Part shown: in pieces, positions 1 to 64,000 of the stretch | How positions within the stretch are numbered: the stretch's first letter is position 1 | Layout of the letters: each line of letters opens with the position of its first letter | Source: Hyaloperonospora brassicae | Taxonomy: Eukaryota; Oomycota; Peronosporomycetes; Peronosporales; Peronosporaceae | NCBI GenBank assembly: GCA_947650285.1 | Contig: CANTFL010000363.1 | Location: 399,883 to 463,882 of the forward strand | Direction: 5' to 3' | DNA length: 64,000 bases | Translations under genes and position numbers: made by a program | Notes under the pieces: generated by a model | What the model was told of the DNA's origin: nothing | Databases searched by the model: none | What the model saw: only the letters and a program-made list of their open reading frames with translations

Positions 1-118
1 AACTTTCTGAAGGTTAAATGTTACTACTAAGCAGTTGCGTTTCGTAGTAACACCTCTCTCTGCGCATGGGTACCTGATGTAGCAGGGCACTAGACCCACT
101 GTTGTTAGTGAGGGTCAG
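1..118 (+). repeat. Flank segment of the macro-repeat, first copy
   Basis: This sequence recurs at 2618-2735 and inverted at 11064-11181, each time directly outside a family G LTR. It holds a hairpin at 19-52 with 9-bp arms (TGTTACTAC and GTAGTAACA). I see no coding potential. It looks like flanking genomic DNA carried along by a tandem and inverted duplication. Confidence 0.75.
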
Positions 119-1417
119 TGTGGTGATCACAATTTTCTTGTGATCCCGACTCTCCACTGGCGCCCGGACGACCGACTAACGGAGGGGGACCCCGAATTCG
201 TGCTATGTGTCTCCTTGCTCACCTTATGTAAACGTCGGTGGGGTGGGTTGCGCTCTTCTTGGTGGACTTGAGCTGAAGATGAACTTGACCGTCTTAGGGA
301 TATGGGTTGACCGGTGGAAATTCTTCCCCCGGTCAAACGTGGTTGTGAATCGAGTGAAAATTCTTCACTCGATCGCGTGTATACTTGGGCGCTCTCCCAG
401 AATCGCCTTTGCCAGGCGTGATGCTTGATACGCGAGCCTTCTGACCACTCGAGCCGCCTCGCATTCTTGAATCCGGACCGTAAGGTTCACTGCATTCAAT
501 CGCAGCTTGGGGGTGAGAACCGATTTCCCGCCTGGCCACACAATCCAAAGGCGAATTTTTTATAGGCGCAGGTCACTCTCACTTCAACGGGAGGCCAAAG
601 GTCCTGCCCGGGAGAATCGACGCGTGTCTTTCGTTGCAAATTCAGTTCTCTTTAATGTTAACTAACCAAATCCAAACCCTATAACTTTGTATATCTGTTC
701 GCTCGATCACTGTTGCGTATCGCCTGTCTATGTCATTTACCTTGTGCATCATGTGGTCCACAGCAGATACTCCATATCGGATCGCTAGGTGGTATGTCGC
801 TCGGACAGTGGATTGCTCGGGGTGGGCTGCTTGGGTAGTGGATCACGGTATGTGTATCACACCACTTATGTATCCACACCAATTATGTTTCCACACCTAT
901 TATGTCTCCACACCAATTATGTTTCCACACAATCATGTGTCCACACAAGCAAGCGTTACCTACTTAGAGTGGATCGTGATCGATCTCTCGAGTCTTTGAT
1001 TGGGCATCCACCGTCGAATCGCCGTCACTTCTGAGACCTCGCATGTTTGGTGATCTTGACGATCCACTCCTCCAGCTTGCTTCCATATTCACCTATATCA
1101 TATTGTCGTTAGCGATCCAGTACTCCAGTTGATGTTCACTTCTCGAGTGATAGGGTCCTTGTAACTTGGTGATCCAAGCCCTTGATCGCGAATCGTGATT
1201 GGTCAGCCGTCGATCCTTGACTATACTCCTTCTTGACCATAAGGTGAACCAATCCTCAAAATTTTCACAGTCGTTTTCTGTCATTCAGTCTTGTGATCCC
1301 ATCATTCGTGCCAACGGGCCTATCTCCGAGCGCACTCCACCAATCAAATCGATCTCGAACTTAATGCGGTAGGCGCGATCCACACTTTCCAACATTATTC
1401 TTCTGCGCGTCTCCACA
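119..1417 (+). repeat. Family G LTR, full length, probably solo
   Basis: The block starts TGTGGTGATC and ends CTCCACA, so the ends are inverted TG...CA termini as expected of an LTR. The same ends bound blocks at 2736, 8474, 9764, 12381, 26463 and 32578. About 40 bp inside the start is a TCTCCAcTGGCGCC motif that resembles a primer-binding site but lies inside every copy. It contains an internal hairpin (ATCGAGTGAA with TTCACTCGAT) and a 17-bp minisatellite. The short ORFs inside recur only because the repeat recurs. No internal retroelement sequence adjoins it, so I call it solo. The flanking 5-mers do not match, so no target-site duplication is visible. Confidence 0.75.
858..957 (+). repeat. 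17-bp minisatellite inside the G LTR
   Basis: About five to six imperfect copies of a 17-bp unit (CACACCAATTATGTTTC and variants). The same array is in the inverted LTR copies near 10224-10323 and 12841-12940 and is missing from the LTR at 2736-3709. Confidence 0.85.
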
Positions 1418-1444
1418 TGGCCATCAGTTCGGGGGGGGGGGTGA
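1418..1444 (+). other. Polypurine tract of a family T element
   Basis: A run of ten or more G followed by TGA immediately precedes the TGTAAC start of the LTR, as in the young T element (about 42981-42991). This is the plus-strand primer position in Ty3/Gypsy elements. It is preceded by ATCAG, which matches the T1 sequence just before its own tract. Confidence 0.8.
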
Positions 1445-1886
1445 TGTAACGGGATAGTCCGTTATATGACGTTGTCATTAAGAATAAATGACAATGTAGA
1501 ATGTTACATTGAATATTCATCTAACAATATGAGTAAGCATAGTGATATTGTTGGGATGACCGAAGGGTCAACTTACTGGTTGATATCGAGATAATAGTAA
1601 ATCACCAATCGCTGCTAGACGCGCAAAATTAGTGGTGAGCAGACGCCATCATACGCTTAGACAAATTAATATAGTCAAGTCAGGACGAACAAGAGAAACA
1701 AGAGATATGGGACTTAATTTTATTAAATACCAGTTTTACTTTTACCGCGACTATACTCTTCACCTTAGTCGTAACTTCCCTCTGTGTAAGTATTTACACC
1801 TAGCTGGGGACTGACTTTCGCTGATGTCAGTGAAAGGTTAACTCTGTACCGGTAATTCAGTAGGTAGTCGTCGGTACCCCGTTACA
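1445..1886 (+). repeat. Family T LTR (442 bp)
   Basis: Runs from TGTAACGGG to CCCGTTACA. A polypurine tract lies upstream, so this is the 3' LTR of an element whose interior is missing here. The inverted copy at 11913-12354 is nearly identical, with about eight substitutions by my reading, mostly transitions. A perfect 8-bp hairpin (TTGTCATT with AATGACAA, 1472-1494) lies 28 bp from the start, where the young LTR has a different 10-bp stem. Confidence 0.9.
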
Positions 1887-2735
1887 GTACACCCATATTT
1901 TTCTACCATTCAATTGATTTTTCGACTAGATGGATGCCGTTTCATAATGTGGTATATTGTCATTGGTAGAAACACCGATATGTTTAACAGTTGCGATTAC
2001 TTAAATAATAGGTGGGCTATCATACAACTAATTGCATTGCCACGGCGAAATATACAATCGTGCATATCAGAATACAAAATTTAAGCCTAAATAATGTCAA
2101 TTAAAGACTCGCTCTGTTTAAGGGTGAGTTAATTTAATTTTCGACAAACTCAGTTCATCGTCGTGGCATCGAGAGGAACAAGCGACACAAATATGGCATT
2201 CGAATCGCATCCGTTTAACACAATTCGTGCGCGTTTGTACTTTAAATGCAATCAGAGCTGACTATAATGTACAAACGTGATCGAAATACGTTTCATTTGT
2301 AAATAGTCGCCTGCTAACGATAGACCTTGAATTTTGATGGGGGTTGATACCAGGTGGATTTCATGACTTGTCAAGTGCGCGCGAATCCTCTTGTATAGAG
2401 CATATCTGGTTGCGACGTGAACATGTATGCCCTGCGTTGTCCTGAAAAAAGATAAATTTTATCAAATGATTTCAATGTGCAAACAGGAAAACTACTTCTT
2501 TATATAACCATTATATAGCATATTAATTGCTGCATGGCGCGCGCAATAAGTGCTGAGATTACGTACCCTTAAATATAGGAAAGTTTAAACTAATTGATGA
2601 GACAATCGATGACTGTAAACTTTCTGAAGGTTAAATGTTACTACTAAGCAGTTGCGTTTCGTAGTAACACCTCTCTCTGCGCATGGGTACCTGATGTAGC
2701 AGGGCACTAGACCCACTGTTGTTAGTGAGGGTCAG
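1887..2735 (+). repeat. Duplicated flank (segment X plus 118-bp flank)
   Basis: The stretch 1887-2617 appears inverted at 11182-11912 with no difference that I could find, then continues into the same 118-bp flank as positions 1-118. It has no ORF of note and no recognised domain. It probably represents the genomic sequence into which the T element inserted. Confidence 0.75.
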
Positions 2736-3709
2736 TGTGGTGATCACAATTTTCTTGTGATCCCGACTCTCCACTGGCGCCCGGACGACCGACTAACGGA
2801 GGGGGACCCCGAATTCGTGCTATGTGTCTCCTTGCTCACCTTATGTTAACGTCGGTGGGGTGGGTTGCGCTCTTCTTGGTGGACTTGAGCTGAAGATGAA
2901 CTTGACCGTCTTAGGGATATGGGTTGACCGGTGGAAATTCTTCCCCCGGTCAAACGTGGTTGTGAATCGAGTGAAAATTCTTCACTCGATCGCGTGTATA
3001 CTTGGGCGCTCTCCCAGAATCGCCTTTGCCAGGCGTGATGCTTGATACGCGAGCCTTCTGACCACTCGAGCCGCCTCGCATTCTTGAATCCGGACCGTAA
3101 GGTTCACTGCATTCAATCGCAGCTTGGGGGTGAGAACCGATTTCCCGCCTGGCCACACAATCCAAAGGCGAATTTTTTATAGGCGCAGGTCACTCTCACT
3201 TCAACGGGAGGCCAAAGGTCCTGCCCGGGAGAAGTCGACGCGTGTCTTTCGTTGCAAATTCAGTTCTCTTTAATGTTAACTAACCAAATCCAAACCCTAT
3301 AACTTTGTATATCTGTTCGCTCGATCACTGTTGCGTATATCCTGTCTATGTCATTTACCTTGTGCATCATGTGGTCCGCAGCAGATAGTCCATGGTGGAT
3401 CGCAGAGTACCGGATCGCTGAGTACCGAATCGCATTGTACCGGGTCGAAGAGTACCTTGGTGATTTAAAACTTCGATCGCAGATCGCCATCGGTCGATCT
3501 TCGATCCTTGAATATACTCCTTCTTGACCGTTATTTGGGTCACTGTGCACAAAATCCAACAGTCGTTTTCTGTCACTCAGTCGTGTGACACCATATTTCA
3601 TGCTAACGGGCCCATCTCCGTACGCGCTCCTCCAATCAAATTGATTTTCGCACTTAAGGCGGATCGCGCGGTCCACACTTTTATCATTCTTCCTTCGCGC
3701 TACTCCACA
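2736..3709 (+). repeat. Family G LTR, variant 3' half
   Basis: Matches 119-765 closely, then diverges near position 3390 into a different GATC-rich tail that still ends CTCCACA. It lacks the 17-bp minisatellite and is 325 bp shorter than the first copy. The switch suggests recombination between LTR subfamilies. The sequence after 3709 is unrelated to what follows the first copy. Confidence 0.7.
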
Positions 3710-4950
3710 TCAGCTACGTACATAGGGCAGTACGTAGTCACCAGTGCCTCGTTACAATATATATGTCGCATTGGTATGAACAGTTACGTGATATACGTGA
3801 TAGTCACAGACCATGCCTCATGTTTGTGTCTACAGCACATTTAAACCAAGATGACATAGCGTGCGCGAGAATGAAGACATATGGGCTGCTGTTTTTCATC
3901 ACGCAAGGAAGACTCACATTCCGTAGTATATGCTAATTAACGATATAAAAAGAAATCTGGACTCAAAATTTCGTAGGTTGAGTGGAGGAGTCGATAATTC
4001 GTATGAAAAGTGTTCGGTGAGGAACGGATGGCCTTACCTGAGCAAATAAAAGAAATAGGACTCGGAAGACATCTAAGATATCGTATCCAAAATCAAGTGA
4101 TAGTACCTGCATTGTAATCTCTTTTGTCTGTTCGAGCTTTGGATGTAGGTAGCTACCACATAGTTATACTTTTGTGTTTAATATCGTTTAAGTCGTATGA
4201 AGTCAAAGATTTAGTTTTTGAACGACTATTTAATTATGTAGGTACGATACAGGTAGATAAAGTAACCACCGATATATTTGCAGGTATGGTGTGTACTATC
4301 TATAACCTGTAACATTTTACGATTTTCTTTCACTCAGCTACTCCTCACCCCATGCTTATTAAAACACAAATATAAGACTATAGATGGCTTGAGCACGCTA
4401 TTATCTTTATCTTTCAAGTCTCGAATTTTAACTTAACCATTTTTTCGAAGGTATAGGACCCCAAAACTTTACGAACTTCGTTTAAATGGCTCGCGGCGAG
4501 TCACATTGGCCGCTCAAAAATCACGACGTATTTTTTTGCTTTTTTTAGTATTATTTGAATTATATCAACCACAAATTTAATTGGCAGTAGCTATAACGTT
4601 CACATTAAAAAAATATAGGGATGACCTTACATTGCGACCGATAATTCCTCGCGGCGTATTCGGCGGCCTACCTAGTCAGGTTCCTGCGAATCACTTCCAT
4701 GTGCCGAAAGCACGTTAAATCATGGCGGCGGGTGGTAGTGAGAGGGACGGATGCCGAAGTATCGGGATAATCTGCTCGAGGCCTTTGTTAGTGTAGGCGC
4801 AGTTATACAAAGCATTGCGTTTTGACTTCTCTCAAGATCAAATCGCTATAGTTCAGTTCGCAATGGAACATTGGGCAAAATATGATGCGATAACCGGCAG
4901 CGTTGACAGTGCTTGCCAAAATTATTTAAGCTTTAAAACTCAAGTTGATT
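3710..4950. other. No gene seen
   Basis: AT-rich sequence with only short, unrelated ORFs. I see no repeat shared with the rest of the window. Confidence 0.5.
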
Positions 4951-5118
4951 ATGGATGACATTGCTGGCGCAGCAGCGGCCGGTATTAGCGCAATTGTGGC
5001 GGCAATACAAGAAATAGATCCCTCGACCATAGCTTTTCTTTATGAGCAGATTCAATTCCTTTGCTTTCCCAGAGAGAGGAGAGTCAGAAGGAACAGCATG
5101 TATTGGGTTGTTCCATAA
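4951..5118 (+). pseudogene. Possible PIF/Harbinger-type transposase N-terminus
   Basis: A 55-codon ORF starts at an ATG, begins MDDIAGAAAAG and contains FLCFPRERRVRRNS followed by MYWV. An Ala-rich start, a 'QIQFLCFPRERR' segment and an 'R-R-x-S-x-Y-W' motif are, as I remember them, typical of the N-terminus of oomycete DDE_Tnp_4 (Harbinger-like) nucleases just ahead of the catalytic domain. The frame stops right after MYWVVP and no catalytic domain follows, so this is at most a fragment. The next recognisable sequence, from 5126, is a different transposase on the other strand. It could also be unrelated coding sequence. Confidence 0.4.
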
Positions 5119-5125
5119 AAAACAT

Positions 5126-6770
5126 TCAATCCCTCATTGCTGGTTGATTCCATCCAGGTACAAGATTTATGCGTGATGCAAATTCAGCATCAGCCGCATA
5201 TTCTGCATGTCTAGTCTCATTGTCAAAGGCAAAATGAGCCTTGACACCACGAAACTGCGCGTTGAAGATGGGAATGGCGACGTCTCGAACCTGGTTATGG
5301 AGGTGCTCAGCATTAAACCAACCATAATTATTTTTCGGAATGCATAACAATGCAAGCCTCCTTCACAGCGTTAAGTTGCTCATCTTGCTTGTCTTCGCTC
5401 AACACGAGGTAGCCATCTACAATAAAAATTGCGATGTCAGTGCGAAGACTCATATATCATACGAGTATAAAAGCAATTCTTCACAAAATCAACCAACGTC
5501 AGTGAGAAAGTCGTTAGCATGTATAAATTGTCATACACCCTATTTGCGCAGCGGCTGTCTTCATTAAGGAGCCACAACTTTGTCTTCCGTCGTGCGTAGC
5601 AACCGTACTTTCATCGTGCGTGACGAGGATTGCCGCTTTACCCTCTAGCCACACCGCAACATAAATTTTAGGACTTTAAACATAGGTATCATGGTCTTAT
5701 ATTGTATCATTCGCTGCAAATCTATTTGCCGATATGCGACCACGTCCGCGCGTTTGTATCCATCAACGGACGTGTCCTGACTCACTTCAGAATATATCAA
5801 GCCGAGGGCCTTCAGCCAACGCGTAGCCGTATTGACACGAATAGATCTATCCGAATCCATTTTCGAAAGGTTTTTTTATTGACATGTTTAGCAGAATCGA
5901 TTTATTCAACGTGATATTCGTTAATGCGAAGGTAGCGCTGCACTCATCAGTGGCATCTTCTTCGAACAAGCGAACGGTTTTGACGTGCCTTTTGCTTGCT
6001 TTTAAGGATTTTACCAGTTTCGAGGTAACTCCGTGCCCAAGCACGAAGCATCGCGGCAACCAAAGACCTTTGCCGTTTGATGTTGCAATTGAGGTCGACT
6101 CTACAATTCTCCTATTATTTGGAAGCCATGATTAAATGCGGAGAGCAAACAATGCAGAAAAGACAGCGTTGTACCATACTTCATAGCCACTGAGCACGAA
6201 TCTAAGTATCCGGCAGCTGAAGAAAGGCGCACGCGCATGATTTTTTCCTGTGGTGCCTTTGCCTTGCTGAGTTTTTCAAGTACCGCAGCATGCTTGCTAG
6301 TAGACTACAGAATCTTTTCCTAGTCTATTGGACATTCGCTTTCGTCGCCAATATTTGCAGGTTGCTACTTAGTCTGTACAGGGGACTTCGCCGGCACAAC
6401 AAAAACGAACGTTTCGAGCAATCTAGAACTAACTGCAGATTTTCTAGGGTTCTGCACGCTTGCGGCGTTGGGTTTTGAGCATTAATAATATACCAAGTAG
6501 GACGAATACAGTGGGCCACCATAAACAACTCTTTAGTTTTTTAGGATACCCGCCGCTTCCTCAAGCGTGATATCCTTGAATTCAAGGATATGATCATCGG
6601 TCTCTCCACTTTCAAGTTCCACTTCCTGTTTAAGATTCCATTTAGGCCGCTTTTTGAATTTTTTAATCACACTTTCTACATCTTGAGCGCCGTTTCCATC
6701 GTTTCCGTCTTCCACTTCTTCACAGTTGGCTGTGGCCTCTGCTTGCCTAACCTTAACCCTCTTCTACTCT
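5126..6770 (-). pseudogene. Decayed DDE transposase relic
   Basis: Several minus-strand fragments are collinear with one transposase. An acidic and lysine-rich N-terminal piece (6533-6715) comes first. A middle piece (5645-5860) contains ATRWLKALGLIYSEVSQ and DVVAYRQIDLQRM, like the 'ISxxTARRWL..LGF.Y.EV..G.Y.DGHER.DVVAYR' block that precedes the catalytic region. A C-terminal piece (5126-5350) contains HLHNQVRDVAIPIFNAQF, then AHFAFDNETRHAEYAADA, ending NQPAMRD. The 'FAFDN' segment carries the second acidic catalytic residue of this family, which I know from fungal and oomycete genomes. Frameshifts and stops separate all pieces, so the gene is dead. I saw no terminal inverted repeats. Confidence 0.7.
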
Positions 6771-8473
6771 AAAGAGACCTTATAAGCTGCAAGTGCCGTT
6801 GCCGTTCGTCGGGGCGTGTCATGTTGGTGATTGTTGATTGATAAAAACTGTATTAGTGTCGGATAAAGTTCAAAATATTAATTTTGGTGATGGCTGCTAT
6901 ATTTGGCAAAATGCAGCGTTAACATATATAGTTCTTTTATTCACTATCTCCTATTACAACTTAATGCCTACCGGATTATATCTGTCCAAAAGATATCAAT
7001 GGCCTTGTCGTGCATTACTGCTCGTCTAATCGAACATTTTTAATTTTGGTAGTGTGTTACGAAAAACACTTAAGCGTACTTAACATGTAGACGTTTCTTT
7101 CTGGCAGGACAATGCTAATGAACCTCGACACACCAGAACCAGAAGGTTTTAATTTTTATTACAATATCAATTTGGTGACCTCTTGCATGGTGCTGCCACA
7201 CCAAACCACTTGAAGTACAAGCTCTTTCAAAGAGCCTAGTGCTGAAAGGTTTATATCACAACAAAAATGACAGATTCGTTGTGTGCAATGCGACGAAAAA
7301 TTTAAATAGCGCTTTTGGTAGCGGAAAATACAAAAAAATTGTTTTTCAAATTGAGCCGCCGTCAAAAAAACAGTTACAGGTTATAGGTGATGCATACGAT
7401 AGTTACCGAAATCGATTCGCTTATTTCGAATGTGCAAAACTAAGTGTAAAATATTTGCTGTTTTTGCTTTTATGCAAAACAATATCTACCATGACTTGGC
7501 TGAGCGAGGGAACAAGCTCAACTCGGCAAAGCAGCGCCTGCAATCTTCTGTTTACGCACGTTATAAAAGTGAGAAATTTTGTACGAATGACCGAATCAAC
7601 ATATTACAAGACACAACTGCAAGATGTGATTGATATGTGGAGCAAGATTTCATGTCGTCATCGAACTTAGCATTTGTTACACCATGCGCTGTCTACTACT
7701 TAAAAGTGAATATGAAGATTGAAGATATGAAAGACTCGTGGTGAACATACGTTCTACACGGCACCACTAAAATGATTCTTTAAAGTATCCACAGCCATTA
7801 ACACATTGAGATGAACAACTGATGAGTGGTGGCATTGAAGATTGACTGGTATTGTAAATATTAGATAATATTTTATATTATATATAATGCGACGTTAAGC
7901 GATCTCTTTCACCCATATCGTAATGACCTTACATATGCAATGTACATCTAAACGATTTTACACAACTCTCTCGATTTAGGAACGCAGCAACTCTTGTACT
8001 TTTAGGACTCCCACTCCCCGAATCAAGTAAATAAATGAAATTGAGGTTTCGCATTACTTTGTTTATCTTTTCAATGCTTTTTTTCATCCATAAGAACTAT
8101 TTGATCAATCTCTATCAATTTTATCGATGGTTTATAATGTACATACCATCCAACCAGATACATTTTGCCATATTTGGACTTTGATATTAGATTAACAGTT
8201 TCAGGTCGATCATTTAGCAGATTTTACCATCCATATCATTTTTTAAGCGGTATTGTTGACAATTCCGAGTCTTTTTTAAGTTTTATACGCCCTGCCAGTA
8301 GCGGAGCTATACAGATTCTTTACTCAGAGGAGAAATATAAAATCTCTACAAGAAACTTAGGTAAAAAAATCTCGACCCAGAGACTCAACAAGATCGAGGA
8401 GCTTACGATCATTGTTCCAAGGAACCAACGATTCAAAACTTTACAGCTCAGTGTGCTCAAGAGTATCTATTTT
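6771..8473. other. AT-rich interval with unidentified ORFs
   Basis: ORFs at 7239-7670 (143 aa, plus) and 8165-8608 (147 aa, plus; its end runs into the G LTR) are the longest. The first has a lysine-rich start and a hydrophobic middle, with a second overlapping frame of similar composition, as in a decayed coding region. Neither matches a family I recognise. I would not call either a gene without transcript evidence. Confidence 0.4.
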
Positions 8474-9763
8474 TGTGGTGGAGTGGTGATCGATCTTATG
8501 AGGATTCGATACCAAGTCTCCAATGGCGCCAGAACGACCGACAAACGGAGGGGGTACTCCGATTACGTGTTCTTAATAGCCTTCTTCACCTTGTTTTCCC
8601 GTCGGTGAGGAGGGATGCACTCTTCCAGGTGAACCCGTGTCAATGGGAAATATGACCGTGGTTTCGATGGGTTTGAAATTCGATCTTGGTGCGGAAGTCT
8701 TCACACCACGTTCAGGGTTGAAGTGATTTCGTGGACTTTGTCATCGGATCACTTGTATACTTGAAGGGTGCTCGATATGAGTCACCTTGATCTGTAACAG
8801 ATCGCATTGTCCAAATATAGACGTTTATTTGCGAGCCTTCTAACTACTTAAGCCGTCTCGCGATCTTAAGTCCTCATCCACAGTAATGTACCTGCGTTCA
8901 GTCGCAGTTGGGGTTTTATTTGAGAGTCCTTGACCCCTGTCCAAACAATCCAGGGATACCACTTGATGCAAGCATGTAACTTCTCTTGACGTCGGGTGAC
9001 CAGTGATCCATCCAAAGTAGAGGTCCACAAGTATACTTTGAAGCAAATTGCACTCTTTAATACTCTGTTACTTACCCGTTTGTTCTATCATCTAAAATTA
9101 CCATTGGCCAAATTATCCAGTAATCACTTAATCTTGTAGAAGGCGCGGTACTCTTGTCTTCGTCATCGGAGGTCAATATACGTTCCTGCCCGGATTTTTG
9201 CCGCTACCCTTGCCGAGACTGGTCCATACAAATTTGTTGAATACGTCACCGAGCGCATACATACAATTGAGAGTCCATTCTTGGCCAGACGATCCAGGGA
9301 CTGATATAGCTCGGACGCGTGGCAAACATGAAACATCTGGAGGACAATATGCATTTCAGTCCGGGAATGTGCCACGAATCGCGAGACGAAACGTCTATTC
9401 ATCGGGACGCTTTGTTTTCAGAGACGCGTGGCATACTCCAATGCCGAGAGGCCAATGTGAGTTCCTGTCGGGGGAGGTAGACACACGTCCTGCGTAGAAA
9501 AAAATAAAAAACTATGTTTAATGTTAACCACTCGAATACAATAATTATTACATATCCTCATACCACAGGCATCGGAGGCCACGTGTCGCTATCTCCATAA
9601 GATATCAGTCTTGAGCTTGCGTGGCACACACTTGATATGTTTTTCCGATCGCATTCGCCTTTCCAATTGCATATCATATCGTGCCATCCACACTATCTTT
9701 ACCGCGACCACGTACCTGATCGTTGATCCTCATCGCTGTTGCATCCTTGATCGCGATCGCATA
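8474..9763 (+). repeat. Family G LTR, diverged, 3' end cut
   Basis: Starts TGTGGTGGAGTGG, the best-preserved family start in the window, and shares the TCTCCA-TGGCGCC motif and the segments around 8590-8760 and 9570-9760 with the LTR at 32578. It stops abruptly at GATCGCGATCGCAT, where the oppositely oriented copy 9764-11063 begins, so the expected CTCCACA end is missing. The junction is one edge of the inverted duplication. Confidence 0.7.
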
Positions 9764-11063
9764 GGTGGAGAAGCGCAAAAGAATAATGTTGGAAAGTGTG
9801 GATCGCGCCTACCGCATTAAGTTCGAGATCGATTTGATTGGTGGAGTGCGCTCGGATATTGGCCCGTTGGCACGAATGGTGGGATCACAAGACTGAATGA
9901 CAGAAAACTACTGTGAAAATTTTGAGGATTGGTTCACCTAACGGTCAAGAAGGAGTATAGTCAAGTATCGACGGCTGACCAATCACGATTCGCGATCAAG
10001 GGCTTGGATCACCAAGTTACAAGGACCCTATCACTCGAGAAGTGAACATCAACTGGAGTACTGGATCGCTAACGACAATATGATATAGGTGAATATGGAA
10101 GCAAGCTGGAGGAGTGGATCGTCAAGATCATCAAACATGCGAGGTCTCAGAAGTGACGGCGATTCGACGGTGGATGCCCAATCAAAGACTCGAGAGATCG
10201 ATCACGATCCACTCTAAGTAGGTAACGCTTGCTTGTGTGGACACATGATTGTGTGGAAACATAATTGGTGTGGAGACATAATAGGTGTGGAAACATAATT
10301 GGTGTGGATACATAAGTGGTGTGATACACATACCGTGATCCACTACCCAAGCAGCCCACCCCGAGAAATCCACTGTCCGAGCGACATACCACCTAGCGAT
10401 CCGATATGGAGTATCTGCTGCGGACCACATGATGCACAAGGTAAATGACATAGACAGGCGATACACAACAGTGATATAAAGAACAGATAGTCATATACAT
10501 AGGTGTTGGAATCGGTTGGTTAACATTAAAGAGAACTGAATTTGCAACGAAAGACACGCGTCGACTTCTCCCGGGCAGGACCTTTGGCCTCCCGTTGAAG
10601 TGAGAGTGACCTGCGCCTATAAAAAATTCGCCTTTGGATTGTGTGGCCAGGCGGGAAATCGGTTCTCACCCCCAAGCTGCGATTGAATGCAGTGAACCTT
10701 ACGGTCCGGATTCAAGAATGCGAGGCGGCTCGAGTGGTCAGAAGGCTCGCGTATCAAGCATCACGCCTGGCAAAGGCGATTCTGGGAGAGCGCCCAAGTA
10801 TACACGCGATCGAGTGAAGAATTTTCACTCGATTCACAACCACGTTTGACTGGGGGAAGAATTTCCACCGGTCAACCCATATCCCTAAGACGGTCAAGTT
10901 CATCTTCAGCTCAAGTCCACCAAGAAGAGCGCAACCCGCCCCACCGACGTGTACATAAGGTGAGCAAGGAGACACATAGCACGAATTCGGGGTCCCCCTC
11001 CGTTAGTCGGTCGTCCGGGCGCCAGTGGAGAGTCGGGATCACAAGAAAATTGTGATCACCACA
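9764..11063 (-). repeat. Family G LTR, inverted copy
   Basis: Reverse complement of the LTR at 119-1417, same length to within a base or two and including the minisatellite. On its high-coordinate side it is flanked by the same 118-bp segment that precedes the LTRs at 119 and 2736. Confidence 0.8.
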
Positions 11064-11912
11064 CTGACCCTCACTAACAACAGTGGGTCTAGTGCCCTGC
11101 TACATCAGGTACCCATGCGCAGAGAGAGGTGTTACTACGAAACGCAACTGCTTAGTAGTAACATTTAACCTTCAGAAAGTTTACAGTCATCGATTGTCTC
11201 ATCAATTAGTTTAAACTTTCCTATATTTAAGGGTACGTAATCTCAGCACTTATTGCGCGCGCCATGCAGCAATTAATATGCTATATAATGGTTATATAAA
11301 GAAGTAGTTTTCCTGTTTGCACATTGAAATCATTTGATAAAATTTATCTTTTTTCAGGACAACGCAGGGCATACATGTTCACGTCGCAACCAGATATGCT
11401 CTATACAAGAGGATTCGCGCGCACTTGACAAGTCATGAAATCCACCTGGTATCAACCCCCATCAAAATTCAAGGTCTATCGTTAGCAGGCGACTATTTAC
11501 AAATGAAACGTATTTCGATCACGTTTGTACATTATAGTCAGCTCTGATTGCATTTAAAGTACAAACGCGCACGAATTGTGTTAAACGGATGCGATTCGAA
11601 TGCCATATTTGTGTCGCTTGTTCCTCTCGATGCCACGACGATGAACTGAGTTTGTCGAAAATTAAATTAACTCACCCTTAAACAGAGCGAGTCTTTAATT
11701 GACATTATTTAGGCTTAAATTTTGTATTCTGATATGCACGATTGTATATTTCGCCGTGGCAATGCAATTAGTTGTATGATAGCCCACCTATTATTTAAGT
11801 AATCGCAACTGTTAAACATATCGGTGTTTCTACCAATGACAATATACCACATTATGAAACGGCATCCATCTAGTCGAAAAATCAATTGAATGGTAGAAAA
11901 ATATGGGTGTAC
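11064..11912 (-). repeat. Inverted copy of segment X and its 118-bp flank
   Basis: Reverse complement of 1887-2735. Over the 730 bp of segment X I found no mismatch on reading both strands, which points to a recent duplication or conversion. Confidence 0.8.
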
Positions 11913-12354
11913 TGTAACGGGGCACCGACGACTACCTACTGAATTACCGGTACAGAGTTAACCTTTCACTGGCATCAGCGAAAGTCAGTCCTCAGCTAGG
12001 TGTAAATACTTACACAGAGGAAAGTTACGACTAAGGTGAAGAGTATAGCCGCGGTAAAAGTAAAACTGGTATTTAATAAAATTAAGTCCCATATCTCTTG
12101 TTTCTCTTGTTCGTCCTGACTTGATTATATTAATTTGTCTAAGCGTATGATGGCGTCTGCTCACCACTAATTTTGCGCGTCTAGCAGCGATTGGTGGTTT
12201 AATATTATCTCGATATCAACCAGTAAGTTGACCCTTCGGTCATCCCAACAATATCACTATGCTTACTCATATTGTTAGATGAATATTCAATGTAACATTC
12301 TACATTGTCATTTATTCTTAATGACAACGTCATATAACGGACTATCCCGTTACA
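11913..12354 (-). repeat. Family T LTR, 3' LTR of element T2
   Basis: Reverse complement of the LTR at 1445-1886. A polypurine tract (C-run on this strand, about 12357-12367) adjoins it on the interior side. Its sequence is quite different from the LTR at the other end of T2 (21367-21798), so the two ends belong to different LTR subfamilies. Confidence 0.85.
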
Positions 12355-12380
12355 TCACCCCCCCCCCGAACTGATGGCCA

Positions 12381-13685
12381 TGTGGAGACGCGCAGAAGAA
12401 TAATGTTGGAAAGTGTGGATCGCGCCTACCGCATTAAGTTCGAGATCGATTTGATTGGTGGAGTGCGCTCGGAGATAGGCCCGTTGGCACGAATGGTGGG
12501 ATCACAAGACTGAATGACAGAAAACTACTGTGAAAATTTTGAGGATTGGTTCACCTAATGGTCAAGAAGGAGTATAGTCAAGGATCGACGGCTGACCAAT
12601 CACGATTCGCGATCAAGGGCTTGGATCACCAAGTTACAAGGACCCTATCACTCGAGAAGTGAACATCAACTGGAGTACTGGATCGCTAACGACAATATGA
12701 TATAGGTGAATATGGAAGCAAGCTGGAGGAGTGGATCGTCAAGATCATCAAACATGCGAGGTCTCAGAAGTGACGGCGATTCGACGGTGGATGCCCAATC
12801 AAAGACTCGAGAGATCGATCACGATCCACTCTAAGTAGGTAACGCTTGCTTGTGTGGACACATGATTGTGTGGAAACATAATTGGTGTGGAGACATAATA
12901 GGTGTGGAAACATAATTGGTGTGGATACATAAGTGGTGTGATACACATACCGTGATCCACTACCCAAGCAGCCCACCCCGAGCAATCCACTGTCCGAGCG
13001 ACATACCACCTAGCGATCCGATATGGAGTATCTGCTGTGGACCACATGATGCACAAGGTAAATGACATAGACAGGCGATACACAACAGTGATATAAAGAA
13101 CAGATAGTCATATACATAGGTGTTGGAATCGGTTGGTTAACATTAAAGAGAACTGAATTTGCAACGAAAGACACGCGTCGACTTCTCCCGGGCAGGACCT
13201 TTGGCCTCCCGTTGAAGTGAGAGTGACCTGCGCCTATAAAAAATTCGCCTTTGGATTGTGTGGCCAAGCGGGAAATCGGTTCTCACCCCCAAGCTGCGAT
13301 TGAATGCAGTGAACCTTACGGTCCGGATTCAAGAATGCGAGGCGGCTCGAGTGGTCAGAAGGCTCGCGTATCAAGCATCACGCCTGGCAAAGGCGATTCT
13401 GGGAGAGCGCCCAAGTATACACGCGATCGAGTGAAGAATTTTCACTCGATTCACAACCACGTTTGACCGGGGGAAGAATTTCCACCGGTCAACCCATATC
13501 CCTAAGACGGTCAAGTTCATCTTCAGCTCAAGTCCACAAAGAAAAGCGCAACCCGCCCCACCGACGTGTACATAAGGTGAGCAAGGAGACACATAGCACG
13601 AATTCGGGGTCCCCTCCGTTAGTCGGTCGTCCGGGCGTCAGTGGAGAGTCGGGGTCACATAGAATTTGTGGATACCACTCCACCA
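12381..13685 (-). repeat. Family G LTR inserted just before the polypurine tract of T2
   Basis: On the minus strand the T2 interior reads up to CGATAGTCAAACAGTGAC. The G LTR follows (TGGTGGAGTGG to CTCCACA), and then ATCAG and the polypurine tract of T2. In the young element T1 the same flanks are directly joined (about 42958-42980). This shows that the G LTR is an insertion into T2 and helps fix its ends. Confidence 0.8.
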
Positions 13686-13796
13686 GTGTCACTGTTTGAC
13701 TATCGAATTTCGGGGACCACCCGTTGGAAATTATTGGGACTGAAACACTTGTTTGGTGAGATTCATGCATACCTGACCTTGCCTCGCATAGTTAGC

Positions 13797-15312
13797 ATGT
13801 ATATGCGAGATGACTCAAAGCCCGCGCAGCACGTTGCTGCACCAGCCTCTGCGACAGACGACTGACCTCTGCGGTTCGTTCGTTGCCTGCAAAATACGTT
13901 GCTGCAGACACATGTGGTATCAAATAACATACACACGGTGATTCCGAGTTATAAGTCAATTTCTATGGAGAATCAGATGTGTCTGACTCCGGAAAGGCTT
14001 TCGAGACATCGCAATCACCTGTGATACTTCTTTCATCATGCGATATGCCACACAAACATACTCGCGACATGCGTCATAGTCTGTTTGGAAGTGATGATGA
14101 ATACGGTGATGGATACAATTACATTACACCACGGTCAACTCGTGCTCCTTCGCAAGAGCGCGTTTACGATGGCGGGAGACGTCGTCATACTAAAGATCGT
14201 GGTGCCGACGAAGTAACTACGTAGGAGAGCGATGAGCTGAAGCCGTGGCGCTTACCCGAACGACTAATTAAAAGTTTGTCATACGCGATAAGCCAGCACT
14301 ATCGAATTTCATTATTCGATACGAGTGATCTTTATAATATAAGTTCCAGTGCGAACAACGTTTGCGCTGAAGAATACTTCTATCTCGATGCTTTCTTAAT
14401 GCATTGATTGTTCAACGGTAATCAAATGCGTAAAAAGACCTTTCTTTAGGCGGCGTGGAACACGTTTGTCCAACATGTCAAGAATATTGGACGAGAAGAA
14501 TGGCTCCAAAAACTTGAAGCAGTACGCATCAAGTTTTAAAAGCGCTCGCCAACCGGTGCAAGGTACCGGCTGCATCTTTGGTCGAGTGAGCAGGCATCCT
14601 TGCCTCACTTGGGGAGATCCTTGTGTGAGTTGTGCTAACAACTCGCAACGTTCCTAAAGAAACGTGAATTCCCTTAGTTCGCCCTGGGAAACGGCACACA
14701 TCTCGACTGAGATGCGGGACGCGATTTCAAATTTGCAAATCGTGTACAAGAGCCAAAAGAGCGTGTTTACCGATGAACCCAAAGACCAGTCGAATTCGTC
14801 TCGTCGTACTTGCGGACGAGACCCTTAAAATTAGACATTAGCCGAAGTCGTGGCTCCTTGCTATCGTAAGATGTAGGATACCTCCTCCAGAGGACACTGT
14901 AACTTGTCCGCTCCCCAATCTTCACGCATTGGCTCACACTACGCCCCACGTGAAAGCGCCGACACCCGCGAGATCCACCAGCTGCTCCGGTGGTGTTGGA
15001 AAGACCAGGTCCAGCTCAGCAGCCGGGCCTGGAGGAGATCTTTGTTCAGCATGATCGATTTCTGACAGAGTTGAAGGACGACGTAAAGCACAAGTACAAT
15101 CGTCGCCACGAATTGCTTTCGACTGTGCGACGTCTCCGTACCGTTTGAGAGAAACATCGATCGAAATTTGCGTACGCTCAGCATGAGATTGAATTAGAAG
15201 CTCGTTACTTGCGCGAAGAGCTTCCTCTAGCTCGTCGCGAGATCACATTGCTGAAGGACCAAAATGCGAGTTTGGTTATTATTCACAAGAATTTGTCGGT
15301 GATACTTTAGCG
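13797..15312 (+). pseudogene. Antisense ORF of T2, broken copy
   Basis: Reads on the plus strand, opposite to the T2 pol. The translation follows the 490-codon antisense ORF of T1 over most of its length: both have HSLFGSDD near residue 95, then DELKPWRLPE, a block with AAWN.FVQ..KN.GRE.WL.KLEA, and a TGARYRLH segment before cysteine-containing sequence. Several in-frame stops and indels interrupt it (for example after EVTT near 14220). Beyond the point where the T1 copy stops, this copy keeps a helical heptad-like tail (ARREITLLKDQN near 15235). Similarity at protein level between diverged copies argues that the frame was once a real gene. The function is unknown to me. Confidence 0.65.
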
Positions 15313-15330
15313 TGCTAGCTGTATCTGTTC

Positions 15331-15750
15331 TCATAAAAGGACTCGTACTTTATCACGAGCGGATACGACCAAAATAAAACGTAGGATGCGTGCGCATCCT
15401 GCTAGCCAACTCAATCGTGTATTCATTGGCTTGCGGTGCGATACACGAAACGAGCCAATGTATTTTGGCAGTAGTTTACAAAGGCCAACATCAGTGACTG
15501 TATTTCCGGGTAGATTTGCCATAGATAGTATTGCTAGATCGTTAATCTTAAACGGAAGAACATTTGCTCTTCCATTCTTGTCTACGTTATCTTTCTGGCG
15601 TTCCACCGCATTCGCTATAAAGTCCTTGACGAAACGGACTACCGCCTCTCGAGTCAGCAGATAGTTCTCTGCTGACTCGTTCTTTTGTCTTTCAGTGCGC
15701 TTTGTGCGCACTGCTAAGATATTCTTCTCTTCTTCAGCGAAGGTGTACAC
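15331..15750 (-). pseudogene. T2 integrase C-terminal region
   Basis: Contains ESAENYLLTREAVVRFVKD, then NKNGRANVLPF-like sequence and KLLPKYIGSFRVSHRK, matching T1 at 40909-41230. This is the small SH3-like domain that follows the integrase core in chromodomain-containing Ty3/Gypsy elements and helps bind DNA. The frame fails after the RVSHRK segment, before any chromodomain. Confidence 0.8.
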
Positions 15751-15864
15751 TTACTCGCTGACATAATCTTTGGCTATGCTGAATATTTTACCATCGTCAT
15801 TAGTGTTTGATGTAGCATCAGCGTCATCGCTACTGCTAAGATCAACTTCTTTGATGTCGATATT

Positions 15865-15916
15865 ATCGACATCGACATCGACATCGACATCGACATCGAC
15901 ATCGACATCGACATCG
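15865..15916 (-). repeat. Hexanucleotide microsatellite ATCGAC
   Basis: About eight to nine tandem copies of ATCGAC. On the coding minus strand this reads as alternating Asp-Val codons and expands the acidic linker between integrase core and C-terminal domain. T1 has an unexpanded, irregular Asp-rich linker at the same place (about 40720-40790). Confidence 0.9.
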
Positions 15917-16089
15917 AACGCATCGACATGTGCGATAATACGTGATGAGCAGGAGCCAAAACGGTTTTTGCTTGAGCGCGTCCCTTCTCCCTTAACCCAG
16001 AGTCACTCTGCATTGAGGCGGGAATACGTGGGTGGCGGAAGCTATTCACTTAAAAAGGTGTATGCGTCGTGGACGCATACACGGAGTTT

Positions 16090-16738
16090 TTGATGGAGAA
16101 TTCGACCATCGGCAAGAACTCACCTTAAACTCGAAAAGGCGTAGACGTGTTCTCGAAGTATTATTTTGAGGAAACGGTTTGCACGTTTTTTCTGACCACT
16201 CGTTCCGGGATGGTCAGAAGTGGACAGTTTCAACCGTGTTCCCAATGTGCGGAACACGGATTGCCAAAACTCCACCGTGATCCGAGAGTCACGGTCGGAT
16301 ACGAGTTCCCAAGGTAAATTGTGGAGTCGAAATATCGTGTCAATTATGACACGCGCACAGCCTTGAGCCATTATCGACTCGGGGATCGCAGCAAGACGCA
16401 CCATTTTGCTGAAACAGTTTACATACACAATAATACCATAGTAGTTGTGAGTGGCTTCGGGAGACCTGAAGACAAAGACCATGGAAACGGACTCCCAACA
16501 TACGCCGAGGTTGCAATGGTGCACAGGATGAAGGACTAGGCTTCACCCGTTGACAGACCTCGCTTCAAAAATGGACTTGAGTACAAACTCATACTGGAGA
16601 GGCCAGTAAAGGTCATGACTTACCAATAGAAATACTTTTCCTTATCACGATGCTCGCCGGTTGGGGCATCGTGACATTCGAACATGATGTGCAAGCGCAA
16701 CTCCGCATGATCGGGAACGACGACACGAGGTGTGTGTT
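16090..16738 (-). pseudogene. T2 integrase core
   Basis: The minus-strand ORF 16120-16524 has SVSMVFVF (position of the first catalytic Asp region), LVSDRDSRITVEFWQ (second Asp) and STSDHPGTSGQKKRANRF, where T1 has a Glu in 'GEMERANRV' and T2 has Lys. The third acidic residue is therefore lost in this copy. Upstream sequence to 16738 carries the His/Cys zinc-binding region up to the insertion at 16739. Confidence 0.8.
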
Positions 16739-17262
16739 AGTGAGTGATGTTGCGGCGACATGTGCAGGATGTATATTGCATATTAGCTTAGTTGTATTGT
16801 TCCTTGGCACGGTTATATTGTGGGATGTTAGCGATATCGACGGAGCAATAGATTGTCTCAGTCGTTTGGGAAGGGGGATTCCAATCAGGTGAGTGCGGGT
16901 TTGAGTCCTGTCGTGTGCAAATTAATTGTGACTCATACTCACGACCTGGTGTTTGGGGTTCACGGGAGCTGCGGCCCACCCGCAGTTACGCCCCCCACAA
17001 CCACGCAACCGTTTTCATTATGCATATGACGAAGCAGGATTTTTACCAAAGGTATATTACGAGACGTGAATACACAGTGATAGGTAAAACAAAAAGCGGT
17101 GGAGACAGGGCACGAAATCGTTGGCTGAGAGTCACCGGCTTCTACCAGCCATTCGTTTTTGGAGATAAGGACAACATAAATACAACTCTTTTTTCGGTTT
17201 TGATGTCCGACCGTAAGCCGTCTTCTTCTTCGCAAAAGCTCCATAGCCTAGTTAAATTCTAT
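16739..17262. mobile_element. Insertion of about 520 bp in the T2 integrase, SINE or solo-LTR candidate
   Basis: T2 integrase homology stops at 17262 and resumes at 16738. T1 has the two sides joined. On the minus strand the insert begins TGATAGAATTT and ends CTAACA, and it is bordered by ACACG/ACACA-like 5-mers, compatible with a target duplication. Inside, GGTTTGAGTCC (16898-16908, plus) fits the pol III B-box consensus GGTTCGANTCC, which suggests a tRNA-derived SINE. The TG...CA ends would instead suggest a solo LTR. I found no second copy in the window. Confidence 0.5.
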
Positions 17263-18159
17263 CATCGTGTCGTGGGCAACCACTGTATAGTACATCAGAC
17301 CATTGCGACTTGTATATCGATCTAAAGAGGAATGGTATAGATCTGAGAAATCTGACAATGATTTCCGGTATGGGTTCGCAGGATGATCCATAAAAGAGAA
17401 GAGATTCGTACCTCCTGCGTTTGCCTTCCGCACGTCGTCGAGTAAAGGCGACGACGGCACACTTGCTAAAGCGCCGAAACAGTGATCTTGTCTTCATTTT
17501 TGACGCGTGTCGTCGGCTCGAAATAGGGCTGACATGATAGCGCATCAGCAACGACTTTAAATCGTCCTGGTATGTACTCCGTGGAAAGGTTATACTTTGC
17601 GAAGATAGAGAAATACCTCGTTATTCGAGGTGATAGGTGTTGACATTTTACGGTTGTGCGTAGTGACGCATGGTCCGTCTAGACAAAGAGCGGTCAATTC
17701 TTTGAGAGGTCGACGCGAAGCTTAGCCAGTGCGTACTTCATGGCAAGGAGTTACTTGTCATGGACTGGATAATTACGCTTAGCTGGTTGCAGCTGACGCG
17801 ATTGATAACAGATGACGCGCTCTGTGCTGTCTTTGTCATACTGCATCAACGCACAGCCGATTGAGTTATCACTGGCGCCACAGACTACATGGGATAGTTC
17901 TGTCCTTATCTACAATCGCTAAGATGAGCGATTGAATCTAGCTTTTCTCTGTGCATGCATAGGAACGGTAAAAGTCAGCGTTTTATGACCACTTCACATT
18001 TTTCTTAAGCAAAAAAAATATGCACGATCATTTCGGCATAGTTGCGCGAGTAATTGTGCAAGTACGCCGCTAATCCAAGATACTTCCGCAGGCTTTAGAT
18101 ATCGACTGGCACGGGGCAACCAGTGATCGCCTTATCTTCTCGGGATCAAGGCGTACGCC
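17263..18159 (-). pseudogene. T2 RNase H and start of integrase
   Basis: Degenerate minus-strand sequence collinear with T1 39020-39900. The piece 17248-17460 contains SPLLDDVRKANAG, SSLDRYTSRNGLMYYTVVA, matching the inter-domain segment between RNase H and integrase in T1. RNase H itself is recognisable only in fragments, such as YLGLAAYLHNYSRNYAEM in the connection just ahead of it. Confidence 0.7.
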
Positions 18160-18910
18160 TTATTTACCCACGATGCACCCCAGATGTGGTATTTTGGTAG
18201 CCGCGAATATATACTTCTTGAGGTTGGCGTACAACTTATGCATCCGCAAGAATTGAAGAACCTGGCGAATGTGAGTTTTATGAGCTTCAACGTCTGTCAT
18301 CCCGTCCATAGCCGGGCTATGGATGGACACATCATCAGAGTAACTCGGTGCGAAATCTCGCACCGGTCGTAACAGATTTGTGACACATCTGTTGTATGTT
18401 GCAGGGGCATTACTCAGCCCCTGTGGCATCTCTCGCCACACTCAGACAAAATACCTCTGGAGGTGATCACTGCTGTGTACGTGATGTTCCGTTCAGGCGT
18501 AAGGATCGGATAGTAGCCATCCGTCAGATCCATGGACGAGAAGATGGTACTCGTTGATATACCATCTATGATTACGTCCTTCGTCGAAATCGGTGTCTGA
18601 GCGGTACCGTTGCAGCATTCAACGTGTTTAATGCGTGCACTATCCGCCATCCTCCAGTACCCTTTTACACACAGAAGGTCCTAAATCTGATAGGAGCTGT
18701 TGATTTTTTCACATGAACCGCTGCAAAGCGATCGTCAAAGAACTTGTCGATCGCTAGTACTTGTTCACGAGGCAGTGGCCACTGCTTCATGACACAATAC
18801 TTCGAGCCCGGTTTGAGCTCGATCTCGCGTCCAGTGCCATTGTCCTTAGGCAACTCGCAAGACACGGATTCAGAAAACACATACTTGAATTCGATAAAGT
18901 CCTTATACAA
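18160..18910 (-). pseudogene. T2 reverse transcriptase
   Basis: Pieces at 18665-18910, 18414-18650 and 18160-18441 cover the RT fingers, palm and thumb. They include ELPKDNGTGREIELKPGS, the SMDLTDGYY block, QGLSNAPATYNRCVTNLL and the active-site region, here SYSDDVSIHS (T1: SYFDDVFVHS). A 2-bp TG duplication at 18438-18441 throws the frame just before QGLSNAP, at exactly the same place as in T1. Further stops are present, so RT is inactive. Confidence 0.85.
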
Positions 18911-20012
18911 AGGATTTGCCTGAAGCGATCCCAGGGTTGAAACGTGTATCGCTTAATGCAAGCCTTTTCCTCGAGGATGCTTTCGTCCATCGATGAACTG
19001 ATGAGAACTCGTTCGGTCCCAGTAAACTCCATTGCTGATTAAATATTGATGACGTACTCGTCCTCCGCGACGAGTAGAAAGATTTGATTGACTTTGTTAC
19101 GACGCAGATCACAAAGAATCGTTTCGGTTCTAGTGGTGGCAATTGAGTTATCTCCAAATTAAACTTCGGAGGCGCAACCAGACCAAGTGTATACGCACCG
19201 ATACTTGGTCCGTCATTCACCAAGACGTTCAACGTCTCGGTTTCTTTCTGGGAGATTGTTTCCACAGGTTCATGAGGGACTAATCCCTGAGCATGATAAT
19301 AGTGAGGAATTCCTTTAAAAAGTGTGGACTTGCTCCTCCACGTCTTCTGACTGAAGCTATAAAATTACAGTCAGGTCTCGACCCCTTAAGGTCGACATTC
19401 CAGTCGACCTAGGACGATTGTTTTTCCCTTTGGCGGCATCCGGTTTCTTTCTTCGAGGATGTTGCCCGCTAGGCATACATCCATGTCCCGGCCCACTCGA
19501 CTTATTCGAGAGGTGGACCTTTGCCATTGCCTGTACTTCTGACTAGCCATCAGCAGCTTGTTCTACATGGTAGTGATCAATTACACTGATATATTGTGCA
19601 GTCTTGCGAACGGCCGTACCGCAAGTGAGGCCATCGCACTCACTCGCAATACATCCACACGCTTGTGGACGCTTCAAGACGTTCATCAGATAGATATTTG
19701 ATGAATAAGCGGCAGGCATCTTTAATAATCGACTCTGCCAGCTCACTCTTGTCTTGTACCTTTTGAGCCAAGGCAATTATAGAATGACATTGAAAACGTT
19801 CATTCAGATTCAATAGGATGTAGTCATAATCGTACTATTTGCCCTCTTAAACGTGTAGTGGATTCCTACTACGCGTTTCACAACGGTTACCCATACGCTT
19901 GTGGCCAGGAGCACCGTCATCCTGGTCAGGGGGATGTCGCACTCAACAAAATTGAGCCTACGACCCTCTAGTGACTGGCGGTGAACAAACTTGGTCGACG
20001 CCCTACAGTCAA
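18911..20012 (-). pseudogene. T2 protease and linker
   Basis: Minus-strand fragments 19543-19776 (CGCIASECDGLTCGTAV) and 18903-19265 (ETLNVLVNDGPSIGAYTLGL) match the T1 segment downstream of the retropepsin fold. The beginning of the protease lies inside the inverted segment 20013-20575. Confidence 0.75.
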
Positions 20013-20575
20013 CGAGTCAGGAACTACTTGTTCCGATTAAATCTAGATAGGTTTGAACAAACAATCGCAGAGGCGGAACAGGAAGACTTAAGCATGAGCC
20101 TGTCTCATGCTAGTCCGAGCTCTTATGTTCCGCCGAGGCGACAAAAGACTGGAGCTTTTGAACCCATGGACATCTGTGGTATTGAAAGAGAGAGACCTCA
20201 TTTTTCAAACAATAAGCGATTGTAGAAATGCAATCGCTGTCAGAAGCTAGGTCACGACGCGTACGGGAGTAGTGCCCCACGACCAGTACCAAATAGTACT
20301 GTGCAAAATGGTCGTCCATTTGTTTAAATATGCAATGGGCGTGGGTCCACGCTGTTGCGAAGCCGCAAGAGCGAAGCGTACCATCAAAAAATGGGCGGGT
20401 CAGTAAAGGCGGAGCGCTCTACTGATTCAGCAACCTCAAGAGAATGTGCAAATCTCTCGACGAAATTTGCTTTAAATACACAATCATTGTGTGTTTCCGC
20501 ACCTTGTGATGAGATATCACTCATAACCTTGAAGGAAGAAGTGAGAAATAATATGTTACTTCGTGCCCTTCTTAA
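20013..20575 (+). other. 563-bp internal inversion within T2
   Basis: On both sides T2 reads on the minus strand. Here the gag C-terminal and protease N-terminal region reads on the plus strand: NYLFRLNLDRFEQ, the zinc-knuckle remnant CNRCQKLGHDAYG, then TQSLCVSAPCDEISLITL and RALLN. The outer strands rejoin the T1 order exactly at both breakpoints (T1 about 36600 and about 37165), with almost no sequence lost. Within the segment the protease Asp position is Asn, as in T1. Confidence 0.85.
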
Positions 20576-21340
20576 CCCTTGCATGAGCCCAGTAATCAAC
20601 GTTTAATCATGTAAAGGGTAGCAGTTATACTATTCGCGAGGAGTCGTAAATGCTAAGCATAATCGTGCACAACACTCTTACCCTGTTTAATATTCAGGAG
20701 CTCAAATCGAGCCCTGAACGCTGCCCGAGGCGGTTCAAACGTCTGTTTGAGCCGGGTCTTATAGGCTTCTAGCGCAATAATAGCGTATGGGGAGCTCATC
20801 TCGAGCCCTAAGGCCCAAGTCTTAACACGTCCTACCAAGTGACGTTGAGAAAATGTAAGTATCATTTGCTCATTGTCAATACGACGTGACTATATGGCTC
20901 TGTTTAGTTCGACGAACCATAATAACAGAGAGTCTTACTCGACTCCTCTGTGCTTGGAGATATCAATCCTCAAGATTTCGGGACGACGCGTGTGTGTCCT
21001 CCCGCCCACAGCAGCATTGAATTTCTGCTGTCTGGACAGCTCTGTCTGTTGAGCACCGAGTTCTCTCAACTGCTCGGCCTATTGAGAGCCTTGCGGGTAA
21101 AGCAAGGCTACTTTACCTTTAAGCGGCAAGTTCTTTTTAAATGACCCTAACTATAGCGGCATGTTGTTGGTACCTGTCAAGGGACTTCAACACGGTGCTA
21201 ATAGCGGTTTGCCGACAGTGGTCACTTATACGTTCTACCACCCTCTATCGATGTCACTCAATGAATTAAGGCTTCACGCGTAGCTTTAAATCTCTCCTCC
21301 CCATCCAACATGTTCATGTAGGATGAGAAGTTGTGGTCGC
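20576..21340 (-). pseudogene. T2 gag N-terminal part
   Basis: The ORF 20653-20865 contains LTFSQRHLVGRVKTWALGLE and KTRLKQTFEPPRAAFRARFE, the retrotransposon gag core seen in T1 residues 150-215. Upstream, on the minus strand, the Gln-rich N-terminus and the start region are present but frameshifted. Gag packages the genomic RNA in virus-like particles. This copy cannot make it. Confidence 0.8.
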
Positions 21341-21366
21341 TGGAAGGACCACAAAGTGCTACTAGG

Positions 21367-21798
21367 TGTCAAGGGGCACGCCTTGTGCTCATTCAACACA
21401 AGGTTGCGTGCACTCGACGTACCATACACATGGATTGAGGAAAATCAGCAAAGTAGGCAGAGCCTAAAACTCTAAGGGAAAAAGTAGAAATGAATTTAAT
21501 ATAGTTATGTTCCCTAATAAACCATCTTTTGTCTTGAGCTAACTGTATTAAACTACAATCTCATATGTGGGTTTTGAGCACTACCCATTGCGCGCATTTA
21601 GCAGCGATTTGTGGTTAATCTGGTTGATGTACCCGGTACATCAACCACGAATTGGAGCACCCAGAATATCACCCTCGGGGTGTATTCGTCGCCAATATCA
21701 CCTCTAGTCGGGCTATGTTTATTGAATATTGTCTTAAAGATAGTGTTTAAAAATTGATACATTCGTATCAATTATATGTAACGGAGTCATTCCGTAAA
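21367..21798 (-). repeat. Family T LTR, 5' LTR of element T2
   Basis: On the plus strand it starts TGTCAAGGGGCACGCC at 21367. The primer-binding complement (caaagtgctactagg) lies just outside at 21352-21366, matching the CCTGGTAGCACTTTG that follows the 5' LTR of T1. It contains perfect hairpins of 9 bp (AATTGATAC with GTATCAATT, 21752-21773) and 12 bp (TGGTTGATGTAC with GTACATCAACCA, 21621-21647) at positions equivalent to hairpins in T1. Confidence 0.8.
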
Positions 21799-22776
21799 AA
21801 GATCCTTCTTGTTTCTGTGACTATGCCGCAATTAGCATAACGGGTAACGGCAAACGGAACGGGAAACACCACCACAAGTTGGCCGCTCACGTATCAATTC
21901 TCCTTCAATATTAACTTGCATCCGGATTTTTGTCGCTGCGTCGAGCGACATCTGGCGGCGGCGGCAAGTCCACTGCTTTAGCCTCAACTTTTGTCGTCTT
22001 CACATTGCATCTTTACGCGTTCCGCTTTCTACATTACAGTGCCATCTTTTGCAACCGCCCGCGCCCTACCCTAAAAAGATGCCAGATGGGAGAGTTTGGC
22101 ATAGACTTCCTGTGACGAGACACTCACAATTAAATGAAACCGTCGTCGTGATGAAATGTACAAATGCGCGAGCCAAGTATACGTATAAATTTTGTTAGGT
22201 ACGAAAGAGTAATAATCATCTAAGCATTAATACTGAGCCGTGTCATGCTAATGTACACGTTTTAATCGGCTTTTTCGTGCTCCCCGCTGACCCACACACA
22301 CTCCATACAACTATCTAGCAACAAGAATGAGTATGACTGCAGCAGCTCAGCACCGTAAGAGGGAGCGAAGAGTGCTTCTCGCCCATTTAATCAGTCCGCA
22401 ATTTCGGACGACATTTGCAACTGCGAGATCGATGTTCAGCACAAGTAAACGGGGTCGTTGCCTTCCCTGCACTTGATTATTCGATGTGTATTGCTGGTGT
22501 AGTGGTACGCAAAGCGGCTTGTCCGATGAATATTTACTACATTCGCTGCGGCTGTCCGATATTTCCAGAAAACATACGAGGGCAAATCGAACGGTTCGCG
22601 TGCTCAGAACATAAGCTAAGGAGATACACGACAACGGTTAGGGTCGCGATTGCAGACGGCAACAGATTCGCTTTCTCTCTCTTCTGCATATCGCGTCTGC
22701 AAGAACGACCTCTCGATTTGTACACGTAAGGCGCAGGCCAGAAACGAGACGACAATGGCCGTAGTTGGCCACCAAC

Positions 22777-22890
22777 TACGAACAAATCCAGAAACCAGCG
22801 GTAGATTCGTGCAAAAGTCCTGAAACCAGCACCAGTTCTGAGACGAGCCAACATAGAGCAAAGTTGATGTGAGTCTCACCATTTTTTAAT
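22777..22890 (+). repeat. Inverted-repeat arm, left
   Basis: Starts CGAACAAATCCAGAAACCAG and matches the reverse complement of 24161-24273 with few mismatches. The flanks outside the arms differ. This is compatible with the ends of a 1.5-kb DNA transposon, but no transposase is recognised between the arms. Confidence 0.7.
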
Positions 22891-24160
22891 GAGGACCACT
22901 CAATTTATTTGTGTGGTGTACTGGTAAAGTAAGAATTATGTAGAAACACAGATTAATACACCACGGTTTCTAACAATCTGGCGATGATTGATATGGAGGA
23001 GACTACGGTACCAATGTACTTATAAAGGGACACATTTTTTAGACGGGCGCTGCTGCAACTGTGATTATACAGGACTACTATTTTAATCAAAATCGACAGT
23101 GCAAGGTCAAGAGGTGTAGTGGTGGGAGCAAAACGTATGTGTGCCCACAAGCCGGGTGCCCCTAGGGCGTCTGTATTCGTGATGAACACAGTGATGTCCG
23201 ACAGTACTATAGACGAAGCCACTCGCGTTGGTCTATTCCCTTCATACTCAATTGAACATGCTATGCATAGCTTTTGTAACGAATGAATACAACAACAAAA
23301 TTACCATGACGTTGCTTTGACATGCTTGCTATATATTAAAACTGTCGATTATCATAGTTTTATGTACAGGAAACAAAACATCACGAGTGCAAACTTACTG
23401 GCCATACAATGACACTTCCCTCTCCCTTCACTTGCGGACATCCCTTGCTTCGATCATGAGCATCTTAGACGTTTTGAGCACGTACTTTGTGCATCGAACC
23501 TTCCGTCTGAGCTCGGTGCTCACTTATTGCGCCGGCATTAAATAAATTCAACGCCTTCCCCTTGTTTCGCGACTTGATCAGCCCTTCTATCCGATACCTG
23601 GTATCAATACACAGAGCAACGACGTCAGTACCACGTCAAACGTACATCTGGACTGGCGCCGACTGTTCGCAATCGACCTACAAAGTATCAAACGAGAGTT
23701 TAACGATCTTGACAACGTCCAACCTATTACACGTTGCAGCCATGGAACAAACGGCAATAAACAGCACATCAAATTGTGTTTAAACTAATATAATTGCGGA
23801 GTACGTCGACCTTCATACCTACTCACAATCTGGTGGGTTTTCTTCAGTCTGCTGATCACGCGCTGCGTCCCCTCCTCTGTCACGTGCATAGAAACAAACA
23901 TAAACTCAGCAACCTTTTCTAATAGAACGTGCAGATATCTTACCATTTAGTACCTTCTCAGCGCATGGCTTGCTTCCATGCAAGGATGATAGTGCCATAG
24001 TAAGGAACGCAGAGGCCTTTGACCTTTTTTGCAGGCGCTCGTGGTTCGCAAAATGAACAATGAATCGTCCGTTTGCCAAATATTGTCTACCCAATGAGAT
24101 CACACCAAAAATTTCTAAAAAATGGAAAGCCTTGCAACCAATCACGCAGTTTCAATCACT

Positions 24161-24273
24161 GAGGCATTTGGGAATGGTGTGGCCCACATCAACTTTGCTA
24201 TATGTTGGCTCGTCTCAGAACTGGTGCTGGTTTCAGGACTTTTGCACGAATCTACTGCTGGTTTCTGGATTTG
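24161..24273 (-). repeat. Inverted-repeat arm, right
   Basis: Partner of 22777-22890. It is followed at once by the truncated T LTR at 24297. Confidence 0.7.
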
Positions 24274-24296
24274 TTCGGATCAAGCACCAATAGCTG

Positions 24297-24537
24297 ATGA
24301 ATGATCGCAATCGGTGGTGAGCAAGAAACTCATATAGGAGATTGTAGTTTAATACAGTTCGATTATGACAATAAAAGGTGGTTTATTAAGAAAAATAACT
24401 ATATTAAATACAATTCAATTTTCCGTTAGACAGAGCTTTCGGGTTCTGCCTACTTCGCTGCGCTTCCTCACGCCACGCGTACGTGACGTCGGTTCACACA
24501 ACCTTGTGTTATATTGACACAAGGCGTGCCGTGTTAC
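24297..24537 (+). repeat. Family T LTR fragment, 3' half
   Basis: Aligns with the second half of the LTRs at 29906-30362 and 21367-21798 (CATATAGGAGATTGTA, CCTTGTGTT..ACACAAGG hairpin) and ends TGTTACA. The first half is missing. No primer-binding site follows, so it is not a 5' LTR. Confidence 0.7.
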
Positions 24538-25926
24538 AATAGCAAAGTGCTATTCTGCTCGAGCAGGAGCAAGACAGTATCCATTGGTGCATAGCGGCAG
24601 ACACCGTTGTTGATCCGCGAACAGTGGCCGACTGCCTGACGCTACGCCGGAGTGAAGCCGCCCAATACATCGTAGTTTTCGCGCATTTCAAGTCCACGGG
24701 ATTTCGTGAAGTGTCCCGGACCCTATCGCACACAAACACGTCCAGCGGGCGTATAAAACCAACCATTTCGGCTGTTGAAAGGGTCAGTCATTGCACTCAC
24801 TCTGACGGTGTCCAAGCCCGAGAGCGTTGCTAACCAGGCTTAAGATATATTAGACTTCTTGCGACCGGTAAATGGTTTATTAGACACATCAGTTTCTATA
24901 TCTTCAATTCGCGAGTCTCGTCCACAGATTCATCGTCGAATATTGAGCGTATAAAGCGGTCCATTTGTCAACTCAGGGGGCAGTGATGGTTGCTACCAAA
25001 TTGATTGAGGACATTATTGACGTGAGCGAATCAAACGTTATTTTATATACCTATGCTTACCGAAATAAAGCAGTTGGTATATACGCAAGAATCACGAAAT
25101 TTGCCAGTACCCTGACATCGGCATTGCATCGAATAAAAAATAGTTAAAATATGTGACAGCTGAATTATGATACCGTTTTACGGCCGAGATTCGTATACAT
25201 TAGCTAATTTTAAATGCTAGTTAAGCTTTTCGTTTATTTTGTTCCTTTAATAGCCTAAAAGAAATAGGAAGACCGTGGCTACCTGTTTCGACAAATCATA
25301 TTTCTTGAAGATGAAAAATGAGAAAGTTATGGAACAAAGCGAAGAGGAAAAATTACTGATTTGTTTAACGAATGGGTCAGTTTATGGCCATTACAGATCT
25401 GATATAAAACCCAATTGTATCAATCGATCGATTGCAACTGTTCTAAATTCACGATGCAATCGAGCATGTTGTCTGTCTTGCGCTTTCCTTTGCATTTTGT
25501 TGATGTCTTGGTTAAAGACCCTTTTCTTCTTCACCGCGCGTCGTTGCAGTATATAATCAATCTGTGTTGACGCGTATGGGCGGACATAAACTGACCCATT
25601 CGTTGAACAAGCCAGTCAGCTCGCTCGTAAATGCCACCTCTAGCATTGGATTGGCTACTGCCGATTATCGTCCAAAAACTGGTCATCGGCCATAATCTGG
25701 CCTGATGCCTTAGTTCATTGATTAACTGCGCCAAATAGTTAAATAATTCAAAAAATGCATTAAATAGTAAGAAAAATGATAAAATTATTAGCGGTGTATA
25801 CTATACGACTGAACGTACGCTACCTGAGAGAACGTGCATATTTAAGTGTGTTACTCGTTTTTCCTTCTCAACATTCATTTCGGTAATTTTAGAGAGGTAC
25901 GGATTTGAACAGTACGTGACACTACC
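24538..25926. other. No recognised gene
   Basis: ORFs at 24624-24833, 25275-25556 (plus) and 25531-25734 (minus) are short and unlike any family I know. No shared repeat was seen. Confidence 0.4.
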
Positions 25927-26372
25927 TGTTACGGGGTGTACCTGTTGCACTATATATTAGAATGCTATTAAAATTTAATAATCAGGAATATTACATTGAA
26001 TGTTCCTATTTGGATTCAAAAAACAAAGTGATGATTTTTCAGTGACCCACGGGTCGACTCATTAAATTGATATATGGAATGACATCAAGACATTAATCGA
26101 TGCGTGACCCGCGCAATGGGTGGTGACTAGACGTTACAATGCATATTGTTGTAATGATACAATAAAGTTTGGACTAGTTGACAAAGAAGAGATAAAGTAT
26201 TTTATTATATATTTGATCTAATTTTACTTAAACTACTACCGAGTAAAATCATAGTAGGAGTCCGTCTTCCTCTATCCTGCGTACGTGGCGTGCTAAGGCA
26301 CAGACAAACTGATATTAGCGGGCAAGTGGTTCTTACAGTTTATCACTACGTAACTGCTAGCACTCCATTACA
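25927..26372 (+). repeat. Solo family T LTR, diverged
   Basis: Starts TGTTACGGGGTG and ends CATTACA, 446 bp. The mid-segment GCGCAATGGGTGGTGAC is shared with the T1 LTR. No interior sequence lies on either side. The flanking 5-mers (CTACC and CTGTG) do not match, so no target duplication is visible. Confidence 0.7.
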
Positions 26373-26462
26373 CTGTGGCAAAGCAAACACGAGATTTTAC
26401 TGTTGAGTTGGGCTTGAAAGCGCACAGATCACCAGCATGAGCTAAATTCAAAAAGGATTCCG

Positions 26463-27402
26463 ATTGGAGGATGCGAGATGGTATGGGTCGCGCACGATTT
26501 CGTCACAAACTTTCCAGATCGCGAGATCGTTGGTGGCAAGGATATGATTTGTAATGACTCTAGAATTATAATGCAATATAAGACGAATCTCACCAGAGAT
26601 CGCAACCTTAACCATATGTCACGAGATCACTTAGAGATCACGAGATCATTTATAGATTACGAAATCACCCAGAGATCGGGATATCCTGGTGTAAGCTGCG
26701 AGCAAGTCGGGTGTGGACCACGCCAAGGTTCAAGAGAGGACACTTGGTGCAAGCCACGTAGGTACAAAAGGACGGTCTTCTGGAGAGAAGGCTCGTGGCC
26801 CCGGAAGTCGAGATACAGATAGGACTATCGAAGTATTATTTTTTGGGCTTTACTGGGTAATATCAAACATAGTTCAATTTGCTTCTAAGTACATGTGTCG
26901 ACTTCTCTTCCGGGTTGGAATTGTGGCTACCCGACGTCAGGTAAAGTTACATACTTAAAGCAAGTGATGTCCTTGGATTGTTTGGCCAGGGATAGATTAC
27001 CCTTAAAAATGCCCTAAGTGCATTTGGACGCAGCAAACAAGTAAAGGCCAAGGTTAAAGATCGCGAATGGGCTCAAGTGGTCAGAAGGCTCGCGAATTAA
27101 GTATCTAAATTGGACAAGGCAATCTCGTAGATAGCAATGTGACTCATATCGAGCACCTGACAAGAACACCCGCAATCGTGTGAAGATTTACACGCGACAG
27201 TCTAATCTCAAACAGGGTCAAGTTCGGCATCGACTCGCGTCCACCTGAAAGAGTGCAACCCGCCCTACCGGCGGGAACACACAAGGTAAGCAAAGGTTAC
27301 AGAACGGAACCGAAGTACCCCGTTCGTTAGTTTGATCGTCCGGGAGCCAGTGGAGAGTTGGCATCGACTTCTCAAACAAGCGGCCGCCACTTCACCACGA
27401 CA
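26463..27402 (-). repeat. Family G LTR, diverged and shortened
   Basis: On the minus strand it begins TGTCGTGGTGAAGTGG, has ACTCTCCACTGGCTCCC at the family motif position, and ends near 26463 with CTCCAAT. It is about 940 bp against 1,300 bp for the full-length copies. Segments such as GCGAGCCTTCTGACCACTTG are conserved. Confidence 0.65.
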
Positions 27403-29905
27403 ATAGCCAAGCTTTATAGCGTACGACTGACGATGTGTGTAGTCTGTAACTTTCCCTTTTTAAATGTAGTTTAGCTCCAGATTTCCGCAGGTCCCGTTTC
27501 CTGGGGGAGAATTCATGGTCCCGTAGCAACCAAACAGCCAAGGAGATCATTTGCAGAAGGCCCGATACTGTGATGTCGAGCAGGTCTAGCGCTCCGACCG
27601 CGACGTGGATCCACCATTTCCACTACCTTAGCATAAGCTTCATCAATTGCTCCCAGCATTACGGCACTTCTAATATGCAAACTCGTCCATATACGTCGCC
27701 ACGCATTATAATTTAAGAGAGGCTCTACAACCATGTTCCAGGTCGTGAGGAGGACGTCCGTCCGGCGGTAAAGGCGACGCCGGACGCCGCACCTTTTACC
27801 ATTGATCCTTCCGATATGTTTCACGATCAGATTGTGAAGATGAAAAAACACACAGGGCATTTTTCTTGACGTCTAGTAGCCGAGTATCTGTGCTCCCTTC
27901 GCGGTGGAAAACGCAGATTAGCTTATGAGGGTGTAGGATGTCCTACCCTAAAAGAATTGTTTTCATATTGGGAAACACGCGGGCGCTTTTAGCATACTCT
28001 GTCGATTTGATCAAGTGTTCGTATCGAGTTAAGGGAATTTTATAAGTAGTTGCCACTTCTAGCTGTTCCTTTGGATAACATCATTTTTAAGACGAAATGG
28101 GTGATATCAGAAATCATTCGACGGCTAGCTACCCATCACAAATGTTGGGTTGCTTCAATTTTGAACCTCTGATTAAATGCTGTATGTCACAGTACGACCG
28201 GTCTTTTATCGACGGGAGAAATTCCTATGTCGATCAATCAAATGCTCTCTTGATTATTAGCTATTGCCCACAGCGTTTTTAAATGATCTTGATCTATTTT
28301 CTAAACATAAACTTAGCTTTTTAATACAATGCACGTATTTCCGTCTTCCTCAGGTACACCAGCAAATTGTTTTTTGGGTTCCACGAATGGTTGGGATTTC
28401 TTCTCTTCCCAGACTGGGACCCCACAATTAGTTTGGATAACTTGTAGTCCACAGTACAAAAACACAAGTTTTTACACCTCGTTATGCGTATCATCGCATT
28501 CATAGGTAGGAATCATACAACACGAAAAATTAAGGATGGAATTTTCCTAGTGAATTGTCACCTTCCGCATTTGTGTGCGGATCGCATATCAATCTTAAGT
28601 CATCCCTTTCATCGCAGAGGTACTGATGATCCGTGAAGAATTTTTGTCGGCATGGCAAAGAAATACTTGATATCACGGTACAGGCCAGACTTCATAATGG
28701 CTACTTTAAACAGCGAGGAAAGATTACGACCTAACAGCACCGTCGAGGCTCAATTCGAAGGTCAACTTATAAATTATCTCGGCCGCACCCGAGGTATTTT
28801 GGTCAGTCGTCAATCCACGCGCGAAAAAATCGAGTCTATCTTGTTATCTGCTGCATTGGCAACGGTAAGACTGCCCGTAATTTTACTAGATGTAAGGCTT
28901 GGCGTAAACGATTAACTAAGATTGCTTGATAAAGTCGATGTACTTCTTTTTTTAGTCGACCCGCTGCTTTCCTTCTGCGAGACGTGTACATTTCTTTTCG
29001 AGGCCGAGCAACATGATAAATTACCGGTTACCATTATAAAAGTGGGGTCATTCTGGTATATAAAAATTATTTCAGTGGGGGATATGGATTATTTCGTGCT
29101 GAGCACTTAATTATTCTTCATACAATTGGTACTAATTTTCGAGTGGTTGTGCTGAGGGCATATCATTTCAAAGATACCGAAAAGTTTCTACTTTTACTAT
29201 TACGAAAATAAACGTCTCATTCACTAAACGAATACGTCGGGGAAAGCTACTTTTAGGCTATATGGGTGTACTCCGTCTGATTAGGAGTCGTCCTGTTCCT
29301 ATGGTTCGGGACACCAATAATATTTGATATTTATGTGTAGGCTACCGCCCACAATAACTTAGTGTGGCAACATCTGGAACCCAGACTCCAGGGTTCAGTG
29401 TCATTCACTACTGTACAAGTTCAAGGGGTTGGTGAAAATGAAGCCAGGGACATGAAACCCACAATGTCGGGGTGTTAGCCAACTATTATTTAGTGCTACT
29501 GAGATACGCCTCATGGCCAATACACGCGCTGCCTTATCCACTGATCGGCGGCTGCAGCAGCCCAAAAAAGCCATCACATCCAGTGTGGAGCTATTATGTC
29601 CACCATCATTTCCCGCAAACCCTGATCCTAGGACCGGCGACCGTCCACATTCGATCTATGCCACTGCTAGAAACAGGTCCGAAATCTCGGCACAATACCT
29701 GATGCTTGCTATTGAGCAACCGTAATTCACAAGACCACTCGGTGTTAATATTGTTTTAGGGGCTGTCTCTAGCTTGTCTTCGCTCTAAAGCGACTCTGTT
29801 CAAGACATGTGTCGGTGCTTACAGACGAGGATGCCCCCATACTGGATAGCAATAGGGCCGGATCATGCATCGAAGACTTTTGATTGAACGGACCTCAACA
29901 GTCCC
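27403..29905. other. Unidentified interval
   Basis: ORFs at 27513-27860 (115 aa, minus; Arg-rich), 28652-28915 (87 aa, plus; begins MAKKYLISRYRPDF), 28922-29110 and 29472-29725 are open but not recognised. None shows a clear domain. The minus-strand ORF is GC-richer than its surroundings and could be a fragment of a captured gene. Confidence 0.35.
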
Positions 29906-30362
29906 TGAAACGGGGTGAACCCGTTACATAAAATTGAGATCAAACTGTTTAAATTTTTGAATACTATCTATCTATATTTAATCAACATTACCCGAGAAGA
30001 GGTAATGTAGGCGCAATAATAACCCCGAGGGTAATATTCTTGGGTGTTCCGCTTATTCGTTGATGTATACGCTGCATCAACTTAACTAATTTCCGATCTA
30101 TTCTATACGCGTGCATTGGGTAGTACGCAAGCATTCACATAGGAGATTGTACTTAAATTTAGTTTGGTTAAGGCAAAGATGGTTTTCCAAAAAACATTCC
30201 TATATATAATACAGTTTTATTTCCTCTCAGACGGAGCTTCCGAGTTCTGTTTAATTCTTCGCTCTTCCTCACGCTACGTGTACGTGACGTCGGGAGTACG
30301 CAGCCTTGTGTTCTAATAATACAAGGTCTTACCATTTATCTGGTAAGAGCGAGTTCGTTACA
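29906..30362 (+). repeat. Family T LTR, 5' LTR of element T3
   Basis: 457 bp, TGAAACGGGG to GTTACA. The sequence CCTGGTAGCACTTTG follows immediately and serves as the presumed primer-binding site, as in T1. Hairpins at equivalent positions include ACATTACC with GGTAATGT and GTTGATGTA with TGCATCAAC (one wobble pair). Confidence 0.85.
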
Positions 30363-30377
30363 CCTGGTAGCACTTTG
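30363..30377 (+). promoter_or_regulatory. Presumed primer-binding site of T3
   Basis: CCTGGTAGCACTTTG directly follows the 5' LTR. The same 15 bases follow the 5' LTR of T1 (35794-35808), and a close match adjoins that of T2. The likely tRNA primer begins pairing at TGG. I cannot name the tRNA. Confidence 0.6.
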
Positions 30378-30417
30378 TCGTCCGTCCAGATACCTTAATT
30401 ATCTCATCCGACATGAA

Positions 30418-31442
30418 CATATTTGATATGGAGGAATGATTCCACGCCACGCGTTAATGCTCTATTCATGTGAGTGACATCAAATAAAAGGCGGTACAAC
30501 GAAAAAGTCCTACCGGCGGCAAAACCGCCATTAGCGCCATGTTGAAGTCCCTTGACAGGGACCAACAACATGCCGCTATAGTAAGGTTCATTTAACATGA
30601 ACTTGTCGCCGAAAGAGAAAAGAATCCATGATTTACCATCAAGGATCTCAATAGGCCGAGCAGTTGAGAGAACTCAGTGCTCAACAGACAGAGCTGTCCA
30701 GACAGCAGAAATTCAATGCTGCTGTGGGCGGGAGGACACACACGCGTCGTCCCGAAATCTTGAGGATTGATATCTCCAAGCACAGAGGAGTCGAGTAAGA
30801 CTCTCTGTTATTATGGTTCGTCGAACTAAACAGAGCCATATAGTCACGTCGTATTGACAATGAGCAAATGATACTTACATTTTCTCAACGTCACTTGGTA
30901 GGACGTGTTAAGACTTGGGCCTTAGGGCTCGAGATGAGCTCCCCATACGCTATTATTGCGCTAGAAGCCTATAAGACCCGGCTCAAACAGACGTTTGAAC
31001 CGCCTCAGGCAGCATTCAGGGCTCGATTTGAGCTCCTGAATATTAAACAGGGTAAGAGTGATGTGCACGATTATGCTTGGCATTTACGACTCCTCGCGAG
31101 TAGTATGAGTGCTAACCCGGTAAAACACACACGTTGTTTACTGTGTTCATGCAAGGGCTTGCAGATGGTTCCGTCAAGAACCACCTGTTCCGCTTAGTGC
31201 TGGATACGCTTGAACAAGCATTATCAGCTCCGGAACAGGGAGACTTTAGCAAGCGACAGGCTCATACAAGCTCAAGCTCTTATCGCCCACCGAGGCGACA
31301 AGAGACTAAAGGTCCAGAACCAATAGATCTAGGTTATGTTGAGAGCGATAGACCTCGCTCTTCAAACAACAAGGGATTGCAGGAGTGCAATCGCTGTCAG
31401 AAGCTAGGAAACTACGCTTACGAGTGTAGTGCCCACGCTTAG
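30418..31442 (+). pseudogene. T3 gag
   Basis: Collinear with T1 gag. The start codon equivalent is ATA rather than ATG and the N-terminus is frameshifted. From 30868 the core reads LTFSQRHLVGRVKTWALGLE and KTRLKQTFEPPQAAFRARFE. A frameshift near 31125 moves to the frame 31134-31442 (FMQGLADGSVKNHLFRL, then the zinc knuckle CNRCQKLGNYAYEC in which the conserved His is Asn). Damage in the start, the frame and the knuckle makes the copy inactive. Confidence 0.85.
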
Positions 31443-32577
31443 TCCAAAACAGTACTGAGCGAAATAAATGACCATTTGCCAAAACGGGCAATGGGCGTAG
31501 GTCTAACGCTGTTGCAAAACCGCTACAGCGAAGCGGACTATTAAACAATTTTCGGGGTCTATAGGGGCGGAGCGCCGTACTGATCCAGAACCTAATGGGA
31601 AAATGCATATTTTTTGACGAAAGTAGATCCAGATATACAAATATTGTGTGCTTCTACATTTGATAATGGGATGTCACACATCACGTCCCAGTTGCGAGTG
31701 ATAAAATATTTGTCACCTCGTGCTCTCGTTGAATTTGGAACGTCGAACGACTTTGGTCGTCGCCAGTCACTAAAGGGTCGTAGGTCTAACCTTATTAAGC
31801 GCTGCATCCCTTTAACAAGGATGAAGGTGCACCTTGCCACAGGCGCATAGATTACCGTTAAGAATCGAGTAGTGGAAATCCACTACACGTTAGAGGGCTA
31901 ACAGGACGATGATGACTTCATCGTACTGATTCTGGATGACAAATTTGATGACATCCTGGGATTACCTTGTTACAGAAGGTACGAGCCAAGGTTGAGCTGG
32001 CTGCATCGATCCGTGAAGATGCCTGCCGCCTGTTCATCAGATGGCCCTCTGACGTATGTCATGGAGCGTCCACGAGCGTACGAATGTACGGCAAGGGCGT
32101 GAAATGCCTTCACTTGCGAAACGGTCGTTGGCACGACTGCACAAGACCTCAGTGACGCTAAGCATCACACTGTGGAGCAAGCTCCCTGCGGCTGTACAGA
32201 ATAACAGGTAGCGCCGAGGGTAAACCACTCGAAAAAGCGCACGGACCAGGACATAGATGCTCGCCTAGCGGGCAACATACTACGACGAGCAAACAAGTTG
32301 TATACAAACGACAACGCGGTTATCCTAGGTCGACTGAAGAGTCGACCGCAGAGGATCGCTACCTGACTGTGGGTGCACAGCCATATTAATAGGACGTCGA
32401 AGGAATAAGTTCCCACGTGCTGGAGGAACAAATTTTTAAACTATTACGGGCCTAGGAATAAGGCTCTCAGCAACCTAAGCGAACAAGCCCTCAGCAGCCT
32501 GCGGAAACAAGCTACCAAGATGGTAGTAATACATTGAACGTTTAGTCAATGACGGATCAAGCGTAAGCGCATATACT
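31443..32577 (+). pseudogene. T3 protease and linker, cut by G2
   Basis: Reads LVEFGTSNDFGRRQSL where T1 has LVNCGASNNFVRRQSL, so the catalytic Asp position is Glu here. It continues through HYTLEG and VILGLPW-like sequence (here DILGLPC) with several stops. Homology to T1 ends at T1 37985 equivalents (AAGCGCATATAC), where the G LTR begins at 32578. The T3 RT and integrase are not found in the window. Confidence 0.8.
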
Positions 32578-33955
32578 TGTAGTGGATTGGTGATTGCTCT
32601 TTTAAGAAGTCGATACTAATTCTCCACTGAAATTCAAAAGACTGACCAACGTAAGGGGTAATCCGATTACGTGTTCTTTATAGCCTTCTTCACCTTGTTT
32701 TCCCGTCGGTGAGGAGGATTGCACTCTTCCAGGTGGACTTGTGCATATGGCAAACCTATATGTGTTTGAGACGGGGTCGAGGTTTGATTTCGGTGTGGAA
32801 GTCTTCACACCACGATCGGGGTTGACGTTATCGAATGGAAATCTTCACGAGATCACTTGTATACTTGTAGGGCGCCTGAAATAAGTCACCCTGATCTGTA
32901 ACAGATTGCCTTGTCCAAATGTAGACCTTGATTCGCGAGCCTTCTGACCACTTGAGCCGTCTCGCGATCTTGAGTCCCAAATTACAAAGGGCTTTCTGCG
33001 CCCAGTCACAGTAGGGGTGTTTTTTGCGAGTTCTTGACCCCGGCTAAACAATCTAGGGATATCACTTGATTAAAGTATGAAAATTTCTTGACGTCGGGTG
33101 GCCAATGATCCAATCCGGAATAGAAAGCGACACATGTAATTCAAATTGAATACAACAATGTTCAATGGTTACAAATCGAACCCAACAACCATATCCCTAT
33201 ACTCATACCGCAGGCATCGCAAGTCATGTGCCGCTATCTCCAGAAGATAGGAACCTTGTACTTGCGTGAAACACACTCAATATGCTTGTCCGATCGCATT
33301 CGCCCTTACATTTGCATATTACGTCGTGTCGTCCACACTTAATGATCTTGAACACGTACCTAATCGTTGATTCTCATCGCGATCGCATCCTTGATCAAGA
33401 TCACCTTGCTGATCTCATCCTTGCTGATCGCGAATCGCCTGATGCGGTACACACCAACCTGATCGCGATCACATAACTGATCGCCGGTTACGATCTCGAT
33501 CGTCTTCTTGATCGCGATCTCCTTGCTGATCGCGGATCGCCTGGTGTGATACACACCTCTCTGATCGCGATCGCATATCCGATCGCCAGTTACATCCTCG
33601 ATCCTCTCCCGGATCGCGATCACCTTGCTGATCGTGGATCGCCTGATGTGGTACACACCTCTCTGATCGCGACCGCTTATAATCATCAACGTAATCTTCC
33701 CCTTGATAACACTCTTATCTCCATGACATATACTTTTAGTCGGTCATACTTATACAATGTCGCAGTTCCTATCCTCCCCGATCTAGTATCCATTTTCTAT
33801 CATATTAGCTCAATGTCGTGATCTTTCAAGGTGTGAGACCGGCGCTGCCAACAGTCAACTAAATCGAATTGACCTGCAACGCGATCAGAGTCCATATCGC
33901 GTATTTTCTTATTTGATTCACCTCAGTCGTCTTCTGCGCCGTGGGTCTCCATACA
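32578..33955 (+). repeat. Family G LTR, 5' LTR of element G2
   Basis: Starts TGTAGTGGATTGG directly after truncated T3 sequence and ends near CTCCATACA. It shares long segments with 8474-9763. It includes about three copies of a 102-bp GATC-rich tandem repeat (33400-33690). Unlike the solo copies, it is followed by gag-like coding sequence. Confidence 0.65.
33400..33690 (+). repeat. 102-bp GATC-rich tandem repeat
   Basis: CTTGCTGATCGCG-type segments recur at about 33420, 33521 and 33623. The period is a multiple of three, which keeps a minus-strand frame open with a 34-residue periodicity; I take that ORF (33360-33689) as an artefact. Confidence 0.85.
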
Positions 33956-34188
33956 GTGTCGATCTAACTGCACACCTATCTTTCCGCTTGGTCAGTTATA
34001 CCAATTCAACCCAAGCACTGTCAACAACAAAAAAATCTAGCACCTCTCCTCCTTCCAATTTAAGTTAGTTGTATACCGGTTTTATTCGGGTGAGTCAATT
34101 CCCCTAACCCAGTGGGCAACACGCCGGGTCGTATTCGCTTCTGTCCAGTACCCGAGTAACTACCGCTGCTTGTGTTGATCGTCCGACG

Positions 34189-35403
34189 ATGGCCGGCATA
34201 TTGGCCGCTCTTAACGATTGTTTAGAGAGCTACGAGGAGACCGCGAAGCATACAGCTCTTTTTAAATGCACTGAGAGAAGAGAAGAACCGCGGAGATCGC
34301 CCGGGGCAGGAGTTAAATATGAAGCGTTAATTCGGGGTCCAGTTGCGCGGGTATGTCAAGCAGCGTTTCGATCGCCTGTTTTCCATCGTTCAGAGTGTCC
34401 GCGAGCTCAGCGAAGAACATGCAAAGGTCTTAAGTAAGCGCGATGATCGGCTGGCGTGAATCCGCGACTTAAAGAAGGAGAACAAGAGCTTAATGACCTC
34501 CTTGTCTCGGTCGAGACATCCTTGTCCGTATTCGCCTTCATTGACCCAGACTATGTTCGTCGTGATAAGGCCACTGTTCGCGCGTCTTTCGAGAAAGAGT
34601 ACCGGCAATAATTTATCTCTCTCATTCAAACGTTGAAGTCCCATATTTCGCAGCTCGAGTCAATTCGAAATCGCCAGTACGACGACGATAATACATATTA
34701 GGGTGTTGATGTTCGCGATCAGCAGAAGATTGACGATCTCGAAAACAGATTGCGTCGTTTTTTCCGCTACTTGATTAGCACAGCGGGAAGATTAATGATG
34801 ATAAAAGCGATCTAGATTTACTGCAAATAAGCGATGGCAGATTTCCACCCCGAAACTGCGCGTCAATAACGTTTGGAACAAAACCGGGAAAACGCTCGAG
34901 ATGTCACGATAGCTGGTCGTGACCTTGCTGTCGTGACCTTGCTGTCGCTGACCGCTTTATCGTCGGTCTCAATAAACCCAGCTGGCTTCTGGCCTTCCGT
35001 TTACATTAGCGTATACTCCAGTTTCTTCGAAAAGAAAACACCCCTGAAGCGACAGCAGATCTGGTCTCCTATACAAAAACTTACTCAAGCTGCAGGAGCA
35101 TCCTCTTCGTTGACCCCGACCTTAATTTTGGATGAGAGCTGTCCTCGAAAACGCCTTTGGGGTCTACGCGATCTTGTCCAGTTATCCAATCAGTCGACTC
35201 GGTGCAGACAGATGATTTTAAGCCACAGGACAAGATGCCGGAATCAAACAAGTTAGACCCGCGTACGAACTCATGGAAGCCCGCTTTGACCCCGCGATCA
35301 GCTCCTCCCACTCGATTAGCTTAGACGGATTCAGCGGATGATCCCAAACAGTTATCTGGTTCACTTCAAACGCTCGACTTTCCCCAATATACTGAATCCA
35401 CAC
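34189..35403 (+). pseudogene. G2 gag-like N-terminal region
   Basis: Begins MAGILAALNDCLESYEE at an ATG about 230 bp after the LTR and runs 82 codons. The following sequence stays translatable across frameshifts (DDRLARIRDLKKEN-like, then SHISQLESIRNRQYDDDN), helical and charged as in a coiled-coil gag N-terminus. It is interrupted at 35403 by T1. The identification rests on its position behind an LTR and on composition, not on a recognised domain. Confidence 0.45.
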
Positions 35404-35793
35404 TGTAACGGGGCAGCCCGTTACATGAAATTGTCACTTTAAGGAAAGTGACAATAAAGAATATAAAGATGGATATTCTTTAAACAATATCACCAAAGCG
35501 GTGATATTGAAGGGTAGACCAAAGGGTCTGTTCATTGGTTGATATCGTGATGATATCAACCCACCAATCGCCGCAAGACGCGCGCAATGAGTGGTGACGA
35601 GACGTCACCATACATGCAGGTATATTAGTATAATTGAATTAAGTCAAACGAAGAGACAGTAGTTTAAAGACTTAATTTATTAATATAACAGTTCTACTTT
35701 TACCCTACCTACGCTTCCTCGCTCGCCACGTGTACGTCCGTCGGGGCACCCAAATCCCTTGCGTTAAGTTACGCAAGGGTGTGCCCCGTTACA
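35404..35793 (+). repeat. T1 5' LTR
   Basis: TGTAACGGG...CCCGTTACA, 390 bp. The first 22 bp are themselves a hairpin. Perfect 10-bp stems follow at 35431-35454, 35485-35509 and 35537-35561, a GTGACG/CGTCAC stem lies in mid-LTR and a 9-bp stem at 35756-35779 (CCCTTGCGT with ACGCAAGGG) near the 3' end. The promoter and R region should lie within, but I cannot place them. Confidence 0.95.
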
Positions 35794-35808
35794 CCTGGTA
35801 GCACTTTG
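35794..35808 (+). promoter_or_regulatory. Presumed primer-binding site of T1
   Basis: CCTGGTAGCACTTTG immediately after the 5' LTR, identical in T3 and nearly so in T2. It contains the TGG expected opposite a tRNA 3' CCA end, two bases from the LTR. Confidence 0.6.
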
Positions 35809-35843
35809 TAGTCCTTCCAAGGACCACATCATCCAACATAAAC

Positions 35844-36992
35844 ATGTTGGATGAAGAAGACACCTTTCACGCCACGCGTGAAGGGTTTACCCATTTGAGT
35901 GACATCGAATGGGGTGCGGTAGAACGAATGAGTTCTACCGTAGGCGAACTCGTCGTCAGCACCATGTTGGAGTCTCTAGACAGAGACCAACAACATGCTG
36001 CTATCGCCAAGTTCATTCACAATGAACTTGCTCTCGAGAGGGAGAAAGTAGCCTTGCTTCACCAGCAAGGCTCTCAACAGGCCGAGCAGTTGAGAGAACT
36101 CGGTGCTCAACAGACGGAGCTGTTGAGACAGCAGCAATTCCATGCTGCTGTGGGCGGGACGGCGCATGCGCGTCGTCCCGAAGTGATGAAAGTCGACATC
36201 TCCATGTACAGTGGAGTCCCGGAGGACTCCCTGTTACTATGGTTTGTCGAACTCGACAGAGCCCTAAGGGCTCGTCGCGTCGAAGATGAGCAAATGAAAC
36301 TCACATTTGCTCAGACCCACTTGGCAGGGCGTGCCAAAACTTGGTCCCTGGGACTCGAGAGTAACGATTCAAACGTGTTTAGGTCGCTAGATGACTTCAA
36401 GTCCCGGCTCAGACAAACGTTTGAGCCGCCACGTGCTGAGTTCAGGGCTCGTTCAGAGCTCCTGAAACTCAAGCAGGGTAAGCGTGATGTGCACGCTTAC
36501 GCACAACATATACGACTCCTTGCGACTAGTATAACTGCAAACCCAGTTCATGAACACACGTTGATTACGGTGTTCATGCAAGGGCTCGCAGAAGGGCCCG
36601 TCAGGAGCCACCTGTTCCGCCTTGAGCTGAATACGCTTGAAGAAGCGATATCAGCCGCGGAACAGGAAGACTTTAGCATGAGACAGGCTCATGCTAGCTC
36701 AAACTCTTACCGTCCACCGAGACGACAAGAGATCGGAGGTCCAGAACCAATGGACCTCTGTTATGTTGAGAGCGAGAGACCTCGCTCTACAAGCAACAAG
36801 CGATTGCAGAGGTGCAATCGCTGTCAGAAGTTAGGGCACTACGCATACGAGTGTAGTGCTCCGCGCCCAGTACCAAACAGTACTGAGCGAAATGGACGAC
36901 CATTCGCCAGAAAGGGCAATGGGCGTGGGTCCAGCGCTGTTGCGAAGCCGCAACAGCGAGACGGACTATCAAAAAATGGTCGGGGTCAGTAG
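35844..36992 (+). CDS. gag: T1 gag polyprotein (382 aa), intact
   Basis: Structural protein that assembles the virus-like particle and binds the genomic RNA. The ATG at 35844 lies 50 bp after the LTR and is the first in this frame. Residues about 60-105 are Gln/Leu-rich and likely coiled coil (ALLHQQGSQQAEQLRELG). The retrotransposon gag core is at about 128-230 (LLWFVELDRAL, LTFAQTHLAGRAKTWSLGLE, RLRQTFEPPRAEFRARSE). The zinc knuckle is C324-x2-C327-x4-H332-x4-C337 (CNRCQKLGHYAYEC). The frame ends at NGRGQ and protease follows in another frame, so pol expression in an ancestor would have needed frameshifting or separate initiation. No stop or frameshift lies within gag, in contrast to pol downstream. 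Confidence 0.92.
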   Translation: MLDEEDTFHATREGFTHLSDIEWGAVERMSSTVGELVVSTMLESLDRDQQHAAIAKFIHNELALEREKVALLHQQGSQQAEQLRELGAQQTELLRQQQFHAAVGGTAHARRPEVMKVDISMYSGVPEDSLLLWFVELDRALRARRVEDEQMKLTFAQTHLAGRAKTWSLGLESNDSNVFRSLDDFKSRLRQTFEPPRAEFRARSELLKLKQGKRDVHAYAQHIRLLATSITANPVHEHTLITVFMQGLAEGPVRSHLFRLELNTLEEAISAAEQEDFSMRQAHASSNSYRPPRRQEIGGPEPMDLCYVESERPRSTSNKRLQRCNRCQKLGHYAYECSAPRPVPNSTERNGRPFARKGNGRGSSAVAKPQQRDGLSKNGRGQ

Positions 36993-38096
36993 GGGCGGAG
37001 CGCCCTACTGATCCAGCAACCTCAAGAGAATTTGCAAATCTCTTGACGAAAGTTGCTCCAGATACACAGTCATTGTGTGTCTCTGCACCTGGTGATGACG
37101 TTTCGCTCATCACCTTGAAGTTGGAAGCGACAAATGATTTGTCGCTTCGTGCCCTAGTAAACTGTGGGGCGTCGAACAACTTTGTTCGTCGCCAGTCACT
37201 AGAGGGTCGTAGGCTCAAGTTCGTTGAGCGCGACATTCCCCTCACAAGGATGACGGTGCGCCTTGCAACAGGCGCATCGATAACCGTTGAAGAAACGTGT
37301 AGTAGGAATCCACTACACGTTAGAGGGCGAACAGTACGATGATGACTTCATCGTACTGGATCTGGATGACAAATTTGATGTCATCCTGGGATTACCTTGG
37401 CTCAGAAAGTACGAGCCAAGGGTGAGCTGGCAGCATCGATCCGTGAAGATGCCTGCTGCTTGTTCATCAGATGGCCATCTGATGAACATCTTGGAGGGTC
37501 CACAAGCGTGTGGATGTTCTGCGAGTGAGTGCGATGGCCTCACTTGCGGTACGGTCGTTAGCACGACTGCACAAGGTCACAGTGTAGTTGATCACTACAC
37601 TGTCGAGAAAGCTCCCGGCGGCTGTACAGGAGTACAGGCTGCGCCGAAGGTCCACCACTCGAAGAAGTCGAGTGGACCGGGACATGGATGCATGCCTAGC
37701 GGGCAGCATCTTAGAAGAAATAAACCTGTTGCCCCCAAGGGGCAACATGAAAATCCTAGGTCGACTGGAGAGTCGACCGTAGAGGATCGGTTCCTGACTG
37801 TGGTTGCACAGCCACAGTCGGAAGACGTCGAGGGAATAAGTCCCCACGTACTTGAGGAAGGAATTCCTCAAGAGTTGCTTGCTGAGGGATCAGGCCCTCA
37901 GCAACCTGTGGAAGCAAGTTCCCAGGAAGAAACCGAGACGTTGAACGTCTTGGTTAATGACGGATCAAGCGTAGGCGCTTATACGCTTGATCTGATTGTG
38001 CCTCCGAAGTTGACTTCGGAGATAACTCAGTTGCCAACGCTAGAACCGAAACGGTTCTTGCGTGATCTGCGTAGTGGCAAAGTCAAGCAGATCTGA
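36993..38096 (+). pseudogene. T1 protease and linker, frameshifted
   Basis: Retropepsin-like aspartic protease that would cut the polyprotein. The frame 37043-37342 has RALVNCGASNNFVRRQS; the catalytic Asp expected in the 'D-[STC]-G-A-S' motif is Asn (codon 37160-37162). A +1 insertion near 37287, visible by alignment with T3, moves the reading into the frame 37287-38096, which continues HYTLEGEQYDDDFIVLDLD, then FDVILGLPWLRKYEPRV (the second conserved block) and a long low-similarity linker. A TGA at 38094-38096 interrupts the way to RT, because the same frame continues open beyond it. Protease activity is very unlikely. Confidence 0.85.
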
Positions 38097-39772
38097 ATAC
38101 TCGTCACAGAGGACGAGTATGTGACCGACATTCGGTCGGCAACAGTATTTGCTGAGAACGAACGGGTTCTCAGCAGCTCATCGATGGACGAAAGTGTCCT
38201 CGATGAGAAGACTCGGATTGAGCGATACGCGTCCCAATCCTGGGAGTCACTTCAGTCAAATCCTTTGTATAAGGATTTGATCGAATTCAGGGATGTGTTC
38301 CCTGAATCCGTACCTTGCGAGTTGCCTAAGGACAAAGGCACTCGACACGAGATCGAGCTCAAACCGGGCTCGAAATACTGTGTCATGAAGCAGTGGCCAC
38401 TGCCTCGTGAACAAGTGATAGCGATCGACAAGTTCTTTGCCGATCGCTTAGCAGCGGGCCATGTGAGGGAATCAACGTCCCCTCACAGCTCTCCGACCTT
38501 CTGTGTGCGAAAGGCCACAGGAGGGTGGCGGATAGTGCACGCATTCAACAAATTGAATGCTGCAACGGTACCGGCTCAGACGCCGATACCGAGGAAGGAC
38601 GTAATCATAGATGGTATGTCAAAGAGTACCATCTTTTCGTACATGGATCTGATGGATGGATTCTATCATATCCTTATGCGTGAACGGAACATCACGTACA
38701 CAGCAGTGATCACCTCCAGAGGTATTTTGTCTGAGTGTGGCGAGAGATGTCACAGGGGCTGAGTAATGCCCCTGCAACATACAACAGATGTGTAACAAAT
38801 CTGTTGAGACCGGTGCGAGACTTCGCACCGAGTTACTTCGACGATGTGTTCGTCCATAGCTGGGCTATGGACGGGAAGACGGACGTTGAAGTTCACAGAA
38901 CTCACGTTCGTCAGGTTCTTCAACTTATGCGCAAGCATAAGTTGTACGCCAACCTCAAGAAGTGTATATTTGCGGCTAGCGGAATACCACTTCTTGGGTG
39001 CATCGTGGGGAAGCACGGCGTACGCCCTGATCCCGAAAAGATCAAGGCGATCACCGACTGGCCAGTGCCAATCGATGTCAAGGGACTAAGGAAGTTCCTT
39101 GGTCTTGCGGCGTACTTGCACAAGTACTCGCGCAACTACGCCGAGATGACTGTTCATCTTTCTTGCTTGCTCAAGAAAAATGTCAAGTGGTCATGGAACG
39201 CTGAGTGCCAGCGTTCCTTTGAAGGTATCAAGCAAAGCTTGATGCAATCGCCGATCTTGGCGATTGCAGATCAGGACAGACCATTTCATGTGGTCTGTGA
39301 CGCCAGCGATTTCGCAATCGGCTGTGCGTTAATGCAGTTCGATGCAGATGGCGCGGAGCGCGTCATCTGTTATCAGTCGCGTCAGCTGCAAGCAGCTGAG
39401 CTTAATTACCCAGTGCATGACAAGGAACTCCTTGCCATGAAATACGCACTGGCTAAGTTTCGCGTCTATCTCTTGGGAGATAGACCGTTTGTTGTCTACA
39501 CGGACCATGCGTCATTACGCACGGCCGTAAACAGCCCACACCTCTCGCAAAGAATGGCGAGGTGGCTGTCTTTCTTCGCGGAGTATAACTTCTCCGTGGA
39601 GTATAAACCGGGACAACTCAATGTCGTCGCGGATGCTCTTTCGCGCCGGCCCGATTTCGAGCCGGACGCACAATCCAACAGTGAGGATAAGCCCACTGTT
39701 GCGACACTGTCAGTCAGTGTCCCGTCGTCAAGTTTACTTGACGACGTACGAAAGGCATACGCGGAAGATTAG
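38097..39772 (+). pseudogene. T1 reverse transcriptase and RNase H, frameshifted
   Basis: RT copies the RNA; RNase H degrades the template. The first frame (38121-38762) has ELPKDKGTRHEIELKPGS, KQWPLPREQVIAIDKFF, a GGWRIVHAFNKLN block and SYMDLMDGFYHI. A TG duplication at 38736-38739 then breaks the frame. The second frame (38735-39772) has MSQGLSNAPATYNRCVTNLL, the active site SYFDDVFVHS, the connection KFLGLAAYLHKYSRNYAEM, and RNase H with VVCDASDFAIGCALMQ, NYPVHDKELLAMKYALAKFR and VVYTDHASLRT. A TAG at 39770-39772 ends it (AYAED*DLLRL) although the frame continues on the far side. The catalytic residues are kept, so decay is recent in sequence terms. Confidence 0.9.
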
Positions 39773-40906
39773 GATCTTCTGCGATTGATGGATCATCTGG
39801 TGAATCCATCCAGTAAATCCATGAGGGATTTACCGGCTTTGTACAGATCCTCATCGGATCGGTATAGTACACGCAACGGATTGCTGTACTATACAGCTGT
39901 TGCCGACGACACGCCTCGTGTCGTCGTACCCGCTCATCATGATTTGCGATTGCGCATCATGTATGAGTGTCACGATGCCCCAACAAGCGGCCATCGTGGT
40001 GGAGAAAAGACTTACCTCACGGTAAGTCGCGACTTTTACTGGCCCCGCCAGTATCAGTTTGTTCGCAAGTACATCCGTGCTTGCAAAGTTTGTCAACGGG
40101 TGAAGCCTAGTCCTTCATCCCGTGCGCCATTGCAGCCTCTGGGTGTTCCGACAGAGTGCTGGCAGTCCGTTTCAATGGACTTCGTCTTCGGGTTTCCCGA
40201 AGACGCTCACAAGAATAATGGTATTCTTGTGTTTGTAGACCGATTCAGCAAGATGGTCCATCTTGCTGCTGTCCCTGAGTCAATCAAGGCTCAAGGTTGT
40301 GCTCGTGTCTTTCTAGACACGGTCTTTAGACTCCACGGGTTACCCCGTGAACTCGTATCCGACCGTGACCCTCGGTTCACGGCGGAATTTTGGCAAACCG
40401 TGTTCCGTACTCTCGGAACACGATTGAAGATGTCCACTTCTGACCATCCCGAAACATATGGTGAGATGGAACGTGCGAACCGTGTCCTAGAAGAGATCCT
40501 TCGAGGATATGTCCACTCGTTTCCGAGTTGGAGCGAATTCCTACCCATGGTGGAACTCGCCATCAATAATTCGGTGCATGCTTCCACACAGCACACACCG
40601 TTTTACGTGAATGGCCTACGCCATCCACGAGTGCCCACTCTTATAGAGTGTGACTCTTGGATAAGGGGGGAGGGACTCGCTCGAGCAAAAACCGTTTTGG
40701 CTCTTGCTCATCACGTGTCGACGTTAACGTCGTCACGTATGATGCAGATGTCGATTAAGTCGACATCGATGAAGAAGATCATCTCAATAATAGCGACGAC
40801 GCTATTATTGACTCGGATGATGACGATGCTGGTATATTCAGCATCGTCAACGATTATTCCAGCGAGGAAGAAGACAACCTCGCTGAAGAAGAGAGCAATC
40901 TCTTAG
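39773..40906 (+). pseudogene. T1 integrase, zinc-binding and core domains
   Basis: Inserts the cDNA into the genome. The N-terminal His/Cys zinc-binding domain is at about 39950-40105 (ECHDAPTSGHRGGEKTYL, then CKVCQRVKPSPSSRAPLQP). The core has SVSMDFVFGFPEDAH (first Asp), LVSDRDPRFTAEFWQ (second Asp) and STSDHPETYGEMERANRVLEE (Glu). The frame is lost near 40670 in a G-run (ggggggagggac): the ORF continues out of frame into KTVLALAHH, whereas T2 keeps the frame into an Asp-rich linker. In that proper frame a TAA follows at 40756-40758. Confidence 0.9.
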
Positions 40907-40908
40907 CA

Positions 40909-41885
40909 GTGCGCACGAAGCGCACTGAAAGACAAAACAAAGAGTCAGCAGAGAACTTCCTGCTGACTCGAGAAGCGGTAGTCCGTTTCGTTCAGGACTC
41001 CATCGCAAATGCGGTGGACCGTCAGAAACGGAACGCAGACAAGAATGGAAGAGCAAACGTTCTTTCATTTAAGGTTAACGACCTAGTACTACTGTCTACG
41101 CTAAACTTACCTGGACATGCAGTCACTAGTGTCGGCAGTAGTAAACTACTGCCGAAGTACATTGGGCCATTTCGAGTGTTGCATCGCAAGGGCAATGCAT
41201 ACACACTCGAATTGCCACGTAGGATGCGCACACATCCTACGTTTTACGTGGGGAGGCTTAGGTCGTACTGTCAGTACGAGCCTTCTTCTTCCGATGAAGA
41301 TAGCCCCCACGTTCAAGAACATCCATCAAGTTCTTGCGTTCGCGCTCCAGACGATCCGTCTGGTCGCGCAGATATGATACCTCGGTATTCAACCGAGATA
41401 TCTCCCCGCGAGCTGTCGCCAGCTCGCCGAAAAGGAGCGGACATCCCGCTCGACCTGAAGCTGCGCCGTGGCATAATCGGCGCGATCCCTCGCCCGATCA
41501 GCCTCGTGACCCTTGCGGTTCTTCCGCACGGTGTCGGTCAAAGCGTAGCGTCGGTCGCGCTCGTGCTTCAAGTCATCGCGCAATTCATCGATTGCGCGAT
41601 CCATCTCGTAAGGGTCGAGATGGTGGGCCTGGGGTTCTGGAGGAGGTCTTTCCTCCTCCACCACATCCTTTGGTGGATGCTCACGGTGATCAACGCTTTC
41701 TAGTGGAGCGTATCTTGAATCACCGTGACGATTCAGGATCAAGGACGAGCTACCTCGTCCAGTGGCGGGGGTATCCACCCTCTTGGAACAGCTGGGAGCC
41801 CCGCTCTCAGCTGTTGATGGATGTTGAAGGTCTCGTCCGCCAGTATGACGAGACCCATCCGATGAGTCCTGTGGCCCATCGGTAA
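40909..41885 (+). pseudogene. T1 integrase C-terminus and chromodomain, frameshifted
   Basis: The first part (40909 to about 41330) has ESAENFLLTREAVVRFVQD, KNGRANVLSFKVNDLVLLS and KLLPKYIGPFRVLHRKGNAY, the SH3-like DNA-binding domain after the core. The second part (to 41885, different frame) holds a chromodomain at about 41690-41865: RFLVERILNHRD, SYLVQWRGYPPSWNSWEPR, then LVRQYDETHP. Chromodomains of this type are thought to guide integration by binding modified histones. One indel near 41400-41430 would account for the frame change. The region is overlapped on the other strand by the antisense ORF. Confidence 0.85.
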
Positions 41886-42861
41886 ACACGCGCCCAAGGC
41901 GCTTGTAGACGGATTGCAAGTTTGCAATCGCGTCACGCATCTCAGCCGAGATGTGTGCCCTTCCCCAGGGCGAATTTAGGGAGTACACATCCCTATGTGC
42001 ACGCTGCGAGTTGTCAACACAACTCGCACAAGGGTCTCCCCATGTGAGGCAAGGAATTCCTGCCTCACTAGATAAACAATGCAACCGGTACCTAGCACCG
42101 GTTGGCGTTCGCCGTTCGAACCTGAGGCGTGTTGCCTCAAGTTTCTTGAGCCACCCCTCTCGTCCAAAATTCTTGACGTTTTGGACGAACGCGTTCCACG
42201 CAGCCAAAAGCGATGTTTTGTCACGCTTTTGGTTGCTGTTGTACCATCGATGTCTAAGGAAGACATCGAGATACAAATCTTCTTCAGCGCGAAAGTTCTT
42301 CGCGCTGGAACTCAAGCCGTGAAGCTCGGTTGCATCGAATAAGGGTATTCGATGGTGTTGGCCTGTCTCGTGAGACAGGCTATTGATGAGTTGTTCGGGC
42401 AAACGCCACGGCTTCAACTCATCACGCTTCACAGTGGTATCCTTGTCGGTACCACGGCTCCCAGATTGACGACGGCTCGCGCCATCGTCATCACGCTCGT
42501 GCGAAGACGCACGAGCCGGCGGTGGTGAAGAATAGAACTCACCACCCTGATCATCGTCATCACTGCCGAACAGACTGTGATGCGAATCACGAGTCCGTTC
42601 GTTCGGCAGTGGTCTTGGCGAATACTGAGGCGTAGCCGGTGAGCGAGACGCCTCTGGAGCATTGGCCGAGTCAGACACGTTTGACTCGCCAGAGTAGATG
42701 ACCTCCACATCGGGGTCATCGTGCGCACGCGGCGTGATACCGCGTGCACCTGCAGCACCTGTTGCTGCAGGCGAAGAAGGGGCGGCAGACGCTTCGTCGT
42801 CTGCCGCAGAGGCTTGCACAGCACCAGGCTGTGTGGGTCTTGAGTCACCTCGCATAGACAT
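41389..42861 (-). CDS. T1 antisense ORF (490 aa), function unknown
   Basis: Runs opposite to gag-pol, from an ATG at 42861 (about 130 bp inside the 3' LTR) to a stop at 41389. Residues 1 to about 325 lie in sequence with no sense domain; the rest is antisense to the chromodomain region. N-terminal 150 residues are Ala/Ser/Pro/Asp-rich and probably disordered. A globular part with DELKPWRLPEQLINSLS, AAWNAFVQNVKNFGREGWL and TPTGARYRLHCLS follows, then a Cys-containing motif CLTWGDPCASC, then SPWGRAHISAEMRDAIANLQ, and a charged C-terminal helix (AIDELRDDLKHERDRRYALT) that looks like coiled coil. It is open for 490 codons while pol is broken, and T2 has the same frame with protein-level similarity. 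I know of antisense ORFs at this place in some plant Gypsy elements; I do not recognise this protein. Confidence 0.75.
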   Translation of the reverse strand: MSMRGDSRPTQPGAVQASAADDEASAAPSSPAATGAAGARGITPRAHDDPDVEVIYSGESNVSDSANAPEASRSPATPQYSPRPLPNERTRDSHHSLFGSDDDDQGGEFYSSPPPARASSHERDDDGASRRQSGSRGTDKDTTVKRDELKPWRLPEQLINSLSHETGQHHRIPLFDATELHGLSSSAKNFRAEEDLYLDVFLRHRWYNSNQKRDKTSLLAAWNAFVQNVKNFGREGWLKKLEATRLRFERRTPTGARYRLHCLSSEAGIPCLTWGDPCASCVDNSQRAHRDVYSLNSPWGRAHISAEMRDAIANLQSVYKRLGRVFTDGPQDSSDGSRHTGGRDLQHPSTAESGAPSCSKRVDTPATGRGSSSLILNRHGDSRYAPLESVDHREHPPKDVVEEERPPPEPQAHHLDPYEMDRAIDELRDDLKHERDRRYALTDTVRKNRKGHEADRARDRADYATAQLQVERDVRSFSASWRQLAGRYLG

Positions 42862-42991
42862 GTTAACTATGCGAGGTCAAGAGGAAAGTGAGTGGAACGG
42901 ACCAAACAAGTGCTCCCTGTCCCAATGGTGGCCAACGGGTGGCCTCCATATTTCGATAGTCACACGGTGACTATCAGTTAAAGGGGGGTGA

Positions 42992-43381
42992 TGTAACGGG
43001 GCAGCCCGTTACATGAAATTGTCACTTTAAGGAAAGTGACAATAAAGAATATAAAGATGGATATTCTTTAAACAATATCACCAAAGTGGTGATATTGAAG
43101 GGTCGACCAAAGGGTCTGTTCATTGGTTGATATCGTGATGATATCAACCCACCAATCGCCGCAAGACGCGCGCAATGAGTGGTGACGAGACGTCACCATA
43201 CATGCAGGTATATTAGTATAATTGAATTAAGTCAAACGAAGAGACAGTAGTTTAAAGACTTAATTTATTAATATAACAGTTCTACTTTTACCCTACCTAC
43301 GCTTCCTCGCTCGCCACGTGTACGTCCGTCGGGGCACCCAAATCCCTTGCGTTAAGTTACGCAAGGGTGTGCCCCGTTACA
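42992..43381 (+). repeat. T1 3' LTR
   Basis: 390 bp, identical to the 5' LTR except at two positions (a C/T in the loop of the CAATATCACC hairpin and an A/C in GGGT[A/C]GACC). The tract AAGGGGGGTGA precedes it. Confidence 0.95.
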
Positions 43382-44800
43382 CACATGGACATTAGCACCC
43401 ACCCGATCGCCTTCTCACGAAAGGTCAGCAAAGCCAACGCGATCGCCTAAGTCCAAGTGGTCGTTTACTCAGACGTTTATTTAAACAACTTCGGTGGGTA
43501 TCTTTCAGGATTTCATCTGGGAAGGCCCAAAGAACTCTGCTAATTACCGTTCAAATTAAAGTGTTCCGGAGGACTTCCCGAAGACGTCTCTTTGAGTGGT
43601 AAAAGATCAAGAGAACCCGGAGAATTTGTTCTCTTCGTCCTCGACCATGATGTATTCTTCCCGTTCTTTGGGAATTGACACTTGCGCAGCGATTTCGGGA
43701 TCACGGTCTAATTCCCGCAGACGCTTTTAGACTTTGATTATCCCACTGGACTCGAATGACCCGCATCCATGATCGACATTGAAGAATCCAGATCCAACTC
43801 GTGATCGCTTTCTCCGACAACTTTAGGTTCTCCTAAGAAACCAAAGGTGTCCGAGATCTGTATTCTGGGCGAGCCATCGTGCGATTTGTCTGGCAGATTC
43901 AGTATGTCTAGTGATGATCACGAGAACGTGAACGATATGTTATCTCCCAGCCAATATGCCGCGCTGCCAGCCACTCGTGTACCGTGCGATCGGTAAAATA
44001 CTAAGTATAGCTGTCGCGTTCCCCGGTCAACCTTTGAGTGAGTCCCTGGTCTTACCGTCGAGTTAGCTGTACCAGCGTCGCTGAGCTGGAAGTGAATTAC
44101 GTAGTCAAGCATTTACCGAGTGTAAATCATTTCCCTTCCCAGCGTACAAGTCTCTAAAATCGTCGGCACTCCGGGCTGATCGCTAATCTGCCCAGTTGAG
44201 CTCATCGGCGCAAATTACGTCTTTACCGAGCCAATAACCTTGAAATTGTCTTGATCGACTGATCGAGTCAATATATTTTTCATTGACTGGGTGATTTAAG
44301 GAATTGGTCGAAACGTATCGCGAGTTCGAAGATCGTCATTATCATGCGCTGTGGGATTAAATCATAATCTTTTAATCTCCTGTCGGCAGCTCAAGGAAGA
44401 TCCGGAGTTGGCCACATTTTGTCAAGAGCGTCGGCTCCACCGATTGCGATCTGGGTCTCATTGAAAGACTGTACTTCGCTTCCTCCTCTAATAGGTGATC
44501 GACGGACATTGTGATTTGGACTAATTATTGGATTTATTCTTTTTACATTTCCCGGTCCCATCAGAGAAACGGGTGTGGAGCTAAATTTGGGGTGCAAAAC
44601 AACCAAGATCCCGAACGTAACCACTGCCTTGTCGCTGGTTGATTAAGCCAAGCCGTGGCGTAACCAGTATCGGTCCGCGATCGCAAAAAAATTGTATATC
44701 ATTGATCTTCCGAATCATCGGTAAATATGGTTCTTCGTGATCGCCTCAGAGTTGTATCTCTTCGTTCGATATCGATCAAATCTTTTTAAGCCTCGTATTG
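43382..44800 (+). pseudogene. G2 gag-like region, continuation after T1
   Basis: If T1 is removed, this stretch abuts 35403 and continues decayed coding-like sequence on plus. Translatable pieces include a Ser/Pro/Arg-rich run at 43383-43440 and YREFEDRHYHALWD at about 44313-44357. Stops and shifts are frequent. I assign it to G2 from its position and GATC richness only. The end near 44800 is uncertain. Confidence 0.4.
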
Positions 44801-45179
44801 CTTTGTTTAAATCGTCTAGATGATACATTTTCCTCGACCAGGTCACTTACAGATCTAATCGCTCGCGATTTAAGTCTTTAATATCTTGATTTCCTAAAAT
44901 CAAAGTATTTGCCGACTATACCATGATCAGATCATCCACAGTGTCGATCGATCGCGATCAAAGTTTTATCGATCCTGATAACTGGCTATCAAAACTTATT
45001 TCCGACTTTTACCTGCGCGATTATCTCTGTAAACTCTTGTTTGCTCTATTCACAACAAATACCACCCTTCCACATTCTCATACAACCCGTCTATGTGATC
45101 CTTCCATCCTCGTATTCACCCTCCTTGCCTCTCACCTCAAATCTTACGGTCTAAACATCACTAACCCGCATCACCTTCT

Positions 45180-45850
45180 TAGTGCGACGGCATTACTTTA
45201 AACTGATTTTTCTTTACGCGATGGCGGTCCCATTTTTGTATCAACGCTCCACAGTTTAAGTCGGCTTCGTCCACACACGACTGATCACCATATTATATCT
45301 AATCGACCTTGAACTGTCCATGAACCTTGCCATAATGTGTCATTCCCCCTGATCGCATGTTCGTTTTTCTCGTCACTTCGAGCTCGTATTCTATCAGATC
45401 GCCTACTCAAACTTCCTCTCGTAATAGAGATTTGTCAAAATTCGCTCAGTCAACTTCGTTTACTCCCAGTCCATCCATCGGTCGATCCGGAAACATCCGA
45501 ACAAGTTTAAGTTTCTACTCATACACCACTGAAAATACTAGGTAGGGCTTACCTACTATTTCGGACCTTGTAGCGTGATCCCCGCACTTGTCAAACAAAC
45601 GAAACGGTCCGTGCTGCATATGCGACAACTTGCTAGCGTACCCCTCCTTAAAGCGATCTGGGAATAGCCATACTTGCGATTCGCTGCATATGCCCAGCAG
45701 ATCGCGATCCTGATTATGCTGATCGGTGCGATCTTGGATTGCTTCCTTCAGTCGATGTTTCACCACCGCTCTCACCCGTTGGTATTGGTGTTGTATGCCA
45801 TACCGCCACCACTGTGGATTTCGATCTCGCGATACGGCAACCCCTAGCAT
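45180..45850 (-). pseudogene. G1 integrase C-terminal domain
   Basis: The 111-codon ORF at 45515-45850 has VWLFPDRFKEGYASKLSHMQ then HGPFRLFDKCGDHATRSEI, the barrel-like domain after the integrase core (usual form 'VWLY..RVKEGYARKLAHMWHGPFR'). Past its stop the next frames give KLKLVRMFPDRPMD and, near 45180-45240, remnants of a chromodomain-like tail. Confidence 0.75.
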
Positions 45851-46186
45851 AATGTGGCTTCCAACGTTGATCGGGGGTCTTATCCGTGGATCAAATTAAA
45901 CGTAGTGTCCCCGCGAACCTGATCGGGTGCGGTGTTGATCGCGTATGTCATTCGTTCGACATTTAACCCCAGTATTATTGATTATCGTCCGAAACATACA
46001 TCTTGATCGCTCAAGTAAGCGTCTTCACCATGCGCTCTGCTTTGCCGTTTGCTGGTGGTAGATAAGCCATGGTATCTCATATATTATGTTCCACGATTCG
46101 ACTAAACTCACAAAATACATCAGACATGAATCCTGGCTCTCGTTCGAGATAAATTGCTTACTCGCACTAAACCTTCTAAATACGCG

Positions 46187-46417
46187 TTATTTGTAATTCT
46201 CCGTGATCGGTTGCGCGGACCGAAATGCACTCGCCTTCGCAACCACATATTTAGAGAGCAAATCGGCTTGTATAAAAAGACCTGTGATTCCTCTGAACGA
46301 TCTTGGTAAAGAAGGAATATGATCCATCGCCAGAATCTGAAACGGGTACGTCGCTTGTTTTTCCTGGCGAATTACTACGATCGAAGAAGCGTCCTTTACC
46401 TGTCTCACAATCCACAC
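46187..46417 (-). pseudogene. G1 integrase core fragment
   Basis: Contains ATYPFQILAMDHIPSLPRSF, GLFIQADLLSKYVVAKAS and AFRSAQPITENY. 'AMDHI' holds the first catalytic Asp (usual 'MDHIPSLPRSFKGNTE'). A zinc-binding remnant, VNCVDCETGKG, lies just upstream on the overlapping frame (46251-46439). The second Asp and the Glu are not found in frame. Confidence 0.8.
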
Positions 46418-47974
46418 AATTTACGACATACATTTGCACACTTCGATATAGACCTCTCCAGTAAAACTACGCCCTGACCGCTGGTAATTTCGACCTACAC
46501 CCTGGTGGCCACCCTCCGAGATGGTATGATGATGATAATGTAAAAAAGCTTGCTTCAATAGCTTCGGGATCAAAAACCGGACCAGCTGGACGCGATTTTC
46601 TGGATATGAGTCTGCGCTAGGAAAAAAAGAGCAACAACCCGTCCCCATCGACCTCATAGTCCGTCGCGATTAAGGCACATATTTCGCATTTATTGATGTC
46701 ATCTTATATATATCCTCAGTCATATATATCTTTGAATTTAGAGATTTCACTCTCTTCATCTTGCGCTTGTTCGATCCGCTTGATTCGTTTCTGCTGTACA
46801 ATGCCTTTTTAAACAATTTGCGGTGAATGGCGTCGTCGTGCTTCCGCTCTGACAACAGCAGCTACATGCACCATCTATTTGCTCTTGCGAGATATTAGTA
46901 AGCTTTCCAGAAGATTCAGAGTCCCTAGGACTTGAATCTCTACAGAAGGAGAAAGGTCGGGAAGTGATGGTCATCCACCACTACCCGTCATTTCTCCTTA
47001 AGTAGATCTTCACTTGCCAATCCATCTGCGCTCGCGTTCCAAGTGCGCTTTACATGCGAATAATTATGTTTGGGACAGGACCGGACATTTTCCATCGCTG
47101 ACTGTCTCAGCAGTTGCAGACCCGGTGCCTTGCAATCGATCCCTCTACGCATTTGCCTGATCATTCGATTCGAATGTCCGCATACGATCACGCGTCCCCT
47201 GGTCTGATCAGTCAACAAATCAAAACATAGAAGTAGTCCTCAATCATCTAATTCGTGCACACTTAGATCAGAGACGACATCAGACGAGGTAGCTACAACT
47301 TTTCAGCCTAGTTAACTTCACACGATCGCGCTGCATGCTTTGCATTTCCTCTTCACTCTAGTAGACCCATCAAATTTGGCCACCTATAGATTTTTTTCTT
47401 CTTCTACCGTAGGCGGAGGCATACTTATCATATGTAGTGGTTGTTTCTTTTTGTCGCAATCGCGATCAGTATCTCTACCTTTTATTGCCGAGTAGTTATA
47501 CCCGACTTTAGAGTACCAAGTATCTCGTCTTCACCTTTCCAGCATCGACGGATCTCCAGTGTCCAGTTTGAAAACATTGCAGCCCATCGGCATAATTTTA
47601 CGTTCAGATCGGAAGATAAGAGCAGTCAGGCTTAGGTTGGATAACGCTTCAACAAGGTAAACTTACGAGAAACCAGCATGGTATATCATATGTCTAGCAT
47701 CTTTTACAATGCTAGTACTTCCTTCTCCACCATGACATACTTAACTTCATTAATTTTAGCATACGGCTTGAAAAGGTGACCGTACAGTATAATCCCTCAT
47801 GTTTCTGCAGCAATGAAACCGACACGGCTCACTTGCTGGCATAAATCATAATCACTGGCGGTCGATCCGGATTAAAGTGTTCAGAACAAATTGTAGTCAC
47901 TATCTTCTGGTTGAGAAAAGTGAATGCGATAGTTGAGTTCTCCCAGCGACTCCTGACTTCCGATTTCTTATCGC

Positions 47975-48130
47975 CCCCATCAATTGGGTGCGATTCCCGA
48001 TTACATAAACATCGAATGCAATTTCTGATCGCCCTTAAAACCTAAGTGCAATTTTTGGTCGCCCCAGGGATTAGATGCAATACCTGATCGCCCTCAGAAA
48101 TTGGGCACCGATCGTGATCTCCCTTCTGGG
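47975..48130 (-). repeat. Short degenerate tandem repeat within G1
   Basis: About three to four copies of an element of 30-38 bp with the core TGCAATTTCTGATCGCCC, spaced irregularly. It falls between RT and integrase and has no evident coding sense. Confidence 0.55.
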
Positions 48131-48451
48131 CGATATGAAAAAATTAGTTTTGCCTGGCAACCACACTATTTTCGGCTCGTCATACGTTCGTCAAATTTCG
48201 TAGAAATTGGCATCTAGTTATTCGTACAGCACTGAGGCGTACACTGAAAATTATTCGATGAATCGGCTGCAGTAGTTGAGGCTCCACAAAAACGATCGCA
48301 TTTATCGTAGTGAACGAGAAATTGGAATGTTCACCAATGATCCTAGATATTTACGGTTCGCTTCCAATCCAGCTAGATATTTCCGATGACCCAGGTGGTC
48401 TATCTTGCGTCGTCCCCAGAAGATCTTAGCCAAGCTCATCGATCATTTTTA

Positions 48452-49343
48452 CTAAATACATACGTCGAGAAATTGCTCCACTTTAAGGTAGAGAGATTTC
48501 CACGACCTGGCCGGTATCAGTATATCGTCGATGACTGACCTTTGACCAATAATCGACGCCTTCATGTCATTATATGGCTCATCGTCGGGGACCTGATTTG
48601 TAAGATCTGATGATTCCGAGGCGATCGTAGTTGGACGTGTATCAATTCTATAATACCGATATAACGATTTATCGATCAGGCGTTGGTTACTCTGCGGCGC
48701 GTTCTTATATCCAAACGGCATCCTTAGCCAATTAAGCAGGCCTGATGGTGTAATAAATGCCGAAATTTTTTCTGGATCACTCCGTCATTCCCACCACCCA
48801 AAACCCACTACAGTACCTCATGGCAATATTCATATCCTGTAGCAATTTTCTGATCAAAGACATGGGACAAACCATCGGTCTCGATAACTAATTCACTTGT
48901 CTATAATCGATCTACAATATAATATCTTCTCCATTCTTCATTGTAATCACCACGACTGGTGATGATCACATAGAAAGTAGACGGGCGAATAATGTGCGCC
49001 GTCAATAATCCCTTGATCTAATCAGCCAGCTCTTTGCGAAAATTGGGTGCGACCGGTCGTACCCTTTGAGCGATCGAATTAGCATCTACTTCGTTGATAT
49101 TACAGACTGCTCCACGTGCCGCAGGCGACAGAGCATCAACTTTGCCTATTAGTATATGTCTATTTGCCCATAGCTTCTGCCGAAAGTTCTTTGGATTACT
49201 CGACAGTGGCCACCCTGGGTCGCCCTTGACATGTCTCCTAAAGATATATCGACCGCAGGCGTACCTACTTTCGGTAGGATCGCCATGCACTGATCGACAT
49301 CCTTAGTGTACAACTCTCCACTTTTGTTACGATATGTCAACAA
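48452..49343 (-). pseudogene. G1 reverse transcriptase fragments
   Basis: The piece 49018-49290 has ALSPAARGAVCNINEVDA and SIAQRVRPVAPNFRKELAD, the segment that leads into RT in this family. The piece 48452-48721 starts MPFGYKNAPQSNQRLIDKSL and has the catalytic block VIDDILIPARSWKSLYLKVE (Y/V-x-D-D). Stops lie between, including in the fingers and palm. Confidence 0.85.
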
Positions 49344-51092
49344 GGTAGAAGGTTCTGCATCCGTACTTTTATGGCCAATCGCTAGTCGCTACGACGTCTT
49401 CACATTTTATCAGTCTATAGGGCTGTTTCTGTAACTTACAATTTCTGATCGCACTCCCGTCTGGCTGACAGCTGGGCTTTCCTTGCAGCAAATCGCTGAC
49501 ACCCGCTCGATGTCTTTTTTTGACCATATTCACTCAAATGCGCAAACTCTCATGCCGATCGTGCGACTGATCGCCCTCTATACACCCTTGGATTGTAGGG
49601 ATCGACGAAGATGCTTTTATTGGTAGATGTACATCTTCCTCGTGCTGCACGCGTCGCTCTTCTACGTCCCTCGCGACCTCGTCAGACTATTTTCTGGACT
49701 GATTTTGCTCGCCATCATCCATGGTAGACATCGCGGCTGACTAATAAATGGATCGTCTTACCCCGATCAGATTTCTCGCACTTGGCCTACCAAGTCACGG
49801 TCGGCGTCACCACTCTGCTAGGTTCCTTTGACCTGGTTTGAACACGCTATCGTCTAACGTCTAGACATTTGTATGATCCATTACAAGTACCTTTATCGAT
49901 CTCGGGTCGTCTTTTGTGAGCGATCATCACTCTCTAACTTATCTAATTCCTGCACCATACCATCTTCGATTACGTTCTAATCAATTTGTGGCTTGGCAAC
50001 AATGCAGTCATTCGCCTCTTCTTCTGTCTTCACCTCTTGGCGAAAATTTATCATCCTCGGCGTAGGATATGATCTCTGATCAACCAATGTTCTTTCATAC
50101 TCTTCGGGTAAGACTACTTACCGATCGGCTGTACCCTCGAACGCCAATTTCTGCTATTCGTTATAACGTCGCGACCCCATAGACACGTAGCTCTGCGACT
50201 GAGGTATCATATCCGCTACCATCCACAATTCTAGCGGGGTTCCCCAGCGTAAAATCACCTCGAGATCATATAGTTTGGTAAGCTGTAGTTAGTTAATCCT
50301 GACAGGGCTGTTAGTCACCGTTGGTCCTCACTACAGGTCTTGTCTAACCAAACGTTTATATCTTAGTGGCGCGACATTTACCCTCACTTCGGTTGGTTTG
50401 CCAACTGGTATCACCATGTGTTATTCATTCAGGTTGATCGCTTGAATTATTGATCTAGAGAGTGGCTTACGCCCCTTATGACAAATGAGGACTTTATCGG
50501 GTAGACATAGTCTTCCGTCCGCTAGATCCAATGAATACCCGCCGAAACCATAAGGTACATGCCTAGTATAGCCTCTTTACCTACTTGATCACCGACCCGT
50601 ACGTCAAAACAATATACTCGTGAACTGCTCAATGTGATCTTAATCTTTGTGTGCCTAACCGTCATGTATGCGTTTCACCTATACCGACACATTCTTAAGT
50701 TCGGCTTTCGTCGATCATGCACCCTACCTTACGAGCAAAGGTGTCGATGATTTATACTTCAGCACTGGAATAGAAAAGCATTGTGGCCTTCTAATTCTTG
50801 ATCTTGCTAATCGCTTTCGCCTGCTTAAACCACTTTATAGGGGTGTGGTATTTCTAATACGCACTTCATTTCCTTGTTGCGAGATCAAGCTCCATCTTTA
50901 CAGCTGATCGAGTGCATTTATCAATTCACTTCATACTTGAAATCGCGGGAACACAAGCTTAATCATTACGAATATTAGAGAACGACTCGGCCTGATGGTT
51001 AAACTTTTGGCCATACGCTTTTTTCTCAATGAATGCATATAGGCCGAGCCTATAACGCTCAGCTCGTACCAGATTCCATCCTGACAAGCGTC

Positions 51093-51592
51093 TTAGTTTA
51101 AAACCTCATTTACCTCTGACGGAAACAATTCTGCGTGCTTGGTAGGATTATACAACTTGCGAATTAAATTGTAGAACTTCTCCAAAGGGCACATGCCACT
51201 CTCATGCTCTTTTCTATAAGCCGCACACGCGTAAAAAAACATGTCCGATGAATTTCCTTTGCGGCCGCAATTCTGGCAGCTCAATCTCTCTAGCAGCCAC
51301 GAACATTATGATTGATCGATACACAGTAGGTGCGCGCTATAGATCATTATACATGATCCCGATACTCCACCCGATCATCTTACTTATGTGACATACGATG
51401 ATCTTGGTTTGGATTCGCTTTTTTGGAGGCAATGGTCACACAAAAATTACTCCGATCCACGTTATCTTTCGATCCACTTGGATCCGACTCCGAACTTCTG
51501 CTCTCGCTTTCCACATTGATAGCTCGTACTGCTCGGGTCGACGTTGCCGGTAATTGATCAGCGTGAGTTTTGATCGCTAATGATTTTCGCAC
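51093..51592 (-). pseudogene. G1 gag C-terminus with Cys-rich knuckle
   Basis: ORF 51093-51284 starts MSCQNCGRKGNSSDMFFYAC and continues KEHESGMCPLEKFYNLIRKL, a C-x2-C-rich segment that I associate with the end of gag in this oomycete Gypsy group. The upstream piece 51380-51592 contains SESDPSGSKDNVDRSNFCV. Confidence 0.65.
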
Positions 51593-52380
51593 GGTCCCAT
51601 CGACGCCTTCGTGTACCGGTTTCGTATCCGCTAATACTCACGCAACCTTTCTTCCATGTCGTCGGCATCCGACAATCTCAGTAGAGATATCTGTGTTGCT
51701 ATATCACGTTCATCCAGCGTGGAAATAAAATGTTCTACATATTCATTTCACATATCGTGTCTACCCTCTGGAATTGCGATCTTGGCTCAGATAGCTGCCC
51801 CGTTCAATCAATATAGATATTCCAGCGAGGGCATCCGGCCGTTTGCGCGCGTGGTAATACTTTCTGGATTTCGATACACCATATCACCAGTATGAAACCA
51901 TGAAACCTTTCAGCAGATATATTACGTGCGCCGAGTAGTACGACTCAATTGATTGTACCAATTCTGTGCCGGTCATGTCAGTAAATCGCCGAGCACCAAG
52001 CATTATTATTCATACGGTATTGGATCCCTAATGAACGCTAACTTGACCTTGCTGATCCAGAAATTAGCGTGGTCTTTGCCTCGATCTCTGATGTAAATAT
52101 CTTTCAAATCGCTGATCACAGATAAACTAATGAGCTGGGAAGATATTCCTGAGTTCATCTAATCTTCCGTAGGCACCATGGATGGACGCCTTAGATTTTC
52201 CCGGATCGAATAGTACGAGGTATAACCTCCGGGGTCACGAAAAACCTTTGGCCTTGATGCGATCCGACAAATTCGATCTCGACATCCGGAAAATATTTTT
52301 TTGAGCTCTTGACCCCTTAATCGCTTGACTTGGATATATCGCTAGAGAGGATTGACTCCGTTGTCTCTGTTGAAATTGCT

Positions 52381-53245
52381 CTATAGCATTATCGATGTAA
52401 GACAGCAGGTGTCCTTGGATAGCCGATGTATTATCTCCGGTGGTGCGTTAAGCTGCTGACCGCGAATCGGCTCATATTTTTCTTGCGCGATCAAGCAGGT
52501 AGGGAGATAATGGGGCCTAGCGACATTCGATGAATGCCGATCGAGGCGTCTGGTCGTTTTAGATTTCCGATGAAGCATACTGCGACGATCAGGTGTGGTA
52601 ATCTTTCGGCATGTCCGCCATAGCGGTATCGCTTAATCTTCAATCTTGGCTTTGCATGTGGGAGGGATCACCTTCTTGTATAGCGACCGGCATGCGTAGG
52701 TGACTTGATATCGATCTGACTCCAACATTTTCCTCACATCAAACATTTCCGCCACGAATTTGGCTTCACGGAAAAGCTGCATGATTTTGTACATTCCTTC
52801 TTGCATGTTCGAAGCACTAGCCGGGGTCGATACTAAACCTTGAATCTTGTTGATCAGCTTGAGCATCAGCACTTGAAGTACTGGGTCACTTGATTGTAGA
52901 TTCTTGAGCATCTTACGCTCGTACGCCTTGACCAAATATTTACGTTGTCAACCTTTCGTCTTTATTTTGTATTCCAGGAACTTGAACGGTCGTTCTATTT
53001 TTTCCTCGATTTGATCTCGTTGGTCGAGTTTGGTCGTTGTTCTTTTCACCCTCGCCGTCTTTGATATGTTTTATTAAGATCGCGGGTATGATCTTGGACA
53101 AAATTTGCTCGGTTTTGACCGATGGGTTTTCACCCTGCGAATCATGTTTTGTAGCACGATCCGCAGTGATCCCCGAAGGGACCTCAGGAGGAAATCGTTT
53201 TTTTTCCAAGCCGAGAGACCGATTTTTCCCTTTCCGTTTTGTCAT
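52381..53245 (-). pseudogene. G1 gag N-terminal region
   Basis: Starts MTKRKGKNRSLGLEKKRFPP at 53245 and continues (ORF 52633-52935) with VKAYERKMLKNLQSSDPVLQ, LMLKLINKIQGLVSTPASA and MQLFREAKFVAEMFDVRKM. Basic start, helical middle. The open pieces follow each other closely, so the gag is less decayed than pol. Confidence 0.65.
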
Positions 53246-55666
53246 TAGAGCCCTTATTTAAGCTCTATTGAACTAAAAATCTTTTATCTATCGCGTCACT
53301 GGCGATTTTTATTTATTAAAATACGCAGGAGACTTCTTTATGCCGCCAAAGTTGCAATAGTGTAAAACTTAGGATTCATTGTGAAGTAATTAATAATACA
53401 CGTCTGTCATATGACATAGCCTTTTCAATGTACGGGGCTTGCGAAAAACTAGATCTCATAGAAATCTATCGATTTTTTTTGATCATAGTTTCCACACGAC
53501 CGTTCGAAAGCAGCGTATTAACCCAAACATTATGCTCACAACACATAAGCGGGCCCTATTTATCTCAGATTTGTCAGGTGGCCACTAAACTCGGCGTACG
53601 AGATACGAACTTCAGTGGATCACGCAATGATATGACAATTTTTATGCAATCTAGCAGCGTTTGACATATGGTGCGTCGGGAATCTGATCGAATGGGGTCC
53701 GAGTGGTACCCCGACACAAAAAACAAATACAGGCGTGACCGCGAACACCTACGGTCTCGTCTGGAAAATGAATTTGTTTGGCTCGTGGAAAACTTATCGA
53801 TATAAGCGTCTTGACCTTCAATATATGCCAAGTTTGCGGCACATCACACACGCTTAGTAACAAGTTCGCGCAGTCGATGGGAAAGCAACAATTTATTCTT
53901 ATCCTTCAATTTCGATTTTACTCCCCATCCTATCGATATCGCTTTACGGTATGACGCAAGCTTCACTATCTGAGGACGCATTAACTGGATCGTAAGTCCA
54001 TAGTATTTGATACCGGAAATATAAACTTTTAAGCTGACACATATATGATCGGATGACCCCTTATTCGATCTGCAGTCTTTGTATCTATCGTACGGGGACG
54101 GAAATAGCTCCCTTGACATCTTCTCATCTCTTTGGGACAACACGCTCAGTACTAGCATCTCATTTCATAGAGGCAGAAGACGATGATTTACCTCGACTCA
54201 CCTTAACTTTCTGTATGTGCGAAATAAACTGAGGCTGGACATGTCTTAAGTTTTTCACCGATTCGATAATCATTTTGATGTGCAAAGATCAAGTTGAATG
54301 GAATGATCGAATCATTCTGTGATCTCACTCTGTACGGGGCTTCTGCAATATGCTTCCAACAGACTGCCAATCGCATGTAGTGAGTACACAAATGCAATGA
54401 AAAGTGTGGTTAATGCTGTATTTGAGAGCACATGCAGTATCTCCCTTACATGTATCTCGCACAAACAATGTTTGATCCTTTGTCATTATGTGTGTAGTTG
54501 GCGATTTACGATGGCGATACGCAGAGAATGGTCATTTAAGAAGCCTCTCTGTATTACCAAATTTTTCTGTTCTTAGTCCTTCGGACTCTCTTTCAAATAT
54601 GACGCAAAATTGATCACAGAAAGATAATAATCTGCTAATTTGTGTAAATGGCTTCTTTAAGATTATAAACACGCCAATGTACTCACAGAGTATCAATTTT
54701 TCGGATCTGTCATTGTCGCGTAGATAAGGAATAGAACCTATGCGATGTCGGTCGCAAGCTATACTGTAGCTGATGTACGTTACTGCGATGCATCGGAGTG
54801 CAACGACAAGGTGGCACATATTATGTAAGATTATTCCAACACAGTCATTGTTGAAGTCTATTGATCAGTCTTTGAATGAATTGTGCGCGATGTACCTTAA
54901 TATTTGCATTTTAGTCAGGCTCTACGGTAATTGACAAGTCCCGTCAATTTACGTCGGTTGACGATACGGCCATACAAACCTCAAAATGTAATTTGCCGCC
55001 GCCATAGCATACTATAAATGTATCCGTTTTTCAGCCTTATCGGCCAGGAAACTATGTAAAGCGAGCTTATTTCAGAATATATATTATAGGAGTCGATTTA
55101 TATACAGTTGAGCATCGCTACGTATTCCTTAATGCAAAGACCTTGGCAACGCGCGAACATTGAGACTCGTTTACCGCTATCTCATACGCTTAGAAGATCA
55201 AATGTTATTTAAAGAAATAGTTAAAAGCCATGTGTACACTTGCCATACTTTGGAGGCGGCCACGATCCGCTGACGCGACCCGTGATCATATCCTGGATCG
55301 GGATTTGTCAAGCACCTTGCACACATGAAAGGTGTTATTAGATGAACGTCAATTTTTTTTATATATGTCCATCTCTTTATTATTATTCTCTCAATTCTAC
55401 AATATTATTTGTCAATAATCGACATATAAGAAAATGAGATGCGTTGGCCCACAAACGTAGTCCATTGAGCCTATCTCGTGCCGTATGTTGACTACGGTAA
55501 ATGTAACATTAAATGTAGCTTCTATGATTTGCATATGTAGATGTCTAACTGAGGCTTATGTATTCAAAAAAATACGATGCAACAGCGGATGCTTAGAGGA
55601 CGCGTAGACAGGACTATGCGAAATGGTCGCGCTCAAGGTGAATCCGATGCAGCTTGTAATGACCTA
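53246..55666. other. Unidentified interval upstream of the Tigger element
   Basis: Minus-strand ORFs 53574-53863, 53844-54158, 54203-54397 and 54532-54819 follow one another and may be fragments of one decayed coding region (for example VKLASYRKAISIGWGVKSKL and FPDETVGVRGHACICFLCRG). I recognise no domain. From about 54850 the sequence is AT-rich without ORFs. Confidence 0.4.
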
Positions 55667-55689
55667 CAGTCTTCCCTCTGCTAAGTTAT
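55667..55689 (+). repeat. Left TIR of the Tigger-like element
   Basis: 23 bp, begins CAGTCTTCCCTCTGC, identical to the reverse complement of 57952-57974. TA precedes it. Confidence 0.95.
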
Positions 55690-55940
55690 AGACTTGGTGG
55701 AAGGCAAATCTTATAACATAGCAGAGGTTATTCCATAGCAGAGATATGCTGCGGAAAATTATTAATTTAATTAATTAAAGAATCAAAAACGCAACAAATT
55801 TCCAGGCTTCCAAAACCTGTCTGTCACGTGTCACGTGCCCTTTGACGATTTTGTGATTTTGGTTGCCCCACCAGTCTCTGGTGATTTTGCTATCTCTGGT
55901 TAAGAAGTTCCACCAACTGTACCTTGCTCAGTCACAACAG

Positions 55941-57739
55941 ATGTCGCAGATACGTCTTACCAACAAGCAGAAGCTGCGCATCTGCAAGCACCAGGATGCT
56001 AACGTGCGCATCACCCAGACTGCCCTGGCGGCTTGGACATAGAACGCCTTTGACCTCCAGAAGGCACTTTCCCAGGCAGCGATCAGCAAAATCATCCAAA
56101 AAAGGAAGGAGCTTGAGGCAATGGACACCACTAACCTCAGCGCTAAGCGTCCTCGGACTGTCCAGCACCCAGCTGTGGAGGAGGCCGTCGCCTTCTGGGT
56201 CTTGCAGTGCCAGCACCGTGGGGTCGCTCTCACTGGAGATCTCATACGGGCCAAGGCTCAGACTTATGCGGGATCAATGGGCGTCTCGGAGGAAAACATC
56301 CGCTTTTCGAATGGGTGGCTCCACAAATTCCAGCAGCGCCACAAACTGCGAGCTGTCCGCATTCATGGCGAGAGTGGCTCAGCAGATATGGGCGCTCTAG
56401 AGGAGGGTCTTCCACACCTCAAGGCCGTGGTTGCTGGTTATTCTCCACGTGACGTGTACAACATGGACGAAACTGATAGGTCTGAGAATACAGTACAGTA
56501 CTGTACTCATTGTACAGTACAGAAGCATCTCAAAGGCTCACTTTCTGTTCAGGGTTGTTCTACAGTATGACGCCCGACAGAACGATTGCCCATCAAGAGG
56601 TCGAACGGTTTAAAAAAGACAAGGTAAATTATTGCTCTCATCTTGGTTTCCTGCGTTTCTCTGACACTAACAACTATTCTAGACGCGCATCACAGTTGCT
56701 CTCACGGCAAACGCTGATGGATCCGACAAACTCCAGCCGTTCTTCATTGGACACGCCAAAAAGCCGCGGTGTTTTGAGCGCAAGACAGCTGAGCGACTGG
56801 GCTTTCTCTACCGCAACAACAAGAAAGCCTGGATGACTGGCATACTCTTCCAGGAATGGCTGGGAGACGTCGACAAAAGTATGAAGGTAATTTGGGGCAT
56901 GCCTTGAACATCATCGTTGTGGTACAGTAAATGAGGTTTGACTAACGCGTTGACCACAGCAAAAGGATAGAAAAATCCTGCTTCTCATGGACAACGCTCC
57001 TTCACACATTGTTGCTGACCTGGAACTCACGAACATCACGGTCCAGGCTCTTCCTCCTAATACGACTTCAAAGGTCCAACCCATGGATGCTGGGATCATT
57101 GCCGCATTCAAGAGGCACTACCGCCGGCTGCATCTGCAGAATGCCTTGGACCGTGACGAGCGCGGAGAAACCAACCTTTACAAGGTTGATCAGCTCACGG
57201 CCATGCGTTGGTCGCTGGCTGCGTGGAGCGAGATTTCCAGTGCCACAATCGCCAACTGCTTCCGTCATACGGGACTCATGGACGGTCCGGCTCTGCCGAC
57301 TGGTGGGGGTGAAAACGAAGCCGGCACTGTTGGCCAGCAGGCCCAGCAGGAGGCAACAGCTGCTGCAGTAGAGGAGCAGCGCGTGGAACAGGATCTTGTT
57401 TCGGCGCTGAAAAAGCTCCCGCTCCGCAATCCCATGTCGATCGCTTCTCTTTTCAATCCGGCTGAGGAGGAGGAGACGGCGCATGCGGAGCTGACCGATG
57501 CCGAAATCATCAAGCTTGTTGAGGATCCGTATGGGGAGGAGGAAGGTGCTGCTGAGGCTGAGGTAGAGGTGGAAAAGCATTCGAAGGCTGGAAAGCTTGC
57601 CAGCATTAGTCTATCCATCGCCCTTCTCGACCTTTCTCAGGAGTCCCATCGTATAGCTCACCGCACCCTTCGCCAAGTCCAAGCTGATCTCCGTAGTGCG
57701 AGCACCACTCAGGCCACACTTGATTCCTGGCTGAAGTAG
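55941..57739 (+). CDS. Tigger/pogo transposase with introns, one nonsense codon
   Basis: DDE_1 transposase. The N-terminus (ATG 55941) has LTNKQKLRICKHQDAN, the first helix-turn-helix, and a CENP-B/Tc5-like second one (FSNGWLHKFQQRHKLRAVRI) binding the TIRs. Catalytic Asp residues: D176 in YNMDET, D281 in LLLMDNAPSH, D313 in KVQPMDAGIIAAF. Introns at 56624-56682 and 56887-56959 are GT-AG with CTAAC upstream of the acceptor. A third, 56476-56552, is needed to join MDETG to LFYSMTPDRTIA, but its donor reads AT, not GT; use of GT at 56480 with an acceptor at 56565 would keep the frame and lose LFY. Without introns 529 codons, normal for Tigger. An in-frame TAG at 56040-56042 in the first HTH (one base from CAG) would truncate it. 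Terminal 200 residues are Glu-rich and less conserved. Confidence 0.88.
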
Positions 57740-57951
57740 TTTCCTCTCCTCTTTCCACTCCTTTCTTGCAGTGATTAACAAAAAAAGGTTCTGCGTACAA
57801 TATTTCTGCTCACGGCGGACAAAAATATTCCCTCTGATAAGTTGTATTTGGCCCTCAGGCTATTCCGTATAACTTTATCCGAAGTCACCATAGAACGAGG
57901 TCGGTGGAGACCGAATCCTATAACTTACCGGAGGTTATTCCGTAGCCGGGG

Positions 57952-57974
57952 ATAACTTAGCAGAGGGAAGACTG
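57952..57974 (-). repeat. Right TIR of the Tigger-like element
   Basis: Reverse complement of 55667-55689 without mismatch, followed by TA. Confidence 0.95.
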
Positions 57975-60900
57975 TATATTCAATCATAATGGGCATATAA
58001 TTTGGATTTAAAAGAACATAAATATTGCTTCTCGTCCAGGTGCTCATGCAAAAGTCGATAGTTTATTATATTTTTGTTAGACTCAAAAATGTCATCGGTA
58101 GACCTTATCACTTCTAGCAAGAGACTCAAGGGGGCATTTGTCACAGATTAAAGCGTATGTGTAAACAAACAGAAAAAACACACAGTTGACATTGTTAATA
58201 TTGACAACGTCATTATAATACGATACTTTGTATTTTGGAAAGTATGACATCACATGCTGGATCATTATGTATTCATCAAATCATTTCAAAATGCATATTA
58301 GATAATTAGTAGTTCATCTGCAAGAAATTGTATGATGCGTATGCTTGTTTTACATCAATACAAACGGACCACAGAATGCGTTGTTCAGGTGACATGCATT
58401 TATCGTTCTCACAATATTTAAGCACTGAAAGATCAGCGGTGAATAGTTGCGACCGTAAATATCTATATAAACTTTATTTATACGGAAATGTTTTATGACG
58501 TAAAAAATATGAACCGTTTTATACAGAGAACAAACGCTGATGTTACTTACGGATAGATTATCAGAAAGCCGCTTTTATTATAAGTTTTGGTATGATAAAT
58601 ACCATTACGATCGTACGAAATGTACCATTATTGGATGCGTTAAGTATGTAAATAACAATCTATTTGATATAAGCACCTTGTTTAGCCACGAGTGTACATT
58701 TCTTTATCTCTGGTCCCGCATTGAGAAATTGTGTTTAAATTACCCTTGAATATGAGCTGCCCTTGGAGGAATTTATATCAAAACCAGCAACATAAATTTT
58801 TCTCTCAGTTTAATTTTAGGGAAGCACAATGTGATCAAACATTTGGTTTTTTTTCGCACGTGGCTTTCTCTTTCATATTAATACTTGTACTTTAATTTTT
58901 AAGGAAATAGGAGCATCGTATCTCATTATTAGTTTATAAAGGACATATGCCTATCAAGATCTATTTATGTGCATGAATAAAAGGTCATTATCTGATGATA
59001 AAATTCTGAAGTGGTCTTTTTATTGTAGAATGCTTTGCTGTTTTGTAATTTTAAGCGAGCAAGTTTCTGGCCCAACAATTACAGAATATCAATAAAAATA
59101 GCAAGAGCGTTCATCGTCAAAATGAGCAGTGTGCAGGAACGAACGTTCTATGAAAACAAGTATCATCTAGATTTGTGTTTGCAATCTGTTTGATCAAAAG
59201 ATCAATGTGATAATTAGATCGAATATTTTTAGCTATTGGCGTCATTTGTGTGATCATTAGTCAAGCAAGGTATGGTTGTTCTTTTAAAGAACCCTTTAAA
59301 ACGAAGAATATATGATTTGTATTCTAAGATGAATAATTCAAACTAAAATTGAATTATGAAATATCCTTTTATGCACGGTTTTTATATGTGCTAATTCAAT
59401 AAACCCTGAGTATTGATACAATGAATAATATCCTTTGTGGACAAAATTGTTTTGGTGAAACTTTGTAATGAGATTTTATGCACATCACGATAAAAGATGA
59501 CGTCCAATATAATAATATAATTTGTTTAAAGAAGAAAAATCCGATAGTTGTGTAAACTTAGCAATTAATATACAAATGCTTTTATGGTTGGTATAAACTC
59601 CGTATTTGGAGGTATATTTACGACCTGTTCCACTGATCAAATATGCGAGCACTATTGCTGGTGAGTGACCTATAGCAAGAAACAGAAGGTAGGCATACAT
59701 ATAAAGGTGCAGTCTTTACTTTTTCAGGATGTTATGCTAAACCATGTTGGTCCGTTTTTCTTAATTTACGATTTTAAATCAAATTGAATAAAATGTTTGG
59801 CCATCGGCTTGCCTACATCCTCATTATTCAATTATATAAAACATGAAGTGTGAAGCTAGCGTACTAAATGCTCTTAAAGACATACATGTATTTTTCGATG
59901 CCATTTAAAGTAACTTGTGTTCGATAAAGGTTGATAATAATTTAATATAAAGGGATCATAGACATTTAAATTGATACATATCGCCATTAATTGAAAAAAT
60001 TTGAGCATTATTGTTACTAAATTACCTTATGATGATTACAATTTTTTTTGACCTTGGAAAAGTTATACTGGTATGACGATTATTATATTGCTAGGTATAC
60101 TTGGATTATACATTTGCGTAGAAGTTAGCCAATACTTGTTACACTACATATATAAAACTTAAAAAAAGTGGTTGGTCTAAATATACTACTTTTTAATGCC
60201 TATTTTACCGTAGGGAATTGATATACAACGCTCTTATCGTTATCTCACGTGTGCTAGAAAAATGAATAGGCGTTAAATCTACCCTGAACGATGTACAATT
60301 GCGTGACAATAGATTTATACGACCGACACGTTACCTCACATATTTGAAGATTTACAATTATAATAACTTTTTTTAAATAATTTGCAAATGCTACAAATAT
60401 ATAAATAAGCAAATAATAATTATTAACTGCACATTCAATGATATAATATATATCGTGTTGTAATATTACTTAAACATTATGTGTCAAATTGGTTCTGTAA
60501 ATGTTTGTAGATCCGTTCGTTTTTTTAAAAAATCCCTTGATCATATTATATCCCCCACAATATAAAAATCCAATCTTGTATGCCGGAAGACGAATGACTG
60601 AGGCCTATTAAATTTACACCCGTCTATGATTTAAAACCTTAGCTAATAATTTTGGGTGCCATTAAATTTGTTTTAATCGACATTACTTACAAAAAAGAGA
60701 ACCGTGCCATTTGCATCAATCGTGCCCATATTTTACATACGTTAATAAAGTTGGTGCAATGCTTTTATCGCTTTATTTTTGATCTTTTGATCTTTAACTG
60801 TATTGGTGTGCCGATATCGCCTTCGAGATTCACGATAGTTATATATTTGATATCCTTTTTAAATACTTTTGATTCGAAATGATACAAATATTGTAGAGGA

Positions 60901-63900
60901 ATGCCTAAATATTAGCAAAAGATTACTAATAAAGAGTTAGCAAGAAAATGCATAATACAATTATTCTCCTATAAGGTTCAATTTGTATACGTTAGTTGCA
61001 CGAATGCTTGAGAACACGCACCTCTAAGCACGTGATCAAATATGAAAGATTTGTTTAGTGTTACCGTCGTCAATATAATAAAGATTTTACCGGAGACAGC
61101 AATGTGATGTCGGTAAAGTGGCACCCAGTTATTAGCGGTGGGTCTAATGCAACTACGTTGTCTGCAGCAGAGGATCATAGGGAGACAAATGCATTTATCT
61201 TGATCCTTGCGATTTAAATAAATATCCATACACTTTTATGATACAATATTTTACACCATCAAAATAGTCAATTATCAAAAGCACACAAAAAACAGCATGT
61301 AAGATGTATGCATTATGTGCCAGAAATATCTGTGACACTTGTTAAACTATGTCATTAAAAGATGTTGCACTAACGAAACATTACTTTCAGATAATTACAA
61401 AGCGACGCCGTCAAAACGCAGAAATTGAAATCTGTCTGAATCTGCATTGACATTATTGTGAAATACAAACCGCATTGTATTAAGACTATATGATTCATGA
61501 TGCGTATGTTTATAATCAACTTTTCTTTCGTATAAATATTTATAATACAGAAATTTTTGACATAATGTAAAGATACATATATTTGTATTTATCCTTTGTG
61601 TATATAATCAGTGTATATTGTGCCTAATACTAAATAAAATGACGAATCAGGAGTCCTGCTAACGTTCCGGCGCTAGTAGTAATGCAGTAGATTACTCTCA
61701 AATATCTCGCGCTAAATAATAGTATTTGGAATACACTAATAGTGCGAGCAATTGATGCAAATTGCTGCCCACGAAAGATGATATTTGAAGAATCATGTAG
61801 TTTACACCAGGCTAGGACTCTTGCAAATATTCGCTTGCAGATATGCTTTATATTCCCTTTAAAAGCAACTTTTAAGTGGGGGGGCATCTAACCATGTCCC
61901 GATGAGATAAACATCATGATTTACATTAGAAGTTAAGCCTACATATACATATCACGTCAGTTGATAAAATAGTCACCTATAGAGTGATCACAACGCCTCC
62001 TTTTTTCAGTTTTGCGGTCAGCAAGATATTAATCCGTCTGTAGCCAAAAAATTTAGCCTCTATGTATTTATTTATCAAAGGTTTTGTAAACACTTGTACG
62101 AAGCATAGCTGCGAAAATTTTCAGTAATAAAAGTAATCTTTGAGCGCGCATTAGTGAACGCGCGGATCGTTACGATTCCTCGTAAAAACTGGATATGTAT
62201 AGGCACCACGGCCCTTAGTTGTTTTTTATGACATTGACATTTTAAATCACATCGATAAAACTTTAATATTCGATTCTACTATACTTCTTATAGATTTTTG
62301 ATTGATTTGTGATCACCAGCTAAACATTTTTGTTTACCAAGAACGTCTTACGCCTCAGTTAGCCATTATTATAAAGGATTATAACCGCAGTTGAGACTAT
62401 AATATTTTGTCTACCAGAGATCTAGTATATAAATTTTTAGTAGATAAGATTGTATACATTGTCTATGAAGACGAGGGACATAATGAATTAATTCTCAACA
62501 GCGCCTGTCACTATGTCCAATACTTAGAAGTGGCACTCATTATTTATCTTTTTATTTGCTTATGGAATTTAAGAACAATGTTTCTTAGCTATGCTGGATA
62601 CATGTCACACCGGGCTTATGCTAAAAGTGTCCCTTTCTCCTCATAACAAGAAAGCGACTTGTAGACTTAATGGAATATATTATTAAATATTTTTTGCGGC
62701 AACTAGTTGATTGAATGAAACATTTTTAGTGAAATCAATTAAAATTCTCTCGCGGAAAAATTAATGATGCATAGAAACGGTAGCACAATGGTTGATAAGA
62801 TTAGGGCTTAACTAGCCTTTTACTCCATGGCTTTCAACGTATAAATGTAGTGAAGTAAAAACAAATATATGGATTATTGTGCGCGAAAGATCAATATAAA
62901 TCTACGATGAAAAGAATGAACTAGATTAATAACACACAACGGAATGATCACCAACCCTACATTCTATACCTTATCAATATGATAGGTAGTTAAGAGATAA
63001 TCAAAAATTTTAATATAAGAATCTTTGGCGAATCGCTATACCGGTTGCTCTGATAAAATTAATGTATCACGATAAAGAATTTTATAAGTTGTCAAGGTCA
63101 GACTTGGGCGTTCATGACATTAAATAATTGTCCTTTATGATTTCAGGCAACCAGTTCAATGATAGTTTTTGTAGATTTCAATTTATTAAAAAGTATACCA
63201 ACTCAAATCTAATTTGACTTAGCGGTAGCGTAATTTTACGTGGAGGTGATCTTAATAAGTATACGATCACTTAATTTATTATGGAAGAAAGATCAATCCT
63301 AGTGATAATCATTATTATTTAATAATGATAATGAATGGAGGAAAACGATCTGGACATCAAATACTGAATAAGTTACGGACATATGACGAAAGAAAGTACG
63401 CGTATATATGCTAATTGGGTGATTTCTTTTTAATAATAAACGCAATATAGCGAGTTGTCTGAGTATAAATAGTTTCTTAACGTTTTTTGATGGTTCTGGT
63501 AATATATTTGAAGTACAACATTAATCGTGCGTTTCGAAAAATATATACCGTGCAATTTGAATAATAGTGGTACACTATATTATATTTATATCTTTCCGAA
63601 TTATCCGCATTCTTTTGGATTATAGGAATTAGTAGCCGGAGCCAAAGTCCCTGTGTATGAAGATTGGAAGAACATTAACATCTCCGAATACAATTTGGGA
63701 CGTATGATAAATATGTATATGCAATATAAATTTTGGCATTTGTTTTAATGTACGAGGACCTGACTTGGGGACACAGATTTGGCTACACATTTTTGATACA
63801 AAAAGCATGACGCTTTGATAAAGGTACGATCATTTTAAAAAATTCAAAAGACGTTATTACATATCATAATGTATTTAGTGGCTATACACAGATGTGTACT

Positions 63901-64000
63901 TGCACGCTTCTAGCAGAAACAACTTCCTGCTTTTTCAAGGTAGACTTTTTGGCCTTTTTACGGCGAGAGAAGAGATTTTTGTGTTCAAACTAGTTTCATT
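57975..64000. other. AT-rich interval without recognisable genes
   Basis: About 6 kb with strong A+T bias, short ORFs only (longest 61630-61887 and 62407-62646, neither recognised) and no repeat shared with the rest of the window. I see no rRNA, tRNA or transposon terminus. Confidence 0.5.

What the first reader, a model, noticed from the sequence alone, without database searches (positions are those of the whole stretch)
35404..43381. A retrotransposon built almost continuously from short perfect inverted repeats
Reading T1 from end to end, nearly every 25-40 bp holds a perfect inverted repeat, in gag, pol, the antisense gene and the LTRs alike. Examples: 36478-36500 (9-bp stem GTAAGCGTG), 36800-36821 (9 bp), 36935-36958 (10 bp CGCTGTTGCG), 37294-37321 (10 bp), 37332-37358 (11 bp), 37579-37603 (10 bp), 37963-37992 (11 bp), 40784-40811 (12 bp), 41132-41155 (11 bp), 42005-42028 (10 bp), 42285-42307 (9 bp), 42333-42354 (9 bp). 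I saw several dozen such stems, far beyond what chance would give for 9-12 bp stems with short loops. Older copies T2 and T3 show many of the same sites with mismatched arms. Possible causes, all inference: reverse-transcriptase template switching that perfects quasi-palindromes at each cycle; selection for compact RNA for packaging; or a structured RNA that evades or feeds silencing.
Basis: seen in the sequence. Interest (0 to 1): 0.92.

Follow-up and report, generated by a model that had tools for sequence, protein, structure and literature searches.

The report
Retrotransposon packed with perfect hairpins
A young, abundant jumping gene of a downy-mildew-like microbe carries over a hundred short perfect hairpins inside its protein genes and end repeats and keeps them nearly unchanged by selection, perhaps to shield its RNA from the host.

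Summary
T1 (35404-43381) is a Ty3/Gypsy LTR element with 107 perfect stems of at least 8 bp (71 of at least 9), against 1.9 (0.6) in dinucleotide shuffles. Codon-preserving shuffles of an intact sister copy give 1.7 against 59 in pol. Host DNA (0.66/kb), one Copia piece (0.80/kb) and one other Ty3 piece (0 in 1.8 kb) lack it. Twenty sister copies carry 116-119 stems each. Folding energy lies about 45% below shuffles on both strands; a survey of structured RNA viruses gives 23.4% as its highest (PMC7642675).

Between two hairpin-rich subfamilies stems diverge 3.1%, loops 10.6%, flanks 9.6%; at third codon positions 4.4% against 15%. So selection keeps the stems.

Best reading: the genomic RNA is selected to fold into discrete 8-11 bp hairpins that shield it. 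The shielding is inferred. Strand evidence is mixed: loops are A-rich on the sense strand, but G-U pairs are not clearly better tolerated than A-C.

The parts
35404..43381 (.). T1 element and its hairpin array: 107 perfect stems >=8 bp, loop <=15, in LTRs, gag, pol and antisense gene
35404..35793 (+). 5' LTR (390 bp, TGTA...TACA)
   Evidence: self match
42992..43381 (+). 3' LTR, 2 differences from the 5' LTR in 390
35844..36989 (+). gag (Retrotrans_gag, Ty3_capsid; weak zinc knuckle below Pfam cut-off)
37287..38093 (+). pol fragment with aspartyl protease (RVP_2); pol frame is broken in T1
38735..39769 (+). pol fragment: reverse transcriptase and RNase H
39785..40903 (+). pol fragment: integrase (H2C2, rve core)
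40909..41700 (+). SH3_Tf2-1 domain, integrase C-terminal part
41389..42861 (-). antisense ORF of 490 aa, no Pfam match; hairpins continue through it (18.6 per kb in L006)
42782..42807 (.). hairpin whose 6-nt loop is exactly inverted in T1 and L018 against 19 other copies
35485..35509 (.). LTR hairpin whose innermost pair is A-T, G-C or A.C in different copies (compensation seen in progress)
37461..37488 (.). longest stem: 14 bp without loop, in pol
13688..21433 (-). T2, old relative, 72-81% identical in pieces, decayed hairpins
30356..32576 (+). T3, old relative, 78% identical, decayed hairpins

Best explanation
T1 belongs to a young, high-copy Ty3/Gypsy family of a Peronosporaceae-like oomycete. 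Shown: in coding and non-coding parts alike the element is filled with about 115 discrete, almost non-overlapping hairpins with perfect Watson-Crick stems (mode 9 bp, loop 4-5 nt), far beyond what its protein sequence and codon content require, and the stems are conserved against loops and flanks, also at synonymous positions, as expected of purifying selection on the active lineage. Inferred: the folding molecule is the full-length genomic RNA, and the short hairpins shield it: they leave fewer long accessible stretches for small-RNA-guided cleavage, favour self-folding over sense-antisense duplex, and are too short for Dicer, as proposed for genome-scale ordered RNA structure in persistent RNA viruses. 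Template switching across the palindromes probably helps to create stems or compensations but does not by itself keep them.
For: Array destroyed by synonymous shuffling. Stem vs loop vs flank divergence 3.1/10.6/9.6% between L006 and L034; none of 2000 bootstraps and none of 200 same-geometry placements (mean 9.25%, minimum 6.1%) reaches the stem value. Third codon positions 4.4/15.1/15.3%. Stem singletons among 20 copies (0.00081 per site per copy) equal the after-insertion rate from LTR pairs (0.00073), so almost no stem variants circulate; loops 0.0023. Paired replacements: 9 pairs between L006 and L034, 94 pairs with two or more Watson-Crick types over all subfamilies. Stem length peaks at 9, only 3 overlaps among 115. 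MFED 45% (+) and 48% (-). Loops A-rich on the sense strand, 0.336 vs 0.245 elsewhere, purines 0.59 vs 0.51, p 0.0001. Codon registers that leave third positions free to pair are preferred, 31 and 30 vs 14 of 75. Most small RNAs of the oomycete Phytophthora infestans map to transposons, predominantly LTR retrotransposons (PMC3522703, passages).
Against: G-U is not clearly better tolerated than A-C: one-mismatch stems 10 vs 10 in L006, young subfamilies 64 vs 70, copies 18 vs 42, stems with 1-3 wobbles 36 vs 25 in L006 and 29 vs 22 in L034. Intermediates of double transitions are A.C more often than G.T (3 vs 1 in the copies, 5 vs 2 in young subfamilies). Both strands are equally structured. Accessible gaps remain: of the gaps between hairpins with stems >=6, 34% exceed 25 nt. 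T1, with broken frames and 27 pairs lost against L006, still made a recent insertion. The purine excess in loops is not significant at pol third positions (p 0.26) nor in the antisense region alone (p 0.085). No small-RNA, probing or expression data.
Confidence: 0.5

Rival explanations
1. Mutational drive: reverse transcriptase (or replication) switches template at quasi-palindromes in each cycle, copies one arm onto the other, and so makes and keeps perfect stems without any benefit, as proposed for RNA genes and for Nematomorpha mitochondria.
For: One exact loop inversion. Strict Watson-Crick pairing with no clear G-U preference. 138 pairs gained against 16 lost towards young subfamilies. 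Some paired changes already within the 20 copies: 6 of 47 derived stem alleles are compensated.
Against: Neutral conversion lets stems evolve at the loop rate; they evolve about 3 times slower, also at third positions. No template-arm bias and no significant one-arm clustering. Only 1 inverted loop in 97 loop comparisons among copies and 0 in 312 among subfamilies. Stem length has a peak at 9 and hairpins rarely overlap. Imperfect hairpins are in excess too, unlike the binary pattern that PMC6649704 takes as a sign of conversion.
Confidence: 0.2
2. Structure of DNA: the hairpins act in single-stranded cDNA during reverse transcription or as cruciforms in the integrated copy, for example protecting cDNA or aiding its compaction.
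For: Strand symmetry of structure and of mismatch types. LTRs, which are the same in cDNA and RNA, are as dense as the rest (17.9 per kb).
Against: Loops are A-rich on one strand only, with the same direction in the antisense gene. Minus-strand cDNA structure would favour A-C (plus-strand letters), seen in the copies (42 vs 18) but not in the subfamilies (70 vs 64).
Confidence: 0.15
3. Dispersed packaging sites: Gag recognises many short hairpins by shape, so the genome carries about a hundred binding sites for assembly of the particle.
For: About 115 hairpins of similar size with variable loops over the whole element, A-rich loops on the sense strand, Gag with a weak zinc-knuckle match.
Against: No loop motif sought beyond GNRA, which is not enriched (2 of 20 four-base loops on each strand); loops are the fastest sites. 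No clear G-U tolerance. T1 with broken stems was still mobilised.
Confidence: 0.12

Closest known systems
Genome-scale ordered RNA structure (GORS) of persistent positive-strand RNA viruses (PMC7642675, passages seen)
   Same: Structure spread over the whole coding genome, far below the folding energy of shuffled controls, variable sites concentrated outside pairs.
   Different: MFED 45-48% here against up to 23.4% there; discrete perfect 8-11 bp stems conserved in place and by compensation here, pairings poorly conserved in position there; a retrotransposon of an oomycete.
Coding palindromes in Nematomorpha mitochondrial genes (PMC6649704, abstract and discussion read)
   Same: Many perfect inverted repeats inside functional protein genes, fitted by synonymous choice, with preferred codon phases.
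   Different: Up to 284 bp there and explained by arm conversion; short, many, with imperfect ones in excess, and conserved against loops here.
Template-switch mutation that creates and mends RNA hairpins (PMC8794818, abstract and discussion read)
   Same: Perfect stems, double compensations, rare loop inversions.
   Different: Slow evolution of the stems and no arm bias show that it is not the main maintaining force here.
Oomycete Ty3/Gypsy LTR retrotransposons (PMC5348765, passages seen; proteins)
   Same: Gag, protease, RT-RNase H, integrase; RT-RNase H 87% identical to a Peronospora effusa protein (89% of the query covered).
   Different: A term search of that paper finds no mention of hairpins, palindromes, inverted repeats or antisense genes; whether the relatives carry the array could not be tested for want of their DNA.

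Membership tests
Ty3/Gypsy LTR retrotransposon | LTRs with TG...CA ends and short target duplication | tested here: met
   TGTA...TACA in 20 of 20 copies; identical 5-bp flanks in 17 of 20, one mismatch in 1, none in 2; T1 itself has one mismatch
Ty3/Gypsy LTR retrotransposon | Gag and pol with protease, RT, RNase H, integrase in this order | tested here: met
   Pfam matches in T1 pieces; gag of 396 and an uninterrupted pol of 1339 codons or more in 16 of 20 copies
GORS (genome-scale ordered RNA structure) | Folding energy well below composition-matched shuffles across the genome | tested here: met
   MFED 45% (+), 31.6-54.0% in 11 fragments of L006, 4 shuffles each; codon shuffles of pol
GORS (genome-scale ordered RNA structure) | Structure acts as RNA (sense-strand signature) | tested here: inconclusive
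   A-rich loops on the + strand, but no clear G-U preference
GORS (genome-scale ordered RNA structure) | Carried by a positive-strand RNA virus and linked to persistence | tested here: not met
   It is a Ty3/Gypsy retrotransposon; persistence not testable. It works like GORS at most.
Palindromes maintained by arm conversion (template-switch drive) | Stems evolve by paired changes at the background rate | tested here: not met
   Stems 3.1% vs loops 10.6% and flanks 9.6%
Palindromes maintained by arm conversion (template-switch drive) | Strand-switch footprints: loop inversions, rewriting of one arm | tested here: inconclusive
   1 loop inversion in 97 comparisons among copies, 0 in 312 among subfamilies; one-arm clusters 14 of 35 vs 10.7 +- 2.5
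Anti-silencing RNA structure | Hairpin regions are poor sources or targets of small RNAs | not testable with these tools
   No small-RNA data of this organism

The most novel reading that the evidence does not exclude
The family won its burst of copies by evolving a genome-wide hairpin armour in its RNA, and in its complement, that defeats small-RNA silencing: a counter-defence written into synonymous sites and LTRs over the whole element instead of encoded as a suppressor protein.
Probability: 0.3. Interest if true: 0.95.

Novelty: new variant of a known kind. Interest (0 to 1): 0.86.

Why it matters
By the measure used for structured viral genomes this element is about twice as structured as the highest value that PMC7642675 reports. 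It shows that a whole protein-coding mobile element can be filled with near-perfect hairpins and held there. That makes a natural test case for whether pervasive structure protects RNA from silencing, packs it, or is left behind by strand switching, with young copies, decayed relatives and unstructured transposons in the same genome as controls.

Tried and rejected
Chance and composition: rejected by dinucleotide and codon-preserving shuffles. Assembly artefact: rejected, 20 other insertion sites carry the array, 16 of 20 with gag and pol open. One repeated palindromic motif: the stems differ in sequence (list). Regular spacing: centre spacing CV 0.65-0.69, which I judge close to random placement (no simulation run). 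GNRA tetraloops: 2 of 20 on each strand. Clear G-U preference of sense RNA: not found. Arm-directional conversion: not found. Relatives in viral contigs and genome contigs: none confirmed, so other species could not be compared at the DNA level. Literature: searches listed no paper on such hairpin arrays in a retrotransposon; the library holds open-licence papers only and I judged by titles and abstracts listed. The first stem/loop count defined stems on T1 and was biased; it was redone with stems defined on a copy left out of the count, on stems present in at least 11 of 20 copies, and with same-geometry controls. The codon-register preference fits selection and conversion alike.
Full report
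WHAT IS THERE. T1 is a full-length Ty3/Gypsy element with 390-bp LTRs, TGTA...TACA ends, gag, a pol with protease, RT-RNase H, integrase and SH3_Tf2-1 domains, and a 490-aa antisense ORF. The genome (100.6 Mb, 898 contigs, unnamed) looks like that of a Peronosporaceae oomycete: the RT-RNase H region is 87% identical to a Peronospora effusa protein over 89% of the query, and mostly about 60-73% to the Phytophthora proteins listed; rRNA identification did not complete. A protein search listed 117 matches at 96% identity or more (capped), so the family is large and young; the mean LTR-LTR difference in 21 copies is 0.15%, 12 differences in all.

THE OBSERVATION. T1 has 107 stems of >=8 bp and 71 of >=9 bp, against 1.9 and 0.6 in 40 dinucleotide shuffles with maxima of 6 and 3. 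Twenty sister copies carry 116-119, more than T1, whose pol frame is broken. In L006 synonymous shuffling destroys the array: pol 59 vs 1.7 (maximum 5 in 100), gag 16 vs 0.5, third ORF 15 vs 0.8. Density per kb in L006 is 17.9 in the LTR, 13.8 in gag, 13.7 in pol, 10.2 in the third ORF and 18.6 in the antisense-only part. Controls: 29 in 44.2 kb of the window outside T1-T3, 3 in 3.7 kb around a Copia RT, 0 in 1.8 kb of another Ty3; the two transposon controls are small. Among hairpins with stems >=6 the stem length peaks at 9 bp and the loop at 4-5 nt; among stems >=8 the commonest total lengths are 23, 26 and 24 nt, and only 3 overlaps occur among 115. Local folding energy per 100 nt of pol is -38.8 vs -25.1 +- 0.6 kcal/mol for 15 codon shuffles, and alike on the other strand. 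MFED on 350-nt fragments is 45% (+) and 48% (-) for L006, 42% for T1, 46% for the 92%-identical subfamily copy L034, 9-25% for the old copies T2, L033 and T3, 0.4% for Copia, 12% for the other Ty3, 5-10% for two host stretches (4 dinucleotide shuffles per fragment, every second fragment in the longer sequences).

SELECTION. Between L006 and L034, both hairpin-rich, stems diverge 3.1%, loops 10.6%, 10-bp flanks 9.6%; 200 random placements of the same geometry outside hairpins average 9.25% and never fall below 6.1%. At third codon positions it is 4.4%, 15.1% and 15.3% for stems, loops and the rest. [quoted passage not shown] columns in stems perfect in both differ in 10 of 1127, necessarily as paired changes. 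Against L043 the third-position values are 11.0%, 26.9% and 19.9% (stems defined on L006). Among 20 copies singletons per site per copy are 0.00081 in stems, 0.0023 in loops and 0.0013 elsewhere, while LTR pairs give 0.00073 for changes after insertion; so nearly all stem variants can be decay after insertion, and few circulate. T1 is an exception: compared with L006 its differences fall on stems as often as elsewhere (1.9% vs 1.4%, stems defined on L006), with 27 pairs paired only in L006 and 3 only in T1. With its near-identical LTRs it looks like a recent insertion from a defective source (inference). A lower mutation rate in stems instead of selection is not excluded, but stem singletons match the LTR rate, so it would have to act before insertion only.

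HOW IT AROSE. At sites where at least two old copies agree, 138 pairs went from unpaired to paired in the young subfamilies and 16 the other way, with 15 Watson-Crick to Watson-Crick and 549 unchanged. Old copies have decayed, so the gain is an upper bound. The changed arm is 5' 59, 3' 70, both 9. Hairpins with several perfecting changes have them all on one arm in 14 of 35 cases, 10.7 +- 2.5 expected. Transition mismatches resolved to G-C 46 times and to A-T 22 times. One hairpin (42782-42807) has its loop exactly inverted between copies, a footprint of interstrand switching that PMC8794818 calls very rare in rRNA. So strand switching takes part, but block copying of one arm is not the main signature.

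WHICH MOLECULE. Evidence is divided. For sense RNA: loops are A-rich on the + strand (0.336 vs 0.245) and purine-rich (0.59 vs 0.51, Fisher p 0.0001); the direction is the same in the antisense-gene region (0.57 vs 0.48, p 0.085) and at pol third positions (0.57 vs 0.50, p 0.26), where it is not significant alone. Stems with 1-3 wobbles are G-T slightly more often than A-C (36 vs 25 in L006, 29 vs 22 in L034). Against: single mismatches are 10 vs 10 in L006, 64 vs 70 in young subfamilies and 18 vs 42 in the copies (G-T vs A-C); the last excess may partly be mutation bias, since unpaired sites show G>A 54 and C>T 37. Both strands are equally structured. A role in both genomic and antisense RNA, or in cDNA, fits these facts too.

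HOW IT MAY WORK. Shown: conservation of stems as by selection. Inferred: folding of the genomic RNA into short hairpins shields it. In the oomycete Phytophthora infestans small RNAs of 21, 25/26 and 32 nt map mostly to transposons, predominantly LTR retrotransposons, and along the length of two Gypsy elements in both orientations (PMC3522703, passages seen), so a defence to be escaped exists in this group. That stems of 8-11 bp are too short for Dicer is general knowledge, not tested. Rivals are conversion drive, cDNA or cruciform structure, and dispersed packaging sites, each with its evidence in its own section.

COMPARISON WITH THE KNOWN. The closest kind by measure is genome-scale ordered RNA structure of RNA viruses (HCV 7.5-10.7%, SARS-CoV-2 about 15%, highest recorded there 23.4%; PMC7642675, passages seen), but the stems here are perfect, conserved in place and carried by a retrotransposon. 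The closest by anatomy are the coding palindromes of Nematomorpha mitochondria (PMC6649704, abstract and discussion read), which reach 284 bp and are explained there by arm conversion. Eight literature searches listed no such retrotransposon; the library holds open-licence papers only.

LIMITS. Other species could not be tested. No expression, small-RNA or probing data were at hand.

Noticed in passing
41389-42861 (-): Antisense ORF (490 aa, no Pfam match); an antisense reading frame of 492 codons or more is open in 19 of 20 sister copies. 13 protein relatives among the scored candidates: two of Peronospora matthiolae, 11 unnamed environmental.
   Followed up: partly
20016-20569: T2 holds an inverted internal segment of about 555 bp (T1 positions 1197-1752); the 93%-identical copy L032 is collinear there.
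   Followed up: partly
42434-42546: In this stretch of the antisense gene 5-6 copies share a clearly divergent haplotype, which suggests recombination between subfamilies.
   Followed up: no
L018 (C181:355150-363750): This copy on the window's own contig is the only one of 20 that shares the inverted loop of T1, and its pol is also interrupted.
   Followed up: no
35844-36989 and on; L006 399-6480: Gag and pol overlap by about 100 bp in different frames (399-1586, 1484-5500); a further + strand ORF (5248-6480) overlaps the end of pol and is fused to it in 2 of 20 copies.
   Followed up: no
44001-52000: Marked negative GC skew (-0.13 to -0.145) over 8 kb, almost no inverted repeats and no ORF of 200 aa.
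   Followed up: no
1436-1746 and 12053-12363: Two LTR fragments, 72-74% identical to the T1 LTR, in opposite orientation: older relatives.
   Followed up: no
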